Assembly: GCA_026986775.1 (NCBI GenBank) | Contig: JALSNX010000002.1 | Coordinates: 1 to 63,200, forward strand | Direction: 5' to 3' | Length of the DNA: 63,200 nt | Source: Caldifarciminota bacterium | GTDB taxonomy: Bacteria; Hydrothermota; Hydrothermia; UBA1063; CAJXJZ01 | Shown here: positions 1 to 63,200 of the stretch, piece after piece | Layout of the letters: each line of letters begins with the position of its first letter | How positions within the stretch are numbered: the stretch's first letter is position 1 | Made by a program: the position numbers and the translations under genes | The notes under the pieces: generated by a model | Seen by the model: only the letters and a program-made list of their open reading frames with translations | The model's database searches: none | Told to the model about the DNA's origin: nothing

Positions 1-554
1 AGAGGATTGATAAAGTATCAAGAATCAGCAGTGTTAAATACCTGGAAAAGACGCAGGGCGGCTGGAGTATAAGGAAAGTGGATAGTTCAAATTTAAGCAT
101 TGATGGAGTTCCCCGAAGGGAATTCATAATGCCGCAGGTTTTCAGGGTAAATGACACGTTCATAGTGCTTTCATATCTTGAGAAGGTCACATGGAATGGA
201 AAAACAGAGTATGGAGGGTGGATAAAGATATACAATCCAGAGACAGGGAACATACAAACAGGAATAATAGCGTTAAAAACAGGGCTTTACGGAATATATC
301 CCAATCCCGGCAATGGAGTATTCAAAATCATGTATGGATTGAAAAAGAAGATGCGTGTGAGAATAATGGTTTACGATGTAAGCGGACGGAGGATAAAGAC
401 AATAGAAAACAGGATAAAGAAGCCCGGAGTTTACACGGTAATATGGGATGGCAGAGATAGAGATGGCAGGATGCTACACTCAGGTATATACATCGTGAAT
501 ATGGAAATCGGCTCATTTTACAGGGAAAGTAAAAAGATTGTGCTTACAAGGTAA
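1..554 (+). CDS. C-terminal part of a secreted protein with Por-type (T9SS-like) sorting domain, 5' partial
   Basis: The frame is open from base 3 to the TAA at 552-554 with no stop, so the gene starts before the window; a GTG at 78 is only an internal codon. The last 85 or so residues form an Ig-like FlgD/Por sorting domain. The visible pattern is YPNPGNG, then VRIMVYDVSGRRI, then WDGRDRDGRMLHSGIYIV, ending in KKIVLTR. In the Bacteroidetes type such domains direct export through the type IX system and are cleaved at the surface. The preceding residues (VFRVNDTFIVLSYLEKVTWNGK) suggest beta-strand repeats of unknown role. Related C-termini occur in three other proteins of this window. Confidence 0.8.
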   Translation, partial: RIDKVSRISSVKYLEKTQGGWSIRKVDSSNLSIDGVPRREFIMPQVFRVNDTFIVLSYLEKVTWNGKTEYGGWIKIYNPETGNIQTGIIALKTGLYGIYPNPGNGVFKIMYGLKKKMRVRIMVYDVSGRRIKTIENRIKKPGVYTVIWDGRDRDGRMLHSGIYIVNMEIGSFYRESKKIVLTR

Positions 555-566
555 CTGAAAAAAAAG

Positions 567-590
567 GGCGTCCTCTTTTATGAGGACGCC
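567..590 (+). terminator. Hairpin after the partial secreted-protein gene
   Basis: A perfect 9-bp inverted repeat, GGCGTCCTC (567-575) and GAGGACGCC (582-590), with a TTTTAT loop lies 12 bp after the stop codon. There is no T-run after it on the plus strand. An A8 run at 558-565 would give a T-run on the minus strand. It may work weakly on the plus strand or stabilise the 3' end. Confidence 0.5.
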
Positions 591-776
591 GTGGTTTGCA
601 GAATTTATATACATCACGCGTCCATGATTGCTGTACCCTGCATTCCTGTGGCCTGAGTAATATAACATTTGCGATTGTACACGTATATTCGTTACATTCT
701 GATACTTTTTCATCTTTCCTTTTTTGAGGAAACTCACCTTGCTCCGGTAAGATTATTTTTGAGGAATAGCACTCCA

Positions 777-805
777 TTGACAAAACGTTTACTGACTATT
801 ACAAT
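777..805 (+). promoter_or_regulatory. Sigma-70-type promoter
   Basis: TTGACA at 777-782, a 17-bp spacer and TACAAT at 800-805. It stands just upstream of an AGGAGG ribosome-binding site (816-821) and the ATG at 829. Confidence 0.7.
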
Positions 806-828
806 ATGAACAAAAGGAGGAAGTAAAA

Positions 829-3018
829 ATGTTCGGTGTATTTATGCTTACCATTATTACATTTTTTTCCAATTACAATGCCAGAGTCATGGATATTATG
901 AAAAAAGAAACCTTTATTTCTGCGAATTCTAAATTCACATGGACAAATGTTGGACCAGAAGGTGGATACTTCAGAAAGGTAATAGTCTCTCCACAGGATT
1001 CCAACCTTGCCATACTTCAGGGAATACTTATATGGATAACACGGGATGGAACCAACTGGGAGATTTTGAGAGATGGTGGTATGGACTCCTATATCACCTT
1101 TACAGGCTATCATCGTCTTCTTCTTGGAATACGCGACACACTGTATTATTCTTCCGATGGAGCAAACACTTTTTCTCCCATAAGAACAGGACATATAAGG
1201 GCCATGTCTCTTATTCCCTCTGATACAGTTTACCTTATTCAGGATTCCATGGGAGTATCCTATCTGTATAGAACAACTGATGGTGGAATTAACTGGGACA
1301 GAATAACCCCTCTTTCCTATGCAGAATATAGATTCATAACCTTTGCACCGTCTGACCCGAATGTAATTTACATGGCTGTCAACATTGATTATTCTTCTGA
1401 CAGTGTAAATATCGTTCGTTCGGTAGATGGCGGTGTTACGTGGAGCATCCTGTCTTCAATAGGTAATGGTGTGGACGTAACCGATATAGAGGTCAATCCA
1501 CAAAACCCGGGTGAAGCCTTTATCTCATGTGGGTTTGAAGGTGGCTTTGGTCTTGTATACACACAGGACAGTTTTCAGACACTTAACAGCATACCCAATA
1601 TTATCATCCCTTACGATGTTGAATTCATATCATCTGATTCAATACTTGTGGCCAGTGTAATACCCACAGGTATAATGTTAGGCACCAGAGACTCAAACGG
1701 AGACTGGATTTTTGAACCTGTTGATACATTAACAACATGCACAGGCATTGCACGATCAGGCAACGTGTTCTATGTCTCTGCAATGACTGGTGTACTGAAA
1801 TCCACCGATGGTGGATTAACCTTCCAGCCAGATGAGAGCGGGCTTCATGGAACATTTACGTACTCAGGAAAGTCTATATCAAATATGATTGGTAGAACCG
1901 TTTATCTGCCCTCTGTTCAGGGCAATGCGCTTTATATAACACGCAATGGTGGAGTTACATGGGAAAAAGTCTACATTCCAGATGTAGCAATTATTTTTGA
2001 CGTTGAGGCAAACCCGCAGGATGAGAATATTGTATATTTAGCATGCGGAGCTGGCAGGGTGGATACCTCAGGAAACTTTGTTTTATACAATATTATGAGA
2101 TCACTGGACGGAGGTATGACATTTACTCCAATGGATAGTTTCATTGGTGATCCAGACAGTATTGGATGGATAGAGTCAATTCACACATTCTCTGACAGTC
2201 CCAATGTGATTCTCGGTATGAGCATGGTGTATTCAGACGACATGGATACACTGAAAATAGTTCGTAGCACAAACGGTGGATCTTCATTTGATGACACAGT
2301 TGGTGTGTTCACATATTTTTATGATAATTTTGCCGGTGATAATCCTGTTTTTATTGAAGCAAACTCCGTTATCTTTGTAAGTTATGACTACGGTATAACC
2401 TTTGATACTCTGATAACAGTTCCTGAAATGGTCCAGAATATGGTTTACTATGACAATGATTCAACTCTGTTCTTTAATAACTATCTTGTAACAGATTCAA
2501 TATACAAATTGAAAGTAACTGACCTCTCTCAGGAAGTTTATTATTTGCCCGGTCTTTACGACTTTTACGCTGCCCGTAACGGCGGTTTTTATTCCCTTGC
2601 CAATTCTGCTGGATTCCTCTTCTATGCAGGAACATATGAGTTTCCATTTGACACCTTTGAATCACTGGACATACCTATAGGTGCAATCAGAGCAAGTTCA
2701 AATGAAGTTTTACTTTTCAGTTATGGGATGGGTGTATTCAGGAGTCAGGATGCAGTGAGCTCTACGAAGGAAAGACGCGTATATAGTGATGTATTCAATC
2801 ATGGTGACATTATTCTGGCATCTGAAGTCCTGAGAATACCTTACTCTTTGAACATAAAGAAAGCAGTTATTTTTACACCTGAGGGAAGAGTGGTAAAATC
2901 TGTTAAGTTGGAAAGTATTAAACACATCAGTCTAAGGGGACTCAATAATGGTGTATATATGGTAAGGCTATATAATGGTAAAAATTCCGTGTTACTGAGG
3001 GTGCTGAAGATAAGGTAA
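829..3018 (+). CDS. Secreted BNR/VPS10-like beta-propeller protein with C-terminal sorting domain
   Basis: The 729-residue protein starts with a hydrophobic stretch (MFGVFMLTIITFF) that looks like a short signal peptide. The body carries repeated Asp-box motifs of the BNR/sialidase/VPS10 type, for example TTDGGINWD, SVDGGVTWS, STDGGLTFQ, TRNGGVTWE and SLDGGMTF. This indicates a multi-bladed propeller used in surface binding or glycan handling; no catalytic residues can be assigned. The C-terminus (LNNGVYMVRLYNGKNSVLLRVLKIR region) fits a Por-type sorting domain. AGGAGG lies 7 bp before the ATG. The rhomboid gene follows after 3 bp, so the two are probably cotranscribed. Confidence 0.8.
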   Translation: MFGVFMLTIITFFSNYNARVMDIMKKETFISANSKFTWTNVGPEGGYFRKVIVSPQDSNLAILQGILIWITRDGTNWEILRDGGMDSYITFTGYHRLLLGIRDTLYYSSDGANTFSPIRTGHIRAMSLIPSDTVYLIQDSMGVSYLYRTTDGGINWDRITPLSYAEYRFITFAPSDPNVIYMAVNIDYSSDSVNIVRSVDGGVTWSILSSIGNGVDVTDIEVNPQNPGEAFISCGFEGGFGLVYTQDSFQTLNSIPNIIIPYDVEFISSDSILVASVIPTGIMLGTRDSNGDWIFEPVDTLTTCTGIARSGNVFYVSAMTGVLKSTDGGLTFQPDESGLHGTFTYSGKSISNMIGRTVYLPSVQGNALYITRNGGVTWEKVYIPDVAIIFDVEANPQDENIVYLACGAGRVDTSGNFVLYNIMRSLDGGMTFTPMDSFIGDPDSIGWIESIHTFSDSPNVILGMSMVYSDDMDTLKIVRSTNGGSSFDDTVGVFTYFYDNFAGDNPVFIEANSVIFVSYDYGITFDTLITVPEMVQNMVYYDNDSTLFFNNYLVTDSIYKLKVTDLSQEVYYLPGLYDFYAARNGGFYSLANSAGFLFYAGTYEFPFDTFESLDIPIGAIRASSNEVLLFSYGMGVFRSQDAVSSTKERRVYSDVFNHGDIILASEVLRIPYSLNIKKAVIFTPEGRVVKSVKLESIKHISLRGLNNGVYMVRLYNGKNSVLLRVLKIR

Positions 3019-3021
3019 TCA

Positions 3022-3720
3022 ATGCTACCTTTAAAGGACGAGAACAGGACTTATACAAGGCCCTATGTTAATTACGCCATTCTGGCAGTCAATATAATGG
3101 TCTTCTTCCATGAACTTTCTCTGGGCAGAGAATTGAATCGGTTTTTCATGCAGTACGGTGTTATCCCATGGGAAATTACCCACTTCAGAAATCTCTTTGG
3201 TGGTGTGCCGTTTTATCTTAAGCCGCTTACTTCTATGTTTATACATGGAGGCTGGGGCCATATTGTGGGAAATATGCTGTATCTCTGGATATTCGGTGAT
3301 AATGTGGAAGATGCCCTTGGTCATATAAGGTACCTGTTCTTTTACATAATAACGGGATATGCTGCATCACTGGCTCAGGTGCTGATTCATCCTTCCTCAA
3401 CAATTCCCAACATAGGTGCATCAGGAGCAATATCAGGTGTGCTTGGTGCCTATTTTTACCTTTATCCTCACGCAAGGGTTCTAACTCTTGTGCCTGATTT
3501 TCTATTTTTCGGCTTCTTTTACAGACTTGTCTATATACCGGCGTTTTTCCTAATAGGCTTCTGGTTTATATATCAGCTCTTTTTAGGAATAATAACCCTT
3601 CCCGCCAGAGGTGGGGGTATAGCATTCTTTGCCCACATAGGAGGGTTTATAGCCGGTTATCTAATCGTTAAATGGTACTATCACAACTTCACAGGCATGA
3701 GAAGGTACAGAAGCTGGTAG
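3022..3720 (+). CDS. Rhomboid family intramembrane serine protease
   Basis: The 232-residue protein has at least six hydrophobic membrane segments. It contains the rhomboid signatures HGGWGHIVGNMLYLWIFG (loop and helix 2), GASGAISG with the likely nucleophile Ser134, and FFAHIGGFIAG with the likely catalytic His205. Rhomboids cleave transmembrane substrates inside the lipid bilayer. The gene begins 3 bp after the propeller protein and has no clear Shine-Dalgarno of its own, which suggests translational coupling. Its last 40 bp overlap the 3' end of dnaN on the opposite strand. The substrate cannot be told from sequence. Confidence 0.9.
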   Translation: MLPLKDENRTYTRPYVNYAILAVNIMVFFHELSLGRELNRFFMQYGVIPWEITHFRNLFGGVPFYLKPLTSMFIHGGWGHIVGNMLYLWIFGDNVEDALGHIRYLFFYIITGYAASLAQVLIHPSSTIPNIGASGAISGVLGAYFYLYPHARVLTLVPDFLFFGFFYRLVYIPAFFLIGFWFIYQLFLGIITLPARGGGIAFFAHIGGFIAGYLIVKWYYHNFTGMRRYRSW

Positions 3721-4772
3721 TCCTCGCTTTTCTCTGGTTTTATAATAACCGGTGAATTTACGTCGCTATAGCTTATTACAACCCTTTCACTCTTTATGTG
3801 CTTTATGATTTCTGAAAGGTATTGTCCGTTAAATCCTATTTTCTGCACTTTACCCTTATGCTCTGCTGTTATATGTTCAGTAGCCTCACCCATCTCTCTG
3901 TTTTCCGCGTGTAATTCCATTTCATCTTTAAATTCTATTTCAACAAGATTGGTTCCAGCTGGTGTAAAATTTATCAATCTTCTAAGAGAAGCGAGTATTT
4001 CTTCGGTACTTACAATAACCTCATCTGTATAGTCCTGTGGAATCACACTTTCATATGGCACGTAAGGTCCATCTATGAGTCTTGTAACAAGACTGCTATC
4101 GGGAAGTTCTACCTTAAGAAGATTGTCTCCGAAATAGACCACTACTTCTTCAAAAGAAGTGTCTTTCAGAAAGTCCACAATTGTTTTAGGGACGATTGCC
4201 TCCTTCTTGTCCTGAGCGAGAGACAATTCATACTCTTTAAGGTAGAATCCGAGTTTATGTGCGTCTGACGCCACAAATCTAAGTTCATGACCTTTTAACT
4301 CCCACAAAATTCCGTTAAGAAATGCCCGTGGATCGTCTTTGGCAGTACAGAAAGCAGTAAAATTCATACCATTAAGTATATCTGAAGTTTTCAGGACAAT
4401 ACCTTCACCTTCCACGTTTTGCATTCTTGGAAAATCTTCAGCTGGCTGGCCCTGAAATCTGTATATATTTCTTGATGTGGAAATATATGTAGTTCCACCC
4501 CTGTTTTCCACAGTGATTTCCACTTCGTCAAGATTCTGTATGAGCTGTAAGAAAGGCTTACCCAGCACTGTAAACTCACCTTTGTCATCTGATGTTACTT
4601 CAAGCTTTGATGTAATTGTAAAATCAATATTGGTTCCTGTGAGTGTGAGGGTATCTCTATCAAGCTCAAACAGAATATTGGACAAAATAGGCATATTTGT
4701 TCTTGGTGAGATTGCTTTTGCCACCTGTTTCGTTGATTTCAATAATGACTCTCTCAGAACTGTGAATTTCAT
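3681..4772 (-). CDS. dnaN: DNA polymerase III beta subunit (sliding clamp)
   Basis: The 363-residue protein has the three-domain clamp organisation. It begins MKFTVLRESLLKSTKQVAKAIS and ends with the typical YQLLYLLMPVKL tail that helps form the protein-binding pocket. It encircles DNA as a dimer and tethers the replicative polymerase. A good AGGAGG site lies just before the ATG. It follows dnaA on the minus strand after a 119-bp gap with its own candidate promoter. Its 3' end overlaps the convergent rhomboid gene by 40 bp. Confidence 0.97.
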   Translation of the reverse strand: MKFTVLRESLLKSTKQVAKAISPRTNMPILSNILFELDRDTLTLTGTNIDFTITSKLEVTSDDKGEFTVLGKPFLQLIQNLDEVEITVENRGGTTYISTSRNIYRFQGQPAEDFPRMQNVEGEGIVLKTSDILNGMNFTAFCTAKDDPRAFLNGILWELKGHELRFVASDAHKLGFYLKEYELSLAQDKKEAIVPKTIVDFLKDTSFEEVVVYFGDNLLKVELPDSSLVTRLIDGPYVPYESVIPQDYTDEVIVSTEEILASLRRLINFTPAGTNLVEIEFKDEMELHAENREMGEATEHITAEHKGKVQKIGFNGQYLSEIIKHIKSERVVISYSDVNSPVIIKPEKSEDYQLLYLLMPVKL

Positions 4773-4798
4773 CTCTTCCTCCTTCTTCTGTTTCTATA

Positions 4799-4827
4799 AT
4801 TATAATACAAACAGCAGTTATAGTAAA
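4799..4827 (-). promoter_or_regulatory. Candidate dnaN promoter
   Basis: Read on the minus strand, TTTACT (plus 4822-4827), a 17-bp spacer and TATAAT (plus 4799-4804) precede the dnaN start. The -35 element is weak, but spacing and -10 are good. dnaN could also be read through from dnaA. Confidence 0.4.
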
Positions 4828-4891
4828 GCTGTGCAAAACTGTCGTTTCTTGTTAAGAGAGTAGAAGAAATAAATTTACAGTGCATTGTGGA

Positions 4892-6256
4892 TTACTCTCT
4901 TTCTATTCTATCTTTTATTGAATTAAGGTGCTTTTGTAAATTTCTGTCTGTGGATAAAAGTTTTTGAACTTTTCGGATTGAGTTGAGAACTGTCGTATGG
5001 TCTTTTCCTCCAAAATAATCTCCGATTTTTTGTAAAGTTAATCCAAGATATTCCTTTGCAAGATACATTACCACCTGTCTTGGAATCAGAACTTCCTTTT
5101 TTCTTGAACGCGATTTTAAAAGTTTCTTTGAAATACCAAATTCATCAGCCACCACCTCAGCAAGTCTGTCAATATCTATTTTTCTACCAGTATTTTCCTC
5201 TTCAAAGACGAGGTTCTTTACATCCTCAAAAGTAAGAGTTTTTTCTGTAATTGTCTGCAGCATTTTTATCTTTGTTATAATTCCTTCAAGTTCCCTGACA
5301 CTCTTTTTATATATTCTTGCAAGAAACATGTATGTATCCTCTGAAAGTACTATTCCAACCTGCTCTGCTTTTTTCTTAAGTATTGCAACTCTGGTTTCAA
5401 AATCAGGTGGGTCTATTCGGACTACAAGTCCCCATTTAAATCTTGAAACAAGCCTCTCCTGTAGGGAATGCATGTCACCCGGATGCCTATCACTGGTCAT
5501 TACAATCTGTTTCCCTCTATCATAGAGATAGTTGAATGTGTGAAATATTTCTTCCTGTAGAGTCTCTTTACCCTGTAGAAATTGGATATCATCAATAAGG
5601 AGAATGTCAGCACTTCTTAAGACCTTTTTGAACCCATCATCCTTTTTCCTCTGGAAATAGTTAACAAGGTGGTTCATTATCTCCTCACAGGTGGTATAAA
5701 CAACGTTGAGGCGTTTTCCTTTTTCAAAGGCGTTATTTCCAATAGCCTGTAAAAGATGTGTTTTACCAAGTCCAACACCACCGTAGATAAAGAGGGGATT
5801 ATAATCTTCTCCGGGGCTTTCAGATACCTTTTTTGCTGCAACATATGCAAGTTGGTTTGATTTACCAACAACAAAATTGGCGAAAGTGTAATCAGGTTTC
5901 AGATTCCCGGTCCGTTCAGCCCCTTTTCTGAATGAAACTTTTGTTCTTATGTTAGTGTCATTTTTACTCGGTAAAGGTTGCTCTTCTATTGGAGTAAATA
6001 TTACTTCAAGATGTTTAAGTCCAAGAGACTCCTTTATCTCTTCTATTATAGGGCGGTATTGCTTTTCAATGTACTCCACATAAAAAGATGGTCCTGCAAC
6101 CTGAACTATGAGTCTGTCTGAGGTAAGTGCGACCTCTTTTGATTCTGCAAACCATGTGTCATACGCTGATGGCGAGAGTTTTTTCTTTAAGATATTAAGA
6201 AAGTTCACCCATAAAGAGGGCTCTTTTCTATGTAAAAGTTCACCAATATGCTCCAT
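4892..6256 (-). CDS. dnaA: Chromosomal replication initiator protein DnaA
   Basis: The 454-residue protein has the four DnaA domains: an N-terminal DnaB/DiaA interaction domain (WVNFLNILKKKLSPSAYDTWF), a linker, the AAA+ ATPase with Walker A GGVGLGKTHLL and Walker B ILLIDDIQF, and the C-terminal HTH with the DnaA-box signature DHTTVLNSIRKV. It binds DnaA boxes and melts the origin. AAGGAG lies 8 bp before the ATG. The region immediately upstream is AT-rich and repeat-bearing, the usual place for oriC. Confidence 0.98.
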   Translation of the reverse strand: MEHIGELLHRKEPSLWVNFLNILKKKLSPSAYDTWFAESKEVALTSDRLIVQVAGPSFYVEYIEKQYRPIIEEIKESLGLKHLEVIFTPIEEQPLPSKNDTNIRTKVSFRKGAERTGNLKPDYTFANFVVGKSNQLAYVAAKKVSESPGEDYNPLFIYGGVGLGKTHLLQAIGNNAFEKGKRLNVVYTTCEEIMNHLVNYFQRKKDDGFKKVLRSADILLIDDIQFLQGKETLQEEIFHTFNYLYDRGKQIVMTSDRHPGDMHSLQERLVSRFKWGLVVRIDPPDFETRVAILKKKAEQVGIVLSEDTYMFLARIYKKSVRELEGIITKIKMLQTITEKTLTFEDVKNLVFEEENTGRKIDIDRLAEVVADEFGISKKLLKSRSRKKEVLIPRQVVMYLAKEYLGLTLQKIGDYFGGKDHTTVLNSIRKVQKLLSTDRNLQKHLNSIKDRIERE

Positions 6257-6672
6257 ATACTAATCTCCTTTTTCCACGCAAATATCCACAAGACTGATTT
6301 TTTATAACCCTCTGTGATTTAAAAAGTTATACAAAAACCAAAGAGTTTTCCACAAAAGAAAGTGGAAAACTCCACAAGAAATTGCAACAAAGAGAGTTAA
6401 TATAACTCCCTGTATTGCAAAGAGTTAAAAGATTATTTGTCGCCTGCATGATTAAAATAATAAGGCAAGTATCATATAAGGTCAAATAAGATTTTAAGTT
6501 GTTGACCTGCAATCATTTATATATATGGATTATTCTATGTTTCATGGTAGTTTTACCCATAACTCCTTGTCTTAAAATGGAAACTTGCAAAAAATATAAA
6601 TCTATTATAATTTTGTAATGATTATAAATCTAAACGGTGAGCAATCGGCGGTTTGACTTTATATTATTATAC
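6257..6672. other. Candidate replication origin (oriC) region upstream of dnaA
   Basis: This 416-bp gene-free stretch is strongly AT-rich. DnaA-box-like 9-mers include ATATCCACA (6282-6290), TTATACAAA (6327-6335), TTTTCCACA (6346-6354) and AGTGGAAAA (6361-6369, the complement of TTTTCCACT). CAAAGAG occurs at 6339, 6388 and 6418, twice after ATTGCAA (6381, 6414). GAGTTA-ATA-TAACTC (6394-6408) is a palindrome. AGGTCAA (6479-6485) and TTGACCT (6502-6508) form an inverted repeat in an AT-rich stretch that could unwind. No exact TTATCCACA is present, so the call rests on position and the cluster of near matches. A possible promoter, TTGCAA at 6585-6590 and TATAAT at 6606-6611 with a 15-bp spacer, serves the next gene. 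Confidence 0.6.
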
Positions 6673-8310
6673 ATGGTTGAGAAGGAAATCAGAAAGAGAA
6701 GATTTTACGGGATAGTCTCATTGTTTGTTCCAGGTATGGGACAGGTTCTATCAGGCAGGGTGGTAAGAGGCATTATTCAGTTTGCGTTTCTGATACTTTT
6801 CTTATTTGTTATAAAAAAAGTATGGAACGGCTTTAACTACGGTTTTGTTGCTTATATTGCGGGTATAATTTTCTACTGGCTTTATGTTGCTATTGACGCC
6901 TACGGATATTATGACAGAAGAACAGCTCCATGCGAAAAGGCATGTCCTGTGGGACTTGATGTTTCAGGCTATATAGACCTTGCAATTAGAGGTGAGTTCC
7001 AGAGGGCAAAGGCCCTGATATATCACAGAAGCCCGTTTATTGGCACACTCTCATATATATGTCATGAACCATGTAAAAGATGGTGCTCAAGGCGAAAAAT
7101 AGATATGCCTCTTGAAATAAGGGCAATGAAAAGATATGTGTTTGAAAATGCCAGAGAGTTTTCCTTTGAATTTAAGAAGAGGTTCAAACAAAAGATTGCC
7201 GTTGTAGGCGCAGGGCCTTCTGGACTTTCATGTGCTTATTTTCTTTCAAGATTGGGCTATGAGGTTGATGTGATGGATGCAAAAGAAAAACCAGGAGGTG
7301 CTCTTTCAGAGTTTATTCCAGAGTATAGATTACCTGCACAGGTACTTGAGAGTGATTTAAAGGAAATTTTTTCAAGTGGCCTCATTGACTTTAAGGGTGG
7401 TGTTGTGCTTGGAAAAGATACCAGTATAAGTGAACTCAAAAGTAAATACGATGCTGTGTATATAGCAACCGGCTCATGGGGCAAGAGAAAAATAGGCATC
7501 CCCGGAGAGGACAAAAAAGGCGTGATTCACGCTCTGGACTTTTTAAGGTGGATAAAAAAAGGCAAAATACAGAAGATTTACGGAACCATAGTTGTTATAG
7601 GTGGAGGAGATGTTGCTGCTGATGTTGCAAGAAGTGCCATGCGACTTTCTGTCCACAGAAAGGTTGTTCTCGCTTACAGACGCTCAAAGAGCGAGATGCG
7701 AATTGACGACCTGGAACTCTCAGAAATAGAAGAAGAGGGTATAGAAATAATGGAAAATGTAGTTCCTGTTGAGATACAGGGTAAAGATACTGTTGAAGGG
7801 ATAGTTTTTAAGAAAACAAGAGTTGAGAATAAAGTTATTAAAGTCCTTGAAGAAACAGTGGTAAGTGATGCTGCTTACGTTATAGTTGCAATTGGACAGA
7901 AGGTGCATAAAATCTCAGATGAAATAGAGGTATTTTCTGATGGTAGAATAGTGGTTGACGAAAACATGATGACCTCCGAGAGGGGGGTATTTGCCGGGGG
8001 AGATGCTGTAAGGGGTCCGTCAAGTCTCGTTGAATCTATCCGTGACGGAAGGGAGGCTGCAAAAAATATTCACAGAATGCTGCATCCCGTACACTTTGCT
8101 ATTGAAGGGTTTCTGTACTTTATGCCCATCCACGAAAAACCCAAAATACTGCTTGGGTTTAAAAAACCTGCAGGTGAACATATTAACCCTTTAAGAAGAC
8201 CCTACAATGAAAGGGTTAAGAGTTTTGACCCTGTAGAACTCTGTTTTGATGATGAGAAAGCTATAGGTGAAGGTTCAAGGTGTCTCGCCTGTCCTTTCAG
8301 GTATAATTGA
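6673..8310 (+). CDS. Membrane-anchored GltD/NfnB-like NAD(P)H-binding iron-sulfur flavoprotein
   Basis: The first 75 or so residues hold two to three membrane segments of the TM2-like type (GIVSLFVPGMGQVLSGRVVRG). They are followed by a glutamate-synthase-small-subunit-like module: a cysteine-rich [4Fe-4S] domain (CEKACPVGLD, CHEPCKRWC), an FAD site VVGAGPSGLS, an NAD(P)H site VIGGGDVAAD, a second FAD site (GVFAGGDAVRGP) and a C-terminal CLAC. It probably moves electrons between NAD(P)H and an unknown partner at the membrane. The ATG at 6673 is chosen; a GTG at 6637 is in frame. Neither has a clear ribosome-binding site. The gene stands alone next to the candidate origin. The membrane domain is unusual for this family. 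Confidence 0.8.
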   Translation: MVEKEIRKRRFYGIVSLFVPGMGQVLSGRVVRGIIQFAFLILFLFVIKKVWNGFNYGFVAYIAGIIFYWLYVAIDAYGYYDRRTAPCEKACPVGLDVSGYIDLAIRGEFQRAKALIYHRSPFIGTLSYICHEPCKRWCSRRKIDMPLEIRAMKRYVFENAREFSFEFKKRFKQKIAVVGAGPSGLSCAYFLSRLGYEVDVMDAKEKPGGALSEFIPEYRLPAQVLESDLKEIFSSGLIDFKGGVVLGKDTSISELKSKYDAVYIATGSWGKRKIGIPGEDKKGVIHALDFLRWIKKGKIQKIYGTIVVIGGGDVAADVARSAMRLSVHRKVVLAYRRSKSEMRIDDLELSEIEEEGIEIMENVVPVEIQGKDTVEGIVFKKTRVENKVIKVLEETVVSDAAYVIVAIGQKVHKISDEIEVFSDGRIVVDENMMTSERGVFAGGDAVRGPSSLVESIRDGREAAKNIHRMLHPVHFAIEGFLYFMPIHEKPKILLGFKKPAGEHINPLRRPYNERVKSFDPVELCFDDEKAIGEGSRCLACPFRYN

Positions 8311-8363
8311 TTTTTTTGTTTTCCAATTTATTTTAAGTTAATTTTTACTGAAGTCCACAAATG

Positions 8364-8392
8364 TTGAATTTACAAGGGTTTAGGCGTAAAAT
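8364..8392 (+). promoter_or_regulatory. Promoter of the leuS-tsaE operon
   Basis: TTGAAT at 8364-8369, a 17-bp spacer and TAAAAT at 8387-8392, followed by AGGAGG at 8411-8416. This is the only clear promoter seen before the ten-gene run to 21179. Confidence 0.6.
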
Positions 8393-8426
8393 TATTTAAT
8401 ATCATTTGAGAGGAGGCAAAGGAAAG

Positions 8427-10991
8427 GTGGAGTATTATCCAGCACGTAAAATAGAAGAAAAATGGCAGAAATATTGGGAAGATAAGGGTTTACACAGGGC
8501 TTCAGATAAGCCTCATAAGAAAAAATATTATGTTCTTGAGATGTTTCCGTATCCCTCTGGCGATCTTCATATGGGGCATCTGAAGAATTACGTGATAGGT
8601 GATGTGGTGGCTCGCGTGAAGAAGATGGAAGGGTATGAGGTTCTTCACCCAATGGGATGGGACGCATTCGGACTTCCAGCCGAAAACGCTGCAATCAAAC
8701 ATGGAATCAACCCCAGAGACTGGACTTTGAAGAATATTGAGACATTCCGAAAAACACTCAGAATGATTGGTATTTCCTATGACTGGGATAGGGAGATAGG
8801 TACCTGTTTTCCTGATTACTATAAGTGGACTCAGTATCTTTTCACACTTCTTTATAAAAGAGGTCTCGCTTATAGAAAGAAGGAATATGTGAATTACTGC
8901 CCCAACTGTAAAACAGTGCTTGCAAATGAGCAGGTAGTTAATGGAAAGTGTGAAAGGTGTGGAACACCTGTTATTAAAAAGGAGCTTGAGCAGTGGTTTT
9001 TCAAAATAACAGAGTATGCAGAAAGGCTCCTTAAGGACCTTGATAAACTCAGGGGACACTGGCCGGACTATGTTATAAAGCAGCAGGAGAACTGGATAGG
9101 AAAATCTTATGGCACAGAAATTGTTTTTAAGTATGAAAAAGACCCTGAAATAAAGTTTTCTGTCTTTACCACTCGCGCAGACACAGTATTTGGCGTTACA
9201 TTTGTGACAATAGCACCAGAACATCCTCTTATTAAAGAGATATGGGATGACATAGAGGATAAAGATGCTGTAGATAAATACATTCACGAGGCGAGCTTAA
9301 AATCAGACATAGAACGAACAGCAGAGGAAAAGGAAAAGACAGGAGTATTTACCGGGGTATACCTTATTCATCCGTTCACTGGAGAGAAGGTGCCACTTTA
9401 CATTGGTGATTATGTTCTGGCGGGCTATGGCACAGGCATTGTAATGGGTGTTCCTGCTCATGACCAGAGAGATTTTCTATTTGCAAAGAAACACGGGCTT
9501 CCGATAAAGGTTGTGATAAAGCCGGCGGATGGTCCTGAACCTGATGCTAATGCAATGGAAAGAGCTTATGAGGAAAAAGGCATAATGGTAAACTCAGGTG
9601 AATTTACCGGTATGACCTCAGAGGATGGTATAAAGGCTATTCAGAATAAACTTAAAGAGATGGGGCTTGGAGGGAAAAAGGTATCTTACAGAATAAGAGA
9701 CTGGCTTATTTCAAGACAGAGGTACTGGGGTGCTCCTATTCCCGTGGTTTACTGTGAAAAGTGTGGAGTGGTTCCAGAACCTCTTGATAGACTACCTGTA
9801 AAGCTCCCGGAAAATATAAAAGACTATAAGCCAAAGGGTCGTTCTCCACTTGAGGATGTGGAGGAGTTCATGAATACCACGTGCCCTGTTTGTGGTGGTC
9901 CTGCAAAAAGAGACCCGGATACCATGGATACTTTTGTAGATTCTTCATGGTACTTTTTGAGGTATATTGACCCGAAAAATGAAAAGGAAATGTTTAATAA
10001 AGAGAAAGGGAATCTGTGGATGCCCGTTGACCAGTATATCGGTGGAAAGGAGCATGCTACAAAGCATCTTATTTATGCAAGGTTTATTCAGAAAGTGCTT
10101 TACGATGAGGGTATGATTGACCACGATGAACCGTTTTTGAATCTTTTCACTCAGGGACTTGTTCATAAACCGTTTCTCTTCTGTAAAAAATGTGGGAAGG
10201 TTGTGGAACCTGAAGAGGTAGAAAATGGTGTTCATAAGGGATGCGGTGGAGAAGTGGAGGAACGTGTGGAAATGATGTCAAAGTCACGTGGAAATGTTGT
10301 GCGTGTTGGCCCATTTGTTGAAGAACACGGTGCTGATGTTGCGAGAATAACCATTTTGTTTGCAGGTCCTGCAGAGAAGGATATGGTCTGGCAGGATTCA
10401 GGGGTTGAGGGCGCAAAGAGGTTTTTAAACAGAATATACAATCTGTTTTATGAAAACAGGGATATTCTTGAGAAAGACCCCGTGGTAAACCCTGCAGAAT
10501 TGAGCAGAGAGGAAAAGAATCTCTATATACTGCTCCAGAAGACTATTTTTGAGGTTAGAAAGGACGCGGGAGAATTCAGTTTCAATACAGCCATAGCAAG
10601 GCTTATGGAACTTTTGAATGCACTCTATTCGTTTAAAAATAAAAACTCACAGGTCTTTAAGAAAGCCCTGTTTGATTTTATAATTCTTCTTGCTCCGTTT
10701 GCACCACATCTGGCAGAGGAATTGTACAGCTGGACGGCTCAGGGAGAGTCTGTGTTTGAAAGGAGTTTTCCATCATATGATGAGAGGTATCTCAGTTTTG
10801 ATGAAATTGAGATACCTGTTCAGATAAACGGAAAGGTTAGAGGACGTCTTACAATAGAAAGGGGCACAGGAGAGAAGACCGTACTTGAAAGAGCGCTTAA
10901 GGAGCCCAATATAAAGAAGTACACTGAAGGTAAGGAAATCGTAAAGGTTATTTTTGTTAAGGACAAACTTTTGAATATTGTGGTAAAATAA
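8427..10991 (+). CDS. leuS: Leucyl-tRNA synthetase
   Basis: The 854-residue class I aminoacyl-tRNA synthetase charges tRNA-Leu. Visible marks are the HIGH-type motif DLHMGHLKNY, the KMSKS motif MMSKSRGN, zinc-binding CxxC pairs (CPNCK...CERCG and CKKCG), a CP1 editing domain and the conserved WGAPIPVVYC. Translation is set at GTG 8427, because AGGAGG lies 10 bp before it and the protein then begins MEYYPARKIEEKW as in relatives. An in-frame TTG at 8406 lies before the ribosome site and is not used. It is the first gene of the operon. Confidence 0.97.
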   Translation: MEYYPARKIEEKWQKYWEDKGLHRASDKPHKKKYYVLEMFPYPSGDLHMGHLKNYVIGDVVARVKKMEGYEVLHPMGWDAFGLPAENAAIKHGINPRDWTLKNIETFRKTLRMIGISYDWDREIGTCFPDYYKWTQYLFTLLYKRGLAYRKKEYVNYCPNCKTVLANEQVVNGKCERCGTPVIKKELEQWFFKITEYAERLLKDLDKLRGHWPDYVIKQQENWIGKSYGTEIVFKYEKDPEIKFSVFTTRADTVFGVTFVTIAPEHPLIKEIWDDIEDKDAVDKYIHEASLKSDIERTAEEKEKTGVFTGVYLIHPFTGEKVPLYIGDYVLAGYGTGIVMGVPAHDQRDFLFAKKHGLPIKVVIKPADGPEPDANAMERAYEEKGIMVNSGEFTGMTSEDGIKAIQNKLKEMGLGGKKVSYRIRDWLISRQRYWGAPIPVVYCEKCGVVPEPLDRLPVKLPENIKDYKPKGRSPLEDVEEFMNTTCPVCGGPAKRDPDTMDTFVDSSWYFLRYIDPKNEKEMFNKEKGNLWMPVDQYIGGKEHATKHLIYARFIQKVLYDEGMIDHDEPFLNLFTQGLVHKPFLFCKKCGKVVEPEEVENGVHKGCGGEVEERVEMMSKSRGNVVRVGPFVEEHGADVARITILFAGPAEKDMVWQDSGVEGAKRFLNRIYNLFYENRDILEKDPVVNPAELSREEKNLYILLQKTIFEVRKDAGEFSFNTAIARLMELLNALYSFKNKNSQVFKKALFDFIILLAPFAPHLAEELYSWTAQGESVFERSFPSYDERYLSFDEIEIPVQINGKVRGRLTIERGTGEKTVLERALKEPNIKKYTEGKEIVKVIFVKDKLLNIVVK

Positions 10992-11009
10992 AAAGAAAAA
11001 GGAGGAGTT

Positions 11010-12995
11010 ATGGCAAAGAATGATATTAAAAACTTCGTAATCATAGGACATGCCTCAAGCGGTAAAACAACACTTGCAGAGGCTTTACTTTATAACTCCG
11101 GGGCAACCAAGAGGCTTGGTGACGTTGACCAGGGAAACAGCATTCTTGACTTTGACCCCCAGGAAGTAAAGAGGAAGATAACCATCAATCTCGCAGTTGC
11201 CAGTACAGAATGGAAGGGAAACAAGCTGTATTTTATAGACACCCCTGGATTTCTTGATTTTGAAGGAGAAGTTAGGGCAGGCATAAGGGCAGCTGACAAT
11301 GCCATTTGTGTTGTTGATCCCTCTCAGGGTCCTGATGTGGGAACGGAAAGATTCTTTGAGGTTGCGAAGAAAAAAGGTATCCCTGTTATATTTGTTATTA
11401 CCAAGATGAAAACTTTTTCTGGTGAGATAGATGAAGTTATCTCCCAGATGAAAGAAATATTTGGTTCTGGTGTTACACCAATTCAGATACCTGAAGGTCA
11501 GGGTGAAGGGTTTAGTGGAGTTAAGGACCTTTTAAAGAGCACAGAAGACGAGTCTTTAAAGGAATCCATTATTGAAACTTCTGAAGAGCTTCTTGACAAA
11601 TACATGGCAGGGGAAGAGATTACAGAGGAGGAGTTAAAAGAGGCATTCAAGAAAGGTCTTAAGAGTGGAGATATATACCCGGTTCTGTTTGTGGATTCCA
11701 AAGCAGGGGTTGGTGTTAAGGAACTGCTTGATTTCCTTGCAGATTATGGTCTCACAACGTTTGAGTCTGTAAAGGAAAAGGGTAAGCTCAAGGATGAAGA
11801 AGTTGAGGTTGAGCCCAATCTTGAAAACATTGTGCTCTTTGTTTTCAAAGTACTTCAGGAGGCGCATCTCGGTGAGCTGTATTTTGTGAAGGTCGTGTCA
11901 GGTGAAATGAAGCCCGGCATAGAGCTTCTCAATACTACCAAGGGTAAAACAGAAAAGATCAACCAGCTTTATGAGCCGTTTGGTAAGGAAAGAAGAGAAG
12001 TGAAATCCCTTCTTCCGGGTTCAATTGGACTCCTTGTTAAACTCAAGGAAACACAGACAGGTGACACTCTTGCCACAAAGGATTATCCTGTGGTATTGAA
12101 TCCTCTTGAGCTTCCAGAACCGCTCGTCAATGTGGCTATAGTGCCCAAAACAAGGGAAGACCAGGAAAAAGTTATGGAAGGCCTAAATAAGCTTAAGATG
12201 GAGGACCCTACATTTTATTACAAGTACGATACTGAACTCAAACAGACGCAGATATTCGGTCTCGGAGAGGTGCATCTTGATGTTATAGTATCAAAACTCA
12301 AAGAGAAATTCAATGTTGATGTTAATACGGAAAAGCCGAAGATACCTTATAGAGAGTCAATAAGGAAAAAGGCAGAGGGATTTGGTAAGTTTGTTAAGCA
12401 GACAGGTGGACACGGTCAGTACGGTATATGCAACATAAGAATTGAGCCTCTTCCGAGGGACCAGGAGTATGAATTCAAAGATGAAATCTTTGGTGGTGCC
12501 ATTCCAAGTCAGTTTATCCCCTCTGTAGAGGCCGGTGTTAAGAAGGCCATGGAGAAGGGAGTGCTGGGCGCGAAGGTCGTTAATGTGAGAATAGTGCTTT
12601 ACGATGGTAAATATCATCCCGTTGACTCCTCAAACTTTGCCTTTGAGGTTGCAGGCTCACTTGCCTTCAAAGATGCAGAAGAGAAGGCGGACCCATATCT
12701 TTTAGAGCCTATATACCTTGTAGAGGTTAAAATCCCCGAACAGTACATGGGGGATGTTATGGGCGATTTGAATGCAAGGAGAGGGAGAATCCTCGGGATG
12801 GAGGCAGAAGGCAGGTACCAGAAGATAAAGGCATATGTCCCACTCGCAGAACTCTACAGATACTCCTCTACCCTGAGGTCTATCACAAAGGGAAGGGGAA
12901 CGTTTACCATGAAGTTTGACCATTACGATGAGGTTCCGAGAGAAATCGCTCAAAAAATAGTTGAGGAATTAAAGAAAGAGCAGGAAAGTGAGTGA
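11010..12995 (+). CDS. Elongation factor G-like GTPase (EF-G paralogue)
   Basis: The 661-residue protein has the EF-G domain order: GTPase domain with G1 GHASSGKTT and G3 DTPGF, domain II, and C-terminal domains III-V (GFGKFVKQTGGHGQYG, PVDSSNFAFEVAGS). It is shorter than canonical EF-G, and the guanine-specificity motif NKxD appears as TKMK (residues 131-134). G1 also differs from the usual AHIDAGKTT. It therefore belongs to the EF-G-like/EF-G2 group and is unlikely to be the main translocase. GGAGGAG precedes the ATG, and proS overlaps its end. Confidence 0.88.
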   Translation: MAKNDIKNFVIIGHASSGKTTLAEALLYNSGATKRLGDVDQGNSILDFDPQEVKRKITINLAVASTEWKGNKLYFIDTPGFLDFEGEVRAGIRAADNAICVVDPSQGPDVGTERFFEVAKKKGIPVIFVITKMKTFSGEIDEVISQMKEIFGSGVTPIQIPEGQGEGFSGVKDLLKSTEDESLKESIIETSEELLDKYMAGEEITEEELKEAFKKGLKSGDIYPVLFVDSKAGVGVKELLDFLADYGLTTFESVKEKGKLKDEEVEVEPNLENIVLFVFKVLQEAHLGELYFVKVVSGEMKPGIELLNTTKGKTEKINQLYEPFGKERREVKSLLPGSIGLLVKLKETQTGDTLATKDYPVVLNPLELPEPLVNVAIVPKTREDQEKVMEGLNKLKMEDPTFYYKYDTELKQTQIFGLGEVHLDVIVSKLKEKFNVDVNTEKPKIPYRESIRKKAEGFGKFVKQTGGHGQYGICNIRIEPLPRDQEYEFKDEIFGGAIPSQFIPSVEAGVKKAMEKGVLGAKVVNVRIVLYDGKYHPVDSSNFAFEVAGSLAFKDAEEKADPYLLEPIYLVEVKIPEQYMGDVMGDLNARRGRILGMEAEGRYQKIKAYVPLAELYRYSSTLRSITKGRGTFTMKFDHYDEVPREIAQKIVEELKKEQESE

Positions 12996-12997
12996 TA

Positions 12998-14695
12998 ATG
13001 AGGTGGTCTCAGAGTTTCATACCGACAAGGAAGGAAAATCCCAGGGAGGCTGAGTTTGCCTCCCACAGGTATCTTGTGAGGGGTGGTTTTATTGAGCAGC
13101 ATGCAAGTGGGGTTTACACCTTTCTACCACTTGGTAGGAAGGTAATGCTTAAAATAGAGAAAATTATCAGGGAGGAGATGAACAGAATAGGGGCACAGGA
13201 GGTCCTTCTTCCAGCCCTAACCAGTGCTGATGTATGGAAAGAGACAGGGAGATGGGAGAGTTTTGGTCCCGATATGTTCAAACTTAAAGATAGATGGGAG
13301 AGAGACCTCGCCCTTGCACCCACGCATGAGGAAATAATGACTCTCCTTGCTAAAGAACATTTAAAGTCATACAGAGACCTTCCCCAGATATGGTATCAGA
13401 TACAGACAAAGTTCAGGGATGAACCAAGACCAAGGGGTGGAATTCTGAGAGTCAGAGAATTTTCCATGAAAGATTCATACAGTTTTGATGCCACATGGGA
13501 AGGGCTTGATGAAAGTTACGAAAAACACAGGCAGGCGTATTTAAACATTTTTAAGAGAACAGGACTTGAGGTTATTGTTGTGAAGGCATCCTCAGGCCTT
13601 ATGGGAGGGAGTGATTCTGAGGAGTTTATGGTGCTCTCTCCAAGCGGCGAGGACAGAGTTGTTCATTGCCCCAAATGTGGATACAGTGCCAATGTTGAGG
13701 TTGCAGTTGCAAGGGTCGGAAAAGAGTTTATTCAGTCAAAGTTTCAGAGGAAAGAGAAGGTTCACACTCCATCTGTGAGAACTGTTGAGGAGGTTGCTGA
13801 TTTTCTCGGTATAGAACCTGCACTTATTGTAAAGAGCCTTCTGTACAGAACGGATGAGGGCAGAGATGTTCTTGTACTCATTAGAGGCGATTATGAGGTG
13901 AGCGAATCAAAGCTCTCAAAAGTATATGGTGCGGACCTTCATCTTGCCACACGGGAGTATATTATATCTAAATTCAATGCAGAACCTGGCTTTATTGGGC
14001 CACTGGATGCCGATGTTGACGAGATTATTGCAGATGAATCCGTGAAAAATCTTACAAATTTTGTTGTAGGTGGGAACAGAGACGACTACCACATTGTGGG
14101 CGTCAATCTTGATGACATTAAGATAAAAAGGTTTGCCGATATAAGAGAGGTTCACGAAGGTGATATCTGCCTTGAGTGTGGTGGAGAACTCACTTTGCAG
14201 AATGCCATAGAGGTAGGACACATATTTAAACTTGGAACCAAGTATTCCTCTTCTCTGGGTGCTCAGTTCACCGATAAGGATGGACAAAAGAAGCCCATAA
14301 TTATGGGAAGCTATGGAATTGGTGTGGGTAGAATAATGGCGGCAAATGTTGAGGTAAATCACGATGATAGAGGCATTATCTGGCCGTTTGCCATAGCCCC
14401 TTATGAGGTAAATATAATAGAAATAGACCACAGAAAGACCGCTGATTACACAGAGGGGCTTTATAAGGAGCTTAAGTCTAAAGGGTTTGACGTTATATGG
14501 GATGACCGGGACACAAGCGCCGGTGCGAAGTTTAAAGACTCAGAACTGGTAGGCATTCCCATCTCAGTGGTAATATCGCCCAGAAAGCTTGAAAGTGGAG
14601 AAGTAGAAGTTCAGGTGAGAAAGACAGGCGAGAGAATTGACGTAAAGAGAGAAGAACTTATTGCAAAATTAAGGAGTCTAAAGAAGGAACTTTGA
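12998..14695 (+). CDS. proS: Prolyl-tRNA synthetase
   Basis: This is a bacterial-type class II synthetase, about 565 residues, that charges tRNA-Pro. It begins MRWSQSFIPTRKENP, which fits the family, so the ATG at 12998 is preferred to the GTG at 12992 inside the end of the previous gene. Visible are motif 2 (FRDEPRPRGGILRVREFSMKDSY), the inserted YbaK-like editing domain around residues 240-390 and motif 3 (GSYGIGVGRIMAA). It is tightly coupled to its neighbours in the operon. Confidence 0.97.
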   Translation: MRWSQSFIPTRKENPREAEFASHRYLVRGGFIEQHASGVYTFLPLGRKVMLKIEKIIREEMNRIGAQEVLLPALTSADVWKETGRWESFGPDMFKLKDRWERDLALAPTHEEIMTLLAKEHLKSYRDLPQIWYQIQTKFRDEPRPRGGILRVREFSMKDSYSFDATWEGLDESYEKHRQAYLNIFKRTGLEVIVVKASSGLMGGSDSEEFMVLSPSGEDRVVHCPKCGYSANVEVAVARVGKEFIQSKFQRKEKVHTPSVRTVEEVADFLGIEPALIVKSLLYRTDEGRDVLVLIRGDYEVSESKLSKVYGADLHLATREYIISKFNAEPGFIGPLDADVDEIIADESVKNLTNFVVGGNRDDYHIVGVNLDDIKIKRFADIREVHEGDICLECGGELTLQNAIEVGHIFKLGTKYSSSLGAQFTDKDGQKKPIIMGSYGIGVGRIMAANVEVNHDDRGIIWPFAIAPYEVNIIEIDHRKTADYTEGLYKELKSKGFDVIWDDRDTSAGAKFKDSELVGIPISVVISPRKLESGEVEVQVRKTGERIDVKREELIAKLRSLKKEL

Positions 14696-15144
14696 TGGAT
14701 AGAGAGAGAATAATAGAAATAGTGGAGGATATAATAAGCCCTATACTGAAGGCAAAAGACCTTGTTCTGGTGGATATAGATTATAAAGGGCTCGGTTCAA
14801 GGTCTGTTCTCTCTGTGTATATAGACGGTAGAGAAAGGCCCGTTACTTTAAAAGAATGCGAAGAAGTATCCGGCCTTTTATCACTGGAGCTTGACGCCAG
14901 GGATATAATTGACCATGCTTATGTTCTTGAGGTTTCGTCTCCCGGTCTTGACAGGGTTCTTAGAACAGAGAGGGAACTTGAATGGGCAAAGGGTAAAAAG
15001 GTGAAAATTCATTTTGAGGATGGTCGGGAGATGAAGGGAAGATTGAGCGATTTTAGTGAAGAGGATTTTGTTATAGAAAACGAGAGTGGAAAAACAAATA
15101 TAAAAAGAAGCAAGGTCAGAAAAATCAAACTTGATGAGGTATGA
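14695..15144 (+). CDS. rimP: Ribosome maturation factor RimP
   Basis: The 149-residue protein has the RimP N-terminal alpha/beta domain with the typical VLEVSSPGLDRVL motif and a C-terminal SH3-like barrel. RimP binds the 30S subunit and assists its assembly. The ATG at 14695 overlaps the proS stop as TGATG, which implies coupled translation. rimP-nusA-infB is the classical order. Confidence 0.95.
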   Translation: MDRERIIEIVEDIISPILKAKDLVLVDIDYKGLGSRSVLSVYIDGRERPVTLKECEEVSGLLSLELDARDIIDHAYVLEVSSPGLDRVLRTERELEWAKGKKVKIHFEDGREMKGRLSDFSEEDFVIENESGKTNIKRSKVRKIKLDEV

Positions 15145-15145
15145 T

Positions 15146-16393
15146 ATGAGAGCATTTGAGTTCAGAGAACTTATAAACGGTATAAAACAACAGCGTAAAG
15201 GTATAAAGGATGATAGCTTCATTCTGGAGACCTTAAGGGATGCCATGCTCCTTGCTCTGAGGAAAAGGCGCGGAGCTGGTGAGGACGCTGTAGAGGTACA
15301 TATAGACCCGAGAGAGTTCAAAATAAATATTAAGATAAAGAGAGTTGTTAAAAGAGATGTTCTGGACCCCATAAAGGAAATATCCATTGAAAAGGCAAAA
15401 GAAATCGCGGGAGAAGACGTTCAGGAAGGTATGGAGATATGGACAGAGCTTTCCCCTTCTGAAATAGACAGGTCAACTGTTTACAAGATAATGAATATTT
15501 TTCATCAGAGAATAAAGGAAGCCGAGAAGAGATACCTCTACAGGGATTTTGAGAACCGCATAGGTGATATTATCACAGGAACAATTCAGAAGGTTGATAA
15601 GACAGGGGTGTACATATCTCTGGGTAAGGCAGAAGCCCTTTTGCCACCAGATGAGCAGGTTAAGAAGGATAAGTACAGACAGGGCGGAGAGATTACAGCC
15701 ATGATTTTGCGAGTTAATGAATCCAAAAGGTACCCGCTGGTTATTCTCACAAGGACGCATCCGGATTTCGTAAGAAAAATGGTAGAGAAGGAGATTCCAG
15801 AGATACTTGATGGAACTGTTGAAATCAAGGCGGTTGCAAGGATTCCGGGAGAAAGAAGTAAAATTGCTGTATCCTCTAGAAATCCAAGAATTGATCCTGT
15901 TGGTGCGTGTCTTGGACCAAAAGGAACAAGGCTCTCCAAACTCGTTCAGGATATAGGCGAAAAAATAGAAGTGATAAAGTGGAGTCCAGATATACTGGAG
16001 TTTGCATACAACGCTCTTCAGCCTGCCAAACCCATACTTCTATACGATGAAGGTGAGAGGATAATCGCAGTTGTCAGAGATGAGGATATACCACAGGCCA
16101 AGGGTGAGGGTGGAAGCAACGTAATACTTGCCTCAAAACTTGTAGGTAAGGAGATTCTTGTTGTGGGCGAGAGTGAAGGTAAGACCCCACAGAAGGGTGT
16201 GTCAATTTTAGAGATAGGAGAGAAGTTTGGCAAAAGAATTGAAGAGGAACTCAGAAAACAGGGCATTTTCGTGTTTTATGAAGTCCCGCCACTCAGAAAA
16301 CTTCTTGACATAAGGGGTGTCGGTGAAAAACTTGCCTATGACATCCTTGACTTTATAGAAGAAAAATTAGAGGAGAAAAAGAAAGGAAAATGA
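15146..16393 (+). CDS. nusA: Transcription termination/antitermination factor NusA
   Basis: The 415-residue protein has the N-terminal RNA-polymerase-binding domain, an S1 domain (GDIITGTIQKVDKTGVYISLG), two KH domains (DPVGACLGPKGTRLSKL in KH1) and a short C-terminal helix-hairpin-helix tail (LLDIRGVGEKLAYDIL). It controls pausing, termination and antitermination. The ATG at 15146 is preferred because GAGG lies 6 bp upstream; in-frame TTG 15131 and ATG 15134 lie further into rimP. infB overlaps its stop as ATGA. Confidence 0.96.
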   Translation: MRAFEFRELINGIKQQRKGIKDDSFILETLRDAMLLALRKRRGAGEDAVEVHIDPREFKINIKIKRVVKRDVLDPIKEISIEKAKEIAGEDVQEGMEIWTELSPSEIDRSTVYKIMNIFHQRIKEAEKRYLYRDFENRIGDIITGTIQKVDKTGVYISLGKAEALLPPDEQVKKDKYRQGGEITAMILRVNESKRYPLVILTRTHPDFVRKMVEKEIPEILDGTVEIKAVARIPGERSKIAVSSRNPRIDPVGACLGPKGTRLSKLVQDIGEKIEVIKWSPDILEFAYNALQPAKPILLYDEGERIIAVVRDEDIPQAKGEGGSNVILASKLVGKEILVVGESEGKTPQKGVSILEIGEKFGKRIEEELRKQGIFVFYEVPPLRKLLDIRGVGEKLAYDILDFIEEKLEEKKKGK

Positions 16394-18483
16394 AGGAAGA
16401 AAAGAGAGAAAAAACAAAGAAAATTTCTGATCTTGCGAAGAGACTTGGGATGTCAAACAGTGCGGTGCTTGATATACTAAAAGAGGCCGGATTCAAGGTG
16501 CGTTCTGCCCAGAGTAAACTCACAAAGGAGATGGAAAAGGCGGTAAAAGAGAAACTCCACGAACTTGAAAACAGAGAACTCAAAAAAATAGAGAAAAAGA
16601 AGGAGATATGGGGTGTAAGGAAGGAGGAAGAGAAAAAGGAAAAGAAGGTAGAGGATAGGAAGGAGAGAAAACCGCAGAAGCCGGCAAGAAAGCCACCAAA
16701 ACCCAGAAAGAAGAAGCAGAAGGTGCAGGAAGAGGAAAAGGAAGAAAACATAATAGTTATTAATCCTGAAACTGCCATAACAACACAGGATTTTGCCAAG
16801 ATACTGGGCAAAGACCCCATTGAGATAATACAGAAGGCATTTGAGGCGGGTATGGTGATAACAATAAATCAGGCGCTTACTGAAGACCTGCTCCAGCTTA
16901 TTGCAGAGGAATTTGGCTATGAGGTAAGGTTTGAAAAGCAGGAGGCAGTGGAGGAGGAGCAGGAAGAGGAACTTGATGAAGAGAAGATACCTGTGGTTAC
17001 TGTAATGGGGCATGTGGACCATGGAAAAACCACGCTTCTGGACTACATAAGACATACAAGAGTGGCAGAGCAGGAAGTTGGGCGTATCACACAGAGAATA
17101 GGAGCCTATCAGGTTCAAAGGAACGGCAAGAAAATCACTTTTATAGATACACCGGGCCATGAGGCATTCTCTGCCATGAGGGCAAGAGGCGCTCAGGTTA
17201 CTGACATTGTGGTACTTGTTGTTGCCGCGAGTGAAGGAGTAAAGGAACAGACCGTTGAAGCAATAGACCATGCAAAGGCAGCAGGGGTACCTATCATAGT
17301 TGCATTAAATAAAATAGACCTTCCAACAGCAGATATAGAGAGAACAAAGAGGGAGTTATCAGAACACGGACTCATCCCTGAGGAATGGGGTGGTGATACC
17401 ATTATGGTTCCCGTATCGGCAAAGACAGGAAAGGGTGTTGATGAACTTCTGGATGCAATTCTTCTTGTCGCAGAGACACTTGAACTTAAGACAACGTCAA
17501 AGGGAAGGGCAAGGGGAGTTGTTCTGGAGGCCCAGATTGCTAAAGGTATGGGACCTGTTGCTACAGTTATAATAACAAGGGGTACGCTCAGGGTTAAAGA
17601 CCCTGTTGTTGTTGGTGATACCTTTGGTAAAATAAGAGGTCTGATAAATGACAGGGGAGAAAGAATAAAAGAGGCAGGTCCTGCCTGTCCTGTGATGGTA
17701 CTTGGGCTTGATGAGCTTCCATCGCCGGGTGACAAATTGGAGGTCGCAGAAAGCGAAAGAAGAGCAAAAGAAATTGCTCAGGAACGTAAAACATTGCGAA
17801 AACAGCAGATTCAGAGAGGTGAGGCTTTTCTTATCCTTGAAAAAATAGAGGAGAGAATAAAGAAGGGCGAACTCAAAGAATTGCCGCTTATTGTCAAGGC
17901 AGATTCACACGGTTCACTTGAGGCAGTGATAGACTCACTTTCTCAGATGAGTGTGGGTGATACAAAGCCCATAATAGTTCACAGGGGCGTTGGTGCCATT
18001 ACAGAAAGTGATGTGGACCTTGCAAGTGCATCCCAGCTTGTAATATTGGGTTTTAACACCCAGCCTGACCAGAGGGCTAAAAAACTCGCCCGTGAACGTG
18101 GTGTAACCATAAAGACCTACAAAATCATCTATCATCTTCTTGAGGACGTAGAAAAGATGCTGAAGGGTCTCTTAAAGCCCGTTATAGTGGAAGAACCTCT
18201 TGGAGTTGCTGAAGTCAGGGATGTTTTCAGAATTGCTAAAATGGGTAATGTTGCAGGGTGTTATGTCGCAAGTGGTCGTGTTGAAAAGGGAGCCATGTGT
18301 CGTGTTAAAAGGGGTGATAAGGTTGTGTATGAAGGAAAAATCGTTTCCCTTAAGCGGTTTAAAGACGATGTGGATGTTGTTAAAGAGGGACTTGAATGTG
18401 GTCTCAAGATAGAGAATTTTGACAAGATAAAACCGGGTGATGTTCTGGAAGTCTATAAACTTGTTGAAAAGTTTGAATACTGA
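16390..18483 (+). CDS. infB: Translation initiation factor IF-2
   Basis: The 697-residue GTPase delivers initiator tRNA to the 30S subunit. It has an N-terminal IF2_N segment (KISDLAKRLGMSNSAVLDILKE), a highly charged Lys/Glu/Pro linker, a second IF2_N-like segment and the G domain with GHVDHGKTT, DTPGHEAF and NKID. Domains II, III and C2 follow. Length is typical for the compact bacterial form. The start codon overlaps the nusA stop. Confidence 0.97.
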   Translation: MKEEKREKTKKISDLAKRLGMSNSAVLDILKEAGFKVRSAQSKLTKEMEKAVKEKLHELENRELKKIEKKKEIWGVRKEEEKKEKKVEDRKERKPQKPARKPPKPRKKKQKVQEEEKEENIIVINPETAITTQDFAKILGKDPIEIIQKAFEAGMVITINQALTEDLLQLIAEEFGYEVRFEKQEAVEEEQEEELDEEKIPVVTVMGHVDHGKTTLLDYIRHTRVAEQEVGRITQRIGAYQVQRNGKKITFIDTPGHEAFSAMRARGAQVTDIVVLVVAASEGVKEQTVEAIDHAKAAGVPIIVALNKIDLPTADIERTKRELSEHGLIPEEWGGDTIMVPVSAKTGKGVDELLDAILLVAETLELKTTSKGRARGVVLEAQIAKGMGPVATVIITRGTLRVKDPVVVGDTFGKIRGLINDRGERIKEAGPACPVMVLGLDELPSPGDKLEVAESERRAKEIAQERKTLRKQQIQRGEAFLILEKIEERIKKGELKELPLIVKADSHGSLEAVIDSLSQMSVGDTKPIIVHRGVGAITESDVDLASASQLVILGFNTQPDQRAKKLARERGVTIKTYKIIYHLLEDVEKMLKGLLKPVIVEEPLGVAEVRDVFRIAKMGNVAGCYVASGRVEKGAMCRVKRGDKVVYEGKIVSLKRFKDDVDVVKEGLECGLKIENFDKIKPGDVLEVYKLVEKFEY

Positions 18484-18488
18484 TAAAA

Positions 18489-18770
18489 ATGATAGTCGGG
18501 GTCCTTCTTGTGGATGTATATATACCTGAATCAAATTCTCTTAAAGAGAAGAGAAGTATCCTTAAAAGGCTTAAGGACAGAATAAGAAATAAATTTAACG
18601 TTTCTGTGGCTGAGATAGATGACCATGATATATGGAGAAGAGCAAAAATGGGAATAGCACATGTTTCCACCAGTGGTAAATTTTCAGAAAAGGAGCTTCA
18701 GAAGGTTGCGAAGTTTTTAGAAAGTGATTTTCAAATTCAGGTTCTTGATTATGAAATGAGGTTTCTGTGA
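18489..18770 (+). CDS. ylxP: DUF503 family protein (YlxP-like)
   Basis: This 93-residue protein matches the YlxP/DUF503 family: MIVGVLLVDVYIPESNSLKEKRSILKRL at the start and the VAEIDDHDIWRRAKMGIAHVS segment. It commonly lies next to infB and rbfA and has been linked to ribosome assembly, but its molecular role is not settled. It begins 5 bp after infB. No rbfA follows here; ptsH comes next. Confidence 0.88.
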   Translation: MIVGVLLVDVYIPESNSLKEKRSILKRLKDRIRNKFNVSVAEIDDHDIWRRAKMGIAHVSTSGKFSEKELQKVAKFLESDFQIQVLDYEMRFL

Positions 18771-18771
18771 A

Positions 18772-19038
18772 ATGGTGGAAAAAGAGGTTGAAATAGTTAA
18801 CAAGTTGGGTATACATGCGAGGCCTGCGACAAGTTTTGTTCAGATTGCCGAAAAGTTTAAGTCTAATATCATTGTTGAAAAGGACGGTTTTGAGGTAAAC
18901 GGAAAGAGCATACTCGGAATGATGATGCTTGTTGCACCAAAAGGGACAAAGATTAAGATAAAAGTAGATGGCCCTGATGAAGAAGAGGCTTTAAATGCGC
19001 TTGTAAAGTTAGTAGAGGACGGCTTTGGAGAAGAATAG
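18772..19038 (+). CDS. ptsH: Phosphocarrier protein HPr
   Basis: The 88-residue HPr carries the phosphoryl-accepting His15 in GIHARP and a conserved regulatory Ser46 in NGKSILGMM. It accepts phosphate from enzyme I in the PEP-dependent phosphotransferase system. It starts 1 bp after ylxP, and ptsI overlaps its end. No EII sugar permease and no HPr kinase are present in the window, so a regulatory PTS is possible. Confidence 0.96.
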   Translation: MVEKEVEIVNKLGIHARPATSFVQIAEKFKSNIIVEKDGFEVNGKSILGMMMLVAPKGTKIKIKVDGPDEEEALNALVKLVEDGFGEE

Positions 19039-20758
19039 AGAATTGTTGCTTAAAGGATTACCCATTGCGCCTGGTCTTGTTATCGGTAAGTCTCTGGTGT
19101 GGAAACATAAAAAGATACAGCCGGACGGGCGTATTGTACCGGAGAACGAAAGAGACAGAGAGCTTGCAAATTTTCACAGGACAAGGGAAGTAATGCTCAG
19201 AGACCTTAAGAAGGTCAAGAGAAACTTACCCTCGCGTATTACAAGGTTTATTGATTTTCAGGTTGCCATTTTGGGAGATAGGGAGTTCATAAAAGATGTT
19301 GAGTACCTAATAAAGGAAAAAGGAAGAACAGCAGAATATGCAGTTTTTCAGGCAATTGAGGACAGGATGGATGAACTTTTAAAAAGCGGTATTGAATACT
19401 ATAGAGACAGGGCAAAGGAGCTTGAGACGCTGTACTTTGATTTTGTGAGCTATTTGAGGGACGAGGATAAAAGAGAGGTTATCGGAGAAGATGTAGTGCT
19501 TTTTGCTGATGATGTTACTATAGAGGAAAGTATCAGAATTGTAAACTCCAATGTGAAGGCAGTGGTTTTACAGGAAGGGGGAAAAACATCTCACGCAGCC
19601 ATAATTTTAAGGGACTACAAAATTCCTGCTGTTTTTGGTGTGGGAGATTTCACAGACAAAGTGAAAAATGGCGATACGGTTATAATCAACGGCTGGAAGG
19701 GAGAAGTCATTATAAACCCCCGAAAGACGACCCTTGAGAGGTTTCAAAAACTTGTGGAAAGATACAGGGAGGAAGCAAGGGGGCTCTTTGAGATAAAGGA
19801 ACTGCCCACAGCCACAACAGATGGCAGAGGTATTACCCTTATGGCCAATATTGACCTGCCTGAGGAGATTGATCTTGTGCTTGAAGAAGGAGCACATGGA
19901 ATAGGGCTCTTCAGAACCGAGTTACTCTTTTACGAGTATGGAGATGATGAACGGGAGCAGGAGGAGATTTACAGAAGTATATGTGAAAAAGTATATCCGT
20001 TTCCGTGTATAATAAGAGCTTTTGACCTTGGAGGGGATAAGGTTATCAAAGGATACAGGGAGAAAAATCCGTTTTTAGGTTTGAGGGGCATAAGGCTATT
20101 GCTTGAGGAAGAGGACAGGTTCAGGAAGCAGATAAGAGCCATTCTCAGGGCAAATACAAAAGGCAATGTGAAGTTCATGATACCCATGGTAACGACTTTA
20201 TGGGAGGTAAAAAGAGCAAGGGCCATTTTTAGAGAAGAGGCGGACAGTCTCTCAAAGAAAGAGAATATACACCTTCCAGATTTTGGAATAATGGTTGAAG
20301 TGCCATCTGTTGCACTTACCATTGATAATATTGCTCCCTATATAGACTTTGTGAGTATTGGCACAAATGATCTCACCCAGTACACCCTTGCTGTTGACCG
20401 CAGAAACAGCAGAGTTTCTTATCTTTTCCAGCATACACATCCTGCAATTTTGAGGCTTATAAAGAAGGTGGTTGATTCAGGTAGAGACCACAGTTTCAGA
20501 GTAGGTGTGTGTGGAGAGATTTCATCTGACCCGGTGGGCATAATCCTGCTTGTGGGTCTTGGTGTAGGAGAACTATCCCTTACGCCATCCCTCGTTCTTC
20601 AAACGAAAAAGCTTATAAGGAAGGTTTCAATGGAAGAGGTTGAAAATCTTGCAAATAATGCTCTTTCCATGGCGGATGGTGATGAGGTCAATGCCATGGT
20701 TATGGAGTTTCTGAAGAAGAAGGTGCCAGGTATAGTAGAAAAATATGGTCATTTTTGA
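19025..20758 (+). CDS. ptsI: PEP-protein phosphotransferase (PTS enzyme I)
   Basis: The 577-residue enzyme I transfers phosphate from phosphoenolpyruvate to HPr. Visible are the N-terminal LKGLPIAPGLVIGK segment, the phosphorylated His190 in GGKTSHAAI, the PEP-binding barrel with EGAHGIGLFRTELLF and the catalytic cysteine in VGVCGEISSDP. The TTG at 19025 is chosen because AGAGGA lies 6 bp upstream; a TTG at 19043 is an alternative. It overlaps ptsH by 14 bp, and tsaE overlaps its end by 14 bp. Confidence 0.95.
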   Translation: MEKNRELLLKGLPIAPGLVIGKSLVWKHKKIQPDGRIVPENERDRELANFHRTREVMLRDLKKVKRNLPSRITRFIDFQVAILGDREFIKDVEYLIKEKGRTAEYAVFQAIEDRMDELLKSGIEYYRDRAKELETLYFDFVSYLRDEDKREVIGEDVVLFADDVTIEESIRIVNSNVKAVVLQEGGKTSHAAIILRDYKIPAVFGVGDFTDKVKNGDTVIINGWKGEVIINPRKTTLERFQKLVERYREEARGLFEIKELPTATTDGRGITLMANIDLPEEIDLVLEEGAHGIGLFRTELLFYEYGDDEREQEEIYRSICEKVYPFPCIIRAFDLGGDKVIKGYREKNPFLGLRGIRLLLEEEDRFRKQIRAILRANTKGNVKFMIPMVTTLWEVKRARAIFREEADSLSKKENIHLPDFGIMVEVPSVALTIDNIAPYIDFVSIGTNDLTQYTLAVDRRNSRVSYLFQHTHPAILRLIKKVVDSGRDHSFRVGVCGEISSDPVGIILLVGLGVGELSLTPSLVLQTKKLIRKVSMEEVENLANNALSMADGDEVNAMVMEFLKKKVPGIVEKYGHF

Positions 20759-21179
20759 TAAAATCTCTGAAAGTCCTGAAGAAACCCGCAGTATTGCAAA
20801 AGAATTTGCAAAAGATGTTAAAAAGGGGGAGGTTGTGTTCCTTGAAGGAGACCTTGGCGCCGGTAAAACAGAGTTTGTTCGGGGTTTTGTTGCATATCAC
20901 GGGATAAAAAGCATAAGGAGCCCTTCATTTACAGTGGTTTTTGAGCACATGTCAAAATTCGGTTATCCCATTTATCATATAGACCTTTACAGGTTTGAAG
21001 GGGACTTTATTGAACTCCTTGAAAGGGGCATAGTGGATATTTTTGAAAAGAAAAACGGTATAGCCCTTGTTGAATGGGCTGATAGAATAGAAGAGTTTTA
21101 CACTCCTGATTATGTCATAAAAATGGAGCATGTATCGGACACAAAAAGAAAAATTACAATCTTAAGAGAAGGAAGCTGA
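20745..21179 (+). CDS. tsaE: tRNA threonylcarbamoyladenosine biosynthesis ATPase TsaE
   Basis: The 144-residue P-loop protein has Walker A GDLGAGKTEF, the RSPSFTVVFEH motif and the HIDLYRF segment typical of TsaE (YjeE). It works with TsaB and TsaD to make t6A37 in ANN-decoding tRNAs. The ATG lies inside ptsI, 14 bp before that stop. It is the last gene of the operon and converges on xthA with 3 bp between stop codons; no terminator is visible. Confidence 0.95.
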   Translation: MVIFDKISESPEETRSIAKEFAKDVKKGEVVFLEGDLGAGKTEFVRGFVAYHGIKSIRSPSFTVVFEHMSKFGYPIYHIDLYRFEGDFIELLERGIVDIFEKKNGIALVEWADRIEEFYTPDYVIKMEHVSDTKRKITILREGS

Positions 21180-21182
21180 TCG

Positions 21183-21953
21183 TTATATCTCAATCTCCAT
21201 CAATATGGGAGCATGGTCTGACCCCATAACATCTTTCAGAATTATGCTCTTTTTAACGTTCTCTTTAAGTTCTTCTGATACAACGAAGTAATCAATACGC
21301 CATCCTATATTTCTTGCCCTTGCATTAAACCTGTAAGACCACCATGTGTAGTGTCCGCCTTCTTTGGTAAACATTCTGAAGGTATCCACGTAGCCGTGGG
21401 AAAGAAGTATATCAAACCATTCTCTTTCCTCTTTTGTAAATCCAGGATTAAAGATATTGTTTTTGGGGTTTTTCAGGTCTATTTCCTTATGGGCCACATT
21501 GAAGTCGCCGGTTATAATAATCGGCTTCTTTTTTCTGAGGTTCTCTGCGTATTCTAAAAGGGCGGCATTAAATGCCAATTTAAAGTCCAATCTTGGAAGT
21601 CCATGCTGAGCATTTGGAAAATACACGTTGAGTAAGTAAAATTTTTCAAATTCAAAGGTCTGAACCCTCCCTTCAGAATCATACTCTTCAATACCAATAC
21701 CTGTGGCGTGGTTCAGGAGAGGCATGTTTTCTCTGATGTATGCTGCCACTCCTGAGTATCCCTTCTTCACAGCGGGATATAGAAAAAGCCTGTATCCTGT
21801 AACATGTCTTGCCTCTTTAGGGTAAGTTTTCTCGTCTGCTTTAACCTCCTGGATAAACATGCCGTCGGGCTCATAGGAGAATATGTCTAAAAAACCCTTT
21901 TTAACACATGCCCTGATACCATTGACATTCCAGGAAATAAATCTGTAAATCAT
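21183..21953 (-). CDS. xthA: Exodeoxyribonuclease III family AP endonuclease
   Basis: The 256-residue protein has the exonuclease/endonuclease/phosphatase fold with ISWNVNGIRA, the metal-binding Glu in FIQEVKA, ITGDFNVAHKEID, WRIDYFVVS and the catalytic His in GSDHAPILMEI. It cleaves abasic sites in base-excision repair. It follows fbp with a 2-bp gap on the minus strand and has no Shine-Dalgarno of its own, so it is probably translationally coupled. Confidence 0.95.
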   Translation of the reverse strand: MIYRFISWNVNGIRACVKKGFLDIFSYEPDGMFIQEVKADEKTYPKEARHVTGYRLFLYPAVKKGYSGVAAYIRENMPLLNHATGIGIEEYDSEGRVQTFEFEKFYLLNVYFPNAQHGLPRLDFKLAFNAALLEYAENLRKKKPIIITGDFNVAHKEIDLKNPKNNIFNPGFTKEEREWFDILLSHGYVDTFRMFTKEGGHYTWWSYRFNARARNIGWRIDYFVVSEELKENVKKSIILKDVMGSDHAPILMEIEI

Positions 21954-21955
21954 GG

Positions 21956-22936
21956 CTAATTTTGAAGAAACTTCTCAAGTTCCTTTACGTTTTCCCTGCT
22001 ACCTATAAAGAGTGGTGTTCTTTCGTGAATCTCCTGTGGGATTTTATCCAGTATGGGAGTAAAACCGTCAGATGCATATCCACCAGCCTGCTCTACTATA
22101 AATGCAAGTGGCTGTGCCTCATACAGAAGTCTCAATTTTCCATGTGGATTTTTCCTGTCAGCAGGATAGAGGAATATACCTCCATATAAGAGATTCCTGT
22201 GAAAATCGGCAACAAGAGAGCCAATATACCTTAAAGAGTAAGGTCTATTTGTCTCTTTATCCTCTTCGGTAATGTAGTCAATGTAATTTTGAAGTTTTTT
22301 ATCCCATTTTTTGTAATTACCCATGTTGATGGAGAATATCTTGCCCTTCTCAGGTATTTTGATATCCCTGTGGGAAAGTATAAATTCGCCAACAGATGGG
22401 TCAAGCGTAAAACCATGCACTCCAGTTCCCGTAGAGTACACAAACATGGTACTTGAGCCGTATATAATATAACCCGCTGCCACAAGGTCACGTCCTGCTC
22501 TCCTGAACTGTTTTTTATCTACAAAGTCGTCCATTTTAGTGTAAATCCCGAAGATAGTTCCAATGCTCACATTAACATCAATATTGGATGACCCATCAAG
22601 GGGGTCAAAAACCACAAGATATTTACCGCTTTCGCACTGGACAACATCCTCTTCCTCCTCTGATGCAAGGCCAATAGCATTTCCACCTCTACATAGTATA
22701 TGCTTTAAAGTGTTATTTGCAAAAAGGTCAAGTTTCTTAACCTCATCACCAGTCACATTTTTTGAGCCCGTGTATCCCAGAATATCCACAAGTCCTGCCT
22801 TGTTTACCTCCCTTGATATAATCTTTGCGGCGAGTGCAATCTCAGAGAAAAGCTCCGTAAAGATGCCACTTGCCTGTGGGTATTTGCGCTGCTCTTCTAT
22901 CAGAAACCTCGTGAGGTTCATTGTCTGCCTTTCCAA
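21956..22936 (-). CDS. fbp: Fructose-1,6-bisphosphatase, class I
   Basis: The roughly 326-residue enzyme removes the 1-phosphate from fructose 1,6-bisphosphate in gluconeogenesis. Metal and substrate motifs are visible: GLASEEEEDV, VVFDPLDGSSNIDVNVSIGTIFGIY and the sugar-phosphate segment RYIGSLVADFHRNLLYGGIFLYP. The frame is open to an ATG at 22990, but AAAAGGAGGG (22941-22950) stands 4-5 bp before an in-frame TTG at 22936, which is therefore preferred. xthA follows directly. Confidence 0.94.
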   Translation of the reverse strand: MERQTMNLTRFLIEEQRKYPQASGIFTELFSEIALAAKIISREVNKAGLVDILGYTGSKNVTGDEVKKLDLFANNTLKHILCRGGNAIGLASEEEEDVVQCESGKYLVVFDPLDGSSNIDVNVSIGTIFGIYTKMDDFVDKKQFRRAGRDLVAAGYIIYGSSTMFVYSTGTGVHGFTLDPSVGEFILSHRDIKIPEKGKIFSINMGNYKKWDKKLQNYIDYITEEDKETNRPYSLRYIGSLVADFHRNLLYGGIFLYPADRKNPHGKLRLLYEAQPLAFIVEQAGGYASDGFTPILDKIPQEIHERTPLFIGSRENVKELEKFLQN

Positions 22937-22996
22937 AATACCCTCCTTTTTATAAATTTTAATATGAAGTATGAGTTCTTCAAAAAACATCTGAGG

Positions 22997-23040
22997 ATAG
23001 TAAATGATAAAAAAATTAATAGTAAATGATAAAAAAATTA
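22997..23040. repeat. Perfect tandem duplication, 2 x 22 bp
   Basis: Bases 22997-23018 and 23019-23040 are identical (each begins ATAGTAAATG and ends AAAATTA). The pair lies between the divergent fbp and histidine kinase genes. Exact identity points to a recent slippage or duplication event. Confidence 0.9.
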
Positions 23041-23081
23041 CCAGCAGTATTTCTTAAAACGGATAAAATAAAGTATTTTTA

Positions 23082-23096
23082 TGGCATTGAAATTGT
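23082..23096 (+). promoter_or_regulatory. Candidate sigma-54 promoter before the sensor kinase gene
   Basis: TGGCAT-N5-TTGT matches the -24/-12 layout (consensus TGGCAC-N5-TTGC) with correct GG to G spacing. A start about 12 bp downstream would fall just ahead of the AGGAGG at 23110-23115. The same 15-bp layout recurs at 25620-25634. Confidence 0.5.
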
Positions 23097-23120
23097 TAAA
23101 GTTTTAAAAAGGAGGCGTTT

Positions 23121-24176
23121 ATGTGTAGCAATATACAGAAAGGGGAGTTGGAGGGTGTTCTTGACTCAATAATTAATCACATGCCCGTTGGACTTATTAT
23201 AATTGACTGTAAAACCAGAAAAGTGATATTTTTAAACGAACTTGCAAAGGATATTCTTTCAATGAATTCAGATGAAGAATGTGAGGTACTTATTAAAAAC
23301 TACAACCTCAGTATATGTGAGTCTGAAGTTAAAGAATCCCGAATGGAGATAAAAATAAAGGCTGGAGTTGAGGATAAAATCATTGGTATGAGTATATACA
23401 ATATGCCAGAAAACATAGTTGGCAGGCAGTTATCATTCATATTTTTAAAAGATATTACGAGGCTAAAAGAGCAGGAAAAGATGTTAAAAGAAAACTTTGA
23501 ATCAGAGTTTGCCAGGAAGATTGCAGGTTCAATAGCACATGAGATTGGAAATCCATTGTCTGCCTTGAAGGTTTCTCTGCGTCTAATACTGGATAATATT
23601 GAGAACTATGATGTAAATAAATTGAAAAAGATGCTTTCATCCATGCTTGAGGAAGTGGATAAGGTTGATCAGTTTCTCAAGGATTTCCTTATGTACACGA
23701 GAACCAAGCATATGAATGTAAGCAAAGAGAATTTTTGTGAAATTCTGGACGAAGTAACTACGCTTATGAGCAGCACTTTTGAGTCAAACAATATTGTTTT
23801 AATCAACAGGTGCTGTCGTCATAAGAAATTTATGATAAATGTAGACAGGAAGAGATTGAAACAGGTTTTGATAAATATATTAAAAAATTCAGTTGAGGCA
23901 ATTATGGTACGCGGGTTTATATTGATAAATTGTTCAGAGGTAGAGTACAGAGAGCACAGAATGTTGAGGGTGGATATAGCCGACACAGGAGTTGGTATAA
24001 AAAAGGACCTTCTCCCAAGGATTTTTACTCCATTTTTCACTACTAAAGTGCACGGTAGTGGCCTTGGACTCAGTGTAACGAGGGAAATTATTGAGAAAAT
24101 GGGAGGAAATATATCAATAGAAAGCAAGGAAGGCCATGGTACCACGGTGACAATATTATTACCATTAACTAACTAA
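23121..24176 (+). CDS. Sensor histidine kinase (PAS, NtrB-like)
   Basis: The 351-residue protein has no membrane segment. An N-terminal PAS-like domain (about residues 12-115, INHMPVGLIIIDCKTRKVIFLN) is followed by a HisKA dimerisation helix with phospho-acceptor His140 in SIAHEIGNPLSALK, and an ATPase domain with N-box ILKNSVEAI, G1 DTGVGI and G2 GSGLGLSV. It probably phosphorylates the NtrC-type regulator encoded 28 bp downstream. The input signal is unknown. AAGGAGG lies 5 bp before the ATG. Confidence 0.92.
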   Translation: MCSNIQKGELEGVLDSIINHMPVGLIIIDCKTRKVIFLNELAKDILSMNSDEECEVLIKNYNLSICESEVKESRMEIKIKAGVEDKIIGMSIYNMPENIVGRQLSFIFLKDITRLKEQEKMLKENFESEFARKIAGSIAHEIGNPLSALKVSLRLILDNIENYDVNKLKKMLSSMLEEVDKVDQFLKDFLMYTRTKHMNVSKENFCEILDEVTTLMSSTFESNNIVLINRCCRHKKFMINVDRKRLKQVLINILKNSVEAIMVRGFILINCSEVEYREHRMLRVDIADTGVGIKKDLLPRIFTPFFTTKVHGSGLGLSVTREIIEKMGGNISIESKEGHGTTVTILLPLTN

Positions 24177-24204
24177 AATCAATATACGAATCTGGAGTAT
24201 ATTT

Positions 24205-25515
24205 GTGAAGTTGCTTATAGTGGAAGATGATGAATTACTGGCAAATTCTATAGCAGAATATGTTAAGGAGATGTTTGATGAAGTTTATTTAACCAAAAGG
24301 ATACAGGATGCAAAGACAATGCTTATAGCGCATTCTCCAGAGATCATACTTCTTGATAACAGACTTCCCGATGGCGATGGCCTTTCTGTACTGGGTCTTT
24401 TTAAGGAGATAAATCCAGTGAGTGAGATAATAATAATGACAGCATATGGAGACAATAAAACCATTGTGGAATCAATTAAAAAAGGAGCTTTCCACTATAT
24501 ATCAAAGCCATTTGAAATAGATGAGGTAATAAATCTTTTAAATAAGGCCAGAGAGCATGTAAAAACAAAGATAGAGAGATTTAATCTTGATATTAATAAT
24601 ATTGAACTGATAGGAACTTCAGTCTATTTGCGTAATATAAAGGAAATTATAGAGAGGATTAAGGATTTTGATGTCCCCGTCCTCATTACTGGCGAAACTG
24701 GAACAGGGAAGGAAGTTGTTGCCAAGCGTATTCATTATACCAGCATAAGAAAGCATAAACCCTTTGTGGCAGTCAACTGTTCTACCATCCCGTCTGAACT
24801 ATTTGAGAGTGAATTATTTGGTTATGAAAAAGGGGCTTTTACCGGAGCGGTAAGCAAAAGAAAAGGGTTGTTTGAAGAGGTAGAAGATGGAACGCTATTT
24901 CTTGATGAAATTGGGGATATGCCATTACATATGCAAACTAAAATTCTTCGGGTAATTGAAGAGAGAAGATACAGAAGGATAGGGGGCAATGGAGAGATAC
25001 CTTTCAGGGGAAGAGTGATTGCTGCTACCAACAAAAATTTGAGGGAAGAAATTGATAAAGGAAGCTTCAGAGAAGATTTATTTTTCAGGCTAAATGTGAT
25101 TAACATTGAGATACCTCCCCTTAGGGAAAGAAAGGAAGATATAGTAGCTCTTGTGGATTACTTTGTACAAATTTATTCTAAAAGATATCATAAAAATATA
25201 TCTAAAATAGAAAAATGCTTTTATAACAGAATACTTGCCTATGACTGGCCGGGCAATGTCAGGGAACTGAAAAATGTTATAGAGAGGGCTGTAATTCTTT
25301 CTCGGGGGAAGAAACTGGATTGTGAATCCATTTATTTTGAAAACTCCAGAACCAAATTATACAGTCCCCTGATGAGTCTGGAAGATGTGGAGAAAGTCCA
25401 CATAAAAAATGTTCTTGAACATGTGAACTGGAACAAGTCAAAAGCAGCAAAGATACTCGGTATAAGTCGTATTACACTCAGAAATAAAATAAAAAAGTAT
25501 GAACTTGAAGGGTAA
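24205..25515 (+). CDS. Sigma-54-dependent response regulator (NtrC family)
   Basis: The 436-residue protein has a receiver domain (phospho-acceptor Asp51 in ILLDNRLPDGDG), an AAA+ domain (Walker A GETGTGKEVV, the sigma-54 contact loop GAFTGA, Walker B GTLFLDEIGD) and a C-terminal Fis-type HTH (NKSKAAKILGISRITLRNKIKKY). It activates sigma-54 promoters after phosphorylation. The start is GTG with GGAG 8 bp upstream. Its stop codon is created at the junction of a perfect 28-bp tandem duplication; without the second copy the frame would read four more residues (IDDR) before a TGA. Confidence 0.93.
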   Translation: MKLLIVEDDELLANSIAEYVKEMFDEVYLTKRIQDAKTMLIAHSPEIILLDNRLPDGDGLSVLGLFKEINPVSEIIIMTAYGDNKTIVESIKKGAFHYISKPFEIDEVINLLNKAREHVKTKIERFNLDINNIELIGTSVYLRNIKEIIERIKDFDVPVLITGETGTGKEVVAKRIHYTSIRKHKPFVAVNCSTIPSELFESELFGYEKGAFTGAVSKRKGLFEEVEDGTLFLDEIGDMPLHMQTKILRVIEERRYRRIGGNGEIPFRGRVIAATNKNLREEIDKGSFREDLFFRLNVINIEIPPLRERKEDIVALVDYFVQIYSKRYHKNISKIEKCFYNRILAYDWPGNVRELKNVIERAVILSRGKKLDCESIYFENSRTKLYSPLMSLEDVEKVHIKNVLEHVNWNKSKAAKILGISRITLRNKIKKYELEG

Positions 25516-25540
25516 AATAAAAAAGTATGAACTTGAAGGG
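25485..25540. repeat. Perfect tandem duplication, 2 x 28 bp, across the regulator stop codon
   Basis: Bases 25485-25512 and 25513-25540 are identical (each begins TAAAATAAAA and ends TTGAAGGG). The first TAA of the second copy (25513-25515) is the stop codon of the NtrC-type gene. Confidence 0.92.
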
Positions 25541-25619
25541 ATAGATGACAGATGATAAATTTTTTACCACCTGTGGTTATTAAGTTTGCGTCTTTAAATT
25601 ATTATAAAGAAAGATTTAC

Positions 25620-25634
25620 TGGCATAAAAATTGT
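25620..25634 (+). promoter_or_regulatory. Candidate sigma-54 promoter before the REC-PATAN gene
   Basis: TGGCAT-AAAAA-TTGT has the same elements and spacing as the site at 23082-23096. The expected transcription start near 25646 is only a few bases before the ATG at 25650, so the transcript would be nearly leaderless. Confidence 0.45.
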
Positions 25635-25649
25635 CATATTTTTGATGAG

Positions 25650-27065
25650 ATGAAACCGAAAGTATTGATTGTGGATGATGAAAAACTGTTTCTTGAGAGT
25701 CTGGTGGAACATTTGCGTCTTAAAAGGCAGGACATAGTATTCTACGCTACAAACTCTCCAAAAGAGGTCATTAAAATAATGCAGGATAAGGTCATTGATG
25801 TGGTGGTAACAGATATAAGGATGCCAGAAATGAATGGTCTTGAACTGTTGATGTATATAAGGAAGAATTTTCCACATATTAAAACTATTGTCATGACTGC
25901 TTATGGTAATGAGGAAATAGAAAATAAAGTTAAGAAGGATGGCAACACGAGATATATAACCAAACCATTTACAGCGGAATACCTTGAGTCTATACTGGAA
26001 GAAGTGATTTCTGATGCAATGGGATTTAAAGGTGTTTTAAGTGGTTTTTCTCTCATGGATATTTTGCAGCTTGCGCATATGAGTGGTTATTCCACCATAG
26101 TGTATGTGAAACTGGGGAAAAATTCGGGTAAAATATGGATAAAAGAAGGAGAAATAGTACACGCAACTGCTTCACTCGGTGGAAAAACCTTTGCTGGTAC
26201 GAGAGCACTTAATATGATGCTTCAGTGGAATCAGGGGGAGGTTCTTACCCTTCCCTATGAAGCCCCATTAAAAAGGACCATAACAGCAGATTTTGACTTT
26301 TTAATATTAAACGCCCTGAAGGAAGCAGATGAATCTTTGAAAGAAATGGAAGAGCAAGAACACAGAGAAAAGGAAGATATACTGGTTGTTGAGAAGGAGA
26401 ATATTAGAAGACTGGAGGAAAAATATAGGGAAAATCTATTTGGTCTGTGGATTATAAATAGAAACGGGAGATTAATACATGCAAAAATTTATAATGATTC
26501 AATTCACGAATTTAAGTCAGAAATCTTTAAGGAAATTAAAAATCAGTATGTTCAGTGGAAAAATGGAAAACTTCTCGTAAAAGAGCAGGTTATTGGTGAT
26601 AACAATGCCATTGTGTTTAAAGTACTGGTTTCAAGGGACAGATATCTTATATTTGCTGTTTTTTCAGGGGAAAATAATAGTATAAAAACTATAAAACAAG
26701 GAGGTGAGATTATGCCAGGGCAAAAAGAAATAGAAAAGGCACTGGAACTTCTTTCTGGAATAGAGGGTAGTGAAGGGGCAGCAGTGGTGAGTGATGAGGG
26801 TCTTGTATTGGATGCAAGGCTGGATAAAAAATACAATCCGGATAAAATAGGCGCGCTGATATCTGTTGCACTTGAAGCAGCGGAGAAAGTAACAAAAGAG
26901 GCTGGATGGGGAGAAGCTGACAATATGGTGGTGGAAGGTAATGAGGGCAAAATGGTCATATACAGTATTCCTATGGGCTTCATAGTATTGCTTGGCAAGA
27001 AGACTATGAATCTTGGTCTTGCAAGGATGCAGGTTGACCAAGCAGCAGAAATCCTCGGCGGTTAG
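25650..27065 (+). CDS. Receiver-PATAN (DUF4388)-roadblock/LC7 fusion protein
   Basis: The 471-residue protein has a receiver domain (Asp55 in VVVTDIRMPEMNG), a PATAN/DUF4388 domain (about residues 125-225, GFSLMDILQLAHMSG and GKIWIKEGEIVHA), a Glu/Lys-rich helix (about 225-250), a longin/roadblock-like segment (LFGLWIINRNGRLIHAK) and a C-terminal roadblock/LC7 domain (355-471). Such parts occur in polarity and small-GTPase control, as in MglB. No GTPase gene is adjacent. A perfect internal ribosome site before codon 355 suggests the last domain is also made separately. An ideal terminator follows. Confidence 0.8.
   Translation: MKPKVLIVDDEKLFLESLVEHLRLKRQDIVFYATNSPKEVIKIMQDKVIDVVVTDIRMPEMNGLELLMYIRKNFPHIKTIVMTAYGNEEIENKVKKDGNTRYITKPFTAEYLESILEEVISDAMGFKGVLSGFSLMDILQLAHMSGYSTIVYVKLGKNSGKIWIKEGEIVHATASLGGKTFAGTRALNMMLQWNQGEVLTLPYEAPLKRTITADFDFLILNALKEADESLKEMEEQEHREKEDILVVEKENIRRLEEKYRENLFGLWIINRNGRLIHAKIYNDSIHEFKSEIFKEIKNQYVQWKNGKLLVKEQVIGDNNAIVFKVLVSRDRYLIFAVFSGENNSIKTIKQGGEIMPGQKEIEKALELLSGIEGSEGAAVVSDEGLVLDARLDKKYNPDKIGALISVALEAAEKVTKEAGWGEADNMVVEGNEGKMVIYSIPMGFIVLLGKKTMNLGLARMQVDQAAEILGG
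26698..26707 (+). promoter_or_regulatory. Internal ribosome-binding site AAGGAGGTGA
   Basis: This full-length anti-SD complement lies inside the 25650-27065 frame, 4 bp before the ATG at 26712 (7 bp from the GGAGG core). In frame it reads as the residues QGGE. It decides the start of a possible separate roadblock protein. Confidence 0.7.
26712..27065 (+). CDS. Possible stand-alone roadblock/LC7 protein from an internal start
   Basis: Starting at ATG 26712, the same frame gives a 117-residue protein beginning MPGQKEIEKALELLSGIEGSEG. That is the length and form of a free MglB/roadblock protein. There is no stop between it and the upstream domains, so the same sequence is also the tail of the 471-residue fusion. 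Two products from one frame is an inference from the strong ribosome site. The alternative is a fusion formed by loss of a former stop codon, with the ribosome site as a relic. Confidence 0.55.
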   Translation: MPGQKEIEKALELLSGIEGSEGAAVVSDEGLVLDARLDKKYNPDKIGALISVALEAAEKVTKEAGWGEADNMVVEGNEGKMVIYSIPMGFIVLLGKKTMNLGLARMQVDQAAEILGG

Positions 27066-27096
27066 TTCTCTAAAAAAAGATGTTGTAAAATTACAG

Positions 27097-27122
27097 AAAG
27101 GGGCTTTGTCGCCCCTTTTTTC
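27097..27122 (+). terminator. Rho-independent terminator
   Basis: AAGGGGC, loop TTTGTC, GCCCCTT, then a T-run (27116-27121). It lies about 35 bp after the roadblock stop codon and separates this locus from the purM remnant. Confidence 0.9.
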
Positions 27123-27132
27123 TAAAGAGGTT

Positions 27133-27417
27133 TTATTTTATAACTGCCTTTCCTGCACCTTTCATAATATGCCCTATAACCCATGTATCAGAGCTTTTTT
27201 CAAGGATTTTATCTTTATAGTTTTCCGATACAATGATTACAAAACCTACTCCCATATTGAAAACCCTGAACATTTCATCATCAGGAATATTACCCATTTC
27301 CTGTAAATATTTAAACACCGCAGGTGTTCGCAGGTTTTCTCTGTATATCACCGCATCTACATTCTTATTAAGGGTTCTTCTGATATTCTCATAAAGCCCA
27401 CCTGTAATATAGGGTAG
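27133..27417 (-). pseudogene. purM: purM remnant: C-terminal third of phosphoribosylaminoimidazole synthetase
   Basis: Read on the minus strand, the frame gives YITGGLYENIRRTLNKNVD, then a segment ending EEMFRVFNMGVGF-like (DDEMFRVFNMGVGF), to a TAA at 27133. This corresponds to the last 90 or so residues of PurM. The N-terminal two thirds are missing; an in-frame stop lies just upstream near 27418. It differs at many positions from the intact purM at 34636-35628 (EEEMWRVFNMGIGF there) and lacks one Gly of TGGG, so it is not a recent copy. It marks the left edge of the lanthipeptide region. Confidence 0.85.
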
Positions 27418-27650
27418 CTATAGACATTTAATGAAAGTGTACCTCTTTTATTAACTATTAACAGTTAGTACCTCTTCAGAAAAATAGCATAGATAAAATG
27501 TTTAGCGCTGGCGAGAACAGGTATTATTTTACTACATTCTATCCGTGTAGCATAGTTGGTATTAATCTTTGCCTTGTTGAATTTCAGTTAGACCTATTTC
27601 AGGTAAACTGAATACATATCTTTTTAACCTTTTTAAGTAATAGCGAAAAC

Positions 27651-27682
27651 TTGACAGAATGTCCCCCACCCCCCCTTATAAT
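27651..27682 (+). promoter_or_regulatory. Promoter of the lanthipeptide cluster with 20-bp spacer and C-tract
   Basis: A perfect TTGACA (27651-27656) and a perfect TATAAT (27677-27682) are separated by 20 bp, 3 bp more than the other promoters in the window. The spacer contains C5-A-C7 (27663-27675). The long spacer should be weak unless a regulator twists the DNA or the C-run shortens. Confidence 0.6.
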
Positions 27683-27687
27683 TTTTA

Positions 27688-27703
27688 CACCCACATGTGG
27701 GTG
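27688..27703 (+). promoter_or_regulatory. Perfect 16-bp palindrome at the predicted transcription start
   Basis: CACCCACATGTGGGTG reads the same on both strands and begins 6 bp after the -10 box, so it covers about +1 to +15. This is a typical operator position for a dimeric repressor. No regulator gene lies in the cluster. Confidence 0.6.
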
Positions 27704-27728
27704 AAGCAGATTAAAAAGGAGATGTAAA

Positions 27729-27860
27729 ATGGATCGGCTGCTATCACTACAGCAACTAAACCCAAACAACAATACTATACAGGGGGAGGCGGGTAAAAGT
27801 AGCATGAGCTGGGCATTTTGCTCAACTCTGAGTATGGCCTGTACACCGCCAGACAAATAA
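27729..27860 (+). CDS. Class III lanthipeptide precursor 1 (labyrinthopeptin-like)
   Basis: This 43-residue ORF starts at ATG 27729, 7 bp after AAGGAG. The leader MDRLLSLQQLNPNN has the hydrophobic-x-LQ-x-hydrophobic motif that class III synthetases recognise. After GEAGK comes the core SSMSWAFCSTLSMACTPPDK. It holds one S-x-x-S-x-x-x-C unit (the labionin pattern) and one S-x-x-S-x-x-C unit directly after it. From memory, labyrinthopeptin A2 has the same two-unit plan. The LanKC gene follows 74 bp downstream, behind a strong hairpin. The assignment rests on the motif, the neighbours and the second matching peptide at 32109. Final ring pattern and leader cleavage site are unknown. Confidence 0.88.
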   Translation: MDRLLSLQQLNPNNNTIQGEAGKSSMSWAFCSTLSMACTPPDK

Positions 27861-27871
27861 GAACAATATGT

Positions 27872-27906
27872 GTCCCTTGCGGAGTTTTGATTTCTCCGCA
27901 GGGGAC
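27872..27906 (+). promoter_or_regulatory. Strong hairpin between precursor 1 and LanKC genes
   Basis: GTCCCTTGCGGAG (27872-27884) pairs with CTCCGCAGGGGAC (27894-27906), 13 pairs with one G-U, around a TTTTGATTT loop. No T-run follows. It is more likely a transcript-stabilising or partial-termination element that keeps precursor mRNA in excess over synthetase mRNA. Confidence 0.75.
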
Positions 27907-27934
27907 ATTAAAATAAAAAGGAGCAATTAATACA

Positions 27935-30577
27935 ATGTATCAATTTCTGGATTACTTTTATTACATACTTCTGGATGGATTGTTTTACAGAAATATAGAG
28001 GATTATGAGCCCGTAAAGAGTGTTTTTTACGATTATATCAGAGCAAATCTTCCAGAGGGCTGGCAAATAGAAAAAAATGGGCTCTGGTTTTATACATACC
28101 CCAAAAACATGCAACCACCATTGCAGGGCTGGAAAATTCATATTTCTGCAAGACAGAACAACGCCCTGGACATTTTAAAAGACGTATCTTCAATACTTTT
28201 TAAAGAAGGTGTTAGTTTTAAGTTCAGTCTTGATAAATTTATTTTTAGTCTTATCAACTCAAAGAACTGGCATAGAGGAGGAGCAGGGAAGTTTATTACA
28301 ATATATCCAGAGAATGAAGAGCAATTTAAAAGCCTTATAGAAAATTTATACCAGAAACTGCGGCATTACGAAGGTCCCTATATCCTCTCTGATGCACGAT
28401 ACAAAGATGCCAAGGTCTTGTATTACAGATATGGTGGATTTGCTCCGCGAACTATTCTGAGTGTGGAGGGCTATCATATACCCGTTATCAGCGACCCTGA
28501 AGGTAACATGGTTCCTGACATTAGAAACCCATTTTACACACCCCCTTCTTGGGTTAAAGACCCCTTTGGAAAAGAACCAAAGAAATATAAAGATATTCTG
28601 TTAAAGAACAGGTATAAAGTGCTTTCCTCCATTACATACAGTAATACTGGAGGAATTTATTTAGCCATAGATACCTTTAACAACAGTAAGGTGGTTATCA
28701 AAGAGGCCCGTTCATTTATAGATGTGGATGAAAGTGGCTTAACCGCTCAGGATGTTCTTAAAAAAGAATATGATATTCTTAAAATAATTGAGTATTCGCA
28801 CATTGCACCTCGTGCCCTGGATTTATTTAAGGAATGGGAACATCTGTTTCTGGTAGAAGAATTTATAGACGGGCAGGACTTAAGAGAGTTTGTGGTGGTA
28901 AACTCTCCATTGCTGAAGATAAACCCTGCCATCAGTGACTTTGAGAACTATATGGAAAATTTTAAAAAGATTTTTGTGAATTTAATACACTCTGTTAAAC
29001 TTTTACATCAACACGGAATAGTGTTTAGAGACCTATCGCACAATAATATTTTAGTCACCCGCGATTTAAATGTAAAACTCATTGACTTTGAAAGTGCATA
29101 CTTTAAGAAAGACAAACGCTGGCTCCATATTTTAACTCCGGGATTTGCGAGCAAAGAGGCATTGGAGGGAAAAAAACCTTCTGAAAAGGATGACTATTAT
29201 GCAATTGCCCAGAATATGGTTGCTTATCTTTTTCCTGTGAATGCGTTTTTTGATATATTTCCCCGTTGTAAAGAAAACTTCATTGAAGAGCTCTTAAAGG
29301 ACCTTCATTTCCCGTATGAGATAAAAAATATCATAAACTCTATGTCAGGTGAAAGTCAGTCAGATTTTGATATTGATGAGGTTGTGAGTAAAATTAAAAC
29401 TTTACACGCTGTAAAACCACGGAAAGGTGAAAGCAAAGAATACGATTTAAAAGGTATAATTAAAAAACTCGGAGCATTTATTGAAAAACATGCGGAAATT
29501 AAAGATAGTTACATATTCCCTCCTCCACCCCAGGGCCTTACTACAAATACTCTATCTTTAGCCTATGGTGATACCGGTGTATTGTTTTCACTCTTCTATT
29601 CCGGGCTAAAGTTGAACAGATTACACCTTGAAAAAATTATAAAAAGGGTTAAAGAGGGAATAGATGCACTGCCTCCTGGTTTTATGAACGGGCTTGCGGG
29701 CATAGGGTATGTTTTGAGTGAACTTGGATTTAAAGAGGATGGCATTGACTTATGTTTAAAATCTGCAAAACACCCACTTTTATACAATTCCCTTGACCTA
29801 TTTCAGGGGAGTGCCGGTGTATCCCATGCCCTTTTTAAACTTTATCTCTTAACAGGAGATGAAAATCTTCTGGAAAAAAGCGTTGAAATATTAAATAATA
29901 CTTTCAAAAAACTTGAAAATACTGGAGAGGGCTTGTATTTTGTGAATGCTGACAATGACGTCCACTATGGAATAATGCATGGCTCTTCATCCATAGCGTA
30001 TGTGTCAATGGAAATTTATAACAAAATAAAAGAACCAATTTTTAAGGAGTATGCAAGAAGACTTTTTGAATTTGACCTTTCAAAGAAAGTAGAGATAGAA
30101 AAGGGGGTATATTCATTTCCTCCATCTCAAAACAATAACAACACGGTTTTGCCTTATCTAAGATATGGAACAGCGGGGATAATAATAGTGCTTCTAAAGT
30201 TTTACAGGGCAGAAGAGGAGAGGGAGTTTGCAGAAGAATGGATAAATAAACTGCTTCTGGATTTAAACAGGAAATATACAATATTCCCCGGCTATTTTAA
30301 TGGTATGGCGGGAATAATAGACACACTTATCAGCGTTTATCAGACAATGCGCAGGAAAGAGATAAAAAATATAATCAATAAAGCCATACAAGGGCTAATG
30401 CTGTATCTTGTTGATAATAAAGACCATGCCTTTTTCCCTTCTGATGGACTTTTTAGAACAAGTGCTGATCTGGGAACCGGTGTATCCGGTATAATGAATG
30501 TTCTTTACAGATTTTCAAGGATTAAAATGCAAGAAAGTCCTTTATTTACAGGAGGCGTCCATGAAAAGGCACAATGA
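27935..30577 (+). CDS. lanKC: Class III lanthionine synthetase LanKC
   Basis: The 880-residue enzyme has the three-part class III layout. An N-terminal phospho-Ser/Thr lyase-like domain (about 1-220) carries GWKIHISARQNNA and KFITIYP. A Ser/Thr kinase domain (about 225-480) has Lys256, catalytic FRDLSHNN (Asp366, Asn371) and metal-binding DFE (Asp384). A LanC-like cyclase domain fills about 540-870. The LanC zinc ligands are absent: the expected Cys positions read YLRYGTAGI and GYFNGMAGI. That separates it from class IV LanL. It would phosphorylate core Ser/Thr, eliminate phosphate and form labionin or lanthionine rings. AAGGAG lies about 10 bp before the ATG. The exporter gene overlaps its end by 17 bp. 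Confidence 0.95.
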   Translation: MYQFLDYFYYILLDGLFYRNIEDYEPVKSVFYDYIRANLPEGWQIEKNGLWFYTYPKNMQPPLQGWKIHISARQNNALDILKDVSSILFKEGVSFKFSLDKFIFSLINSKNWHRGGAGKFITIYPENEEQFKSLIENLYQKLRHYEGPYILSDARYKDAKVLYYRYGGFAPRTILSVEGYHIPVISDPEGNMVPDIRNPFYTPPSWVKDPFGKEPKKYKDILLKNRYKVLSSITYSNTGGIYLAIDTFNNSKVVIKEARSFIDVDESGLTAQDVLKKEYDILKIIEYSHIAPRALDLFKEWEHLFLVEEFIDGQDLREFVVVNSPLLKINPAISDFENYMENFKKIFVNLIHSVKLLHQHGIVFRDLSHNNILVTRDLNVKLIDFESAYFKKDKRWLHILTPGFASKEALEGKKPSEKDDYYAIAQNMVAYLFPVNAFFDIFPRCKENFIEELLKDLHFPYEIKNIINSMSGESQSDFDIDEVVSKIKTLHAVKPRKGESKEYDLKGIIKKLGAFIEKHAEIKDSYIFPPPPQGLTTNTLSLAYGDTGVLFSLFYSGLKLNRLHLEKIIKRVKEGIDALPPGFMNGLAGIGYVLSELGFKEDGIDLCLKSAKHPLLYNSLDLFQGSAGVSHALFKLYLLTGDENLLEKSVEILNNTFKKLENTGEGLYFVNADNDVHYGIMHGSSSIAYVSMEIYNKIKEPIFKEYARRLFEFDLSKKVEIEKGVYSFPPSQNNNNTVLPYLRYGTAGIIIVLLKFYRAEEEREFAEEWINKLLLDLNRKYTIFPGYFNGMAGIIDTLISVYQTMRRKEIKNIINKAIQGLMLYLVDNKDHAFFPSDGLFRTSADLGTGVSGIMNVLYRFSRIKMQESPLFTGGVHEKAQ

Positions 30578-32105
30578 GTTTTTTGAATTCATAAAACCCA
30601 TAAAAGGGAAAATACTGGTCCTTGTTATAATGTCTTTTATAGTGGAATGCCTTACTCTGGCAAGTCCTTTTCTCTTGAAGAATATTGTGGATAAAGGCAT
30701 AATAGGAAAGGATACGAGATTATTTGCCTTGTTGGTGGCTTTGTTTTTTGTTATAACTTCTATCTGGAGATTGAGTGATTATCTTTATTCCCTTTATGCG
30801 AGAAAGGTTAAAAATGTATTTCTGGAAGGTGTAATAAAAACGAGGCTGCAAAAGTTTCTAAGATATTACCCAATTTTGAAATTAAAGGAAAAAGATACAG
30901 GATACTTTTTATCTCGTTTATATGAGGAACCTGCTCAACTGGCTGAAAGTTCTATTGACTTCATTATAAGTTCTGTAAATCTTATTATTTTCTCCATTAT
31001 CGGAGTCCTGTTTCTCCTTTACCTTTCAACCTATGCAACCGTTATCATGTTTATTGTCTCACCTGTTGTTTATTCTCTTGCCAGTAAGTTTTCATCCAAA
31101 ATAAAGCGCTATACAAAGGAAACAAAACATGAAGAGGCGACGGTAAGAGATAACATTTCCAATACAGTCCAATCTTTATTGACTATAAGGGTATTTAACC
31201 TTGAAAGGTTCGTGCTGGTTCATATAAAAGATGCTATGGAAAACTATTTAAGTAAGCTTTATAGCCTGTTTAAGACCGATACCCTTTATGAAACACTTAA
31301 TAGATACTTTTTTGGAATAACTGAAATGATTGTTATAACCGTTGGAGGATATCTTGTAATTATAAATAAAATGACAATAGGTTCACTTCTGGCATTTATG
31401 CAGACCTTTTACAGCGTCCTTTCATCTATAACACGCCTTGCAGGGAATTATTCACAGTTTGTGAGTTTGCAGGGGGCAGCAGAAAGAATAAAAGAGTTTG
31501 ACAATGAACTTGAACAAAAAGAACCACAAAATATACACACTGGCAGAGAATTACGCCTTAATAACATTTATTTCTCTTACAATGACAGAAAACCTGTTTT
31601 AGAGGACTTTTCACTTGCTGCCTCATTGGGAGAGAAGGTTCTCATAGTTGGTGAAAATGGTGCAGGTAAAAGCACATTGCTCACTCTTATGACAGGACTT
31701 GTTTCGCCTAAAAAGGGTACTTTGATAAAACCAGAGAGGGTTATCCTTATGCCAGAAGAGTTTTTAAATATCCCTCTGGAAAATTATAAGGTCGTTGATG
31801 AGCGTGGTATCTTTGAGGATATTATTAAAAGATTTGGTCTTTTGAAATACCTGCATAAAAAACCTCAGGAACTTTCAGCAGGCGAACGTAAAAAGTTTGC
31901 CATTGCCCTTTCTCTTGTAAAAAACGGCGATGCATACCTTTTTGACGAGCCACTTGCAAACATAGACCAGCACAGCAAAGATAAGGTAATGGATACGATT
32001 TTTGATTTAACGAAAGGCGCAATACTTGTGTGCGTAATGCATGAGGGAAAAAAATACTCAGAAAGGTTTGACAAAATAGTAAAGTTAAACAAAAATGGGA
32101 GGTAA
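30561..32105 (+). CDS. ABC exporter half-transporter (fused membrane and ATPase domains)
   Basis: The 514-residue protein has an N-terminal type I exporter membrane domain of about six helices and a C-terminal ATPase with Walker A GENGAGKSTLL, signature LSAGERKKFA, Walker B YLFDEPLANID and an H-loop His in CVMHEG. It probably works as a homodimer and exports the modified peptides across the inner membrane. There is no N-terminal C39 peptidase domain, so leader removal must occur elsewhere. ATG 30561 is chosen because AGGAGG (30550-30555) lies 5 bp upstream; the open frame runs back to 30498. Confidence 0.9.
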   Translation: MKRHNEFFEFIKPIKGKILVLVIMSFIVECLTLASPFLLKNIVDKGIIGKDTRLFALLVALFFVITSIWRLSDYLYSLYARKVKNVFLEGVIKTRLQKFLRYYPILKLKEKDTGYFLSRLYEEPAQLAESSIDFIISSVNLIIFSIIGVLFLLYLSTYATVIMFIVSPVVYSLASKFSSKIKRYTKETKHEEATVRDNISNTVQSLLTIRVFNLERFVLVHIKDAMENYLSKLYSLFKTDTLYETLNRYFFGITEMIVITVGGYLVIINKMTIGSLLAFMQTFYSVLSSITRLAGNYSQFVSLQGAAERIKEFDNELEQKEPQNIHTGRELRLNNIYFSYNDRKPVLEDFSLAASLGEKVLIVGENGAGKSTLLTLMTGLVSPKKGTLIKPERVILMPEEFLNIPLENYKVVDERGIFEDIIKRFGLLKYLHKKPQELSAGERKKFAIALSLVKNGDAYLFDEPLANIDQHSKDKVMDTIFDLTKGAILVCVMHEGKKYSERFDKIVKLNKNGR

Positions 32106-32108
32106 AAC

Positions 32109-32285
32109 ATGTGGTATGTTTTATCTTTGCAGACAATCAATGCGGAGAGCGTAAAAAAGGGGAACAAAGGTAAAAGTGCTATAAGTTATTCTTTTTGCTC
32201 TGCTCTGAGTCTTGGGTGTAATGGTAGGGGCAGAGAAAAGCACCATATAAATTTAAAATCTTCATTAAGTGTGAAGTGCAGATGA
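32109..32285 (+). CDS. Class III lanthipeptide precursor 2
   Basis: This 58-residue ORF starts at ATG 32109, 6 bp after GGGAGG and 3 bp after the exporter stop. The leader MWYVLSLQTINAES again has the L-x-LQ motif. After NKGK comes SAISYSFCSALSLGCNG, which aligns position by position with the core of precursor 1: S-x-x-S-aromatic-x-F-C-S-x-L-S-x-x-C. A further 24-residue tail, rich in basic residues, ends in KSSLSVKCR and holds a third S-x-x-S-x-x-C unit. The tail may be trimmed or may carry an extra ring. The outer-membrane protein gene begins 26 bp later. Confidence 0.88.
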   Translation: MWYVLSLQTINAESVKKGNKGKSAISYSFCSALSLGCNGRGREKHHINLKSSLSVKCR

Positions 32286-32311
32286 AATAGAAACGAAAAC
32301 AGGAGTTTAAA

Positions 32312-34555
32312 ATGGGTGTTTTTATGTTGTTTTTATTGTCTCTGAAAGTAACTATAAGAGGCGTTGTAAAGGATGAGTTGACACATAAACCATTGTCCTA
32401 TGCAACAGTTGTGCTCTTTGAGGACAAAACCAACAGAATAATTCAGGGCACACTTGCAGATGAGAAAGGTGTTTTTTTATTATCAAAAGTAAAGCCCGGT
32501 AAGTATTATTTAAAAGTGGATTTCATAGGATACGAGAGCAAAACAACAAAAACCTTTATTATAACTGAAAAGCCTAACCTTGATATGGGAACAATTTACC
32601 TTAAACCGATTGCTATAAAAATGGACACATTAACTGTTTTGGCAAAAAGACCCACTGTGGAGTTAAAAATAGACAGAACCCTGATAAGACCCCAGAACAA
32701 TATAATATCTTCAAATGGCACAGCAAAGGACCTGTTGAAAACTGCACCATCTGTATCCACTTCCCCCGATGGGAAAATCCTTGTAAGAAATAGCCGTAAT
32801 TTTAAGGTTCTTATAAATGGCAACCCCACGATGCTATCAAAAGATGAGGCCTTGTCCCAGATACCTGCATCACAAATAAAGTATATAGAGATCATAACAA
32901 ACCCTTCCTGTGAATACGACCCTGAAGCAAATGCCATTGTAAACATAGTCTTAAAAAAGAGCATATTTAAAAAGGGTGCTGAGATTTCAGGTGGAATAGG
33001 AACTTACTCAAATTATAATCTTGGAGTCCTTGGAAGTTTGTATGAAGACAAAAATAGCATTTACTCTTCTGTGAATTACAGGAGGCTGATACAGAATTTA
33101 TATTTACAAATGAAGATGATAAATCCTGCTTATACCATAATAACGGATACTGCACTTTTTAAAATGTCCCGAACCCCATTAACCTTACAGTTGGGTTCTT
33201 CTTTCAATGTTTTTAATAATACCGGGATTGGTCTTTTTGTAAATGGAGGGAGGAACAGGATTAAGGGTTATGGAGCAATGCACTACAAAATAGATACTTC
33301 TCAAATAGAGAACATATCAGACCTTTCATGGCTTTACCACTTCTGGGATGCATCTTTTAAATTGTCTTCCAGTCATTTAACATTTTCTACATTTTACGGA
33401 ATTCTAACTACACAAAAAGACCTGGATACTCCTTCAAAAGAAAACGATAGTATTACAGGAGGTCTAATTGCAAAGGGTGAAGGGAAAAGACAATTATTAC
33501 AGGTGGATATAAAGGGAAATACTATATTGAAAACGCTCAAGATTAGTTCTGGAGTTAGAATAACCTCAAAAAACTTTAGATCAAATACACAAACACTATT
33601 TTATGGCCAGAGTATTACCCATACAGACACTCTTGATTCACATAAAACCATATATGCAGGGTTTATTAAATTTAAAACTGCAGCCATGAAGAAATTCATC
33701 TTTTCAGGGGGAATAAGGGTGGAAAAGACACACAGAAGAATAAATACCTTTGAGTTCAAAAAATTTGACTATTTTCCGTCCATGTATTTAAGCTATAAGA
33801 TGTCTTTATACACCACATTTTCGCTTGGTTTTTCAAGAAGGATAGATAGGCCATCAGATTACGCTTTGAATCCTGTTGAAGTATGGGAAAACCCCCAATT
33901 AAAACACATTGGTAACCCGCAGCTTTTACCATCAATAACGGATGAACTGGAATTACGTTACAGTTTCCCCTTCGGTAAGAAAATTTACATTTCAGGTTCA
34001 GTTTATATGAATCGGGTTAAGGACGAACTTGGAAAATATGAAAGTGTGGATTCAGGCATCGTTATAAGTCGCATTGTAAACTTTAAACGGTCAAATTATT
34101 ATGGCTCTGAGGTTATGCTAAATGTTTCCGTATCCCCAAAATTAAACCTTGTGACTTCTTTTGATATAGAAAGATATATAAGGAGTGATTCTCTCGTAGG
34201 AACCCAGAAAGGTTTTGTTTATCACTTAAAGGGATTTTGCAATTACATGTTGCCCGTTGGAAACTTACAGTTGCAGGGTATGTATATAGGACCTTATCAG
34301 GAAACATTTGGTAGATTAGATGCAATGTATGGCATAAATTTAGGTTATAATCTAAAATGGCGCAATTTACAGCTGTCTTTAGTGGCAGGTGACATTCTGC
34401 ATTCAATGAAACTCGTATCTCGTTCTGATAATCTTCAAAAATTAGCATATCAATCCTATCCATCCATTACGGTTCAAATGACTTTGAATTTAGACCAGAA
34501 GGCCAGAATAGAAAGAAATCTGAATAATCAAGGTGAAGACTACAGAGCTATGTAA
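32312..34555 (+). CDS. TonB-receptor-like outer-membrane beta-barrel protein of the lanthipeptide cluster
   Basis: The 747-residue protein has a very short hydrophobic N-terminus (MGVFMLFLLSLKV), a carboxypeptidase-regulatory-like domain (about 12-100, VTIRGVVKDELTHKPLSYATV), a TonB-box-like MDTLTVLAKRP, a plug domain (TAKDLLKTAPSVSTSPDG, VLINGNPTML, IPASQIKYIEIITNPSCEYD) and a C-terminal barrel of alternating strands (about 210-747) of the OMP_b-brl_3 type. It is likely an outer-membrane gate for the finished peptide, or a receptor or immunity protein for it. AGGAG precedes the ATG. It is the last gene of the cluster. No TonB or ExbBD gene is nearby. Confidence 0.85.
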   Translation: MGVFMLFLLSLKVTIRGVVKDELTHKPLSYATVVLFEDKTNRIIQGTLADEKGVFLLSKVKPGKYYLKVDFIGYESKTTKTFIITEKPNLDMGTIYLKPIAIKMDTLTVLAKRPTVELKIDRTLIRPQNNIISSNGTAKDLLKTAPSVSTSPDGKILVRNSRNFKVLINGNPTMLSKDEALSQIPASQIKYIEIITNPSCEYDPEANAIVNIVLKKSIFKKGAEISGGIGTYSNYNLGVLGSLYEDKNSIYSSVNYRRLIQNLYLQMKMINPAYTIITDTALFKMSRTPLTLQLGSSFNVFNNTGIGLFVNGGRNRIKGYGAMHYKIDTSQIENISDLSWLYHFWDASFKLSSSHLTFSTFYGILTTQKDLDTPSKENDSITGGLIAKGEGKRQLLQVDIKGNTILKTLKISSGVRITSKNFRSNTQTLFYGQSITHTDTLDSHKTIYAGFIKFKTAAMKKFIFSGGIRVEKTHRRINTFEFKKFDYFPSMYLSYKMSLYTTFSLGFSRRIDRPSDYALNPVEVWENPQLKHIGNPQLLPSITDELELRYSFPFGKKIYISGSVYMNRVKDELGKYESVDSGIVISRIVNFKRSNYYGSEVMLNVSVSPKLNLVTSFDIERYIRSDSLVGTQKGFVYHLKGFCNYMLPVGNLQLQGMYIGPYQETFGRLDAMYGINLGYNLKWRNLQLSLVAGDILHSMKLVSRSDNLQKLAYQSYPSITVQMTLNLDQKARIERNLNNQGEDYRAM

Positions 34556-34635
34556 ATTTTGGTATTAAGCATCATTTAAAGAATAGAGTATGCTACCATG
34601 GAAGAATAAGATGTAAAATCGGAGACTTAATCGCC

Positions 34636-35628
34636 TTATTTCAGTATTACTCTTTTAGAACCTTTTTCTACCCTTCCAATGATATATCCGTCTGTTTCGG
34701 ATAAAATGCAATCTGCTTCTTTCTTGCCTGTGATTAAGATAAAGCCAATTCCCATATTAAAGACCCGCCACATTTCCTCTTCGGGTATTTTTCCTGCTTC
34801 CTTTAAATACCTAAAAACGGGCAGTATTTTTATTTTGTCCTTGTAAACCACTGCGTCAACCCTGCTGTTTAAGGTTCGCCTCAGGTTCTCCCCAATTCCA
34901 CCACCTGTTACGTGTGCTGCCCCGTGAACAATGCCTCTTTCAAAAAAGGGCAACAGTTCTTTTGTATATATTCTGGTGGGCGTAAGAAGTATATCCAGAA
35001 GCGTTTTTCCTTCTAATAAAACCTTTTTGGGGTCAATTTGATTTTTGTTTAATACTCTTCGCACAAGACTATAACCATTGGAATGAATGCCAGAGGAAGG
35101 AAAACCTATTATTACGTCACCCTCTTTTACGTTTTCTTTCTTTGTCAGATTATCTTTTGAAACTATACCTATAATAAACCCTGCCACGTCAAATTCATCC
35201 CCATTCAAAAGGTCAGGGAGTTCTGCGGTCTCACCTCCACCCAATTCTATACCCTCTCTCTCAAGAACACTTAAAAGGCCCTCCATGAATGGTTTTATAT
35301 AGGGGCTTTTTATATCTGAAATGGCTATGTAGTCAAGGAAAACAAGGGGTTTTGCTCCAAGCACGAGAATGTCGTTTACACACATTGCCACAAGGTCCTG
35401 AGCGAGGCCTTTTACGTTATTATATTGAATGGCAAGTTTTATTTTTGTTCCAATGCCATCTGTTGAGTAAACAAGATACGGGTCATTGTACTTTTTTAGT
35501 ATATCTCCTAAAGGGAGAGTAAGGGCAAAATCAGGATAAAAAGTTTCGGATTTTTTGAGTTTGCTTTTTATGAATCTGACAAACTCGTTGCCCCCATCTA
35601 TATCAACGCCGGAATCTTTATAAAGCAT
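34636..35628 (-). CDS. purM: Phosphoribosylformylglycinamidine cyclo-ligase (AIR synthetase)
   Basis: The 330-residue enzyme closes FGAM to AIR in purine synthesis. Family marks are DFALTLPLGD, VYSTDGIGTKIKLA, the active-site segments DLVAMCVNDILVLGAKPLVFLDY, GGETAELP, SSGIHSNGYSLVR and AAHVTGGGIGENLRRTL. Its ATG overlaps the sufS stop by 11 bp on the minus strand. A second, truncated and divergent purM end lies 7.2 kb away at 27133-27417. The lanthipeptide cluster fills the space between them. No other purine genes are present. Confidence 0.95.
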   Translation of the reverse strand: MLYKDSGVDIDGGNEFVRFIKSKLKKSETFYPDFALTLPLGDILKKYNDPYLVYSTDGIGTKIKLAIQYNNVKGLAQDLVAMCVNDILVLGAKPLVFLDYIAISDIKSPYIKPFMEGLLSVLEREGIELGGGETAELPDLLNGDEFDVAGFIIGIVSKDNLTKKENVKEGDVIIGFPSSGIHSNGYSLVRRVLNKNQIDPKKVLLEGKTLLDILLTPTRIYTKELLPFFERGIVHGAAHVTGGGIGENLRRTLNSRVDAVVYKDKIKILPVFRYLKEAGKIPEEEMWRVFNMGIGFILITGKKEADCILSETDGYIIGRVEKGSKRVILK

Positions 35629-36856
35629 TGGATTTTAAACTGCTTAAAACATCAATAAAACTGTCTATTTCCTCTTTTGTGTTGTAGATATAAAAACTTG
35701 CCCTTGCAGTGCCTCTGACACCTAAAAAATCATTGTGAAGCGGCTGGGCACAGTGACAGCCTGTTCTTATGGCTATACCGTGCTTATCAAGTATGGATGC
35801 AACTACCTCCGGGCTTAAGGGTTTTTCGTTTTTCTGCATTACATTGAAAGATACAACCCCGATTCTCTCAGAAGGCCCGTATACTCTGATAAAATTAAGT
35901 TCTTTTAACCTTGAAAGTGCATAAGTTGCCAGTTTTCTTTCGTGTTTTTCCACATTATCCATGCCGATTTTTTCAAGATAACCCACCGCAGCACCAAGCC
36001 CTATACCACCTGCAATATTGGATGTTCCTGCTTCATACTTCCACGGCAACTTATTGAATGTGACCTTATCCAGTGTAACACGCCATATCATATCACCTCC
36101 GCGAAGGAATGGCTCAAGTTCTTCTAAAATTTCTTTCTTTCCGTAGAGAACCCCAATTCCCGTGGGTCCCAGCATCTTATGGCCTGAGAAGGCGAAAAAA
36201 TCACAGTCAATGTCTTTTACGTCAATTTTGATATGTGGTGCAGACTGGGCCCCGTCCACCACAAAAATGGCACCTTTTCTGTGTGCAAGTTCTCCTATTT
36301 TCCTGACATCGTTCACGGTGCCAAGAACATTGGAAGCGTGCATGATAGACACTACCTTTATTTTCTCTTCCTTATTCAGTATTTCCTCAAGGTGATTTAA
36401 GTTAAGGCTTCCATCCTCATTGAGGTTTACAACGTGCAGTTTTATTTTGAATTTGTCCCTCAATAACTGCCATGGTACCATGTTTGAGTGATGTTCCATG
36501 AGTGAAATAACAACTCCATCACCCTCTTTTAATTTTCCGCTTAAATACAGAGAGAATACCACAAGGTTGATGCTCTCCGTGGTGTTTCTTGTAAATATTA
36601 CTTCTTCCATTGATGAGGCATTGATAAATTGAGCAACCTTTTTGTGTGCTTTCTCGTATGCCTCTGTTGCTTCCATGGAAAGAGTATGGATACCCCTGTG
36701 TATGTTGGCGTTATAATGAAGATAGAATTGTGATACTGCATCCACAACCTGTTTGGGCCTGAGAGAGGTTGCAGCGTTGTCAAAATATATAAGCCTCTCT
36801 CCATTTATTTTTCTCTCAAGCTGGGGAAAGTCTCTTCTTATTTTTTGCGTATCCAT
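35618..36856 (-). CDS. sufS: Cysteine desulfurase, SufS type (group II)
   Basis: The 412-residue PLP enzyme takes sulfur from cysteine for Fe-S cluster assembly. The PLP lysine is Lys227 in FSGHKMLGPTG. The persulfide cysteine is Cys369 in RTGCHCAQP. The N-terminus RRDFPQLERKINGERLIYFDNAATS is typical. No sufBCDU genes lie beside it; purM is cotranscribed downstream. The abundance of Fe-S proteins in the window gives it clear work. Confidence 0.95.
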   Translation of the reverse strand: MDTQKIRRDFPQLERKINGERLIYFDNAATSLRPKQVVDAVSQFYLHYNANIHRGIHTLSMEATEAYEKAHKKVAQFINASSMEEVIFTRNTTESINLVVFSLYLSGKLKEGDGVVISLMEHHSNMVPWQLLRDKFKIKLHVVNLNEDGSLNLNHLEEILNKEEKIKVVSIMHASNVLGTVNDVRKIGELAHRKGAIFVVDGAQSAPHIKIDVKDIDCDFFAFSGHKMLGPTGIGVLYGKKEILEELEPFLRGGDMIWRVTLDKVTFNKLPWKYEAGTSNIAGGIGLGAAVGYLEKIGMDNVEKHERKLATYALSRLKELNFIRVYGPSERIGVVSFNVMQKNEKPLSPEVVASILDKHGIAIRTGCHCAQPLHNDFLGVRGTARASFYIYNTKEEIDSFIDVLSSLKSNAL

Positions 36857-36896
36857 GGTTAAATTTTATTCTCAATATCGCGGATGGGCAAACCTA

Positions 36897-38963
36897 TCAG
36901 TAGAAAATTTTACCCTCTTTCTCTAAATTTTTACCTTTTAATCTGTAAAAATATACTCCTCTTACAGGAGGCGTGAGCCTGATTATATTTACTTTTTTGC
37001 CTGCTACGCGACGGTTTAGCGTATAAATATTTCTCCCTGCGGCATCCCATATATGTAATGAAATTCGTCCATCTTCAGAGGGATAAATTTTAAACACTAT
37101 CCCATGTGGAGTTATATTTACCACAACATTCTGGTATTCTTTAGGCTTTACTTTTTCCTGTATTTTTGAAGGAGGATTATTGGCTAAAAATAAATAATAT
37201 TTTGCAGGTGCGTGTGGAGGGGAAAATGATACGTTGGGGGGAGAGGCACCATCATAAGCAACGATATAAAACTTTATAGTATCAATTAACGGAAAACTAC
37301 ATCGTGGTATTATGGCATAATAAATATCATTCGTATCGGCTACAGAAAGCATGCTAACTTTTATCCATTCGGAATCTTCAAGATTTCTTTGATAAAACAG
37401 AAATGCGCTATCTATCCCGGATGGAATATCCTTTATTTCTGCAACCACTTTAAAAGGCCCAGCAAAATCCGTGTCGTGGAGCTGACTTATACAATTTATG
37501 GAAGGATATGTTTTTACAAAAATGTAAGAAGTATCCTCCCACGGGAACATCTGTACACCCATTCTGTCATCACCTTTCACAACGATCCTGTGCACTCCTT
37601 CACTGAGGAATCTTGAAAAATTCCATAAGGTGCAGGGTGTTCTACTGACAAAAGTGTCATCAAAATAAATCTCGTAATTTATATTACCATAGCGACTAAC
37701 AGGTCCCTGCCATATGATATCAAAATTTACATCTGATGTATTAAGCAAAAGTGTATCATCAGGGTATGTAATTTTAAAAGAAGGCCCCAAAAAGAATCCG
37801 GGGTCAGGTTTGATGAATCGTGTCCCTATGTGTCCATCTATGTTATCACCATATACGGCAAAGACATAACCTCCGTCTGACATCTGTATTAAATTCGTGG
37901 GTAATATAAAATCTGCACGAGGAGAAGAAGGAAAGGCATATCTAAAATTGTATTTTATGGATAAGTCAGAGGAAATACTGAAGATGTTTGCATAGACTGT
38001 GTAATTGTCCTGATAAGAAGATAAAATAATGTATCTTTCATCATTTATAGTCCTTAACATTGCTATCTCCTCCGGCCATTTAAAATAATCAAAAAAGTTA
38101 GTGCGTATGGTATCTCTTGTGTATAAATCCATGACAATAATCATCGTTTTAACTGATGACCATGATGTATCTGCAATTCCGCCTACCAGAACAATATTTC
38201 CATTTGTTACTGTGGCCGCAGAACTAAAGAAACTATTAGTATAACCATTATCTTCATAGGGGAGACTGTTGAAAACGTGTGTCCATATCGTATCACCCTC
38301 GGAATTCACATTAATTATGGCTGCTTTACTATATTCCCAGTTGTATCCAGAATCTCGTTCACCTATGAGAAGAAAATTATTGTAAACAGTTTTGTATATT
38401 TTATAAAAGTACCAAGTGGCATCGTATCCAGGATCCCATGAAGAAGGAGGTACTTCTTTAATCGCAAGCAGGTCTCCGTCAGGACTGATGACAATAACAT
38501 GACCATATTTGGTAATCATTATTATATTATTCTCAGAAGTCAAAGCGGCATCTTTAATATAGTCTCCCTGAATAGAATCCACATAATGTGCCCAGAGTAA
38601 ATTTCCTGAAGAGTCTATTGCCCCATAGGCTGGATAAAGATAAGAACTATTAGAATCCAATAACATGCCTCCAGCCCATATAAAGTTTCTATTGGGTAAC
38701 TCTACCAGAGTTAGAGCAAAGTCCATATAGTAAGCAGTATCTATCTTTACATTCTTAAGATTCCCGTATCTGTCCATACGAACAAAAAGAGTGTGGAGAG
38801 GAGTGTAGCCTATACCGGCAATATCACCGTTAAGTGTATGAATGATTTTCCGAACTTTTAATTTTGTACTGGAAGAATATACAGACGTATACCAGGAATG
38901 TTCTCCAAATTTAGTGGACTTTGATATATCATTAAAAGACAAAAGCAAAAATATAAAAAACAT
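36897..38963 (-). CDS. Secreted repeat protein with C-terminal sorting domain
   Basis: The 688-residue protein starts with a very short hydrophobic signal (MFFIFLLLSFNDIS) preceded by AGGAGG. The body has repeated strands such as GDIAGIGYTPLHTLFVRMDRYGNL, IIMITKYGHVIVISPDGDLL and GNIVLVGGI, which fit a propeller of the type seen in delta-60 or WD-like repeat proteins. An Ig-like segment lies near residues 400-580. The last 70 or so residues (ISLHIWDAAGRNIYTLNRRV, PPVRGVYFYRLKG) are a Por-type sorting domain. The ligand is unknown. Confidence 0.75.
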   Translation of the reverse strand: MFFIFLLLSFNDISKSTKFGEHSWYTSVYSSSTKLKVRKIIHTLNGDIAGIGYTPLHTLFVRMDRYGNLKNVKIDTAYYMDFALTLVELPNRNFIWAGGMLLDSNSSYLYPAYGAIDSSGNLLWAHYVDSIQGDYIKDAALTSENNIIMITKYGHVIVISPDGDLLAIKEVPPSSWDPGYDATWYFYKIYKTVYNNFLLIGERDSGYNWEYSKAAIINVNSEGDTIWTHVFNSLPYEDNGYTNSFFSSAATVTNGNIVLVGGIADTSWSSVKTMIIVMDLYTRDTIRTNFFDYFKWPEEIAMLRTINDERYIILSSYQDNYTVYANIFSISSDLSIKYNFRYAFPSSPRADFILPTNLIQMSDGGYVFAVYGDNIDGHIGTRFIKPDPGFFLGPSFKITYPDDTLLLNTSDVNFDIIWQGPVSRYGNINYEIYFDDTFVSRTPCTLWNFSRFLSEGVHRIVVKGDDRMGVQMFPWEDTSYIFVKTYPSINCISQLHDTDFAGPFKVVAEIKDIPSGIDSAFLFYQRNLEDSEWIKVSMLSVADTNDIYYAIIPRCSFPLIDTIKFYIVAYDGASPPNVSFSPPHAPAKYYLFLANNPPSKIQEKVKPKEYQNVVVNITPHGIVFKIYPSEDGRISLHIWDAAGRNIYTLNRRVAGKKVNIIRLTPPVRGVYFYRLKGKNLEKEGKIFY

Positions 38964-39435
38964 TTTATAAACCTCCTTCTATACTTGCTCAAAAAATTGT
39001 GTAGTCAAACATTCGTATAGTCAAGGTCATGTTAAAATTTGGCATTCATGAGTTGAATTATTCTGTGTAACTTATCCTGCATAACGTATATAGGTCTTTA
39101 TGTCCATCTGCCAGTTGTATTGACAATTTAGAGGAATAGGTTTCTTCAAGTGGTTTTATTGAGGTGAAAAAGGTATATAGTTTTACAGCAACCATTTGTC
39201 TGTTTTTAACGTGAGGTATCATTCAATTTAGTAAGTTTTCCCGAAGTTGTAAACACTAAAACCTCCGTTTGCATGGTTGGAGGACTATATATTTTCATTA
39301 CTTTCAGACTGATAATTTATTGACTTTACTTTTGGAGAAACTTATCTGCCTTTGGGAAGATTATTTTCAATCACTTTGCAGTCCCCTTTAAATGTTTTAA
39401 ACTTATATTAGAACAGATTTAGAAAAGGAGATGAT
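38964..39435. other. Divergent intergenic region, 472 bp
   Basis: No gene or RNA is recognised. On the minus strand TTGACT (plus 39019-39024), a 17-bp spacer and CACAAT (plus 38996-39001) may be the promoter of the secreted protein to the left. For the gene to the right only weak candidates are seen, for example TTGACT at 39320-39325. A small inverted repeat, CCTCC...GGAGG, lies around 39262-39284. Confidence 0.4.
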
Positions 39436-41226
39436 ATGTTGGCTGGTACCTTGTTTTTTGCAATTATCCTGTTTTCACCTGCTTCAAAATTACTGGGAAG
39501 AGTGTACTTCAGTGAATCCAGCAGTGCCGTGGATTCAACACAGCTGGGAACTCTGAAAAAAGTTGCACAGATACTTAAAAGAGATTCCACAATAATAGTG
39601 GATTGTCTTGGGTATACTGATCAATCAGGTTCTTTAAGAACCAACAGAGTTATGGCGAGAAAAAGGGCAGAGGCAGTAAAATGGGTATTAACACGGAACT
39701 TCGGGATATCTCCGGAAAGGATTTTTGTTATAGCGTATGGCCCTGACTTAAATGCATCTTCTCCTGATTCAGCGAGGAGGACAGATATAGTGATTCACAA
39801 ACCCGATGCTATACTGACTGATTATCAGCACAGGGTTTTAATTCAACCTTTTTATTATCCAATGCTCTGGTTAAGGCCTCATGGTGAGGATCCTCTTTAT
39901 GGTTATTACAGGGTGAAAACAGGTAAGCTATCGCTTGCAAGAGTTAGTTTTCCAGAAAAAGGAACACTTGTACTCGGAAGCGATGCTCTTCTTATAATTT
40001 ACGGAAAATTGTACAGAAAAAAGAAGCATATAGATAATGACATAGACCTTCTTACGGGAAAGTTGATGACATTGTTGCAGGGAAAAGCACAAACTCGTGA
40101 ACTTGCTATAAAGACTCCAGGTGCTAAGATTAAACTGAATGCTTCTCGCAGCAAAATTGGAGTTGACAGAAAAAAGACCACTCTCGTCTCAATATTTGAA
40201 GGATATGCTGAAGTTATGGCCAGAGGCAAAAAGGTAAGCTTGAAGAGTGGGGAAGGTACCTATGTCATATATGGGAAAAAACCTTCGCCTCCCCATAGGC
40301 TTCCAAAGGCACCAGAGATTATACTCCCTGACTCAGGGGATACCGTTTACGCTGCAAATTCTCTTAAAATCAGGTGGCATGGAAGTACCCAAAAGTACAG
40401 GCTTCAAATATTCAAAAAGGATACCTCATTTGAAATTATTTTAGATACCACTGTTGCTGACAGTGAGTATAGACTACACCCACCAGCGTATAATACATAT
40501 TATATGGTTAAAATGGCTTCAATTGACTCTACAGGCCTTGAAAGTGAGACTTCTTTGCCCTGTGTATTTTATGTTGCTACACAGAGGGATACAACTCCGC
40601 CGCAGATTTTTGGAGTAGAAATAAAGAAACATGGATACGCCAGGTACCTTGTTAAAATTAAGAGTGAGCCGGGCGTTACGGTATATGTAGGAAATCATGT
40701 TGTAGAAACAGGAAATGACAGTACTGTGGAGGTTGTATTGAAAACAACAGAGAAGGTTATACCTCTTAAAATTAAGGATGAATACGGAAATACCGCACAT
40801 GATACGTTGTTAATCCAATATAGGCGTTCACACATACTTTCATTGGGAGCAGGCATTCTAAAAGTGCATGATGACAAAAGAGATTCATATTTATCCATGA
40901 TGGAACTTAATTACAGGTTTAATATTTATAAATCGCTTTTTTTAGGCGGGAAAATTGAATATATGTTGAACAGTGAGTCAAAATCAGGAATACTTTCTTT
41001 AAGCTATATTCCTGTAACAGGCAGTGTGTTCCCGGAATTTCTATTTTCCTATGGATTGGTTATTGATAATGGCCATTATTATATAGGAGGACCTGGAGTT
41101 GCCATTCATGTGCATGTCTTTCACAGGTTCTCTCTCTCTCCCGCTTTAAATTTTTATTCTTCCTGGAATAGTTCAAATAGGGGGCTTTCTACTGCCAGTC
41201 TCTCTTTTTCCTATCTTATCAGATGA
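39436..41226 (+). CDS. OmpA-like/FecR-domain outer-membrane barrel protein
   Basis: The 596-residue protein has a short signal (MLAGTLFFAIILFSPAS), an OmpA-C-like peptidoglycan-binding domain (about 20-115, VDCLGYTDQSGSLRTNRVMARKRAEAV), a FecR-like domain (about 150-285, KTPGAKIKLNASRSKIGVDRKKTTLVSIFEGYAEV), Ig-like segments (290-460) and a C-terminal barrel of about eight strands ending FSYLIR. The order of domains is unusual. AAGGAG lies before the ATG, and the cyclase gene overlaps the stop as ATGA, which implies linked function. Role unknown; an envelope sensor or scaffold is possible. Confidence 0.8.
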   Translation: MLAGTLFFAIILFSPASKLLGRVYFSESSSAVDSTQLGTLKKVAQILKRDSTIIVDCLGYTDQSGSLRTNRVMARKRAEAVKWVLTRNFGISPERIFVIAYGPDLNASSPDSARRTDIVIHKPDAILTDYQHRVLIQPFYYPMLWLRPHGEDPLYGYYRVKTGKLSLARVSFPEKGTLVLGSDALLIIYGKLYRKKKHIDNDIDLLTGKLMTLLQGKAQTRELAIKTPGAKIKLNASRSKIGVDRKKTTLVSIFEGYAEVMARGKKVSLKSGEGTYVIYGKKPSPPHRLPKAPEIILPDSGDTVYAANSLKIRWHGSTQKYRLQIFKKDTSFEIILDTTVADSEYRLHPPAYNTYYMVKMASIDSTGLESETSLPCVFYVATQRDTTPPQIFGVEIKKHGYARYLVKIKSEPGVTVYVGNHVVETGNDSTVEVVLKTTEKVIPLKIKDEYGNTAHDTLLIQYRRSHILSLGAGILKVHDDKRDSYLSMMELNYRFNIYKSLFLGGKIEYMLNSESKSGILSLSYIPVTGSVFPEFLFSYGLVIDNGHYYIGGPGVAIHVHVFHRFSLSPALNFYSSWNSSNRGLSTASLSFSYLIR

Positions 41227-42950
41227 ATAAAACTGGCAGGTTTTCCAATCAGATATCACTGGTTTTTTCTCTCTTAATAGCTTTTGTCACATTGGCCATT
41301 GGAATTATTATATCGTATCTTTACAGAAGAAGCCTTGTTGAATTTGCTGAGAATTATGCTATAGCCATTGCCGGGAATGTATCATCTGAAATAGCTGAAA
41401 AGCAGAATCAGGCGTTTTTGGACCTTTCTGAAATAAAATATATCTTTTCATCCACCCGTCTTTTGCCTGACAGCAAGCTGGATCTTGTAAAGAATAAACT
41501 CAGAAAAACACCGTATATGCTGTTTGTAGGAATATATGATACACTTGGTATGCCTATTGATTTCATTACAAAAACAAAATTTAAGCCTCCTCCACTTAAT
41601 ATAAAGTCAATGAAAAATAAACAGAACCGTTATGTAAGAGTGGTAAGAACGACAGATTCAATTCACTCCCCTGTAATGGAAATTATAACCCCGTGGAAAG
41701 AATTTTCGCATAATATGGGTTTCATATCCATGGGTTTTTCTATGGACTGGTTAAAAGAACTTCTTGAACGTCTTTCTTTACAATATACAGGTAAAAAATA
41801 TCACGTGTTTGTGGTGGATTCAGAAGGTGGGGTAATTATTCCGCAGGATACATTTCTCACAACAGGTGCCTATTCCGAATTATCCGATGCTTTTGGCAAA
41901 AATCTCGTTTCCATGATACATCATCGTTTAAGTGTGTCTTCAATCTATACAAATTTTCTGGGTGAAAAAGTCTTTTCCACACTTATTACCCTTCCTTCAA
42001 CTGGTATGGGAGTGATAATAGAGCAGCCTTTAGCTGTTTTATACACCCCTTTGAAAAAAATTCAGATAATCTCACTTGTTATAGCACTTATTGCAATTTT
42101 GATTGCATTGGGAGTGGCGCGATTTATTTCCATAAGGATTACTCTCCCGTTAAAGCAACTGGAGAAAGGTATAGAAGAGGTAGCAAAAGCCAATTTTGAT
42201 TATACTATCAAGATTGAAGGCAATAATGAAATAGCAAGGGTGGCTCATGAATTTAATGAAATGGCCAGAAGACTTTTACACTATAAAAACCGTCTTATTC
42301 AGGAGACGAAAACTCGAGCCTATCTTCAACGTTATCTATCACTCCCTTTCCTTGCAAAACTCATGTCAGATGGTAAAAATTTCCTTGAAGAAAAACCAGC
42401 AAAACACTATGTGACAGTGATGTTCGTGGATGTTGCTGATTTTACCTCCATAACCTTTGAACTTGGCCCTCAAGAAGTTGCTGAATATCTGAATGAATTT
42501 TTTAAACTGAGTACAGAGGTCATTTTTAAATACGATGGTGTTGTGGATAAGTTTATAGGTGACTGCGTGCTTGCCTTATTTGGTGTTCCAATAAACTGGC
42601 AGGGTATGGAAAAAAGTGCAGTAGTTGCAGCAAGAGAAATTATAAAGAGATTTCAATCCATGGAGGATGCATTTGAAAGGAGATTTGGATTTCCCATCAG
42701 AGTGAAGGCTGGCATATCAACAGGGGAGGTTATTGTAGGAAATATAGGTGCTCCAAATAGAATGGACTATACTGCAATAGGTCCAACAGTCAATCTGGCA
42801 TCCCGCCTGGAAGCCATTGCCAGTGAGGGAGAAATAATAATAGATGAGGCAACAAAAAGGGCTCTTCCAGATGACATAAAAACAGTTTTTATGGGGGAGC
42901 ACGAAATAAAAGGAATTAAGAACAGAGTTCGGCTGTACAGGGTGGTATAA
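41223..42950 (+). CDS. Membrane-bound Cache-HAMP class III adenylate/guanylate cyclase
   Basis: The 575-residue protein has a membrane helix (about 8-30), a periplasmic Cache-like sensor (35-270), a second helix (about 275-298), HAMP (300-352) and a catalytic domain (390-575). Metal-binding aspartates are visible in VMFVDVADFTSITF and KFIGDCVLALFG. The transition-state Asn/Arg region is TAIGPTVNLASRLEA. It should make cAMP or cGMP in response to a periplasmic signal. Its start overlaps the OmpA-FecR gene, so the two may form one signalling unit. No cyclic-nucleotide receptor is recognised in the window. Confidence 0.9.
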   Translation: MNKTGRFSNQISLVFSLLIAFVTLAIGIIISYLYRRSLVEFAENYAIAIAGNVSSEIAEKQNQAFLDLSEIKYIFSSTRLLPDSKLDLVKNKLRKTPYMLFVGIYDTLGMPIDFITKTKFKPPPLNIKSMKNKQNRYVRVVRTTDSIHSPVMEIITPWKEFSHNMGFISMGFSMDWLKELLERLSLQYTGKKYHVFVVDSEGGVIIPQDTFLTTGAYSELSDAFGKNLVSMIHHRLSVSSIYTNFLGEKVFSTLITLPSTGMGVIIEQPLAVLYTPLKKIQIISLVIALIAILIALGVARFISIRITLPLKQLEKGIEEVAKANFDYTIKIEGNNEIARVAHEFNEMARRLLHYKNRLIQETKTRAYLQRYLSLPFLAKLMSDGKNFLEEKPAKHYVTVMFVDVADFTSITFELGPQEVAEYLNEFFKLSTEVIFKYDGVVDKFIGDCVLALFGVPINWQGMEKSAVVAAREIIKRFQSMEDAFERRFGFPIRVKAGISTGEVIVGNIGAPNRMDYTAIGPTVNLASRLEAIASEGEIIIDEATKRALPDDIKTVFMGEHEIKGIKNRVRLYRVV

Positions 42951-43012
42951 TATACCTTGTTCATATTTTCACTTTCTTGATTATACGCTGAAATTCCTTC
43001 ATCATTTTACAT

Positions 43013-43026
43013 GTGAAATTTATCAC
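43013..43026 (+). promoter_or_regulatory. Candidate Rex operator upstream of rex
   Basis: GTGA-AATTTA-TCAC is an inverted repeat 20 bp before the rex ATG. It resembles the Rex site (TTGTGAA-n-TTCACAA), though the outer bases are imperfect. A possible promoter lies just upstream: TTGATT 42977-42982, 17 bp, CATCAT 43000-43005. That layout would give autoregulation and redox control of the whole downstream operon. Confidence 0.45.
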
Positions 43027-43045
43027 TTACAAGAAGGGGTGATGT

Positions 43046-43669
43046 ATGCGAAAAAGAATACCTGAGGCCACAATAAGAAGGCTCACGCATTATTTGAGGT
43101 GTATAGAGTTTATCAAGGAGACAGGGGCAGAAATACTCCAATCCCGGGACCTTGCTACATTTTGCAGTATAAGCGATTCTCTTGTGAGACGTGACCTTTC
43201 CTATTTCGGAGAGTTTGGCACAAAGGGTGTGGGATATTCCATCAGTGAGCTTGAGAAACACATTAAAAAAATATTGGGGATTGATAGAACCAAGAAGGTA
43301 GGGCTTGCTGGTGTGGGAAACATCGGAAGGGCTCTTTTGAATTTTCCGCTCCTGAAAAACGGGTTTAGCATTGAGGCTGCTTTTGATATAAGAGACGAAC
43401 TTATTGGAAAAAAGATAAATGGAGTGATGGTGTATCATGAAAATGATATGATAAAGGTCTTTAAGGAAAAGCAGCTTGAGATGGGGATTATAGCTGTTCC
43501 CCAGCAGGCAGCTTTGGATGTGGCAAATAAGATGATAGAAGGTGGTGCAAAGGGTCTTTTGAGCTTTGCTTTGATTCAGTGTCCTTTGAAAAAGAAAGTG
43601 CCATTAAGATACATAGAGATAGCTGCTGAACTTGAAATTTTGAGTTATGAGATAGAAAAGGAGGAGTAA
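43046..43669 (+). CDS. rex: Redox-sensing transcriptional repressor Rex
   Basis: The 207-residue protein has a winged-helix domain (EILQSRDLATFCSISDSLVRRDLSYFGEFGTKGVGY) and a Rossmann domain with GVGNIGRALL that senses the NADH/NAD ratio. Rex represses anaerobic and respiratory genes until NADH rises. It heads the Mrp-Mbx operon with a 1-bp gap to mrpE. This placement points to NADH-responsive control of the respiratory complex. Confidence 0.95.
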   Translation: MRKRIPEATIRRLTHYLRCIEFIKETGAEILQSRDLATFCSISDSLVRRDLSYFGEFGTKGVGYSISELEKHIKKILGIDRTKKVGLAGVGNIGRALLNFPLLKNGFSIEAAFDIRDELIGKKINGVMVYHENDMIKVFKEKQLEMGIIAVPQQAALDVANKMIEGGAKGLLSFALIQCPLKKKVPLRYIEIAAELEILSYEIEKEE

Positions 43670-43670
43670 T

Positions 43671-44171
43671 GTGAAGAGCCTGTCCAGATGGCTGTATACT
43701 GCCATTATATTTTTTATAATCTGGATTGCCCTTGTGGGCACAATAAGGTGGGATGAACTTGTCACCGGTGCCGCTGTGTCCATTATTCTTGCGATATTTA
43801 CAGCCCATATCTTTACAACAGAGGGATTATCAAATCTCTCCCCGAAGAAGGTGATATGCGGTATCATTTATTTCTTCCCTTACCTTATCTGGCAGATGAT
43901 AAAGGCAAACCTTGACGTTGCATACAGGGTTATACACCCTAAAAGGCCAATAAACCCAGGGATTGTAAAGGTCAAAACAAAAATGCATAGTGACCTTGCA
44001 AAGACCATTGTTGCCAATTCTATTACTCTTACACCGGGTACTTTTACTCTGGATGTAAGGGGTGATGAGATGTATATTCACTGGATTGATGTGAAATCTC
44101 AGGATGTTGAAGAGGCAAGTGAAATGATACCAGGAGTGTTTGAAAAATGCCTTATGAAATTTATGGATTAA
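43671..44171 (+). CDS. mrpE: Mrp-type cation/proton antiporter subunit E (MbxA-like)
   Basis: The 166-residue membrane protein starts at GTG. It has two to three membrane helices followed by the MnhE signature ANSITLTPGTFTLDV. It is part of the membrane arm that translocates Na+ or H+. It overlaps the F subunit by 25 bp. It is the first of 13 genes in the order of archaeal mbx operons. Confidence 0.92.
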   Translation: MKSLSRWLYTAIIFFIIWIALVGTIRWDELVTGAAVSIILAIFTAHIFTTEGLSNLSPKKVICGIIYFFPYLIWQMIKANLDVAYRVIHPKRPINPGIVKVKTKMHSDLAKTIVANSITLTPGTFTLDVRGDEMYIHWIDVKSQDVEEASEMIPGVFEKCLMKFMD

Positions 44172-44419
44172 CTGTGTATGTGTATGTGGGGCTAATTATG
44201 TTGGGGGTTTTGTTCAGTCTGGTGCGTTTCGTGGCCGGACCATCGGCCCCTGACAGAGTCGTGGCAACGGATATTCTAACCACAATAACCACGGTTGTTC
44301 TTGTTGTTCTTGCTCTGTTTTTCAAGAGGCAAATTTACCTTGATGTGGCTCTTGTATATGCGGTTTTAGCATTTACAGCAGTTGTGGCAATAGCACGGTT
44401 CCTTGAGGGAGGGCTCTAA
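44147..44419 (+). CDS. mrpF: Mrp-type antiporter subunit F (MbxB-like)
   Basis: The 90-residue protein has three membrane helices with the family motif VAGPSAPDRVVATDIL and the conserved aspartate in YLDVALVYAVLAFTAVVAIARFLE. It overlaps mrpE and lies 1 bp before mrpG. Confidence 0.93.
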   Translation: MPYEIYGLTVYVYVGLIMLGVLFSLVRFVAGPSAPDRVVATDILTTITTVVLVVLALFFKRQIYLDVALVYAVLAFTAVVAIARFLEGGL

Positions 44420-44420
44420 A

Positions 44421-44756
44421 ATGATACAAAAAACAATAGGTGAGGTTTTTCTCATTATAGGTGGAATCTTTATGTTTCTTGCGTCACTGGGTCTTTTGAG
44501 AATGCCGGATGTTTATAACAGAATGCAGACATCTACAAAAGCTGTTACTCTTGGTGCAATGTCCAGTATACTTGGAGTTGGTATAATTCACCCTGCATGG
44601 CTTCCAAAATGTATCCTTATTATGCTTTTTATTCTTTTTACAAACCCTGTCTCAGCACACGCAATTGGAAGGGCAGCTTACAGAACCGGAGTTAAACTGT
44701 GGAAAGGTTCTGTGTGTGATAAGTATGGTTCATGCATGGAGGATGAGGATGAATAA
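44421..44756 (+). CDS. mrpG: Mrp-type antiporter subunit G (MbxC-like)
   Basis: The 111-residue protein has three helices with LGLLRMPDVYNRMQTSTKAVTLG and NPVSAHAIGRAAY, typical of MnhG. ATG 44421 follows GAGGGAGGG; an in-frame TTG at 44403 is rejected because it lies before the ribosome site. It overlaps the next gene by 8 bp. Confidence 0.93.
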   Translation: MIQKTIGEVFLIIGGIFMFLASLGLLRMPDVYNRMQTSTKAVTLGAMSSILGVGIIHPAWLPKCILIMLFILFTNPVSAHAIGRAAYRTGVKLWKGSVCDKYGSCMEDEDE

Positions 44757-45003
44757 TCTGATTTTGTTTATGGGTTTTGGTCTGTCGCTGGTCCTTGTGG
44801 TTGCCACATTCGTTGTGTGGCTATCAAAGGACCTACTTGTGGCTATTTTAGGTTCAGCTGTGGTGAGTCTTGTGGCGTCAATCTTCTTTCTCATATTACA
44901 GGCACCTGACGTAGCAATTACAGAGGCCGCAATAGGAGCAGGGCTTACAACAGGTATTCTCCTTTATGCCATGAAAAAAGCCGGGAGGTATGAGGATGAT
45001 TAG
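44749..45003 (+). CDS. MbxD-like subunit (DUF4040, MrpA C-terminal-like)
   Basis: The 84-residue membrane protein contains LQAPDVAITEAAIGAGLTTG, the mark of the MbhD/DUF4040 part of MrpA. In Mbh and Mbx complexes this piece is a separate subunit of the ion-translocating arm. ATG 44749 is used, with GGAGG 6 bp upstream; the frame is open further back inside mrpG but without a ribosome site. Confidence 0.88.
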   Translation: MNNLILFMGFGLSLVLVVATFVVWLSKDLLVAILGSAVVSLVASIFFLILQAPDVAITEAAIGAGLTTGILLYAMKKAGRYEDD

Positions 45004-45679
45004 GAAAATTATTGCATTCTTAGTTGTATTTTACTTTGGCTATATCCTTTATTCATTTATCGCTGTTAACTTTCCCTTTGGAGAAAGACCACTTAAGGGA
45101 GTTGCTGCCCATTATGTGGACAAAGGTATAGAAGAAGAGGGAGCTACGAACATTGTAACTTCAATTGTTACTCTTTACAGAGGTTTTGATACGCTGGGAG
45201 AGGTAACGGTCCTGTTCCTTGCTGCCACAGGGCTTGGCCTCTTATTGGCAGGAATGAAAGAGGAGGAGAAGGAAAAACCTGAGCCAACTCTGATAATGGA
45301 GACCACAACCAGATACCTTTTTCCACTTGTACTTTTATTCGGTACTTACATATTCATACACGGGCATCTCACACCCGGTGGAGGATTTCCTGCCGGTGTT
45401 GTCATAGCCACAGGATACTTCATGATGTTTATAGCACAGAAACAGTTTAAGCCATCTGAATATCTTCTGTCTGCCACAGAGAGTTTCGCCGGAACGCTTT
45501 ATGTCATAATGGGACTTCTGGGACTTGCACTTGCCTTTTCTTTTCTTGCAAACGTTATGCCTCTTGGCGTTCCCAATACAGTATTCAGTGCGGGAATAAT
45601 ACCTGTAATTTACATAATAATAGGCTTCAAGGTTGGCAGTGAAATGACTGGAATCCTTGCTCATCTTAAGGAGGCGTAA
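44996..45679 (+). CDS. mrpB: Fused MbxE/MrpB-type antiporter subunit (MbxF-like)
   Basis: The 227-residue protein joins an MbhE-like N-terminus (NIVTSIVTLYRGFDTLGEVTVLF, about 1-90) to an MnhB domain (about 100-227, LFGTYIFIHGHLTPGGGFPAGV). In Thermococcales Mbh these are two proteins; in Mbx they are fused, which supports the Mbx assignment. ATG 44996 is preferred with GGGAGG 7 bp upstream; ATG 44990 is too close to it. Confidence 0.88.
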   Translation: MIRKIIAFLVVFYFGYILYSFIAVNFPFGERPLKGVAAHYVDKGIEEEGATNIVTSIVTLYRGFDTLGEVTVLFLAATGLGLLLAGMKEEEKEKPEPTLIMETTTRYLFPLVLLFGTYIFIHGHLTPGGGFPAGVVIATGYFMMFIAQKQFKPSEYLLSATESFAGTLYVIMGLLGLALAFSFLANVMPLGVPNTVFSAGIIPVIYIIIGFKVGSEMTGILAHLKEA

Positions 45680-45680
45680 T

Positions 45681-46034
45681 ATGAATGGAGGACTTTTATT
45701 TTACGGTAGCTCTGTGTTTTTAATGGTAATGGGGATTTTTATTGCCATAACTGGCAAACACCTTATAAAGATACTGCTTGGTATTGACCTTTTTGATGTT
45801 GGTCTCAATCTGCTCATTATTTCCTTTGGATATGTAAATGGCGGTACAGCACCTATTTTCTCAAAGTATCCTCACATATTTAAAAACGTGGTTGACCCTG
45901 TTCCTCAGGCTCTTGTTCTTACTGCCATAGTAATTGGGGTTGCTGAAATGGCCATGGGACTTGCAATAGTCATGAAGATAAAAGAAAAATTTGGAACATG
46001 TAATATTGCCAAACTAAAGGAGTTAAAATGGTAA
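45681..46034 (+). CDS. mrpC: Mrp-type antiporter subunit C, NuoK-like (MbxG-like)
   Basis: The 117-residue protein has three helices and the NuoK/MnhC pattern with conserved glutamate in VLTAIVIGVAEMAMGLAIV, plus DPVPQALVLTA. ATG 45681 follows AAGGAGG by 6 bp. It overlaps the next gene by 7 bp. Confidence 0.93.
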   Translation: MNGGLLFYGSSVFLMVMGIFIAITGKHLIKILLGIDLFDVGLNLLIISFGYVNGGTAPIFSKYPHIFKNVVDPVPQALVLTAIVIGVAEMAMGLAIVMKIKEKFGTCNIAKLKELKW

Positions 46035-47488
46035 GCCCGATTCTTGTAATTGCACTTTCTCTGTTTTTTGCTTTTGTTATTCCTTTGCTGGGAATGGTTT
46101 CTAAAAAGCTTCCCCGCCTTGTTCCTCCACTGGCTATGCTTGTGAATCTGTGGATTTTGATTACAAATATAAAGTTTGTGTCGCGGGGGGCTATGCTTGT
46201 TACAACAGCAGGACTTAAACCTCCTATAGCCATTAACCTTGCTATAGACCGGTTCAGTCTGCTTTTTGTTATCCTCATACAGTTAATTGGGCTTTTACTT
46301 TCGGTTTACTATCTCTCTCAGGATAACAGGGACCAGCGGTTCTACATGTTGTTTTTACTCAATATCCTTGGTGCATCTGGTATTGTAATGACGGGCGATA
46401 TTTTCAATTCCTTTGTATTTCTTGAAATACTTGAGATTTCTTCCTTTGGTCTTGTGGCTTCTAAAAAGGATAGGAAGGCTCTTGAGGGTGGATTCAAATA
46501 CATGGTGATAGGTGCTATAGGTTCTTCACTGTATCTTCTGGGCATTATAGTTCTCTATCTTACAACCGGGTCTTTGAACATGGCTGAAATAGCAAAACTC
46601 ATGCCCCATATACCCGAGAGTATAAAACTCTTTGCTGCCTTGCTTCTTCTTGCTGGAATTGGTGTGGAGGTAGAACTCTTTCCTCTCAATGCATGGGCAC
46701 CGGATGCATACCATGGTGCAAAAGATGAGATAAGCACGCAGCTTTCCTCAATCATATCAAAGGCAGGTATATATCTTGCTGCGAGAATATTCTTTACAAT
46801 ATTCAATGGATTTTATGCTCTCAAGATAATTTTCTACCTTGGTGTAATCACCTTTGTGATAGCTGAGCTTGCAGCCCTGATGCAAAAGAACGTAAAAAGA
46901 ATGCTTGCTTACTCCTCCATTGGACAGATGGGCCTTTTAATGCTCATTTTATCTTTAGTGGCAAAAAGAGGTGATGTGTTTGTCATAACAACAGTTATTC
47001 TCCTTGCACTCAATCACGCCTTTGGAAAAGGACTTTTATTCCTTTCTCTCGGAGCTTTGAGTGGTGGGAACGGTGAATACGAGATTGAAAATCTTGGTGG
47101 AAACGGCAGAGCAAATCCCCTTGCGGGATTTCTCTTTACTGTGGGTGCGCTGTCAATTGTCGGTATGCCCTTTTTCTTCGGTTTCTGGTCCAAAATTTCA
47201 GCCCTTATATCTCTTATGAAAACAAACGTAATATACCTTATTGCACTTGTTCTTGTAATTTCTCTTGTTGAGATCTATTACTACGGCAATGTGATTGTTA
47301 ATCTTTTTAGAGGGGAAGGTAAAAAGTATGGTATCAGCATTGTCCCGGCCGCTGTTATGATTTTATTCGCTCTTTTCGTGATAGTTTTTGGTATATGGCC
47401 ACATCCCGTATTCCAGATTGCGCAGAGTGCTGCTGTGTCATTGATTGAGAGAACAACCTATATTTCTTCAATTATAGGAGGTATGTGA
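46028..47488 (+). CDS. mrpD: Proton-translocating antiporter-like subunit (MrpD/MbxH, NuoN/M family)
   Basis: The 486-residue protein has about 14 helices. Conserved channel residues are seen in FVFLEILEISSFGLVASKK (Glu of TM5), ELFPLNAWAPDAYHGA and the lysine/histidine motifs KRMLAYSSIGQMG and NHAFGKGLLF. It is one of two large antiporter-like subunits in this operon. AAAGGAG precedes the ATG. Confidence 0.93.
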   Translation: MVSPILVIALSLFFAFVIPLLGMVSKKLPRLVPPLAMLVNLWILITNIKFVSRGAMLVTTAGLKPPIAINLAIDRFSLLFVILIQLIGLLLSVYYLSQDNRDQRFYMLFLLNILGASGIVMTGDIFNSFVFLEILEISSFGLVASKKDRKALEGGFKYMVIGAIGSSLYLLGIIVLYLTTGSLNMAEIAKLMPHIPESIKLFAALLLLAGIGVEVELFPLNAWAPDAYHGAKDEISTQLSSIISKAGIYLAARIFFTIFNGFYALKIIFYLGVITFVIAELAALMQKNVKRMLAYSSIGQMGLLMLILSLVAKRGDVFVITTVILLALNHAFGKGLLFLSLGALSGGNGEYEIENLGGNGRANPLAGFLFTVGALSIVGMPFFFGFWSKISALISLMKTNVIYLIALVLVISLVEIYYYGNVIVNLFRGEGKKYGISIVPAAVMILFALFVIVFGIWPHPVFQIAQSAAVSLIERTTYISSIIGGM

Positions 47489-49293
47489 TGGCAATGTTTT
47501 ACCTTCTTCTTTTGCTTGTTTTGGTGGGTATTGTTTCATTTGTTCTGGGCCCGATTAAAGTTCTCAGAAACATCATAGCCTTTTTAGGTGCAGTGACAGC
47601 ATTTTTCTATTTTCTTACGAATATAAAACCCGGGCTCATATACTCCCTCAATATACGTGTCTATAACGTCCATTTTGAGGCTGGATTTTCAAGTATGTTT
47701 TTCGGTGTTATCATCACTGCTCTTTTCATTATCTTTCTCATTGCATCCTTTCATGAGGAAAATGATGGAGCGTATTACCTGTTTGCATACCTTACACTCA
47801 CAGGGGCACTGGCTGTTCTTTTTGCAAAGGACCTTATTTCATTCTTCTTCTTCTTTGAAACTATGAGTCTCTTCTCATTCCTCATGGTTCTTAAGGGTAA
47901 AAGTGATACCTCTTTTCGCTCTGCATTCAAATACCTTGTGTGGTCGGTTTTTGGAGGGTATGCCTTCCTGATGGGAACGTTTTTGAAGGTATATTACACT
48001 CACTCAGTTATGATTGGGGACATTTCATACCTTGCAGGTGGAGTGAAACTTCTTATTCTCATACTTCTTCTTGCGCCATTTGCAGTTAAGGCGGCGCTTA
48101 TGCCGTTTCATCTGTGGGCACCGGATGCGTATAAGGATTCTAAGGATACATTCACAGTCTTTTTCTCTGGAGGATTATCCAAGATAGGTGTCTTTGGATA
48201 TTTCCTTGTTCTCTTTAAAGTTTTTACTGAAATTGCAGTTAAATATCCGTATTTTCTGAAAGCCTTTGCGTGGCTTGGTGCAATAACAGCCGCACTTTCG
48301 GGCATATACGCATTTATGCAGGATGATGCGAAAAAGTTACTGGCATACTCCAGTATAAGCCAGCTGGGGTATGTGGCGGTTGGTTTTGGTATTTATACCC
48401 ATTTTAGTGTGGTTGCTGCACTTTTCCATGCTCTCGGTCATGCTGTATTTGAATCCCTCCTTTTCCTTGTGGTTGCAGGTGTTTACTACAGAACAAAGAC
48501 TACAGACTTAAGGAAAATGGGGGGACTCATAAAGAGAATGCCACTTTCGTTTATTGGCCTTCTCTTTGGAATTATAGCCACCTCAGGAATACCTCCAACA
48601 ATAGGATTTCCCTCAAAATGGTTACTCTATGAAGCCCTCATTTTAAAGGGTGATTTATTGCTTACGAGTCTGGTTTTCTTTGCCTCAATTACTGCCTTTC
48701 TCTACTCATACAAACTTGTTCATGGAATATTCCTTGGAAAACTCCACGAGGAACACAAAAACGTAAAGGAAGCACCTCTCGGTTATGCTTTTGGAACCGT
48801 TGTTCTTCTTGTGCCTTTACTTGTTCTTGGAATTATACCGGGCCTTGTGATAAAGCCCATTGATTATATTGTAAGGTTCTATCTCAAGCCCGAACTGGGC
48901 TACAATCTTGCCAATATGAATACCCCTCTTGGACATGTGAACTTTCCTGTAGTTGGACTTGTTATGGGGCTTACATTTGCCCTTTCTCTCTTCATATACT
49001 TAATAGCTGGAAAATCTTACAGAGCGGAACAGACAGATAACTACACGGCAACAGAAGCAATAGATGAAGATTTTGAGCTTCATTATGCAGGTGAGTTCTA
49101 TGGATTTATGAAAAAGGCCTTTGGCAGGCCACTTACGTGGAGTTTTGAAAAGATACTGAATGCATTTTTGAAACTGTTCTCTTTCCTTGGTGAAGTTGCA
49201 AGAGGATTCTATATGGGAGATGCAAGGGTCTATCTATTCTATGTTATAGCGTTCTTTGCTCTTTTAGCATATCTTATGGGAGGTAAATTATGA
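47488..49293 (+). CDS. Second antiporter-like subunit (MbxH'-like, NuoL/MrpD family)
   Basis: The 601-residue protein has about 14-16 helices and the channel motifs DLISFFFFFETMSLFSFLMVLK, AALMPFHLWAPDAYKDSKD, KKLLAYSSISQLGYV and FHALGHAVFESLLFLV. The long C-terminus resembles the lateral-helix region of NuoL. The presence of two such subunits (H and H') is a feature of Mbx/Mbs, whereas Mbh has one. ATG 47488 follows AGGAGG by 5 bp; a GTG at 47485 is an alternative. Confidence 0.9.
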   Translation: MAMFYLLLLLVLVGIVSFVLGPIKVLRNIIAFLGAVTAFFYFLTNIKPGLIYSLNIRVYNVHFEAGFSSMFFGVIITALFIIFLIASFHEENDGAYYLFAYLTLTGALAVLFAKDLISFFFFFETMSLFSFLMVLKGKSDTSFRSAFKYLVWSVFGGYAFLMGTFLKVYYTHSVMIGDISYLAGGVKLLILILLLAPFAVKAALMPFHLWAPDAYKDSKDTFTVFFSGGLSKIGVFGYFLVLFKVFTEIAVKYPYFLKAFAWLGAITAALSGIYAFMQDDAKKLLAYSSISQLGYVAVGFGIYTHFSVVAALFHALGHAVFESLLFLVVAGVYYRTKTTDLRKMGGLIKRMPLSFIGLLFGIIATSGIPPTIGFPSKWLLYEALILKGDLLLTSLVFFASITAFLYSYKLVHGIFLGKLHEEHKNVKEAPLGYAFGTVVLLVPLLVLGIIPGLVIKPIDYIVRFYLKPELGYNLANMNTPLGHVNFPVVGLVMGLTFALSLFIYLIAGKSYRAEQTDNYTATEAIDEDFELHYAGEFYGFMKKAFGRPLTWSFEKILNAFLKLFSFLGEVARGFYMGDARVYLFYVIAFFALLAYLMGGKL

Positions 49294-50177
49294 GTATTCT
49301 CTACTTTTTTCTGTACCTTCTCCTTGTTACAATAATCGGGCTTTTGTACATGGGGGCTGCAAGGAAAATAACAGCCCATATACAGAATAGATATGGGCCT
49401 CCGGTTTATCAGCCTATACTGGATGTTTTAAAACTTTTTGCTAAAAAGGATACTGCTTCTCACGGAATTATGCACTCTCTTGGTCCGGTTATTGCATATA
49501 CAGGAATTGCCGCCACATTGCTATTTCTACCACTTGGAAATCATACTCCACTACTCCACTTCAACGGTGATCTGTTTGTTGTGCTCTATCTTCTTGTTGT
49601 GGGACCTCTGGGAATGGCTCTTGGTGCAGGGGAATCTGCAAATTCCAATGCCACAATCGGAATAGCGAGGGCCCTTTCAATGATGCTGGGCTACGAAATA
49701 ATCTTCTTCATGGCCACCCTTCCTGTATTTTACCACTATGGTACTGCCTCAATCTACAGGGTTATACAGGCTCAGGGCGCTTTTCCAGACTGGGCGGCCA
49801 TTCTATTTCCCATATCATTTATTGCAGGACTCTTTGCTCTGCAGGGTCTTATGGGAGAAAAACCATTTGAACTTGTAGTTGCCCCTCATGAGATTGCATC
49901 AGGTCCCATGGTGGAATACGGTGGAAAATACCTTGGACTTCTTCAGATATGGCACGCTGTGGGAATAATTGTTGAAACAGGTCTCTTCGTTGATATATTC
50001 TTCGGCCCTCAGAGTATTCTGTGGTTTTTTGCAGGAACTTTTATTGTATTCTTTGCCACTGTGATTGTTAATGCAGTTATGCCCAGATTTAGAATAGAGC
50101 AGGCTGTAAGATTCTACTGGGGGCTACCCCTTTTGCTTTCAATCTTAGGAATATTGCAGGTTTATATCTGGAGGTAG
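49290..50177 (+). CDS. mbxM: NuoH/HycD-like membrane anchor subunit (MbxM-like)
   Basis: The 295-residue membrane protein has about eight helices and family motifs RKITAHIQNRYGPPVYQPILDVLKL and EKPFELVVAPHEIASGPMVEYGGKY (quinone-chamber-like loop). It links the ion-pumping arm to the iron-sulfur peripheral arm. The ATG overlaps the previous stop by 4 bp. Confidence 0.92.
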   Translation: MSILYFFLYLLLVTIIGLLYMGAARKITAHIQNRYGPPVYQPILDVLKLFAKKDTASHGIMHSLGPVIAYTGIAATLLFLPLGNHTPLLHFNGDLFVVLYLLVVGPLGMALGAGESANSNATIGIARALSMMLGYEIIFFMATLPVFYHYGTASIYRVIQAQGAFPDWAAILFPISFIAGLFALQGLMGEKPFELVVAPHEIASGPMVEYGGKYLGLLQIWHAVGIIVETGLFVDIFFGPQSILWFFAGTFIVFFATVIVNAVMPRFRIEQAVRFYWGLPLLLSILGILQVYIWR

Positions 50178-50180
50178 AAG

Positions 50181-50690
50181 ATGAAACTGTTTAAATTTGC
50201 ACAATCCCGGTCTTTGTGGATGATGCACTTCTGTACGGGGTGTGGGGCTGTTGAACTCCCCCCAACCATGACCTCCCGTTTTGATATGGAGAGATTTGGA
50301 ATAATACCTATGGCAACACCGAGACAATCCGATTTATTGCTTATAACTGGATATCTCACAGTTAAGACCCTGAAGAGGGTTGTGAGGGCTTATGAGCAGA
50401 TGCCCACGCCCAGATACGTAATAGGCTTTGGCTCATGCACCATAAACGGAGGGATGTATTGGGACTCTTACAATGTGATAAAGAAACTTGAACTTTACAT
50501 ACCAGTTGACCTTTACATAAACGGTTGCATGCCAAGACCAGAGGCCATTATTGATGCTTTCTTGAAGTTAAGAGAGATGATAGATAAAGGCGAGGCCAAC
50601 GCATGGAAAAAGTATATAGAAAACTACGAGTGGTATAAAAAGAACCAGGCAGAAGTATTTGATGTAGAAAAATGGAGTTTAAAGAAATGA
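50181..50690 (+). CDS. mbxJ: NuoB/MbxJ-like small subunit carrying the proximal [4Fe-4S] cluster
   Basis: The 169-residue protein has the cluster ligands Cys18 and Cys21 (FCTGCGAVE), Cys86 (GSCTINGG) and Cys116 (NGCMPRPEA). It passes electrons from the N-subunit clusters to the active site in the L subunit. The L/J pairing is shared by complex I, group 4 hydrogenases and Mbx. Confidence 0.94.
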   Translation: MKLFKFAQSRSLWMMHFCTGCGAVELPPTMTSRFDMERFGIIPMATPRQSDLLLITGYLTVKTLKRVVRAYEQMPTPRYVIGFGSCTINGGMYWDSYNVIKKLELYIPVDLYINGCMPRPEAIIDAFLKLREMIDKGEANAWKKYIENYEWYKKNQAEVFDVEKWSLKK

Positions 50691-51223
50691 CAGTTGAAGA
50701 GACCATTAAAAAAGACATTGAAACAACTTTTGGGGAGCTTGTGAGGGTGGAAATAGAGCGGAAGCACAGAGTGAGGGCATATACACCCAGAAACATGGTC
50801 CTTCCCATGCTTGCCTATCTTAAACAGCGCGGATTTCACCAGTTTACACTTCTTACCTGCGTTGACTGGATAAAAGATGGGAAATTTGAACTCGTGTACA
50901 ACCTTTACTCCCTGAATTACAATGTGCATGTGTTGATAAGTACAAAGATAAATCGGGATAAAGCGACAATGCCGACTGCTATAAATGTTTATGAAATGGC
51001 TTTTGATTATGAGAGAGAGATTCATGAGATGTTTGGTGTGGAGTTTGAAGGACATCCAAGACTTGATGAGTTTCTTCTTGAAGACTGGAAAGGGATACCT
51101 CCCATGAGAAAGGACTTTGATACAAGAAAATACGTGGAGGAGAAATACGGAATGAAAGACCTAACAAAGGAACTTTTCACAAGAAAAGAACAACCATACA
51201 GGGGGCCAGGTTCAAATGGGTAA
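50687..51223 (+). CDS. mbxK: NuoC/MbxK-like subunit
   Basis: The 178-residue protein has the NuoC 30-kDa motif YEREIHEMFGVEFEGHPRLDEFLLEDW and the PPMRKDF segment. It packs against the L subunit. ATG 50687 overlaps the mbxJ stop as ATGA and has GGAG 9 bp upstream; ATG 50672 is a possible alternative. It overlaps mbxL by 8 bp. Confidence 0.92.
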   Translation: MTVEETIKKDIETTFGELVRVEIERKHRVRAYTPRNMVLPMLAYLKQRGFHQFTLLTCVDWIKDGKFELVYNLYSLNYNVHVLISTKINRDKATMPTAINVYEMAFDYEREIHEMFGVEFEGHPRLDEFLLEDWKGIPPMRKDFDTRKYVEEKYGMKDLTKELFTRKEQPYRGPGSNG

Positions 51224-52331
51224 AATAAGAGAGTTTGACTTTGAATACTTTATAGGACCTGCACATCCCGGTGTTACCGGGAACATGTCATACCACATAT
51301 GGGCAGAGGGTGATACAATACTGAAGATTGAACCCAATTTAGGATACCTTCACAGAGGCTTTGAAAAATTAGTTGAGCAAAGACACTGGATAAAAAACTT
51401 TCCACTTATTTTGAGAATATGTGTGCCAGAGCCAGATGTAAATGAAGTCCTTCTCGCAATGGCTGTGGAGGAATTAAACGAGATTGATGTGCCAGAAAGA
51501 GCCCAGTATATAAGAATAATAGTCCTGGAACTTGCAAGGCTTGCTGCGTACCTCTTTTACTTTGGTGGAGTGGCTGGTGCAATTGGACTTTATACCATTC
51601 CGCAGTGGACAATAGGGGACAGAGACTATATCCTTGACCTCTTTGAGGAACTCACGGGAGGAAGGGTTTATCACATATACCAGACCATAGGTGGAGTGAG
51701 AAGGGATACGCCAGAAGGGTTTGAGGAGAGGGTTTTAAAGGTCTTAGATTATCTTGAGGAACGTCTTAAAGACTACGATAAACTGTTCTTTGAGCACCCT
51801 CTTTTCTTAAAGAGAACAAAGGGTATTGGCATTGTTGATAAGGATACGGCCCTCAGATTCAGCGTTACAGGTCCGAATCTCAGGGCAGCAGGTGTAAATT
51901 ATGACGTAAGAAAACAGGAGCCCTATCTCATCTATGATAGATTTGACTTTGATGTGCCGGATATTTACAGAGATGGTGATGTATATTCAAGGGCAATGCA
52001 GAGAAGACTTGAATTCGCAGAATCCATAAGGATTATAAGACAGGCAATAGATAAGATGCCGGGGGGGGCTGTGAACATAAAAATCCGCAATCCATTTGAG
52101 TACAGGGTCAGGGCAGGTTCAACATATGTTAAACTTGAATCTTCCAAAGGCGAATACGGGTTTTATGTGGTCTCTGATGGTGGGGTCCTTCCTTACAGGC
52201 TCCATGTGAGGGGACCGAGCTTTTCTCACGGACTCCAGCTCGTAAGACACATTGCAGAAGGCACAAACATAGCTGACATATCAATGATTTTATTCAGTCT
52301 GGACGTATGTCCACCTGATGCAGAAAGGTAG
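51216..52331 (+). CDS. mbxL: NuoD/MbxL-like large subunit with only two of four NiFe-type cysteines
   Basis: The 371-residue protein is related to NiFe hydrogenase large subunits and NuoD (GPAHPGVTGNMSYHIWAEGD at the start). The N-terminal CxxC appears as RICVPEP (Cys69 kept, Glu72 at the second position) and the C-terminal CxxC as DVCPPDAER (Cys365 kept, Asp368). A normal NiFe site needs four cysteines, so hydrogenase activity is unlikely. Loss of two cysteines is what I recall for archaeal MBX/MBS, the sulfane reductase. A G8 run at 52061-52068 lies in the coding region. No hydrogenase maturation genes are present. Confidence 0.92.
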   Translation: MGKIREFDFEYFIGPAHPGVTGNMSYHIWAEGDTILKIEPNLGYLHRGFEKLVEQRHWIKNFPLILRICVPEPDVNEVLLAMAVEELNEIDVPERAQYIRIIVLELARLAAYLFYFGGVAGAIGLYTIPQWTIGDRDYILDLFEELTGGRVYHIYQTIGGVRRDTPEGFEERVLKVLDYLEERLKDYDKLFFEHPLFLKRTKGIGIVDKDTALRFSVTGPNLRAAGVNYDVRKQEPYLIYDRFDFDVPDIYRDGDVYSRAMQRRLEFAESIRIIRQAIDKMPGGAVNIKIRNPFEYRVRAGSTYVKLESSKGEYGFYVVSDGGVLPYRLHVRGPSFSHGLQLVRHIAEGTNIADISMILFSLDVCPPDAER

Positions 52332-52338
52332 GTGTGTT

Positions 52339-54111
52339 ATGGGAATGAATCTTAAGTTTTTTGACGCTCTAAAGTTTCTTGTAAGAAAACCTCATACAGT
52401 GCGGGTTCCATATGAAAAGAAGGAACCTGCAAAAAGGTACAGGGGGATTCATGTAAACGACTGGGAAAAGTGTATAGGATGTGGAAACTGCGCAAAAATA
52501 TGTACCTGCCAGGCCATTGAGATGGTAGAGATACCAACACTCACTCCTAAAATGGGAGCCACAAACTTAAGGCCACAGGTTGACTATGGACGCTGTTCAT
52601 TCTGCGGGCAGTGTGTTGATGTATGTCCAACAGGTTCTTTGAAACTTTCAACAGAATATGAGATTATATCTTCGGACATAAATGATTTTAAGTTCATTCC
52701 GAACCTCAATCGTGATTCAGGTCCAGGAACCGGCTGGGAGTCTGATATAGAAAGTTCCCTTCTTGACTTTAAGCGGGTTGAAATGCCAGAGAGGGACCCA
52801 AAAGAGAGGAAGAAGGACTTTGACTGGGTTCTTAAAGGTTTCTCTGAGGAAGAGGCTGTATTTGAGGCTGTAAGATGTCTTGGATGTGCACTCTGTGTGC
52901 AGGGCTGTCCAACTGGCATGTACATCCCTGAGTACATTAATGCCATATTCAATAAGGACTATGAAAAATCTGTTGAGTGGATGTTCATAAACAATCCTTT
53001 ACCAGAGGTGTGTGGAACCATCTGTACTCACAGGTGTGAGGATGCATGTGTATATCACAACAGAGGCCAGGCAGTGCAGATAAGATACTTAAAGGGATTT
53101 GCAGCAGGTAAGGTTGATGATTACGAAAAAGTTGTTGGTATATCAAAGAAGAAAGCAGATAAGAAGGTTGCACTCATTGGTGCAGGTCCCGCGAGTTTAT
53201 CATGTGCATTTTATCTCAGGAGAGAAGGGGTTGATGCAGTCATATATGAGGCGCAGAAGGTTGCAGGTGGAATGCTTAAACTGGGTATTCCGAGGTACAG
53301 ATTGCCTGATTCAATTCTGAGTAAAGAAATTGACTTTATAAAGAAACAGGGCGTGGAGATTAAATTTGGTATAAGAGTTGGTGTGGATGTTACTTTTGAG
53401 CAGTTGCTCAAAATGTATGATGCAGTATTTATTGGCACAGGTTACCATGTGGGAAGCAGAATGGGTATTCCCGGAGATGAAGGGGAAGGTGTATTTGATG
53501 CCGCGACGCTCTTAAGAGACGTCAATTTAGGCAAAGAGGTAAAAATAGGAAAGAAAGTTCTGGTTATTGGTGGTGGAGATGTGGCAATGGATGCAACAAG
53601 GACAGCGCTCAGGCTCGGTGCAGAAGAGGTTATTCTCTCTTACAGAAGAAGATACGTTGACATGCCTGCATCAGACGAGGAAAAACACGAGGCAGAGGCA
53701 GAGGGTGTTAAGTTTATGACGCAGACCCTACCTGTGGAGATTGTGAGAGACAAAAACGGTAGGATTACAAAGGTGAAGTATGTGGAAACGGAGATGGTGC
53801 ATGAAGAGGGAGCAAGAAGGCCGAAACCCGTGCCCAAAATGGACAATGTGATGGAATGGGAGATTGATACAGTTATCATGGCCATTGGACAGAAGCCAGA
53901 CTGGAGTTTCCTGCCCGATGAGTGGAAGAATAAAATAAAATTTGACAGGAGAATGAATCACATAATAGTGAACGATGATATGATGACAGATGTAGAGGGA
54001 GTATTCGCTGGCGGTGACATTGTAAATCCACGTGCTGATGCCATAAGTGCAATAGCAGATGGCAGAAAAGCAGCACTTGGAATTATCAAGTACTTAGAAA
54101 TCAGAAAGTAA
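52339..54111 (+). CDS. MbxN (NuoI-like ferredoxin) fused to a GltD/NfnB-type NAD(P)H flavoprotein
   Basis: The 590-residue protein has two parts. Residues 1-110 are the NuoI/MbxN-like subunit with two [4Fe-4S] motifs (Cys45, 48, 51, 55 and Cys86, 89, 92, 96). From about 165 it is a complete GltD/NfnB-like module: cysteine-rich domain (Cys180-190 and Cys225-237), FAD site LIGAGPASLS and NAD(P)H site VIGGGDVAMD. In known Mbx operons N is a small separate protein. The fusion suggests that NAD(P)H or NAD(P)+ exchanges electrons directly with the complex. ATG 52339 lies 8 bp after mbxL. Confidence 0.9.
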   Translation: MGMNLKFFDALKFLVRKPHTVRVPYEKKEPAKRYRGIHVNDWEKCIGCGNCAKICTCQAIEMVEIPTLTPKMGATNLRPQVDYGRCSFCGQCVDVCPTGSLKLSTEYEIISSDINDFKFIPNLNRDSGPGTGWESDIESSLLDFKRVEMPERDPKERKKDFDWVLKGFSEEEAVFEAVRCLGCALCVQGCPTGMYIPEYINAIFNKDYEKSVEWMFINNPLPEVCGTICTHRCEDACVYHNRGQAVQIRYLKGFAAGKVDDYEKVVGISKKKADKKVALIGAGPASLSCAFYLRREGVDAVIYEAQKVAGGMLKLGIPRYRLPDSILSKEIDFIKKQGVEIKFGIRVGVDVTFEQLLKMYDAVFIGTGYHVGSRMGIPGDEGEGVFDAATLLRDVNLGKEVKIGKKVLVIGGGDVAMDATRTALRLGAEEVILSYRRRYVDMPASDEEKHEAEAEGVKFMTQTLPVEIVRDKNGRITKVKYVETEMVHEEGARRPKPVPKMDNVMEWEIDTVIMAIGQKPDWSFLPDEWKNKIKFDRRMNHIIVNDDMMTDVEGVFAGGDIVNPRADAISAIADGRKAALGIIKYLEIRK

Positions 54112-54115
54112 AGGG

Positions 54116-54155
54116 TTATGCAAAACTTGACATTTACTCCATTATGCATTAAATT
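54116..54155 (+). promoter_or_regulatory. Promoter and possible operator before the arsR-type gene
   Basis: TTGACA (54127-54132), 17 bp, TAAATT (54150-54155). TTATGCA occurs twice, at 54116-54122 and 54142-54148, bracketing the -35 box. This may give arsR and nfnAB their own transcript within the operon. Confidence 0.5.
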
Positions 54156-54187
54156 ATTAACCCGACAGAGACAAACGGGAGGAGAAC

Positions 54188-54511
54188 ATGAAAAAGTACG
54201 TAAAAGACCTGGAGGACCCAAGGAAGTACATATTCTCAGCACTTTCATGTGGAAGGAGAATAAGGATAATAGAAATCCTGAAGGAGGGCGAGAAAAAGGC
54301 ATCGGATATTATTCCAGAACTGGGTATAGACCAGTCGGCAGTTTCCAGACATCTCTCCATACTCAAAGGTGCCGGTATTATAGCATCAAGAAAAGAAGGA
54401 GTAAATGTCATTTACAGAATAGCGGACCCGGATATTTTCAAATTACTGGAAATAGCCACAGAAATTGTGAGGAGAAAGGAAAAACAGGTTCTGAGAAAGC
54501 TGGGCAAATAA
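54188..54511 (+). CDS. ArsR-family transcriptional regulator
   Basis: The 107-residue winged-helix protein has RRIRIIEILKEGEKKASDIIPELGIDQSAVSRHLSILKGAGIIASRKEGVNVIYRI, typical of ArsR. It has one cysteine (SALSCGRR) and no CxxC pair, so metal or thiol sensing is uncertain. In Thermococcales a distant ArsR-type protein, SurR, switches between Mbh and Mbx in response to sulfur; the position here invites comparison but orthology is not shown. AGGAG precedes the ATG. Confidence 0.88.
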   Translation: MKKYVKDLEDPRKYIFSALSCGRRIRIIEILKEGEKKASDIIPELGIDQSAVSRHLSILKGAGIIASRKEGVNVIYRIADPDIFKLLEIATEIVRRKEKQVLRKLGK

Positions 54512-54571
54512 TCCTCACATATTACAGCTTTGGAATAACTCCTTTATTTAAAACCAACGGGAGCGTGTTTA

Positions 54572-56846
<2,275 letters not shown>

Positions 56847-56850
56847 TTTT

Positions 56851-56875
56851 GAGGGGGCAGAGTCCCCCTCTTTTT
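56851..56875 (+). terminator. Terminator after nfnB, touching the start of the next gene
   Basis: GAGGGGG (56851-56857), loop CAGAGT, CCCCCTC (56864-56870), then T5. It lies 4 bp after the nfnB stop and ends 3 bp before the ATG of the permease gene. Confidence 0.85.
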
Positions 56876-56878
56876 ACC

Positions 56879-57811
56879 ATGCGTTTATTCAAAATACTTC
56901 TTGTTTTTATTTTTTTTCTCCTATTTTCGTACTTTTACCTGTTCAATGGTGCACCTTCTGCTGATGTTATCCAGCTCAGGTTCGTAAGGTTTCTTCTTGC
57001 TCTCTTTGCTGGTTTCAGTCTCTCAATTAATGGTGCAGTTTTACAGACCATAACGCAGAACCCCCTTGCCGAACCCTATCTTGTTGGGATATCAGGTGGG
57101 GCGCTCATTGGATACCTTATAGGCCTTGGAGTATCGCTTCAATCTCCTTTTTCTCTCTCCCTGCCCGCTTTTCTTTTCTCTCTTGTGGGAGTATTCATAA
57201 CCTATAAAGTTGCATCAGTGAAAGGCAGTACCAGAACAGAGCTTCTTGTTCTTACAGGTGTGTTTATAAATATATTCGCCTCAAGTATAGTCTTTCTTGT
57301 TGCTTACTTTCTAAATCTATCTCTTGATAGAATAATTTATCTTTTATTTGGCAGTCTTAACATCGTTATAGGCGATAAGGAACTTCTTTTCTTTTATATA
57401 TCCATTGGGTTGGGATTTATTCTTGAGGCTTCTTTAATACTGTTATCACGTGAACTGGACCTTATTGCTCTGGGTGATGAGGAGGCCCATTCAACTGGTG
57501 TTAATCCAGAGATGGTGAAAAAAACTGTATTTATTATCTCTTCTATCACCACAGCATTTTTAGTATCTTTTACGGGCATCATAGGTTTCGTGGGTCTTAT
57601 AATACCACATATCACACGCTCCATTTTTGGTAAAAAACATCTTACTTATCTTCCATCACTTCTTCTAACCGGTGGGCTTTTTCTTCTTGCCTCAGATTTT
57701 GTTGCCAAATCCCTGTTTTCCTTTGAACTTCCGCTTGGAAGCATTACATCTCTTTTCGGAATACCGTTTTTCTTTTACATGATAATGAAGAGACGCCATG
57801 AAAGTATTTGA
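56879..57811 (+). CDS. FecCD/BtuC-type ABC importer permease
   Basis: The 310-residue membrane protein has about eight to ten helices and the family motifs NGAVLQTITQNPLAEPYLVGISGGA and GFVGLIIPHITRSIFG. Such permeases import iron-siderophores, haem or cobalamin. ATG 56879 has no ribosome site; the hairpin of the nfnB terminator ends just before it. A GTG at 56843 overlapping the nfnB stop is an in-frame alternative that would include the hairpin in the coding region. No substrate-binding protein is adjacent, so the substrate is open. Confidence 0.88.
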   Translation: MRLFKILLVFIFFLLFSYFYLFNGAPSADVIQLRFVRFLLALFAGFSLSINGAVLQTITQNPLAEPYLVGISGGALIGYLIGLGVSLQSPFSLSLPAFLFSLVGVFITYKVASVKGSTRTELLVLTGVFINIFASSIVFLVAYFLNLSLDRIIYLLFGSLNIVIGDKELLFFYISIGLGFILEASLILLSRELDLIALGDEEAHSTGVNPEMVKKTVFIISSITTAFLVSFTGIIGFVGLIIPHITRSIFGKKHLTYLPSLLLTGGLFLLASDFVAKSLFSFELPLGSITSLFGIPFFFYMIMKRRHESI

Positions 57812-58559
57812 AGTAGAGAAGCTTACTTTCAGTATAGGCAGGAAGAAAATACTTGATGATGTATCCTTTCATGTTAAAAAAGGAGAGTGGTTACTTATAG
57901 CAGGTCCAAATGGCGCTGGAAAATCCACGCTCATAAAAATAGCATCAGGCTTATGGAAGAAGGAGAGTGGTAATATAAAGATATGGGGTAAAGAACTTGG
58001 AGAGTATTCCTCAAAAGAGCTTGCCAGAATGATGGGCATCCTCCATTCATCATTTAAACCACTGTATAATATCAGTGTTCTTGATTTTGTTAGATTAGGC
58101 ATTTATGCAAAGACAGGATTTTTATCTTTCTACTCAGGAAGGGATAAAAAGGATGTGGAACTTGCTATAGAGACAACAGAAATTGAGCCTTTTCTTGATA
58201 AGGGGATTTTGAATCTATCACAGGGAGAATTGCAGCGGGTTAGGATAGCAAAGGTGCTTGCACAGAATCCCCGTATAATTGTATTTGATGAACCGCTTTT
58301 ACACCTTGATATTAAACACAAGGTCTGGGTACTTGAACTCCTTGCAAGACTGAGGGCTTCTGGCAAAACAGTAATCACGGTTATTCACGATTTTTCAATG
58401 GCCTTCTCGTATCCTGACAGATTCCTGCTCTTAAAGAATGGAAAAATAACTTACACAGGCGACAGAGAAAAACAGGATGAACTTGTAAAGGCCTTTGAGG
58501 ATACCTTTGAGATAAGGCTTACTTTAAAGGATGACTTTTTACTGCCGGATAAAGACTGA
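57798..58559 (+). CDS. FecE/BtuD-type ABC importer ATPase
   Basis: The 253-residue ATPase has Walker A GPNGAGKSTL, signature LSQGELQRVRIAK, Walker B IIVFDEPLLHLD and an H-loop His in VIHDFSMAF. It overlaps the permease gene by 14 bp and drives the same importer. The signature Gln-Gly-Glu variant is ordinary for this group. Confidence 0.93.
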   Translation: MKVFEVEKLTFSIGRKKILDDVSFHVKKGEWLLIAGPNGAGKSTLIKIASGLWKKESGNIKIWGKELGEYSSKELARMMGILHSSFKPLYNISVLDFVRLGIYAKTGFLSFYSGRDKKDVELAIETTEIEPFLDKGILNLSQGELQRVRIAKVLAQNPRIIVFDEPLLHLDIKHKVWVLELLARLRASGKTVITVIHDFSMAFSYPDRFLLLKNGKITYTGDREKQDELVKAFEDTFEIRLTLKDDFLLPDKD

Positions 58560-58716
58560 TAAATACATTCTCTAAAAAACCAGAGTAATTTCTTGATATT
58601 CAGTCTGTTCTGCGAGTTGTGTATTGTTTTTCGACACAATAACATTCTTTTAAAAGCCTTATAAAGCAGGCAAGTTGCTGTAAGCCAGTGCATTATAAAG
58701 CCATGTTTATAACTAC

Positions 58717-58745
58717 TTGACAGATTGTATATTGGGTGATAAAAT
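58717..58745 (+). promoter_or_regulatory. Sigma-70-type promoter
   Basis: TTGACA (58717-58722), 17 bp, TAAAAT (58740-58745), then GGAGG at 58756-58760 before the ATG at 58766. Confidence 0.7.
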
Positions 58746-58765
58746 TTTTATAAACGGAGGTATCT

Positions 58766-59608
58766 ATGATGGGTATCATGCAATTGGTGGTTTTCTTGTT
58801 TGGATTTTCTACCTCCCTTGTGCCACTGCTTCACAGGACCTTTACCTATGGAAAAGGCCCTGAAAATTTTGGAATAAGTGGAGTGGAAAAGGGAGAGCCT
58901 GTTGGACCTTATAGTTTTGCCATAGGCGGTCCCATCAACAGTATCTACATTCCTGACCCGATAAACAAGGATATAAAGATTGTGTCTTTGTCGGGAGATA
59001 TTGAACGCAGTATTCCCTTTAAAGGATATTTTGATGATATACGTGTTGACAGAGAGGGGAACATTTATATTTTAGACAGAATGGGTCAGAGAATACTTGT
59101 TTTGAATGAAAAAGGTAAAAGTGAAACAGAGTACAAGCTGGACTATGAAACAGTAAAGTATCCCTGTAAACTCAACTTCAAAAATGATAAAATCTTTATA
59201 AAGCAGGAAAATCAGACACTAATGGATGCTTTAACAAAATCCATTTTACCAGAGCAGTATGAGGTGTCCATAAAGAATGAAAGGCTTGATATCTTTGAAC
59301 ATAAGAATGGTGTAATAAAGCAGATAACATCTTTTGAAATAAATGGCATAGTATCAGCAGAATTCCTTGGTACCGATAGAAACAACCATATTTATGTTCA
59401 GATAGAAACCCGAAAGGAACCTGTTGGTGTTAATCTCCTTGTGCTTAAGTTCAGTCCTGATGGAAAGTTGATTGGTGAGTACAAAATTCCCCATAACGAT
59501 TACTTTGTGTGGACCGCAAGGTTACTTGATATTGATGAAGAAGGCAATCTCTATCAGGTGCTTCCAGCTGAAGACAGGCTTGAAATAAACATCTGGAAAA
59601 CCGAATAA
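58766..59608 (+). CDS. Exported six-bladed propeller (NHL-like) protein
   Basis: The 280-residue protein starts with a hydrophobic signal (MMGIMQLVVFLFGFSTSLVPLL). Repeats such as YFDDIRVDREGNIYILDRMGQRILVLNEKG, FLGTDRNNHIYVQIE and LLDIDEEGNLYQV are typical of NHL/6-bladed propellers. Function unknown; peptide or glycan binding is possible. ATG 58769 is an equally good start. It lies 9 bp before the large NlpC-clostripain-like gene and may act with it. Confidence 0.75.
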   Translation: MMGIMQLVVFLFGFSTSLVPLLHRTFTYGKGPENFGISGVEKGEPVGPYSFAIGGPINSIYIPDPINKDIKIVSLSGDIERSIPFKGYFDDIRVDREGNIYILDRMGQRILVLNEKGKSETEYKLDYETVKYPCKLNFKNDKIFIKQENQTLMDALTKSILPEQYEVSIKNERLDIFEHKNGVIKQITSFEINGIVSAEFLGTDRNNHIYVQIETRKEPVGVNLLVLKFSPDGKLIGEYKIPHNDYFVWTARLLDIDEEGNLYQVLPAEDRLEINIWKTE

Positions 59609-59617
59609 GGGGGGATT

Positions 59618-62600
59618 ATGAAAATACTCTTTTTCTTTATACTTTCATGGAATGGAGATGCATGGCGGGCCATGTCCAGGTCCGAGATTTTGAGTAAAGC
59701 CAACCAGATGATAGATGGAGCATGGACTCCCCAGCACAATCAAAGAGGATGGACGAGTTCCCGCTCACCTTACCATTTCTATGCAGGCAGAACATACCAT
59801 GGAGTGCTTTACTCACAGAATAACCCTGTGGAGGACTGGGACGAATTCAGGTCAAGAATAAGGACTGCAAGAGCCTATTATGGTTACTGGAGTGGTGGAA
59901 GGTGGTATAACAAACTTGGCAATGACTGTTCTGGTTTTGTAAGTATTGCATGGGGGATGCCTGGAAGATACACTACAGTCGGTTTTTACAATCAAGCGAA
60001 CAAGAAAAAACAATATGTCATCGCCATTGGCCGTGCAGGTCAGGCAGCTCATGTGGATTTAAAGCCCGGTGATGCACTTAATTACTCTGGTCATCACATT
60101 ATACTAATCAACAGACGGGTAACAAATGGGGTTCAATCCCTTGAGCAAACCCCCAACAATGCCAAGAGAAGAAGATGGTATTACTCAAGTCTCTCCCGTT
60201 ATCAGCCCATTAGAAGAAAAGACCTTACAGATGCACCGCAGGATACCATAAAAACAGAAGTGGAATTTGAACATTATCCCACACAGGTGCGTCCTGAAGA
60301 ATCATTCAGTGTTCTTGTTAAAGCTACAGTGAAAAATTCAGATGCGCCCGCAGACCTCTTTCTTGAGGTGAAAGATAAAGAAACAGGAAGAATACTGTGG
60401 AGCCGTAAGATAGAAAATATTTCCAGTGGTTCCCACGATGAACAGTTCTCCGGTATTTCCCTTCCAGACAGGGGAGAGAATTATTACGTTTACTTTATGG
60501 CAACACTTACTCCTGATGGCGGTTCCTGGAGCAATAGATACGATTATGCTACCACATATTACCACCCCACTTTAGTGGGAGAAACCTCAGGTGGTGACGG
60601 CGGAGATGGTGGAGATGGAGGAAGTGGTGGTAATGGAGGTGGAGCTGATGGACACGGCTCAGACATTCCAGATCCGGGTTCAAGTTTTGCTGATGCTTAT
60701 ACTATAGGTCCCGGCACATATACACAGTATCTTGATAGCGTGGATGTGTATGATTATTATAAATTCATGGTGCATGAGGGAGAGTCCATAACCATAACCG
60801 TGATTCCACCTGAAAATGCAGATTTTGACATAGGACTTTATGACCCATCGTATGTTGGCCGGGCAAATGGAGTTGAAGGAGAAGGACATTTTGAAAAAAT
60901 AGGATATATAATAGATACCACAGGATACTGGTATCTTCAGGTGTTAAGACACAGTGGAGAAGGGAACTACACACTGATTCTGGAAATAGACACAATAAAG
61001 CCAGCATGGACAGTTATGGTATACCTTAACGCTGACAATGAGCTTGGAAGTGCTGATGCAGTTATAAATTCTATGGAGGCTGCGAAACCCTCACCTCATG
61101 TTAATGTGCTTGTGGAATATGACCTCAGAAATGGTGGAACGAAAATATATAAAATCAAGGGAGACAGCGATCCGTCAAAGATAAATTCACCCGTGGTTAG
61201 AGAACTTGGTGAGAGGAATATGGGTGATGCTTCTACCCTTGTTGACTTTGTTGACTGGGCTCACAGGGAATACGATGCAGGAAAATATGCCTTAATAATT
61301 AAGAGTACAGGTGGCGGATGGTCATGGATATCAAATGACCTTTCTTCAGGAGATTCCATAGAAATACCCACGGGAGAGTTAAAATCAGCATTATCCCGCA
61401 TAAAAGGGATACTCGGAAAGAAGTTAGAAGTGCTTACCTTTGATGCTTCTCTTACGGGTATGTGGGAGGTGATGGATCAGGTTAAGGATTATGCCAATTA
61501 CTTTGTGTCCTCTGAAGAGAATATACCTTCATTGGGCATAAATTATGGCAGTTTTATCAATGTTCAGCCAGCTACAGATGGAGCCGGACTTGCCGGGGCA
61601 ATTGTTTCATCAGCCCAGGATGCACCAGTTTTAAGTGCAGTAAATCTTTCAAAAATAGAGAATCTTACGGAGAAAATAAATCTATTTGCCAGACTCTTAT
61701 TCTCCTACAAAAACACTTACGGAGATATAATTGACACCATAAGAGGGTATTTTAATGGCAATAGCGAAAATCACGAATATGGTTATGACCCAAGGTTAAA
61801 CAATCATGATTTTATTGACCTATACAGGTTCTCCTATTTTGTATCTTCCTCGTCTCTTCCTTCAGATGTAAGAGATGCTGCCCGTGATGTCATGAATGCC
61901 ATATCAGAGGCCGTAATTTCAATGCATGCAGGCTCAGGATACAGTAACGATTCACACGGAATATCCATTTACTATCCGAAAGACCCGGAAGATTATAACC
62001 ATACACCTTTTGGAGGAAATTATGATGACCTTATAACCTCAAGAAACACCCAGTGGGATGAATTCATAAAACAGAAGGGAGAAGGTGACGGTTCAGATTA
62101 TACCCTCACAACGACAACCTTTAACTGGATAAATACCTCCACGCCGACAGGTATTAATGGAGATGACCAGTCAAAAGAGATTTCTCTGCCATTCACATTT
62201 ACGTTTTATGGGAAAGAGTATAGAAGTGTGTATGTGTGCAGCAACGGATTTTTGAGTTTCACCTCAAGTTCAACCCCCTACAATCCACAGGCCATTCCAG
62301 AACCAGCAGACCCCAATGCGGTAGTTGCCCCGCTCTGGAGAGATTTAGATGCAGGAAAAGCGGGTAACATTACATACTATGCAGGAGCAGATAAATTTGT
62401 TGTTACCTATGATGGAGTAAGTAATCGTAAAAATGATTCCAGACAGACATTTCAGGTAATCCTTTATCCAGATGGAGAGATAGTATTCCAGTACAGGGAT
62501 GTAACCAATGACCAGACCACAACCATAGGTCTAGAAAATGAAGACGGCACAAAAGGTAAAACAGCAGGCTTTCCTTCAAACGGAACAGCTTACAGATGGA

Positions 62601-62881
62601 TTCCCACATCAAAATCCACAAAATCCATCAAAGGAAGTATTTTGTATATTTCAGGTGTAACGCTCAGTAAAACCGCAGGCAGGATTGAATTTTCAACAGT
62701 TCCATCACAGATGGTAAAGGTGGTAATCTATAATGCGCTTGGGCAGAAGCTATATGACAATACTCTGATGCCAGAGAGAGTGGTTAATTTCAGTCATGCG
62801 CCAATATCACGGGGAATATATTTTGTGGAGATACACGCTGGTGCATTGAAGGAGCAAAAGAAAATAATGATACTTGAATAA
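59618..62881 (+). CDS. Large secreted protein: NlpC/P60-like domain, PPC domain, inactive clostripain-like domain, sorting domain
   Basis: The 1087-residue protein has a very short signal (MKILFFFILSW), then an NlpC/P60-like cysteine peptidase region (Cys104 in NDCSGF, His159/160 in YSGHHIILI). A Ig-like segment (about 210-320) is followed by a Gly/Asp-rich linker (about 327-345). A PPC domain (about 350-465) precedes a clostripain/C11-like domain (about 466-825, starting WTVMVYLNADNELGSADAV). Here the expected His reads Thr564 (KSTGGGW) and the expected Cys reads Ser611 (DASLTGM), so it is probably inactive. A further beta domain (about 830-1000) and a Por-type sorting domain (YNALGQKLYDN, PISRGIYFVEIH) close the protein. 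Confidence 0.85.
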   Translation: MKILFFFILSWNGDAWRAMSRSEILSKANQMIDGAWTPQHNQRGWTSSRSPYHFYAGRTYHGVLYSQNNPVEDWDEFRSRIRTARAYYGYWSGGRWYNKLGNDCSGFVSIAWGMPGRYTTVGFYNQANKKKQYVIAIGRAGQAAHVDLKPGDALNYSGHHIILINRRVTNGVQSLEQTPNNAKRRRWYYSSLSRYQPIRRKDLTDAPQDTIKTEVEFEHYPTQVRPEESFSVLVKATVKNSDAPADLFLEVKDKETGRILWSRKIENISSGSHDEQFSGISLPDRGENYYVYFMATLTPDGGSWSNRYDYATTYYHPTLVGETSGGDGGDGGDGGSGGNGGGADGHGSDIPDPGSSFADAYTIGPGTYTQYLDSVDVYDYYKFMVHEGESITITVIPPENADFDIGLYDPSYVGRANGVEGEGHFEKIGYIIDTTGYWYLQVLRHSGEGNYTLILEIDTIKPAWTVMVYLNADNELGSADAVINSMEAAKPSPHVNVLVEYDLRNGGTKIYKIKGDSDPSKINSPVVRELGERNMGDASTLVDFVDWAHREYDAGKYALIIKSTGGGWSWISNDLSSGDSIEIPTGELKSALSRIKGILGKKLEVLTFDASLTGMWEVMDQVKDYANYFVSSEENIPSLGINYGSFINVQPATDGAGLAGAIVSSAQDAPVLSAVNLSKIENLTEKINLFARLLFSYKNTYGDIIDTIRGYFNGNSENHEYGYDPRLNNHDFIDLYRFSYFVSSSSLPSDVRDAARDVMNAISEAVISMHAGSGYSNDSHGISIYYPKDPEDYNHTPFGGNYDDLITSRNTQWDEFIKQKGEGDGSDYTLTTTTFNWINTSTPTGINGDDQSKEISLPFTFTFYGKEYRSVYVCSNGFLSFTSSSTPYNPQAIPEPADPNAVVAPLWRDLDAGKAGNITYYAGADKFVVTYDGVSNRKNDSRQTFQVILYPDGEIVFQYRDVTNDQTTTIGLENEDGTKGKTAGFPSNGTAYRWIPTSKSTKSIKGSILYISGVTLSKTAGRIEFSTVPSQMVKVVIYNALGQKLYDNTLMPERVVNFSHAPISRGIYFVEIHAGALKEQKKIMILE

Positions 62882-62907
62882 TCAAAAGACATGTGGAAAT
62901 ATAAGTA

Positions 62908-62936
62908 AAAGCGGGGCACAGCCCCGCTTTATTTAA
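62908..62936 (+). terminator. Rho-independent terminator
   Basis: AAAGCGGGGC (62908-62917), loop ACA, GCCCCGCTTT (62921-62930), then an AT-rich tail. It is a perfect 10-bp stem 26 bp after the stop codon. Confidence 0.9.
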
Positions 62937-63200
62937 TTTTCAAACATATTTGATTCTCCGTAATTCATTCCATGTCGGTCAGTTCCCGTTTTCACATATG
63001 TAAGACTACAGAATGTTCAGGCTCCATCGCGCATTAACTATTGTGATTTCAGCTAATCGATTTATACGCCGCGACCTATTGCCTCACGAAAGAATCCACA
63101 TGAAAAAGTGGTGTATAGTTCAAGAAAGAATCTACTCATAATAAACTCCTTTAACAGGTGTAGCTAAAGAATAAAGTTTTCTCTGAAGTTTTACAATATC

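What the first reader, a model, noticed from the sequence alone, without database searches (positions are those of the whole stretch)
27729..32285. Two unannotated labyrinthopeptin-like class III lanthipeptide precursors flank a LanKC-exporter pair
Seen in the sequence: two short ORFs (43 and 58 codons) with good ribosome sites. Leaders carry LLSLQQL and VLSLQTI. Cores align as S-x-x-S-aromatic-x-F-C-S-x-L-S-x-x-C. Established: class III leaders use a hydrophobic-LQ motif, and S-x-x-S-x-x-x-C gives labionin. Labyrinthopeptin A2, from memory, has the same two-unit plan. Inference: the products are two-ring peptides from a diderm lineage far from the Actinobacteria, where such clusters are best known. 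The second ring lacks one residue in its C-terminal spacer, so its size should differ from labyrinthopeptin.
Basis: partly seen in the sequence, partly recalled or inferred. Interest (0 to 1): 0.93.

Follow-up and report, generated by a model that had tools for sequence, protein, structure and literature searches.

The report
Lanthipeptide operon with its own receptor
A little-known bacterium of the WOR-3 group carries a compact operon that appears to make two ring-bearing peptides, one with three ring motifs instead of the usual one or two, export them, and build a matching outer-membrane receptor, a gene pairing I found no report of for this peptide class.

Summary
ORFs A1 (27729-27860) and A2 (32109-32285) are there, with good ribosome sites, LxLQ leaders and the stated Ser/Cys pattern. 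The enzyme between them is a class III LanKC by HMM score and conserved active-site residues; the zinc ligands are absent. They form a five-gene operon: A1, LanKC, ABC exporter, A2, outer-membrane protein (to 34555). A distant WOR-3 genome (G037) has the same five genes in the same order. There A2 is 63% identical while LanKC is only 44%, and every ring Ser and Cys is kept. A sister genome shows 10 synonymous but 1 nonsynonymous change in A2. (1) A2 has a third conserved ring motif, SSLSVKC, after a basic linker; none of the other roughly 80 LanKC-linked precursors surveyed has three. (2) The fifth gene is a TonB-dependent-receptor-like barrel (AlphaFold pLDDT 83; Foldseek top hits Cir, BtuB). 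Its closest relatives in the phylum all sit in peptide-modification loci. Sister genome G031 lost A1-LanKC-ABC but keeps A2 and the receptor. "Labyrinthopeptin-like" is only partly right: there are no CC pairs, and LanKC is already widespread in other diderms. Labionin formation, peptide function and transport direction are untested.

The parts
27689..27702 (.). perfect 14-bp palindrome ACCCACATGTGGGT upstream of A1, possible operator; by eye a TTGACA (27651) and TATAAT (27677) lie upstream with a non-ideal 20-nt spacer
   Evidence: only copy in the window (0.17 expected by chance with up to 2 mismatches); function not tested
27729..27860 (+). A1, precursor peptide with two ring motifs (SSMSWAFC, STLSMAC); leader LLSLQQL
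   Evidence: (NF038154 20.1 bits, below cut-off 22)
27870..27908 (+). strong hairpin between A1 and LanKC; a different sequence in the same place in G037; probable attenuator or mRNA-stabilising hairpin
   Evidence: -28.3 kcal/mol, z -6.05; G037 -34.9 kcal/mol, z -8.97
27935..30577 (+). LanKC, class III lanthionine synthetase (lyase, kinase, zinc-less cyclase), 880 aa
30561..32105 (+). ABC exporter (membrane and ATPase domains, no C39 peptidase), 514 aa; overlaps the LanKC end by 17 nt
32109..32285 (+). A2, precursor peptide with three ring motifs (SAISYSFC, SALSLGC, SSLSVKC) joined by a basic linker
   Evidence: (NF038154 24.6 bits, above cut-off 22)
32312..34555 (+). TonB-dependent-receptor-like outer-membrane protein: CarboxypepD_reg domain, plug, about 22-strand barrel, 747 aa
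   Evidence: neighbours

Best explanation
Positions 27729-34555 are one operon of a class III lanthipeptide system in a WOR-3 bacterium. LanKC binds the LxLQ leaders of A1 and A2, phosphorylates and eliminates core serines, and closes lanthionine or labionin rings at the SxxSx{2,3}C motifs: two in A1, three in A2. The ABC exporter moves the products across the inner membrane. The leader is cut by a protease encoded elsewhere. The last gene is a TonB-dependent outer-membrane receptor dedicated to the product, most likely recapturing or sensing the mature peptide (or a cargo bound to it) at the cell surface. Shown by computation: gene content and order, class III enzyme features, constraint on the peptides, fold of the receptor, linkage of this receptor subfamily to peptide-modification loci. 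Inferred: ring chemistry, export, leader removal, that the peptide is the receptor's ligand, and the direction of transport.
For: LanKC scores 716.7 bits on the class III model, cut-off 575. The lyase residues that PMC10604976 lists for labionin-forming enzymes (ThurKC K65, H67, K94, K108, K117, D152, R163, R191) are identical in the alignment, the DFE kinase motif is kept, and the zinc-ligand positions hold R743, F788 and N789. The same five-gene order is found in G037, with A2 more conserved (63%) than LanKC (44%), ABC (39%) or receptor (37%). Within A2, rings 1-2 keep 13 of 16 and the third-motif tail 10 of 11 residues, the linker 2 of 9. A2 shows 1 nonsynonymous against 10 synonymous changes between G037 and G031. 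The fifth gene models as plug plus barrel, with top structural matches Cir, PhuR, BtuB, PirA, OprC, and the genome encodes three TonB_C proteins. The five closest receptor homologues in the phylum (including the window's) all lie in peptide-maturase loci (two LanKC, two radical-SAM/SPASM with ABC exporters, one A2-only deletion), against 0 of 15 more distant homologues. G031 lost A1-LanKC-ABC but keeps A2 and the receptor.
Against: No peptide has been seen. The receptor's ligand is unknown, and receptor-like barrels of this family are common in the phylum (132 of 147 genomes). The TonB-box-like stretch DTLTVLA of the window protein is not kept in its relatives. Three of the six forward-type WOR-3 LanKC operons carry a CBM9/DUF5916-type protein in the same slot instead of a receptor, which could point to a generic export or surface role. 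No protease is encoded in the operon.
Confidence: 0.72

Rival explanations
1. The outer-membrane protein is the exit route: ABC exporter and barrel together carry the peptide out of a diderm cell, and the protein does not act as a receptor.
For: An outer-membrane-type gene follows or flanks the exporter in all six LanKC-ABC operons of the forward type, of two unrelated families (OMP_b-brl_3 in G000, G037, G028; CBM9/DUF5916-type in G023, G059, G050), and no membrane-fusion protein is encoded. Oxalobacteraceae class III loci carry ABC/HlyD-like/TolC-type genes downstream, so an exit route is a recurring need.
Against: The window protein has a complete plug and a receptor fold; proteins of that fold import. 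An exporter would be useless in G031, which lost LanKC and ABC yet keeps it under constraint.
Confidence: 0.22
2. The outer-membrane gene is a bystander that happens to be co-transcribed and has nothing to do with the peptides.
For: The family is abundant in WOR-3 genomes.
Against: It is kept in the same slot in G000 and G037 although LanKC is only 44% identical between them; the closest paralogues sit in radical-SAM peptide loci; 0 of 15 distant homologues do so (Fisher p = 0.001 with 4 of 5 counted as linked).
Confidence: 0.1
3. The third SxxSxxC motif of A2 is not part of the product but an unmodified follower or recognition tail removed on maturation; the mature A2 has two rings.
For: It is separated from rings 1-2 by a basic, poorly conserved linker with possible dibasic cleavage sites.
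Against: The tail is the best kept stretch of A2 (10 of 11 residues), all of its ring Ser and Cys are kept, and it resembles ring 2 (SALSLGC / SSLSVKC), as if duplicated.
Confidence: 0.3
4. The ORFs are chance reading frames near a LanKC.
For: They are short.
Against: Orthologues in the same positions, strong purifying selection on A2, profile E-values of 1e-22 to 1e-25.
Confidence: 0.01

Closest known systems
Class III lanthipeptides (LanKC; SapB/RamS, AmfS, labyrinthopeptin, curvopeptin, ThurA)
   Same: LanKC with lyase, kinase and zinc-less cyclase; LxLQ leaders; SxxSx{2,5}C cores; ABC exporter; no clustered leader protease
   Different: WOR-3 host; one precursor with three ring motifs; rings 1 and 2 directly abutting (C-S) without CC; a receptor-type outer-membrane gene in the operon
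Labyrinthopeptins (Actinomadura; features from memory)
   Same: two ring motifs per core, more than one precursor
   Different: no CC pair for the disulfide; second ring spacer is two residues; A2 has a third motif
itf peptide cluster of Bacteroides thetaiotaomicron (radical SAM, YcaO, ABC/C39, TonB-dependent transporter ItfF; PMC11002830)
   Same: modified peptide plus ABC exporter plus TonB-dependent transporter in one locus
   Different: different maturases; exporter there carries a C39 peptidase; not a lanthipeptide
Methanobactin clusters (mbn; TonB-dependent MbnT, PMC9601215, PMC3621798)
   Same: secreted modified peptide with a dedicated TonB-dependent transporter that takes the metal-loaded peptide back
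   Different: no mbn-type enzymes here; metal binding untested
Lasso peptide loci with TonB-dependent receptor and isopeptidase (Sphingomonas, Asticcacaulis; PMC11006600)
   Same: modified peptide locus with a TonB-dependent receptor
   Different: no lasso enzymes, no isopeptidase; there the receptor genes are divergently transcribed
Noursin (class III, copper-binding; PMC10206099)
   Same: class III synthetase product with labionin; shows that this class can bind metal
   Different: Hbt crosslink and host differ; NorKC-type cyclase not tested for here

Membership tests
Class III lanthipeptide synthetase LanKC | score over the curated class III model and below the class IV cut-off | tested here: met
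   NF038151 716.7 bits (cut-off 575); NF038150 LanL 438.2 bits (cut-off 650)
Class III lanthipeptide synthetase LanKC | lyase active-site residues conserved in labionin-forming enzymes | tested here: met
   Lys65, His67, Lys94, Lys108, Lys117, Asp152, Arg163, Arg191 of ThurKC identical in the alignment with 8sao_B (residue list PMC10604976)
Class III lanthipeptide synthetase LanKC | cyclase without the Cys/Cys/His zinc ligands | tested here: met
   positions aligned to ThurKC Ser726, Phe770, Asp771 are R743, F788, N789
Class III lanthipeptide precursor | LxLQ leader motif | tested here: met
   LLSLQQL and VLSLQTI; LxLQ and VxxLQ as class III leader motifs in PMC7268733 and PMC11251773
Class III lanthipeptide precursor | SxxSx{2,5}C core motif | tested here: met
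   two in A1, three in A2; definition in PMC11251773
Class III lanthipeptide precursor | score over a curated precursor model | tested here: inconclusive
   A2 24.6 bits on NF038154 (cut-off 22); A1 20.1 bits, just below
Class III lanthipeptide product | lanthionine or labionin present in the product | not testable with these tools
   needs mass spectrometry or NMR
Labyrinthopeptin group | paired Cys (CC) for the disulfide as well as two labionin motifs (from memory) | tested here: not met
   no CC in A1 or A2; three motifs in A2
TonB-dependent receptor/transporter | plug domain inside a large C-terminal barrel | tested here: met
   AlphaFold pLDDT 83.3, pTM 0.74; top Foldseek hits Cir, PhuR, BtuB, E about 1e-20; Pfam Plug itself only E = 0.002, 19 bits, under its cut-off of 23.9
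TonB-dependent receptor/transporter | TonB box in the N-terminal flexible segment | tested here: inconclusive
   DTLTVLA at about residues 105-111 in a low-confidence segment, not kept in relatives
TonB-dependent receptor/transporter | TonB encoded in the genome | tested here: met
   three TonB_C matches over cut-off
Methanobactin system | mbn-type maturation enzymes in the locus | tested here: not met
   operon holds only LanKC, ABC, receptor and the two precursors

The most novel reading that the evidence does not exclude
The operon is a peptide-recapture system: a three-ring class III lanthipeptide (A2) that is secreted, picks up a cargo such as a metal, or acts as a signal, and is taken back or read by its own TonB-dependent receptor. 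Sister strain G031 would then be a receiver that has lost production. This would be the first class III lanthipeptide with a dedicated receptor, and part of a wider WOR-3 design in which different peptide maturases share one receptor subfamily.
Probability: 0.25. Interest if true: 0.82.

Novelty: new variant of a known kind. Interest (0 to 1): 0.57.

Why it matters
Class III lanthipeptides are known almost entirely from Gram-positive bacteria, and how a two-membraned cell handles them is open. This locus gives a small, self-contained and testable case: one enzyme, two precursors, one exporter and a candidate cognate receptor. Evolution has kept the peptide sequence more strictly than the enzyme. 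It adds a three-motif precursor to a class in which the roughly 80 others surveyed here have one or two. It also links a receptor subfamily to two unrelated peptide-modification chemistries in one uncultured phylum.

Tried and rejected
Chance ORFs: rejected by orthologues and the substitution pattern. Class IV LanL: rejected by model scores. Plasmid origin: no similar DNA in the plasmid collection. Recent integration bringing its own purM end: the full purM (34636-35628) is 77-79% identical to G003 along both halves, so it is resident; the 90-codon purM piece at 27133-27408 is a diverged remnant of unclear origin. A G+C anomaly of the operon: none seen. Single origin of LanKC in WOR-3: the quick tree needs at least four changes on starred branches, so several acquisitions or exchanges are likely, but the tree is a fast one. 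Structure of the CBM9/DUF5916-type alternative: model too weak to call a barrel (pLDDT 61, pTM 0.39), although Pfam places three of nine family members in DUF5916. Rfam on 27000-36900: nothing. Defence libraries: only generic kinase and ATPase matches. Sigma-70 and terminator scans: no more sites than shuffled sequence.

Full report
OBSERVATION. The two short ORFs are present exactly as described: A1 at 27729-27860 and A2 at 32109-32285, both on the + strand, on either side of LanKC (27935-30577) and an ABC exporter (30561-32105). Both have a purine-rich ribosome site just upstream. The window is a whole contig (C2) of a 2.18-Mb, 98% complete genome with a single LanKC and a single LanC-like domain. 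The window is therefore taken to be WOR-3. The contig is not a binning accident: sufS, purM and the genes at 39436-44168 match the same-genus genome G003 in order (51-87% for most, 41% for one), and the response regulator on the left matches G002 at 58%.

THE ENZYME. LanKC scores 716.7 bits on the class III model (cut-off 575) and only 438 on the class IV model (cut-off 650). Its best solved relatives are class III LanKC structures (8sao and others). All eight lyase residues named as conserved in labionin-forming enzymes (PMC10604976) are identical by that alignment. The kinase carries DFE. The three zinc-ligand positions are Arg, Phe and Asn, so the cyclase is of the metal-free class III type. 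ThurKC Asp771, which that paper implicates in cyclisation, is Asn here.

THE PEPTIDES. A search of the phylum (all 147 genomes held) found RamC_N-type LanKC in only eight genomes, none of them other members of the window's genus or order. G037, same class but another family, has the same five genes in the same order. A2 is 63% identical between the two (36 of 57), against 44% for LanKC, 39% for ABC, 37% for the outer-membrane protein and 44% for A1. Every ring Ser and Cys of the A1 and A2 motifs is kept. The peptide is thus held more tightly than the enzyme. Between G037 and its sister G031, A2 has 10 synonymous and 1 nonsynonymous differences.

A THIRD RING MOTIF. After the two abutting rings A2 continues with a basic linker and then INLKSSLSVKC (window) or INLKSSLSIKC (G037). 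This holds a third SxxSxxC motif. Conservation by region is 13 of 16 (rings 1-2), 2 of 9 (linker) and 10 of 11 (tail). In a mechanical survey of LxLQ-leader short ORFs around 77 LanKC loci from GTDB genomes and 7 WOR-3 loci, 54 had one motif, 26 had two, and the only one with three was the G037 A2; the window A2 was scored separately and also has three.

OPERON ANATOMY. Spacing is tight (LanKC and ABC overlap; ABC to A2 3 nt; A2 to the next gene 26 nt). Between A1 and LanKC lies a strong hairpin in both genomes, of unrelated sequence (z -6.05 and -8.97), consistent with an attenuator that keeps precursor mRNA high (inference). A perfect 14-bp palindrome lies at 27689-27702. No protease is encoded and the exporter lacks a C39 domain, so the leader must be removed by something else; the genome has one M16 peptidase, and M16 pairs do this job in a Bacillus class III system (PMC10604976).

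THE FIFTH GENE. 32312-34555 encodes an OMP_b-brl_3 protein with a CarboxypepD_reg domain. AlphaFold with a 15-sequence alignment gives pLDDT 83 and pTM 0.74: small N-terminal domain, plug, then a barrel of about 22 strands. The best structural matches are TonB-dependent receptors: Cir, PhuR, BtuB, PirA, OprC. The genome encodes three TonB_C proteins. A TonB-box-like DTLTVLA lies in the flexible linker but is not kept in relatives, so this is only suggestive.

LINKAGE. All six WOR-3 operons with LanKC followed by ABC have an outer-membrane-type gene at the exporter: OMP_b-brl_3 in G000, G037 and G028, and a CBM9/DUF5916-type protein in G023, G059 and G050 (in G050 one full copy upstream and a contig-end fragment downstream). 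G032 and G034, with another LanKC lineage and a divergent exporter, lack it. The five closest homologues of the window receptor in the phylum, itself included, are: the window, G037, G031 (A2 only), a second locus of the window's own genome (C27, L183) and G002 (L184). The last two are radical-SAM/SPASM loci with ABC exporters and homologous Cys-rich short ORFs. Of 15 more distant homologues (25-35% by local alignment), none has such a neighbour within the stretches read, some of which are short contigs. Fisher's exact test for 4 of 5 against 0 of 15 gives p = 0.001. In the LanKC tree the WOR-3 enzymes fall in several places (at least four changes, quick tree), so pairing with an outer-membrane gene has probably arisen more than once.

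A NATURAL DELETION. G031 matches G037 at 92-95% on both sides but lacks A1, LanKC and ABC (about 4.7 kb). A remnant of the exporter's 3' end stays, and a short shared TTCTTA lies at the junction. A2 and the receptor remain intact and constrained (dN/dS about 0.02 and 0.07). G031 is 89% complete and no LanKC was found elsewhere in it. A strain that keeps a receptor but has lost production fits a receptor role better than an export role. The deletion may also simply be recent.

HOW IT MOST LIKELY WORKS. LanKC modifies A1 and A2; the ABC protein exports them; the receptor recaptures or senses the product. TonB-dependent transporters in modified-peptide loci are known for methanobactin (PMC9601215), lasso peptides (PMC11006600) and the Bacteroides itf cluster (PMC11002830), and one class III product, noursin, binds copper (PMC10206099). 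I found no paper that pairs LanKC with a TonB-dependent protein: the one paper holding all three search terms mentions them in separate sections, and none joins WOR-3 with lanthipeptides. The library is limited to open-licence papers.

VERDICT. A real, conserved class III lanthipeptide operon; the family is known, so this is a new variant and not a new category. The interest lies in the three-motif precursor and the receptor pairing.

Noticed in passing
window 27133-27408 (-): A 90-codon diverged piece of a purM 3' end (47% to the resident PurM, 58% to the PurM of same-genus G001) lies just left of the operon, while the complete resident purM (34636-35628) lies just right of it.
   Followed up: partly
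L183 8952-16943 (own genome contig C27): A second peptide-modification locus in the same genome: radical-SAM/SPASM gene split over three ORFs, CBM9-type protein, ABC exporter, Cys-rich 57-aa ORF (11255-11428) and a receptor 34% identical to the window's. G002 (L184) has a homologous Cys-rich ORF (5567-5740) beside radical-SAM, ABC and receptor genes.
   Followed up: partly
L182 (G031) against L039 (G037): G031 has lost A1-LanKC-ABC in a 4.7-kb deletion but keeps A2 and the receptor under purifying selection.
   Followed up: yes
L042 5464-8143 (G050): LanKC is split into a lyase-kinase ORF (511 aa) and a separate cyclase ORF (386 aa), overlapping by about 11 nt; a Caldilineaceae MAG (L091 9926-12715) shows a similar split.
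   Followed up: no
L039 9020-9210 (-) (G037): Three related palindrome-like copies of GTGTAAAC-N-GTTTACAC upstream of A1, candidate operators; the window has a different palindrome in the comparable place.
   Followed up: no
L038 11701-12939 and L042 3754-5001: Sigma-54 activators without receiver domains sit upstream of the precursor gene in the LanKC loci of G059 and G050.
   Followed up: no
L055, L056, L058 (Oxalobacteraceae): LanKC-ABC is followed by two FtsX-like genes, an HlyD-like gene, an ABC ATPase and (Pfam-checked in L056) a TolC-type OEP gene: a different way to cross the outer membrane.
   Followed up: partly
L253 641-4353 (G039) and L254 5842-11100 (G020): ABC exporter directly followed by a CBM9/DUF5916-type protein, with a weak radical-SAM match beside it in G020; suggests a recurring WOR-3 layout of maturase, exporter and surface protein.
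   Followed up: no

Follow-up and report, generated by a model that had tools for sequence, protein, structure and literature searches.

A TonB-dependent receptor gene in a class III lanthipeptide cluster of the candidate phylum WOR-3, and a possible role in peptide re-uptake

Introduction

What is the role of an outer-membrane receptor encoded within a lanthipeptide gene cluster? To our knowledge, nearly all known producers of class III lanthipeptides are Gram-positive; those making labyrinthopeptin, SapB and noursin are monoderm, and we know of no outer-membrane protein in their clusters. Here, the host is an uncultured diderm bacterium of the candidate phylum WOR-3, and the window (the whole stretch of DNA analysed, 63,200 nucleotides) carries such a cluster together with a gene for a TonB-dependent receptor (TBDT). 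A preliminary description, made from the sequence alone, had assigned this gene to the cluster and proposed that its product secretes the peptide, takes it back as a metallophore-like molecule or protects the cell, as a diderm adaptation of the system. We consider it an even call that the gene at 32312-34555 encodes a receptor or importer dedicated to the mature class III lanthipeptide, or lanthipeptides, of the cluster.

The lanthipeptide gene cluster

The block reads, on the plus strand, precursor 1, a hairpin, LanKC, an ABC exporter, precursor 2 and the TBDT barrel (Table 1). The exporter gene overlaps LanKC and is followed after 3 nt by precursor 2 and after a further 26 nt by the barrel gene, all on one strand, which bears out the spacing and orientation given in the preliminary description; a scan for terminators found none on the plus strand. 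The hairpin, which lacks a T-run, is likely to act as a read-through attenuator or to mark the 3' end of the precursor transcript; hairpins between lantibiotic precursor and enzyme genes are frequent. The block is flanked by a purM remnant on one side and an intact but diverged purM on the other, which suggests horizontal insertion at purM, as if the inserted block had carried its own purM copy.

Table 1. Features of the cluster and of the barrel protein in the window
Feature	Coordinates	Strand	Basis or detail
purM 3' remnant, 91 codons; left cluster border	27133..27408	-	47% amino acid identity to intact copy
Precursor 1, 43 aa, leader MDRLLSLQ...	27729..27860	+	core SSMSWAFC + STLSMAC, two Sx2Sx2-3C motifs
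15-bp stem-loop between precursor 1 and LanKC	27870..27908	+	fold -28.3 kcal/mol over 85-nt stretch
LanKC, 880 aa: RamC_N lyase, kinase, LanC-like cyclase	27935..30577	+	NF038151, PDB 8sao
ABC exporter, fused permease-ATPase, without C39 peptidase domain	30498..32105	+	Pfam
Precursor 2, 58 aa, LSLQ leader	32109..32285	+	core SAISYSFC + SALSLGC
TBDT of Pfam OMP_b-brl_3, 747 aa	32312..34555	+	Pfam, BLASTP, AlphaFold, structure matches
N-terminal extension, CarboxypepD_reg-like domain, residues 13-97	32348..32602	+	Pfam, AlphaFold
TonB box DTLTVLA, residues 105-111	32624..32644	+	BLASTP vs BtuB DTLVVTA
Plug domain, residues about 116-214	32657..32953	+	Pfam, AlphaFold, BLASTP, profile
22-stranded beta-barrel, residues about 221-728	32972..34495	+	AlphaFold; strands counted from DSSP
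purM-like gene, intact; right cluster border	34636..35628	-	Pfam scan

The LanKC protein scored 716.7 bits against the class III equivalog NF038151 (cut-off 575), fell below the cut-off of the class IV model and matched solved LanKC structures (PDB 8sao, E=1e-83). The exporter spans 535 aa in its longest open reading frame, but the probable start is an in-frame ATG at 30561, which follows AGGAGG and gives 514 aa, close to the size of homologues (502-513 aa). Both precursors combine an LSLQ leader with tandem Sx2Sx2-3C cores. Against the NCBIfam class III models precursor 1 was weak (NF038154, 20.1 bits against a cut-off of 22), and precursor 2 passed the same family model with 24.6 bits (cut-off 22). 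Behind its core, precursor 2 continues with a basic linker and then the conserved tail INLKSSLSVKC, a third Sx2Sx2C motif. By the family model, precursor 2 is a genuine class III lanthipeptide precursor, and the domains of LanKC together with the precursor features assign the block to the class III clusters, with rings predicted for the product.

The barrel protein

The barrel reading frame is open throughout, and the ribosome site AGGAG stands 7 nt ahead of its ATG. Its Pfam matches are OMP_b-brl_3 (PF14905; E=5e-44, 151 bits against a gathering cut-off of 27), CarboxypepD_reg (4e-13) and CarbopepD_reg_2 (1e-11), with Plug under its cut-off at 0.002. BLASTP aligned residues 105-237 with E. 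coli BtuB (E=2e-9, plug 30% identical), and the alignment starts exactly at DTLTVLA opposite DTLVVTA, which we take to be the TonB box of BtuB. A profile search matched the protein to Cir, PfeA and SusC chains, with E down to 1e-10. The AlphaFold model, built from a 21-sequence alignment (mean pLDDT 84.9, pTM 0.76), comprises a short N-terminal helix, the CarboxypepD_reg domain, a disordered linker, the plug and 22 strands; confidence is low in the linker with the TonB box (pLDDT <50 at 102-111). Its top structural matches were all TBDTs, with VIA Z of 30-37 over residues 112-727 (PirA 37.1, BtuB 34.4, Cir 34.3), and the BtuB:TonB complex matched from residue 101 with a Z of 33.0. The BLASTP alignment, the profile match and the model thus confirm the plug and barrel regions that had been read from the sequence. 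The signal peptide is short and atypical, with about 12 hydrophobic residues. The genome has three TonB_C and four ExbD matches. Together, fold, TonB box, plug and these TonB and ExbD matches predict a complete TBDT that looks transport-competent; a TonB box and a plug are hallmarks of import gates.

The N-terminal extension bears on the reading that the barrel senses external peptide and relays a signal without bulk import, to which we give a slim chance. The extension resembles that of SusC-like proteins, and a histidine kinase and a sigma-54 response regulator are encoded upstream at 23121-25515. However, it matches CarboxypepD_reg rather than the STN signalling domain, no FecI/FecR pair was found among the genes analysed, and the two-component genes, on the far side of the purM remnant, are not necessarily part of the cluster.

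Pairing of barrel and LanKC in WOR-3 and beyond

LanKC is present in 8 of 147 genomes of the phylum, and three of the eight intact WOR-3 loci have this barrel adjacent. In G037, a member of another family, the order LanKC, ABC, precursor 2 and barrel is repeated (identity 44/39/37%), and precursor 2 ends in RRINLKSSLSIKCG. In G028, three precursors are followed by LanKC, ABC and barrel, and in G032 a barrel gene and an ABC gene stand together where a contig ends. The precursor 2 tail INLKSSLS[VI]KC was seen only before this barrel, exactly in G037 and G031 and with one mismatch in the window. Operon-like spacing, the order in G037, the association in G028 and a LanKC remnant next to ABC and barrel in G019 (see below) uphold the assignment of the barrel to the lanthipeptide cluster.

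Might the barrel instead be an ordinary nutrient TBDT that came to stand next to the cluster by accident? Members of its family are found in 38 of 60 relatives, in most cases with no LanKC, and several LanKC loci lack it. Yet the order with precursor 2 is conserved in another family, the nearest paralogues likewise sit at peptide loci, and the gene belongs to a short shared operon between the purM copies. The chance of finding four of nine loci barrel-adjacent (one of the four a LanKC remnant) came to 1e-8 to 2e-7, a coarse estimate from a simple gene-count model that treats the loci as independent and sets the family at a few members per 2000 genes. We therefore regard an accidental neighbour as very unlikely.

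The barrel is nevertheless not obligatory beside LanKC in WOR-3, since five of the eight intact loci lack it, and the notion of a diderm adaptation was in this respect too general. No counterpart of the barrel exists at the LanKC loci of G032 (C54) and G034 (C10). An unrelated protein replaces it in G059, the N-terminal part of one, weakly CBM9_1-like, does so in G023, and in G050 a similar protein lies further upstream; the model (pLDDT 33) does not support these proteins as barrels. Proteins without a Pfam match flank WOR-3 LanKC operons at L045:9299-11242, L050:4017-5981 and L051:1200-3422, the latter two with weak kinship to each other and to the LanKC-adjacent CBM9_1-like protein of G023. 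The precursors at the G032 and G034 loci (L046:10307-11044 and L047:11092-11440) have LxLQ leaders and contain Ser and His with almost no Cys, for example GSIYGSRYHVGSFIGSRYH, and are candidates for Ser-His crosslinks.

Outside the phylum, the window LanKC alone as query gave no match among the genome contigs. With seven aligned WOR-3 LanKCs as query, 585 relatives were found, and at the best 80 of these 585 loci, about 20 of them diderm, the WOR-3 barrel profile found no relative (E<0.01). This rules out the barrel family as a general LanKC companion across diderms, and the expectation that LanKC genes of other diderms would co-occur with it failed at these loci. In four of five Luteibacter genomes, a classical TBDT (PF00593 and Plug; for example L086:12671-15064) is convergent with LanKC, the two being no more than about 0.1 kb apart, a spacing obtained by comparing match coordinates; in the fifth genome it is present elsewhere. 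In Janthinobacterium, by contrast, MacB/FtsX permeases and an HlyD-type adaptor stand behind LanKC. The outer-membrane problem thus seems to have more than one solution among diderm LanKC clusters.

Paralogues of the barrel at other peptide loci

The sole other full-length close relative of the barrel in its own genome, on contig C27 (34% identity), stands behind an ABC gene and a Cys-rich reading frame of 57 aa (MKILNQPADSDTTLIDTTGIYCPALYCKNKY...CFLKYN). This unannotated locus (L025:5950-12326) comprises a CBM9-like protein, the ABC exporter, the Cys-rich peptide (P0001) and the barrel paralogue, and we recognised no modifying enzyme near it. In G002, of the same genus, a barrel 59% identical to the C27 paralogue stands behind a homologous peptide; the locus (L028:113-7797) is a radical-SAM RiPP cluster in which two Cys-rich precursors end in CFLKYS. 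There the barrel is placed between the radical-SAM genes, whose matches to RiPP maturase models stay below the cut-offs, and the two ABC genes. In the tree, nine RiPP-linked barrels and the G009 barrel, which has no evident peptide, fall on one side of a branch with support of 96/98, the root placement being unsettled. From the paralogues and the tree, the subfamily appears to be peptide-associated rather than LanKC-specific.

Loss of the synthesis genes

Natural deletions separate the barrel from the enzymes. G031 and G037 belong to the same genus (95% DNA identity) and are collinear except for 4.68 kb missing in G031, a block flanked by short ATTCTTA repeats that comprises precursor 1, LanKC and ABC. 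Precursor 2 of G031 is intact, with 10 synonymous changes and 1 nonsynonymous change relative to G037, as is its barrel (dN/dS 0.07), and no LanC-like gene was found elsewhere in the G031 genome, a MAG. In G019, about 60 LanKC residues are left, ending near a contig edge, and ABC and barrel are adjacent and intact; the genomes are metagenome bins. Both deletions may be recent and much of the divergence between G031 and G037 may be older than the deletion, so the dN/dS is no proof of selection on the barrel alone. Values of dN/dS calculated without a codon alignment were discarded for two pairs, a 647-aa gene and the barrels of G019 and G034. G034 has, at L053, a 92%-identical barrel with neither LanKC nor ABC next to it; it was dropped as a linkage case because the locus keeps no trace of either gene.

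A public-good or an immunity system would be expected to keep the receptor after synthesis is lost; an exporter would not. As the outer-membrane exit for the substrate of the ABC exporter, the barrel would be well placed directly downstream of the exporter gene in a cluster with no TolC or membrane-fusion gene, and an export role has been predicted for the same Pfam family at graspetide loci (PMC8939145). We hold this to be highly improbable, however: TBDTs whose plug and TonB box are intact are import gates, the structure matches importers throughout, TolC-family genes exist elsewhere in the genome, and the barrel is kept in G031 where LanKC and the exporter are gone.

Immunity genes are often retained after the loss of producer genes. 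The barrel could accordingly serve self-protection, or be the target site, by binding or sequestering the peptide or by replacing a sensitive receptor, which would leave producers and G031 immune. Its persistence in G031 and G019 fits, as does an operon in which no other immunity gene is evident. On the other hand, the TonB box and plug are intact and look transport-competent, and TBDTs usually confer sensitivity to peptide toxins: they sensitise cells to microcin J25 (FhuA) and to microcin E492 (Cir, Fiu, FepA) (PMC8183687). We judge self-protection unlikely.

A proposed function

A role as importer or receptor is favoured over export by the paralogues at peptide loci and by retention in G031 and G019, with a parallel in MbnT. 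That the pairing is kept in relatives suggests a peptide meant for re-uptake by cells, not for secretion alone. Among the functions first proposed for the barrel, re-uptake or recognition fits best, with the TonB box, the plug, the TonB and ExbD matches and a barrel that outlives LanKC, and secretion fits worst. The preliminary description had counted barrel genes without the cluster, and LanKC genes without the barrel, against its proposal. This applies in part, as barrel relatives without LanKC occur in G031, G034, G002 and on C27; the nearest of them lie mostly beside other peptide systems or LanKC losses, and the interpretation is shifted, not refuted.

For re-uptake, LanKC would modify precursors 1 and 2 and the ABC exporter would carry the modified peptides across the inner membrane, whereupon a protease and an outer-membrane channel that are not linked to the cluster, the channel perhaps of the TolC family encoded elsewhere in the genome, would finish their release. 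Once outside, the peptide, by itself or loaded with a cargo (a metal, for instance), would be bound by the barrel and returned to the periplasm using TonB-ExbB-ExbD, possibly in kin and non-producers as well. For a returning peptide, the operon itself offers neither a periplasmic binding protein nor an importer of the inner membrane nor a peptidase.

A wider reading, which we advance tentatively and think doubtful as a whole, is a "lanthiphore" cycle in which WOR-3 and some Proteobacteria export a class III lanthipeptide and recover it with a cargo via a cognate TBDT that is co-encoded with a precursor of its own. G031-like strains, having lost synthesis and export, would in that case be receptor-only users, like siderophore cheaters, and one barrel lineage would switch among RiPP classes, including radical-SAM peptides.

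Some class III lanthipeptides of Gram-positive bacteria are morphogens or antivirals. A linked TBDT would give the class another job in diderms, as recycled carriers or signals. The pairing also names a testable receptor-ligand pair, and barrels of the subfamily point to cryptic peptide precursors overlooked by enzyme-based mining, as on C27 and in G002. The combination of RiPP and TBDT is already known, as is that of PF14905 with a RiPP; in the open literature searched, we found no report of a class III lanthipeptide with a TBDT or of a lanthipeptide in WOR-3.

Comparison with known systems

The closest functional parallel is offered by methanobactin, likewise a ribosomal, modified peptide with a genetically linked TBDT, MbnT, through which it is demonstrably re-internalised (PMC9601215). 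Methanobactin differs in its chemistry, has no LanKC and carries copper, and MbnT2 begins with a signalling domain and is accompanied by sigma/anti-sigma genes (PMC9601215), whereas the window barrel has a CarboxypepD_reg extension and no sigma/anti-sigma pair was seen. Lasso peptide clusters with an isopeptidase (astexin, sphingopyxin) also link RiPP genes to a TBDT, and a siderophore-like cycle has been proposed for them; they nearly always lack an ABC transporter and contain GntR and sigma/anti-sigma regulators along with the isopeptidase (PMC9266682). The window operon, by contrast, has an ABC exporter, and Pfam scans of it and its nearest neighbours found no isopeptidase, GntR or sigma/anti-sigma genes.

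Graspetide loci of Bacteroidetes share the Pfam barrel family beside a RiPP system, in the form of a TonB-receptor-related pfam14905 barrel for which export is predicted only (PMC8939145). Graspetides are ATP-grasp products, whereas the window encodes a predicted class III lanthipeptide and the evidence leans towards import. In architecture, the barrel is like the SusC/RagA TBDTs in joining a CarboxypepD_reg extension to a TonB box, plug and barrel, and its profile matches include the SusC homologue 5t3r and RagA. It differs from these in being about 250 residues shorter and in belonging to OMP_b-brl_3. In a Pfam scan, neither the operon nor the genes next to it yielded a SusD-like match. Finally, LanKC, the LSLQ-type leader, the Sx2Sx2-3C cores and the ABC exporter are shared with labyrinthopeptin and SapB of Actinobacteria and with noursin, and the Cys-poor, His-rich precursors of two WOR-3 relatives recall the His crosslinks of noursin, histidinobutyrine (PMC10206099).

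What the first reader, a model, noticed from the sequence alone, without database searches (positions are those of the whole stretch)
43671..54111. Bacterial MBX/MBS-like operon in the archaeal gene order
Gene order E, F, G, D, fused E/F, C, H, H', M, J, K, L, N matches the Thermococcales mbx operon as I remember it. It has two antiporter subunits and the E/F fusion, and the L subunit keeps only Cys69 and Cys365 of the four NiFe ligands. Hydrogenase maturation genes are not seen. The complex is therefore probably a sulfane or other non-H2 reductase that pumps Na+ or H+.
Basis: partly seen in the sequence, partly recalled or inferred. Interest (0 to 1): 0.75.

Follow-up and report, generated by a model that had tools for sequence, protein, structure and literature searches.

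The report
NADPH-wired bacterial sulfur-respiration pump operon
The stretch encodes a 13-subunit ion pump related to the sulfur-reducing MBX/MBS complex of heat-loving archaea, here in an uncultured bacterium of phylum WOR-3 and with a built-in domain for taking electrons from NADPH, so it probably lets the cell gain energy from sulfur without oxygen, quinones or hydrogenase metals.

Summary
In detail: 13 tightly packed genes at 43671-54111, in Thermococcales mbx order. L has exactly two cysteines, C69 and C365. L, J, H, H' and M all match Pyrococcus furiosus MBS (6u8y) best in the PDB. L groups with Pf MBS (26-row clade, support 100/99), apart from group 4 NiFe hydrogenases and complex I. It is an MBX/MBS, not a hydrogenase or a quinone enzyme.

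Two corrections. First, the genome does carry hydrogenase maturation genes, beside a separate NiFe hydrogenase; 10 of 28 WOR-3 genomes with this complex lack HypD. The fused frame is seen in 26 of 28 MBX-bearing WOR-3 genomes; in the other two, L lies at a contig end.

The operon sits 1 base behind a rex gene with a Rex-like palindrome before it, and is followed by NfnAB.

Best reading: an NAD(P)H-linked, ion-pumping sulfane reductase. The old Fd:NADP+ pump model is not excluded. NCBIfam already models the fused protein (PRK13984), probably also present in Thermotoga. Substrate and donor are inferred.

The parts
43011..43028 (+). Rex-box-like palindrome ATGTGAAATTTATCACTT, 35 to 18 bases before rex
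   Evidence: By eye: 4 mismatches to the recalled Rex consensus; a like palindrome at -24 to -35 in 7 of 7 loci with rex upstream. Not significant in the window alone (a -89 site scores better)
43046..43669 (+). rex, redox-sensing (NADH/NAD+) repressor; ends 1 base before the operon
   Evidence: NCBIfam Rex 1.8e-63; spacing
43671..44171 (+). MbxA / MrpE-like (E)
   Evidence: TIGR00942 1.1e-37
44147..44419 (+). MbxB / MrpF-like (F)
44403..44756 (+). MbxC / MrpG-like (G)
   Evidence: relatives align from residue 7, so the true start may be 44421
44749..45003 (+). MbxD / DUF4040, MrpA C-terminal-like (D)
   Evidence: listed ORF begins 44665, relatives align from residue 29
44990..45679 (+). fused MbxE/F, MrpB-like
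45657..46034 (+). MbxG / MrpC-like (C)
46028..47488 (+). MbxH antiporter-like pump subunit
   Evidence: Best PDB 6u8y_H 2.2e-90; 4 of 5 named Pf key residues kept
47485..49293 (+). MbxH' second antiporter-like pump subunit
   Evidence: Best PDB 6u8y_X 1.8e-81; 5 of 5 named Pf residues kept
49290..50177 (+). MbxM membrane anchor (NuoH-like)
   Evidence: Best PDB 6u8y_M 2.9e-54; of 5 named acidic residues 2 kept, 1 D to E, E193 to K, E104 to V
50181..50690 (+). MbxJ (NuoB-like), proximal [4Fe-4S] cluster; Cys 18, 21, 86, 116
   Evidence: Best PDB 6u8y_J 8.6e-74, ungapped across the cluster motif
50672..51223 (+). MbxK (NuoC-like)
51216..52331 (+). MbxL (NuoD-like), Cys 69 and 365 only
   Evidence: Best PDB 6u8y_L 3.3e-110; tree
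52318..54111 (+). MbxN fused to a SudA/NfnL/GltD-type FAD-NAD(P)H domain (N domain about 1-150, flavin domain about 160-597)
   Evidence: PRK13984 2e-185 over 15-594; Fer4 + Fer4_20 + Pyr_redox_2; 6u8y_N on residues 12-115 and NfnL/Xfn on 152-594
54188..54511 (+). ArsR/SmtB-family regulator
54572..55414 (+). NfnA/SudB-like FAD subunit
   Evidence: PRK06222 3.1e-125
55386..56846 (+). NfnB/SudA-like subunit (free-standing paralogue of the fused domain)
   Evidence: TIGR01316 6.2e-185
56851..56870 (+). terminator-like hairpin with T run, likely end of the transcription unit
   Evidence: strongest G+C stem in the scan

Best explanation
The operon encodes a bacterial MBX of the MBS type whose input module has been rebuilt for NAD(P)H. 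Electrons from NADPH (in this clade) enter the FAD of the domain fused to N, run through its two predicted [4Fe-4S] clusters and the two of the N domain to the proximal [4Fe-4S] cluster of J, which is held by three cysteines. There, in the J/L/M cavity, that cluster reduces polysulfide or another disulfide. The reaction is coupled through M to proton pumping by H and H' and to the Mrp-like Na+ module (E, F, G, D, EF, C). Rex makes the operon answer to NADH/NAD+, and the neighbouring NfnAB makes NADPH from NADH and ferredoxin. Shown: gene content and order, motifs, kinship, conservation of the fusion. Inferred: cofactors, donor, acceptor, direction, coupled ion, regulation.
For: Kinship: L groups with Pf MBS in a 26-row clade (100/99) apart from 10 NiFe rows (100/99) and 17 complex-I-like rows (100/95); best PDB hit of J, L, H, H' and M is 6u8y. 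Site: the J motif aligns ungapped with MbsJ, whose C28/C93/C123 hold the catalytic cluster and whose C25 does not (PMC7684303, section 10); in relatives the three ligand cysteines are kept in 23 of 23, 23 of 23 and 24 of 24 rows with the residue, while the C25 equivalent is lost in one (G130). Quinone-site His38 and Tyr87 of Nqo4 are not both present in any of the 28 MBX rows: Tyr87 is Val in 28 of 28, His38 is kept only in G005 and G001. Donor: fused flavin domain in 26 of 28 MBX genomes, against stand-alone frames of mostly 150-230 aa for the next NuoI-like hits; all 16 cluster cysteines kept in 23 of 23 rows and YRRR after the nucleotide fold in 15 of 23. Rex and NfnAB in the same string. 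Analogy: T. maritima mbxA rises 4.36-fold on S0 (PMC9431562 passages).
Against: No biochemistry. Ferredoxin, the donor of Pf MBS, could still dock on the N domain. Some charged residues of Pf MBS are not kept (MbsH H330, MbsM E104 and E193). In 8 of 23 fused domains the RR motif is replaced by CLET/CLES-like sequence, so NADPH is unlikely to be the donor throughout; perhaps NADH there. NfnAB next door is seen only in the window's genus, rex upstream in only 7 of 16 loci where E is seen. No sulfur-growth data exist for these lineages that I know of; the S0-using isolate sy37 lacks rnf (PMC12542636 passages) and I could not tell whether it has MBX. The N model was too weak to place the two halves (mean pLDDT 60, residues 1-174 under 50).
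Confidence: 0.5

Rival explanations
1. Ion-pumping ferredoxin:NADP+ oxidoreductase, the original MBX model: reduced ferredoxin gives electrons to the Fe-S chain and NADP+ is reduced at the fused flavin domain, feeding a sulfur reductase, the NiFe hydrogenase or biosynthesis.
For: A NAD(P)-binding domain is covalently part of the complex. Fd:NADPH was the older proposal for archaeal MBX (PMC2678158 and PMC3035292 passages). The genome has a hydrogenase with a gene resembling a NAD(P)H-linked gamma subunit (by eye).
Against: The flavin domain hangs on N, so ferredoxin to NADP+ transfer would bypass the J/L/M cavity to which pumping is tied in MBH, MBS and complex I (my inference). The MBS-type cluster site in J is strictly kept. 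Rnf, another Fd-linked pump, occurs in 24 of 28 MBX genomes, and Nfn is next door here.
Confidence: 0.25
2. Plain ferredoxin-dependent MBS as in P. furiosus; the fused domain is a side branch, for example a ferredoxin dock or a safety valve, and does not feed the pump.
For: All core features are those of Pf MBS. T. maritima MBX has been predicted to use ferredoxin (PMC9431562 passages).
Against: FAD, nucleotide and cluster motifs of the fused domain are conserved across deep WOR-3 lineages (23 rows), which is not expected of an idle part.
Confidence: 0.17
3. Quinone-reducing complex I-like enzyme, as automatic names (NuoB/C/D/H/I) and the 2025 WOR-3 survey's 'nuo genes' would suggest.
For: NCBIfam names the subunits NuoB, NuoC, NuoD and NuoH.
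Against: Tyr87 of Nqo4 is Val in 28 of 28 MBX rows, while 15 of 15 complex-I-like rows of other loci keep both His38 and Tyr87; separate clade.
Confidence: 0.02
4. Active group 4 NiFe hydrogenase.
For: The genome makes NiFe maturation proteins.
Against: The second Cys of the N-terminal pair is absent in 28 of 28 MBX rows; HypD is absent from 10 of 28 genomes, 8 of them at least 90% complete and at most 5% contaminated; tree.
Confidence: 0.01

Closest known systems
Pyrococcus furiosus MBS/MBX (PDB 6u8y)
   Same: 13 subunits in the same order, single E/F subunit, two antiporter-like subunits, J cluster motif, L with two of four NiFe cysteines; best PDB hit of J, L, H, H' and M
   Different: MbsN is a separate 208-residue chain without flavin domain; ferredoxin is the donor. 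Here N is 597 aa and fused to an NfnL/SudA-type domain, and the host is a bacterium
Thermotoga maritima MBX (13-subunit unit, mbxA THEMA_RS08165; PMC9431562)
   Same: Bacterial MBX with 13 subunits; Rnf in the same genome
   Different: I could not read its N gene. In the PRK13984 search one of 14 control genomes passed the model's cut-off, unnamed; I infer T. maritima, so the fusion is probably shared
Dehydrogenase-linked MBX of Desulfurococcaceae (Thermosphaera, Desulfurococcus, Staphylothermus; PMC3035292, PMC2678158)
   Same: An MBX-type gene string with a sudA homologue proposed to link it to NADPH
   Different: There sudA is a separate gene near the operon, in archaea, in an operon type compared with formate hydrogenlyase
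NfnSL / sulfide dehydrogenase (5jca, 5vj7, 4ylf)
   Same: The fused domain has the NfnL/SudA fold, best Foldseek hit 5jca_L
   Different: No NfnS partner in the fusion; joined instead to the pump's two-cluster N domain
NCBIfam PRK13984 (NF010590) 'putative oxidoreductase'
   Same: Same two-domain architecture, matched over 15-594
   Different: No function given; the window protein scores 617 bits, below the model's cut-off of 946

Membership tests
MBS/MBX (membrane-bound sulfane reductase) | 13-gene order with single E/F subunit and two antiporter-like subunits | tested here: met
   contiguous E to N in the window and 13 of 27 relatives' loci, the other 14 cut by contig or stretch ends
MBS/MBX (membrane-bound sulfane reductase) | L retains two of four NiFe cysteines (Pf C85, C385) | tested here: met
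   C69, C365; but lost in G128, G135, G077, G124
MBS/MBX (membrane-bound sulfane reductase) | Proximal cluster in J ligated by three cysteines, short motif | tested here: met
   ungapped alignment with 6u8y_J; ligand positions by sequence only
MBS/MBX (membrane-bound sulfane reductase) | L groups with MbsL | tested here: met
   100/99 clade; one archaeal MBS only in the tree
MBS/MBX (membrane-bound sulfane reductase) | Ferredoxin-driven reduction of polysulfide, coupled to ion pumping | not testable with these tools
   needs protein
Group 4 NiFe hydrogenase (MBH) | Four Cys ligands in L | tested here: not met
   2 of 4 in the window; 0 of 28 MBX rows have four (3 rows lack the C-terminal end)
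Group 4 NiFe hydrogenase (MBH) | Maturation genes in the genome | tested here: inconclusive
   HypD present here but with another hydrogenase; absent in 10 of 28 MBX genomes
Complex I / Nuo | Quinone-site His38 and Tyr87 (Nqo4 numbers, roles recalled) | tested here: not met
   T and V in the window
Complex I / Nuo | NuoEFG input module | not tested
   no such genes among ORFs 39436-58559 (names); genome not searched for them
Nfn (electron-bifurcating) | NfnL fold with FAD, NADPH site and two cluster motifs | tested here: met
   for the fused domain
Nfn (electron-bifurcating) | NfnS partner with second FAD in the same enzyme | tested here: not met
   no NfnS domain in the fusion; nfnA is a separate gene paired with nfnB

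The most novel reading that the evidence does not exclude
The fused NfnL-like flavin bifurcates: one electron of NADPH goes to polysulfide through N and J and drives the pump, the other goes to ferredoxin (or the reverse), so that electron bifurcation and ion pumping take place in one enzyme.
Probability: 0.08. Interest if true: 0.9.

Novelty: new variant of a known kind. Interest (0 to 1): 0.5.

Why it matters
If the donor is NAD(P)H, this is a quinone-free counterpart of complex I: a flavin/NAD(P)H module wired to an ion pump whose terminal reaction is at an iron-sulfur cluster. It would give WOR-3 a route for sulfur respiration; the 2025 survey of the phylum notes S0 use by isolate sy37 without psr or dsr genes (PMC12542636 passages) and a library search for WOR-3 with Mbx gave no paper. 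It would also change the ferredoxin-only scheme drawn for bacterial MBX. The WOR-3 subclade whose L has lost all four ligand cysteines is a natural counterpart of the Pf C85A/C385A mutants, which kept activity.

Tried and rejected
NiFe hydrogenase and quinone enzyme: rejected by ligand and quinone-site residues and by the tree. 'No maturation genes' as an argument: dropped, since the genome has them. Rex sites by plain consensus scan of the window: at chance level; the palindrome upstream of rex was then seen by eye and compared over 7 loci. Against simple mononucleotide shuffles the best site within 150 bases is rare in four (G053, G052, G122 and G022, 1-12 of 500) and not in G048 or G047; in the window the best-scoring site (29 of 500) is another one at -89. 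Viral contigs held no relative of the fused N. Paper searches for WOR-3 with Mbx (0 papers), for 'membrane-bound sulfane reductase' with NADPH and fused, for TM1217 (one passage, uninformative), and the listings gave no description of the N fusion; I read only passages of the papers named, so absence from print is not shown. Subunits E, F, G, D, EF, C and K were not compared with the PDB.

Rows dropped: from the tree I left out four of the 58 rows (three fragments L072, L084, L088, and L007). In one search I used 27 loci, one per MBX genome other than the window's. For the lower-scoring L hits I took only 20 stretches plus L057, L058 and L006-L008, not all.
Full report
WHAT IS THERE. The window carries 13 tightly packed ORFs from 43671 to 54111 on the + strand. 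Family scans name them MrpE-, F-, G-, DUF4040-, B- and C-like, two antiporter-like subunits, NuoH-, NuoB-, NuoC- and NuoD-like subunits, and a 597-aa protein with a NuoI-like start. Junctions overlap by 4-25 bases or are 3 bases apart. A rex gene ends 1 base before the first of them, and ArsR, NfnA-like and NfnB-like genes follow on the same strand; a G+C-rich terminator-like hairpin lies at 56851-56870. The genome is 2.18 Mb in 30 contigs; the closest named records are candidate division WOR-3 bacteria with L 94% identical.

IS IT MBX? Against the PDB, J, L, H, H' and M all have their best match in 6u8y, the P. furiosus MBS (E 8.6e-74, 3.3e-110, 2.2e-90, 1.8e-81, 2.9e-54); MBH (6cfw) scores far lower (L 1.5e-41). 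L contains two cysteines, 69 and 365, in RICVPEP and LDVCPPD, close to MbsL (RICVPEP, LDNCPPD). In a 54-row tree of L (LG+C20+F+G4), 21 two-cysteine MBX rows, four zero-cysteine rows and Pf MBS form a group of 26 with support 100/99; ten four-cysteine hydrogenase rows form another (100/99), and 17 complex-I-like rows a third (100/95). Order inside the MBX group is mostly open, and Pf MBS lies among the bacterial rows, so the direction of transfer is not resolved. A weak model of L also matches 6u8y_L best.

ACTIVE SITE. The MBS paper (PMC7684303; outline, section 5 part 1, sections 10 and 11 read) puts catalysis on the proximal cluster held by MbsJ C28, C93 and C123; C25 of J and C85/C385 of L are dispensable. 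The window's J aligns without gaps through this motif. Over relatives the three ligand positions are Cys in 23 of 23, 23 of 23 and 24 of 24 rows that hold them, and the C25 equivalent is Val in G130. In L the first of the two cysteines is kept in 24 of 28 rows and the second in 21 of 25 (three rows end early); the four rows without either are G128, G135, G077 and G124, one clade (100/100). The natural losses agree with the published mutants. Tyr87 of the quinone site is Val in 28 of 28 MBX rows; all 15 complex-I-like rows from other loci keep His38 and Tyr87. L101 (G039), outside the MBX group, has neither pattern in full.

THE FUSION. The last gene is not a plain N subunit. Residues 12-115 match the separate 208-residue 6u8y_N, and 152-594 match NfnL, Xfn and, more weakly, glutamate synthase small chain; Pfam finds Fer4, Fer4_20 and Pyr_redox_2, and the model's best fold match is NfnL 5jca_L. 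Searching 147 WOR-3 genomes with the N domain alone, the 26 best genomes (E 1.2e-28 or better) have it in open frames of 450-630 aa, the 450 one being cut by a contig end; the next hits (E 5e-19 and worse) lie mostly in frames of 150-230 aa. MBX-type L occurs in 28 of the 147; the two without a fused N, G017 and G122, have L at a contig end. In 23 aligned fused proteins all 16 cluster cysteines are kept; the nucleotide site reads YRRR in 15, the window's clade included, and CLET/CLES/SLET in 8. I read YRRR as favouring NADPH (recalled from GltD/NfnL; not tested). NCBIfam already has a model for the architecture, PRK13984; one of 14 control genomes passes its cut-off, which I infer, but cannot show, to be T. 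maritima.

GENOME CONTEXT. HypD is present in the window's genome on contig C27, in a cluster that I read by eye as HypA, a NiFe hydrogenase with RICAIC/DPCISC, a protease, HypF, HypD and HypE. Among the 28 MBX genomes HypD is found in 18 and not in 10; of the 17 that are at least 90% complete and at most 5% contaminated, 8 lack it. G052 and G053, with L 76% identical, have no HypD but an [FeFe] hydrogenase. Rnf (PF03116) is found in 24 of 28. Rex stands upstream in 7 of the 16 loci in which E can be seen (and the window), and a palindrome resembling a Rex box lies 24-35 bases before it in all 7. NfnAB follows only in the window's genus (window, G048, G046).

HOW IT PROBABLY WORKS. Core subunits fix the pump type (MBS) and the terminal site; the fused domain adds an entry for NAD(P)H. 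[quoted passage not shown] Hence NAD(P)H to polysulfide with H+/Na+ pumping is my first choice (0.5), ferredoxin to NADP+ the main rival (0.25). The rex and nfnAB genes fit a NAD(P)H-linked role. Key residues of the pump are kept in H' (5 of 5) and mostly in H (4 of 5), less so in M.

KNOWN AND NEW. Bacterial MBX is known in T. maritima, where mbxA rises with S0 and ferredoxin is the presumed donor (PMC9431562 passages). A sudA-linked archaeal MBX with NADPH was suggested in 2010 (PMC3035292 passages). The 2025 WOR-3 survey (PMC12542636 passages) speaks of nuo genes, Rnf and sulfhydrogenase; a library search for WOR-3 with Mbx and hydrogenase gave 0 papers. New here, as far as I searched: MBX in 28 of 147 WOR-3 genomes, the near-universal N fusion, the zero-cysteine L clade, and the Rex linkage.

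Noticed in passing
L055, L085, L086, L087 (G128, G135, G077, G124): MBX-type L that has lost all four NiFe ligand cysteines (RINV.EP or RLNV.EP / SLY..APEIDR), one clade, with the N fusion kept and a changed nucleotide motif
   Followed up: partly
L101:968-2137 (G039): NuoD-like L with RACFID and SLYMCHGD, one cysteine at each site, long branch beside the MBX group
   Followed up: no
window 27935-32105: RamC_N + kinase + LANC_like protein, a class III/IV-type lanthionine synthetase, followed by an ABC transporter
   Followed up: partly
window 6637-8310: Another SudA/GltD-type NAD(P) oxidoreductase with a hydrophobic, perhaps membrane-anchoring N-terminus
   Followed up: partly
L049 326-13757 (G000 C27): NiFe hydrogenase of apparently group 3b type with maturation genes; likely the H2 enzyme of this genome (names by eye)
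   Followed up: partly
G000 C11:39025-40212 and C30:152606-153823: GltD-type domains inside very long open frames (1486 and 1125 aa), the latter some 12 kb from rnf
   Followed up: no
window 41223-42950: HAMP + guanylate/adenylate cyclase just upstream of rex
   Followed up: no

What the first reader, a model, noticed from the sequence alone, without database searches (positions are those of the whole stretch)
52339..54111. MbxN subunit fused to a complete NAD(P)H-binding flavoprotein
One frame carries two NuoI-type clusters, then the full GltD/NfnB cysteine-rich, FAD and NAD(P)H domains, 16 cluster-type cysteines in all. This puts an NAD(P)H port directly on the ion-pumping complex. It could act as ferredoxin:NAD(P) or NAD(P)H:sulfane oxidoreductase, perhaps with bifurcation, and so play an Rnf-like part.
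Basis: partly seen in the sequence, partly recalled or inferred. Interest (0 to 1): 0.82.

Follow-up and report, generated by a model that had tools for sequence, protein, structure and literature searches.

The report
Sulfur-respiration complex with NADPH inlet
In a candidate-phylum bacterium, the electron-entry subunit of an ion-pumping sulfur-respiration complex is fused to an NAD(P)H-oxidising flavoprotein; the same fusion recurs in many bacterial phyla, including the lab species Thermotoga maritima, so the complex is probably fed by NAD(P)H rather than by ferredoxin alone, as models assume.

Summary
The fusion is real. One 590-codon frame (52339-54111) joins a NuoI/MbsN domain to a complete NfnB/GltD-fold FAD-NAD(P)H module. 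It is the 13th and last gene of an operon in the same order as the P. furiosus mbx/mbs operon. All 16 cluster cysteines are invariant in 31 fusions. Every MBX operon in the phylum with readable downstream DNA ends in it (23 of 23 genomes), as do 15 of 15 in Gammaproteobacteria. Thermotoga maritima carries a full-length relative above the curated cut-off of the unnamed family NF010590. An assembly or frame error is excluded. Best explanation: an NADPH-fed version of the sulfane reductase MBS, with electrons running NADPH -> FAD -> four [4Fe-4S] -> the MbsJ-type proximal cluster -> polysulfide, and ion pumping. The J and L active-site signatures are those of MBS, and both menaquinone routes are missing. 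Bifurcation at this flavin is unlikely: the Nfn cluster ligand Glu is an invariant Lys, as in StnC, whose FAD is non-bifurcating, and there is no NfnA domain. An Rnf-like role is not needed, because RnfC and RnfD genes lie elsewhere in the genome. New points: two nucleotide-binding classes; one Clostridiales MAG with both a fused and an unfused MBX. Activity is untested.

The parts
52339..54111 (+). Fusion: MbxN/NuoI-like 2x[4Fe-4S] domain (res. 1-~130) + NfnB/GltD-fold module (res. ~140-590: two [4Fe-4S], FAD, NADPH Rossmann domains)
52471..52629 (+). NuoI/MbsN-type double [4Fe-4S] motif, Cys 45/48/51/55 and 86/89/92/96
   Evidence: all invariant in 31 fusions
52876..53052 (+). Fer4_20 domain cysteines 180/183/186/190 and 225/229/233/237
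53092..53094 (+). Lys252 codon: position of the NfnB Glu ligand and of StnC Lys170; invariant in the family
   Evidence: PMC10482914
53551..53697 (+). Second Rossmann domain, NADPH-type motif GGGDVAMDATRTALRL..YRRRYVDMPAS
   Evidence: 2'-phosphate Arg reading is inference
43671..44171 (+). MrpE-like (MbxA)
44147..44419 (+). MrpF-like (MbxB)
   Evidence: identified by order and homologous loci
44403..44756 (+). MrpG-like (MbxC)
44665..45003 (+). MbxD-like small subunit (start uncertain)
44990..45679 (+). MrpB-like (MbxF)
45657..46034 (+). MrpC-like (MbxG)
46028..47488 (+). MrpD/antiporter-like pump (MbxH)
47485..49293 (+). Second antiporter-like pump (MbxH'); best solved structure 6u8y_X, a chain of the MBS entry aligned over its full length (taken as MbsH')
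49290..50177 (+). NuoH-like membrane anchor (MbxM)
50181..50690 (+). NuoB-like MbxJ with MBS-type CTGCG motif
50672..51223 (+). NuoC-like (MbxK)
51216..52331 (+). NuoD-like MbxL keeping the two MbsL cysteines, lacking complex I Tyr87
43046..43669 (+). Rex-family redox repressor directly upstream of the operon (likely regulator)
   Evidence: same position in L023, L025, L026, L033
54572..55414 (+). NfnA-like subunit (PRK06222) of a separate nfnAB pair; adjacent, not part of the fusion
55386..56846 (+). NfnB-like subunit (TIGR01316 over cut-off) of the separate nfnAB pair

Best explanation
The fusion is the electron-input subunit of a 13-subunit MBX/MBS complex that takes electrons from NADPH. 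Inferred path: NADPH hydride to FAD (C-terminal module); one electron at a time through the FAD-proximal Lys/Cys-ligated cluster and its neighbour (Cys 180-237 domain); through the two NuoI-type clusters (Cys 45-96); to the site-differentiated proximal [4Fe-4S] of the J subunit, where polysulfide/sulfane sulfur is cleaved; the energy drives H+ pumping through H and H' and the Mrp-type Na+/H+ module. Shown here: the fusion, its conservation, operon order, active-site signatures, nucleotide-domain fold, absence of menaquinone genes. Inferred: cofactor occupancy, direction, substrate, stoichiometry. The flavin is a plain two-electron/one-electron transformer, not a bifurcating site.
For: (1) 13-gene order with the fusion last, identical across WOR-3, Bacteroidales, Clostridia, Tenericutes, Gammaproteobacteria and Gallionellaceae, as in the 13-subunit MBS/MBX (PMC7684303, PMC9431562; the gene order itself is own knowledge). 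(2) L, J, H' and the N domain all hit the MBS structure 6u8y best among these complexes. (3) J keeps C25/C28/C93/C123 at MBS spacing (gapless alignment) and L keeps C85/C385; complex I Tyr87 is Val in 44 of 44 L rows other than the Nqo4 outgroup, MbsL included. (4) All 16 Cys and the FAD-domain motifs conserved; model matches NfnI large subunit, Z 47.6, 1.7 A over 436 residues. (5) Invariant Lys252 aligns with StnC K170; StnC passes NADPH electrons from a non-bifurcating FAD into a cluster chain (PMC10482914). (6) L and fusion co-vary across 48 loci (Mantel r 0.854, p 0.0002). (7) No PF02621 and no MenD in 8 WOR-3 genomes, so quinone is an unlikely acceptor. (8) The only Complex1_51K hit in the genome is RnfC, so no NuoF-type NADH module competes for this complex. 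(9) A Clostridiales MAG carries both a fused and an unfused 13-gene MBX, as expected if the module is a swappable input.
Against: No biochemistry. The literature held assigns ferredoxin as donor to MBX of T. maritima (PMC9431562) and of strain 3DAC (PMC10356935); ferredoxin may still dock on the N domain. The driving force NADPH -> polysulfide is small (about 0.1 V, own estimate), leaving little for two pumps. No sulfur-metabolism genes were looked for in this genome.
Confidence: 0.6

Rival explanations
1. Rnf-like: reduced ferredoxin enters at the NuoI-type clusters and the flavin module reduces NAD(P)+, with ion pumping.
For: MBX was once proposed to be a ferredoxin:NADP+ oxidoreductase (repeated in PMC6349859); Rex next to the operon fits an NAD(H)-linked role.
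Against: RnfC and RnfD genes lie elsewhere in the same genome; the conserved J/L sulfane-site signatures would have no purpose; electrons would bypass the cavity that couples redox to pumping in this superfamily.
Confidence: 0.12
2. Electron bi-/confurcation: NAD(P)H and ferredoxin act together at the FAD, as in NfnAB.
For: NfnB fold, Z 47.6; the genus has nfnAB directly downstream.
Against: No NfnA domain in the fusion; Glu ligand replaced by invariant Lys252, as in StnC where FAD is non-bifurcating (PMC10482914); the neighbouring nfnA has its own nfnB, and the pair was seen next to the fusion only in loci of this genus.
Confidence: 0.12
3. Reverse mode: ion-motive force drives sulfide (or another donor at the J/L site) to NAD(P)+, supplying reductant.
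For: The small driving force makes the reaction reversible; fused MBX also occurs in Thiomargarita, Thiohalobacter and Gallionellaceae bins, lineages with lithotrophs that need reverse electron flow (own knowledge).
Against: WOR-3 physiology was not examined; those proteobacteria mostly carry the other nucleotide class.
Confidence: 0.12
4. Assembly or frame error joining mbxN to a neighbouring nfnB-like gene.
For: An nfnB gene lies 1.3 kb downstream.
Against: Same-frame fusion in more than 50 independent loci across phyla and an above-cut-off hit in T. maritima.
Confidence: 0.01

Closest known systems
Membrane-bound sulfane reductase MBS (MBX) of Pyrococcus furiosus, PDB 6u8y
   Same: 13 genes in the same order; L, J, H' and N domain best matches; J proximal-cluster motif; two L cysteines; no complex I Tyr87
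   Different: MbsN is a plain subunit fed by ferredoxin; here it is fused to an NAD(P)H flavoprotein
NF010590 / PRK13984 'putative oxidoreductase', including a protein of Thermotoga maritima
   Same: Same end-to-end architecture
   Different: Window clade scores 617 of the 946 bits required; the family has no assigned function
StnC GltD-like domain (Sporomusa Stn) and NfnABC
   Same: NADPH-FAD fold with Lys at the FAD-proximal cluster; feeds a cluster chain
   Different: Soluble bifurcating complex; fused to NuoG-type, not NuoI-type, clusters
NfnB (NfnAB large subunit)
   Same: Fold, two [4Fe-4S], FAD, NADPH
   Different: Glu cluster ligand and NfnA partner absent here
Dihydropyrimidine dehydrogenase
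   Same: NADPH -> FAD -> two clusters -> 2x[4Fe-4S] domain in one chain (own knowledge; fold match)
   Different: Soluble; pyrimidine substrate at FMN
Respiratory complex I
   Same: Same pump and Q-module ancestry; a nucleotide port on the peripheral arm
   Different: NuoEFG port with FMN and a quinone site, unrelated to the port here

Membership tests
MBS/MBX | 13-gene order A-B-C-D-F-G-H-H'-M-J-K-L-N | tested here: met
   (P. furiosus order from own knowledge)
MBS/MBX | L and J closer to MbsL/MbsJ than to complex I or MBH | tested here: met
   L 372 bits vs 260 (Nqo4) vs 146 (MbhL); J 250 vs 141
MBS/MBX | J proximal-cluster motif at MBS spacing; L keeps C85 and C385 | tested here: met
   PMC7684303
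MBS/MBX | Complex I quinone residues His38 and Tyr87 absent in L | tested here: met
   Thr and Val in the window
MBS/MBX | N is a stand-alone two-cluster subunit | tested here: not met
   fused; a variation in the input subunit, not in the catalytic site that defines MBS
MBS/MBX | Polysulfide reduction and ion pumping | not testable with these tools
   needs biochemistry
Nfn (bifurcating) | NfnB fold with FAD and NADPH domains | tested here: met
Nfn (bifurcating) | Glu ligand of the FAD-proximal cluster | tested here: not met
   invariant Lys252
Nfn (bifurcating) | NfnA partner domain in the same protein | tested here: not met
   separate nfnAB nearby
Rnf | RnfA-E subunits in the operon | tested here: not met
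   operon holds none; RnfC and RnfD genes lie elsewhere in the genome
Complex I | NuoEFG NADH module | tested here: not met
   only Complex1_51K hit in G000 is RnfC
NF010590 (PRK13984) | Score above curated cut-off 946 | tested here: not met
   617 bits; T. maritima control is above it

The most novel reading that the evidence does not exclude
A respiratory complex of the complex I superfamily that acquired a nucleotide port independently of NuoEFG, with two nucleotide-binding classes (NADPH-type and apparently NADH-type), exchanging electrons between NAD(P)H and sulfane sulfur in either direction, including ion-driven NAD(P)+ reduction from sulfide in sulfur-oxidising lineages.
Probability: 0.25. 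Interest if true: 0.75.

Novelty: new variant of a known kind. Interest (0 to 1): 0.52.

Why it matters
Current models draw bacterial MBX as a ferredoxin-only sulfur reductase (PMC9431562, PMC10356935). If the fused module works, NAD(P)H is a direct donor (or product), which changes ATP-yield calculations for Thermotoga-like fermenters. It would also show a second way of fitting a nucleotide port to the ancestral ion-pumping core, besides NuoEFG of complex I. T. maritima is culturable, so the question is directly testable.

Tried and rejected
Reading the fusion as a frame or assembly artefact was rejected. Quinone as acceptor was judged unlikely. A single clade holding all fused L subunits is rejected by the AU test (p 2e-5), so the port was lost or gained more than once; a basal position of P. 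furiosus MbsL is not rejected (p 0.40), and a FastTree placement of it among WOR-3 rows did not survive a better model. Neighbouring genes outside the operon gave no consistent partner. Papers: no statement on the fusion was found in the open-access library; older reviews of MBX and Wu et al. 2018 are not held, so the fusion may already be described there. The position of the T. maritima homologue within its mbx operon could not be read. 'of' with locus ids is not accepted; genome handles worked.

Full report
Observation. The window belongs to a candidate division WOR-3 genome (Caldifarciminota in NCBI taxonomy). Bases 52339-54111 (+) encode one 590-residue protein. Pfam finds two 4Fe-4S ferredoxin stretches, the Fer4_20 domain and a Pyr_redox_2 domain. 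NCBIfam NF010590 (PRK13984, 'putative oxidoreductase') covers nearly the whole length, at 617 bits against a cut-off of 946. So the architecture is already catalogued, without a function, and this clade is a divergent branch of it. In the 14 control genomes only Thermotoga maritima rings at E <= 1e-150, and above the cut-off.

Not an artefact. Full-length fusions occur in 12 related genomes of the class. In the phylum, 28 genomes carry an MBX-type L gene; in 23 the DNA continues downstream, and all 23 show the fusion in one frame, while the other five run off the contig. Across public genomes the same protein is found in Bacteroidales, Clostridia, Tenericutes, Thiomargarita, Thiohalobacter, Gallionellaceae and others at 35-44% identity. 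In Gammaproteobacteria 15 of 15 readable MBX operons end in it, and in Bacillota 4 of 5.

Operon. Wherever enough DNA is present the order is MrpE-F-G-B-B-C-D-H'-NuoH-B-C-D-fusion, that is the 13-gene mbx/mbs order of P. furiosus (own knowledge). The best solved relatives of L, J, H' and the N domain are all chains of P. furiosus MBS, 6u8y. In MBS the proximal cluster has three Cys ligands from MbsJ (C28, C93, C123), MbsL keeps C85 and C385, and the quinone residues His38/Tyr87 of complex I are missing (PMC7684303). The window proteins meet all of these. Both known menaquinone routes (PF02621 and MenD) are absent from eight WOR-3 genomes. Sulfane sulfur is therefore the best guess for the acceptor.

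The added module. The AlphaFold model (pLDDT 84.8, pTM 0.84) matches the NfnI large subunit at Z 47.6, 1.7 A over 436 residues, then GltD, NfnABC, StnC and dihydropyrimidine dehydrogenase. All 16 cluster cysteines are invariant in 31 fusions. At the position of NfnB's Glu ligand the family has an invariant Lys252, which aligns with StnC Lys170. In StnC that Lys sits at the FAD-proximal cluster, the FAD is non-bifurcating and NADPH electrons go one by one into a cluster chain (PMC10482914). There is no NfnA-type domain. I therefore read the module as a plain NAD(P)H inlet. The distance matrices of L and of the fusion correlate over 48 loci (r 0.854), so module and complex have mostly evolved together.

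Rnf-like role. The genome has RnfC and RnfD genes at G000:C30 (recognised from their translations), and RnfC is its only Complex1_51K hit. A second ferredoxin:NAD(P) pump is not excluded but is not called for, and it would leave the conserved J/L site unexplained.

New points. First, the second Rossmann domain comes in two classes: YRRRxxDMPA (window clade and some others; NADPH-like by analogy with NfnB/GltD) and a class with a longer loop and an acidic residue (..ALExxxxxPADxEE; most proteobacterial, Firmicutes, Tenericutes and Bacteroidales members and some WOR-3), which I infer may prefer NADH. Second, Clostridiales MAG G151 carries two 13-gene MBX operons, one fused and one with a plain 162-aa MbxN and no flavoprotein gene next to it; binning error in a MAG cannot be excluded. 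Third, a tree of L rejects all fused forms as one clade (p 2e-5), so the port was lost or gained more than once.

Energetics (inference). With NADPH at about -370 mV and ferredoxin at -500 mV (PMC6405883) and polysulfide near -260 mV (own knowledge), NADPH gives about 0.1 V. That is enough for roughly one ion per two electrons, and it makes the reaction easily reversible.

Verdict. Observation confirmed; NAD(P)H port supported; bifurcation and Rnf-like role not supported; function untested. A new variant of the known MBS/MBX kind, widespread and present in a model organism, and apparently overlooked in the mechanistic literature that I could read.

Noticed in passing
L116:4014-13414 and L045/L095 (Clostridiales MAG G151): One MAG holds both a fused and an unfused 13-gene MBX operon, a natural control for what the flavin module adds.
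   Followed up: partly
L037, L040, L047, L048, L051, L052 (Clostridia, Bacillota, Tenericutes): The J subunit has CTGCC, a complex-I-like tandem Cys, and L has GMHGN with the His38 position filled, so the proximal cluster or acceptor may differ from MBS in this branch.
   Followed up: no
fusions listed: Two nucleotide-binding classes (YRRR..MPA versus ..ALE..PADxEE) within the same operon type, suggesting NADPH and NADH versions.
   Followed up: partly
window 43046-43669: Rex-family redox repressor directly upstream of the MBX operon, also in L023, L025, L026 and L033.
   Followed up: partly
window 54188-56846: ArsR-type regulator plus complete nfnAB directly after the fusion; among the WOR-3 loci with downstream DNA, seen only in those of this genus.
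   Followed up: partly
window 6637-8310: Another GltD-like flavoprotein (PRK12771-like, 557 aa), unrelated to the MBX operon.
   Followed up: no
L035: The Bacteroidales L subunit has lost both MbsL-type cysteines, though its J keeps the MBS motif.
   Followed up: no
window 59618-62881: Large secreted-looking protein whose middle resembles a clostripain-type peptidase by eye; not tested.
   Followed up: no
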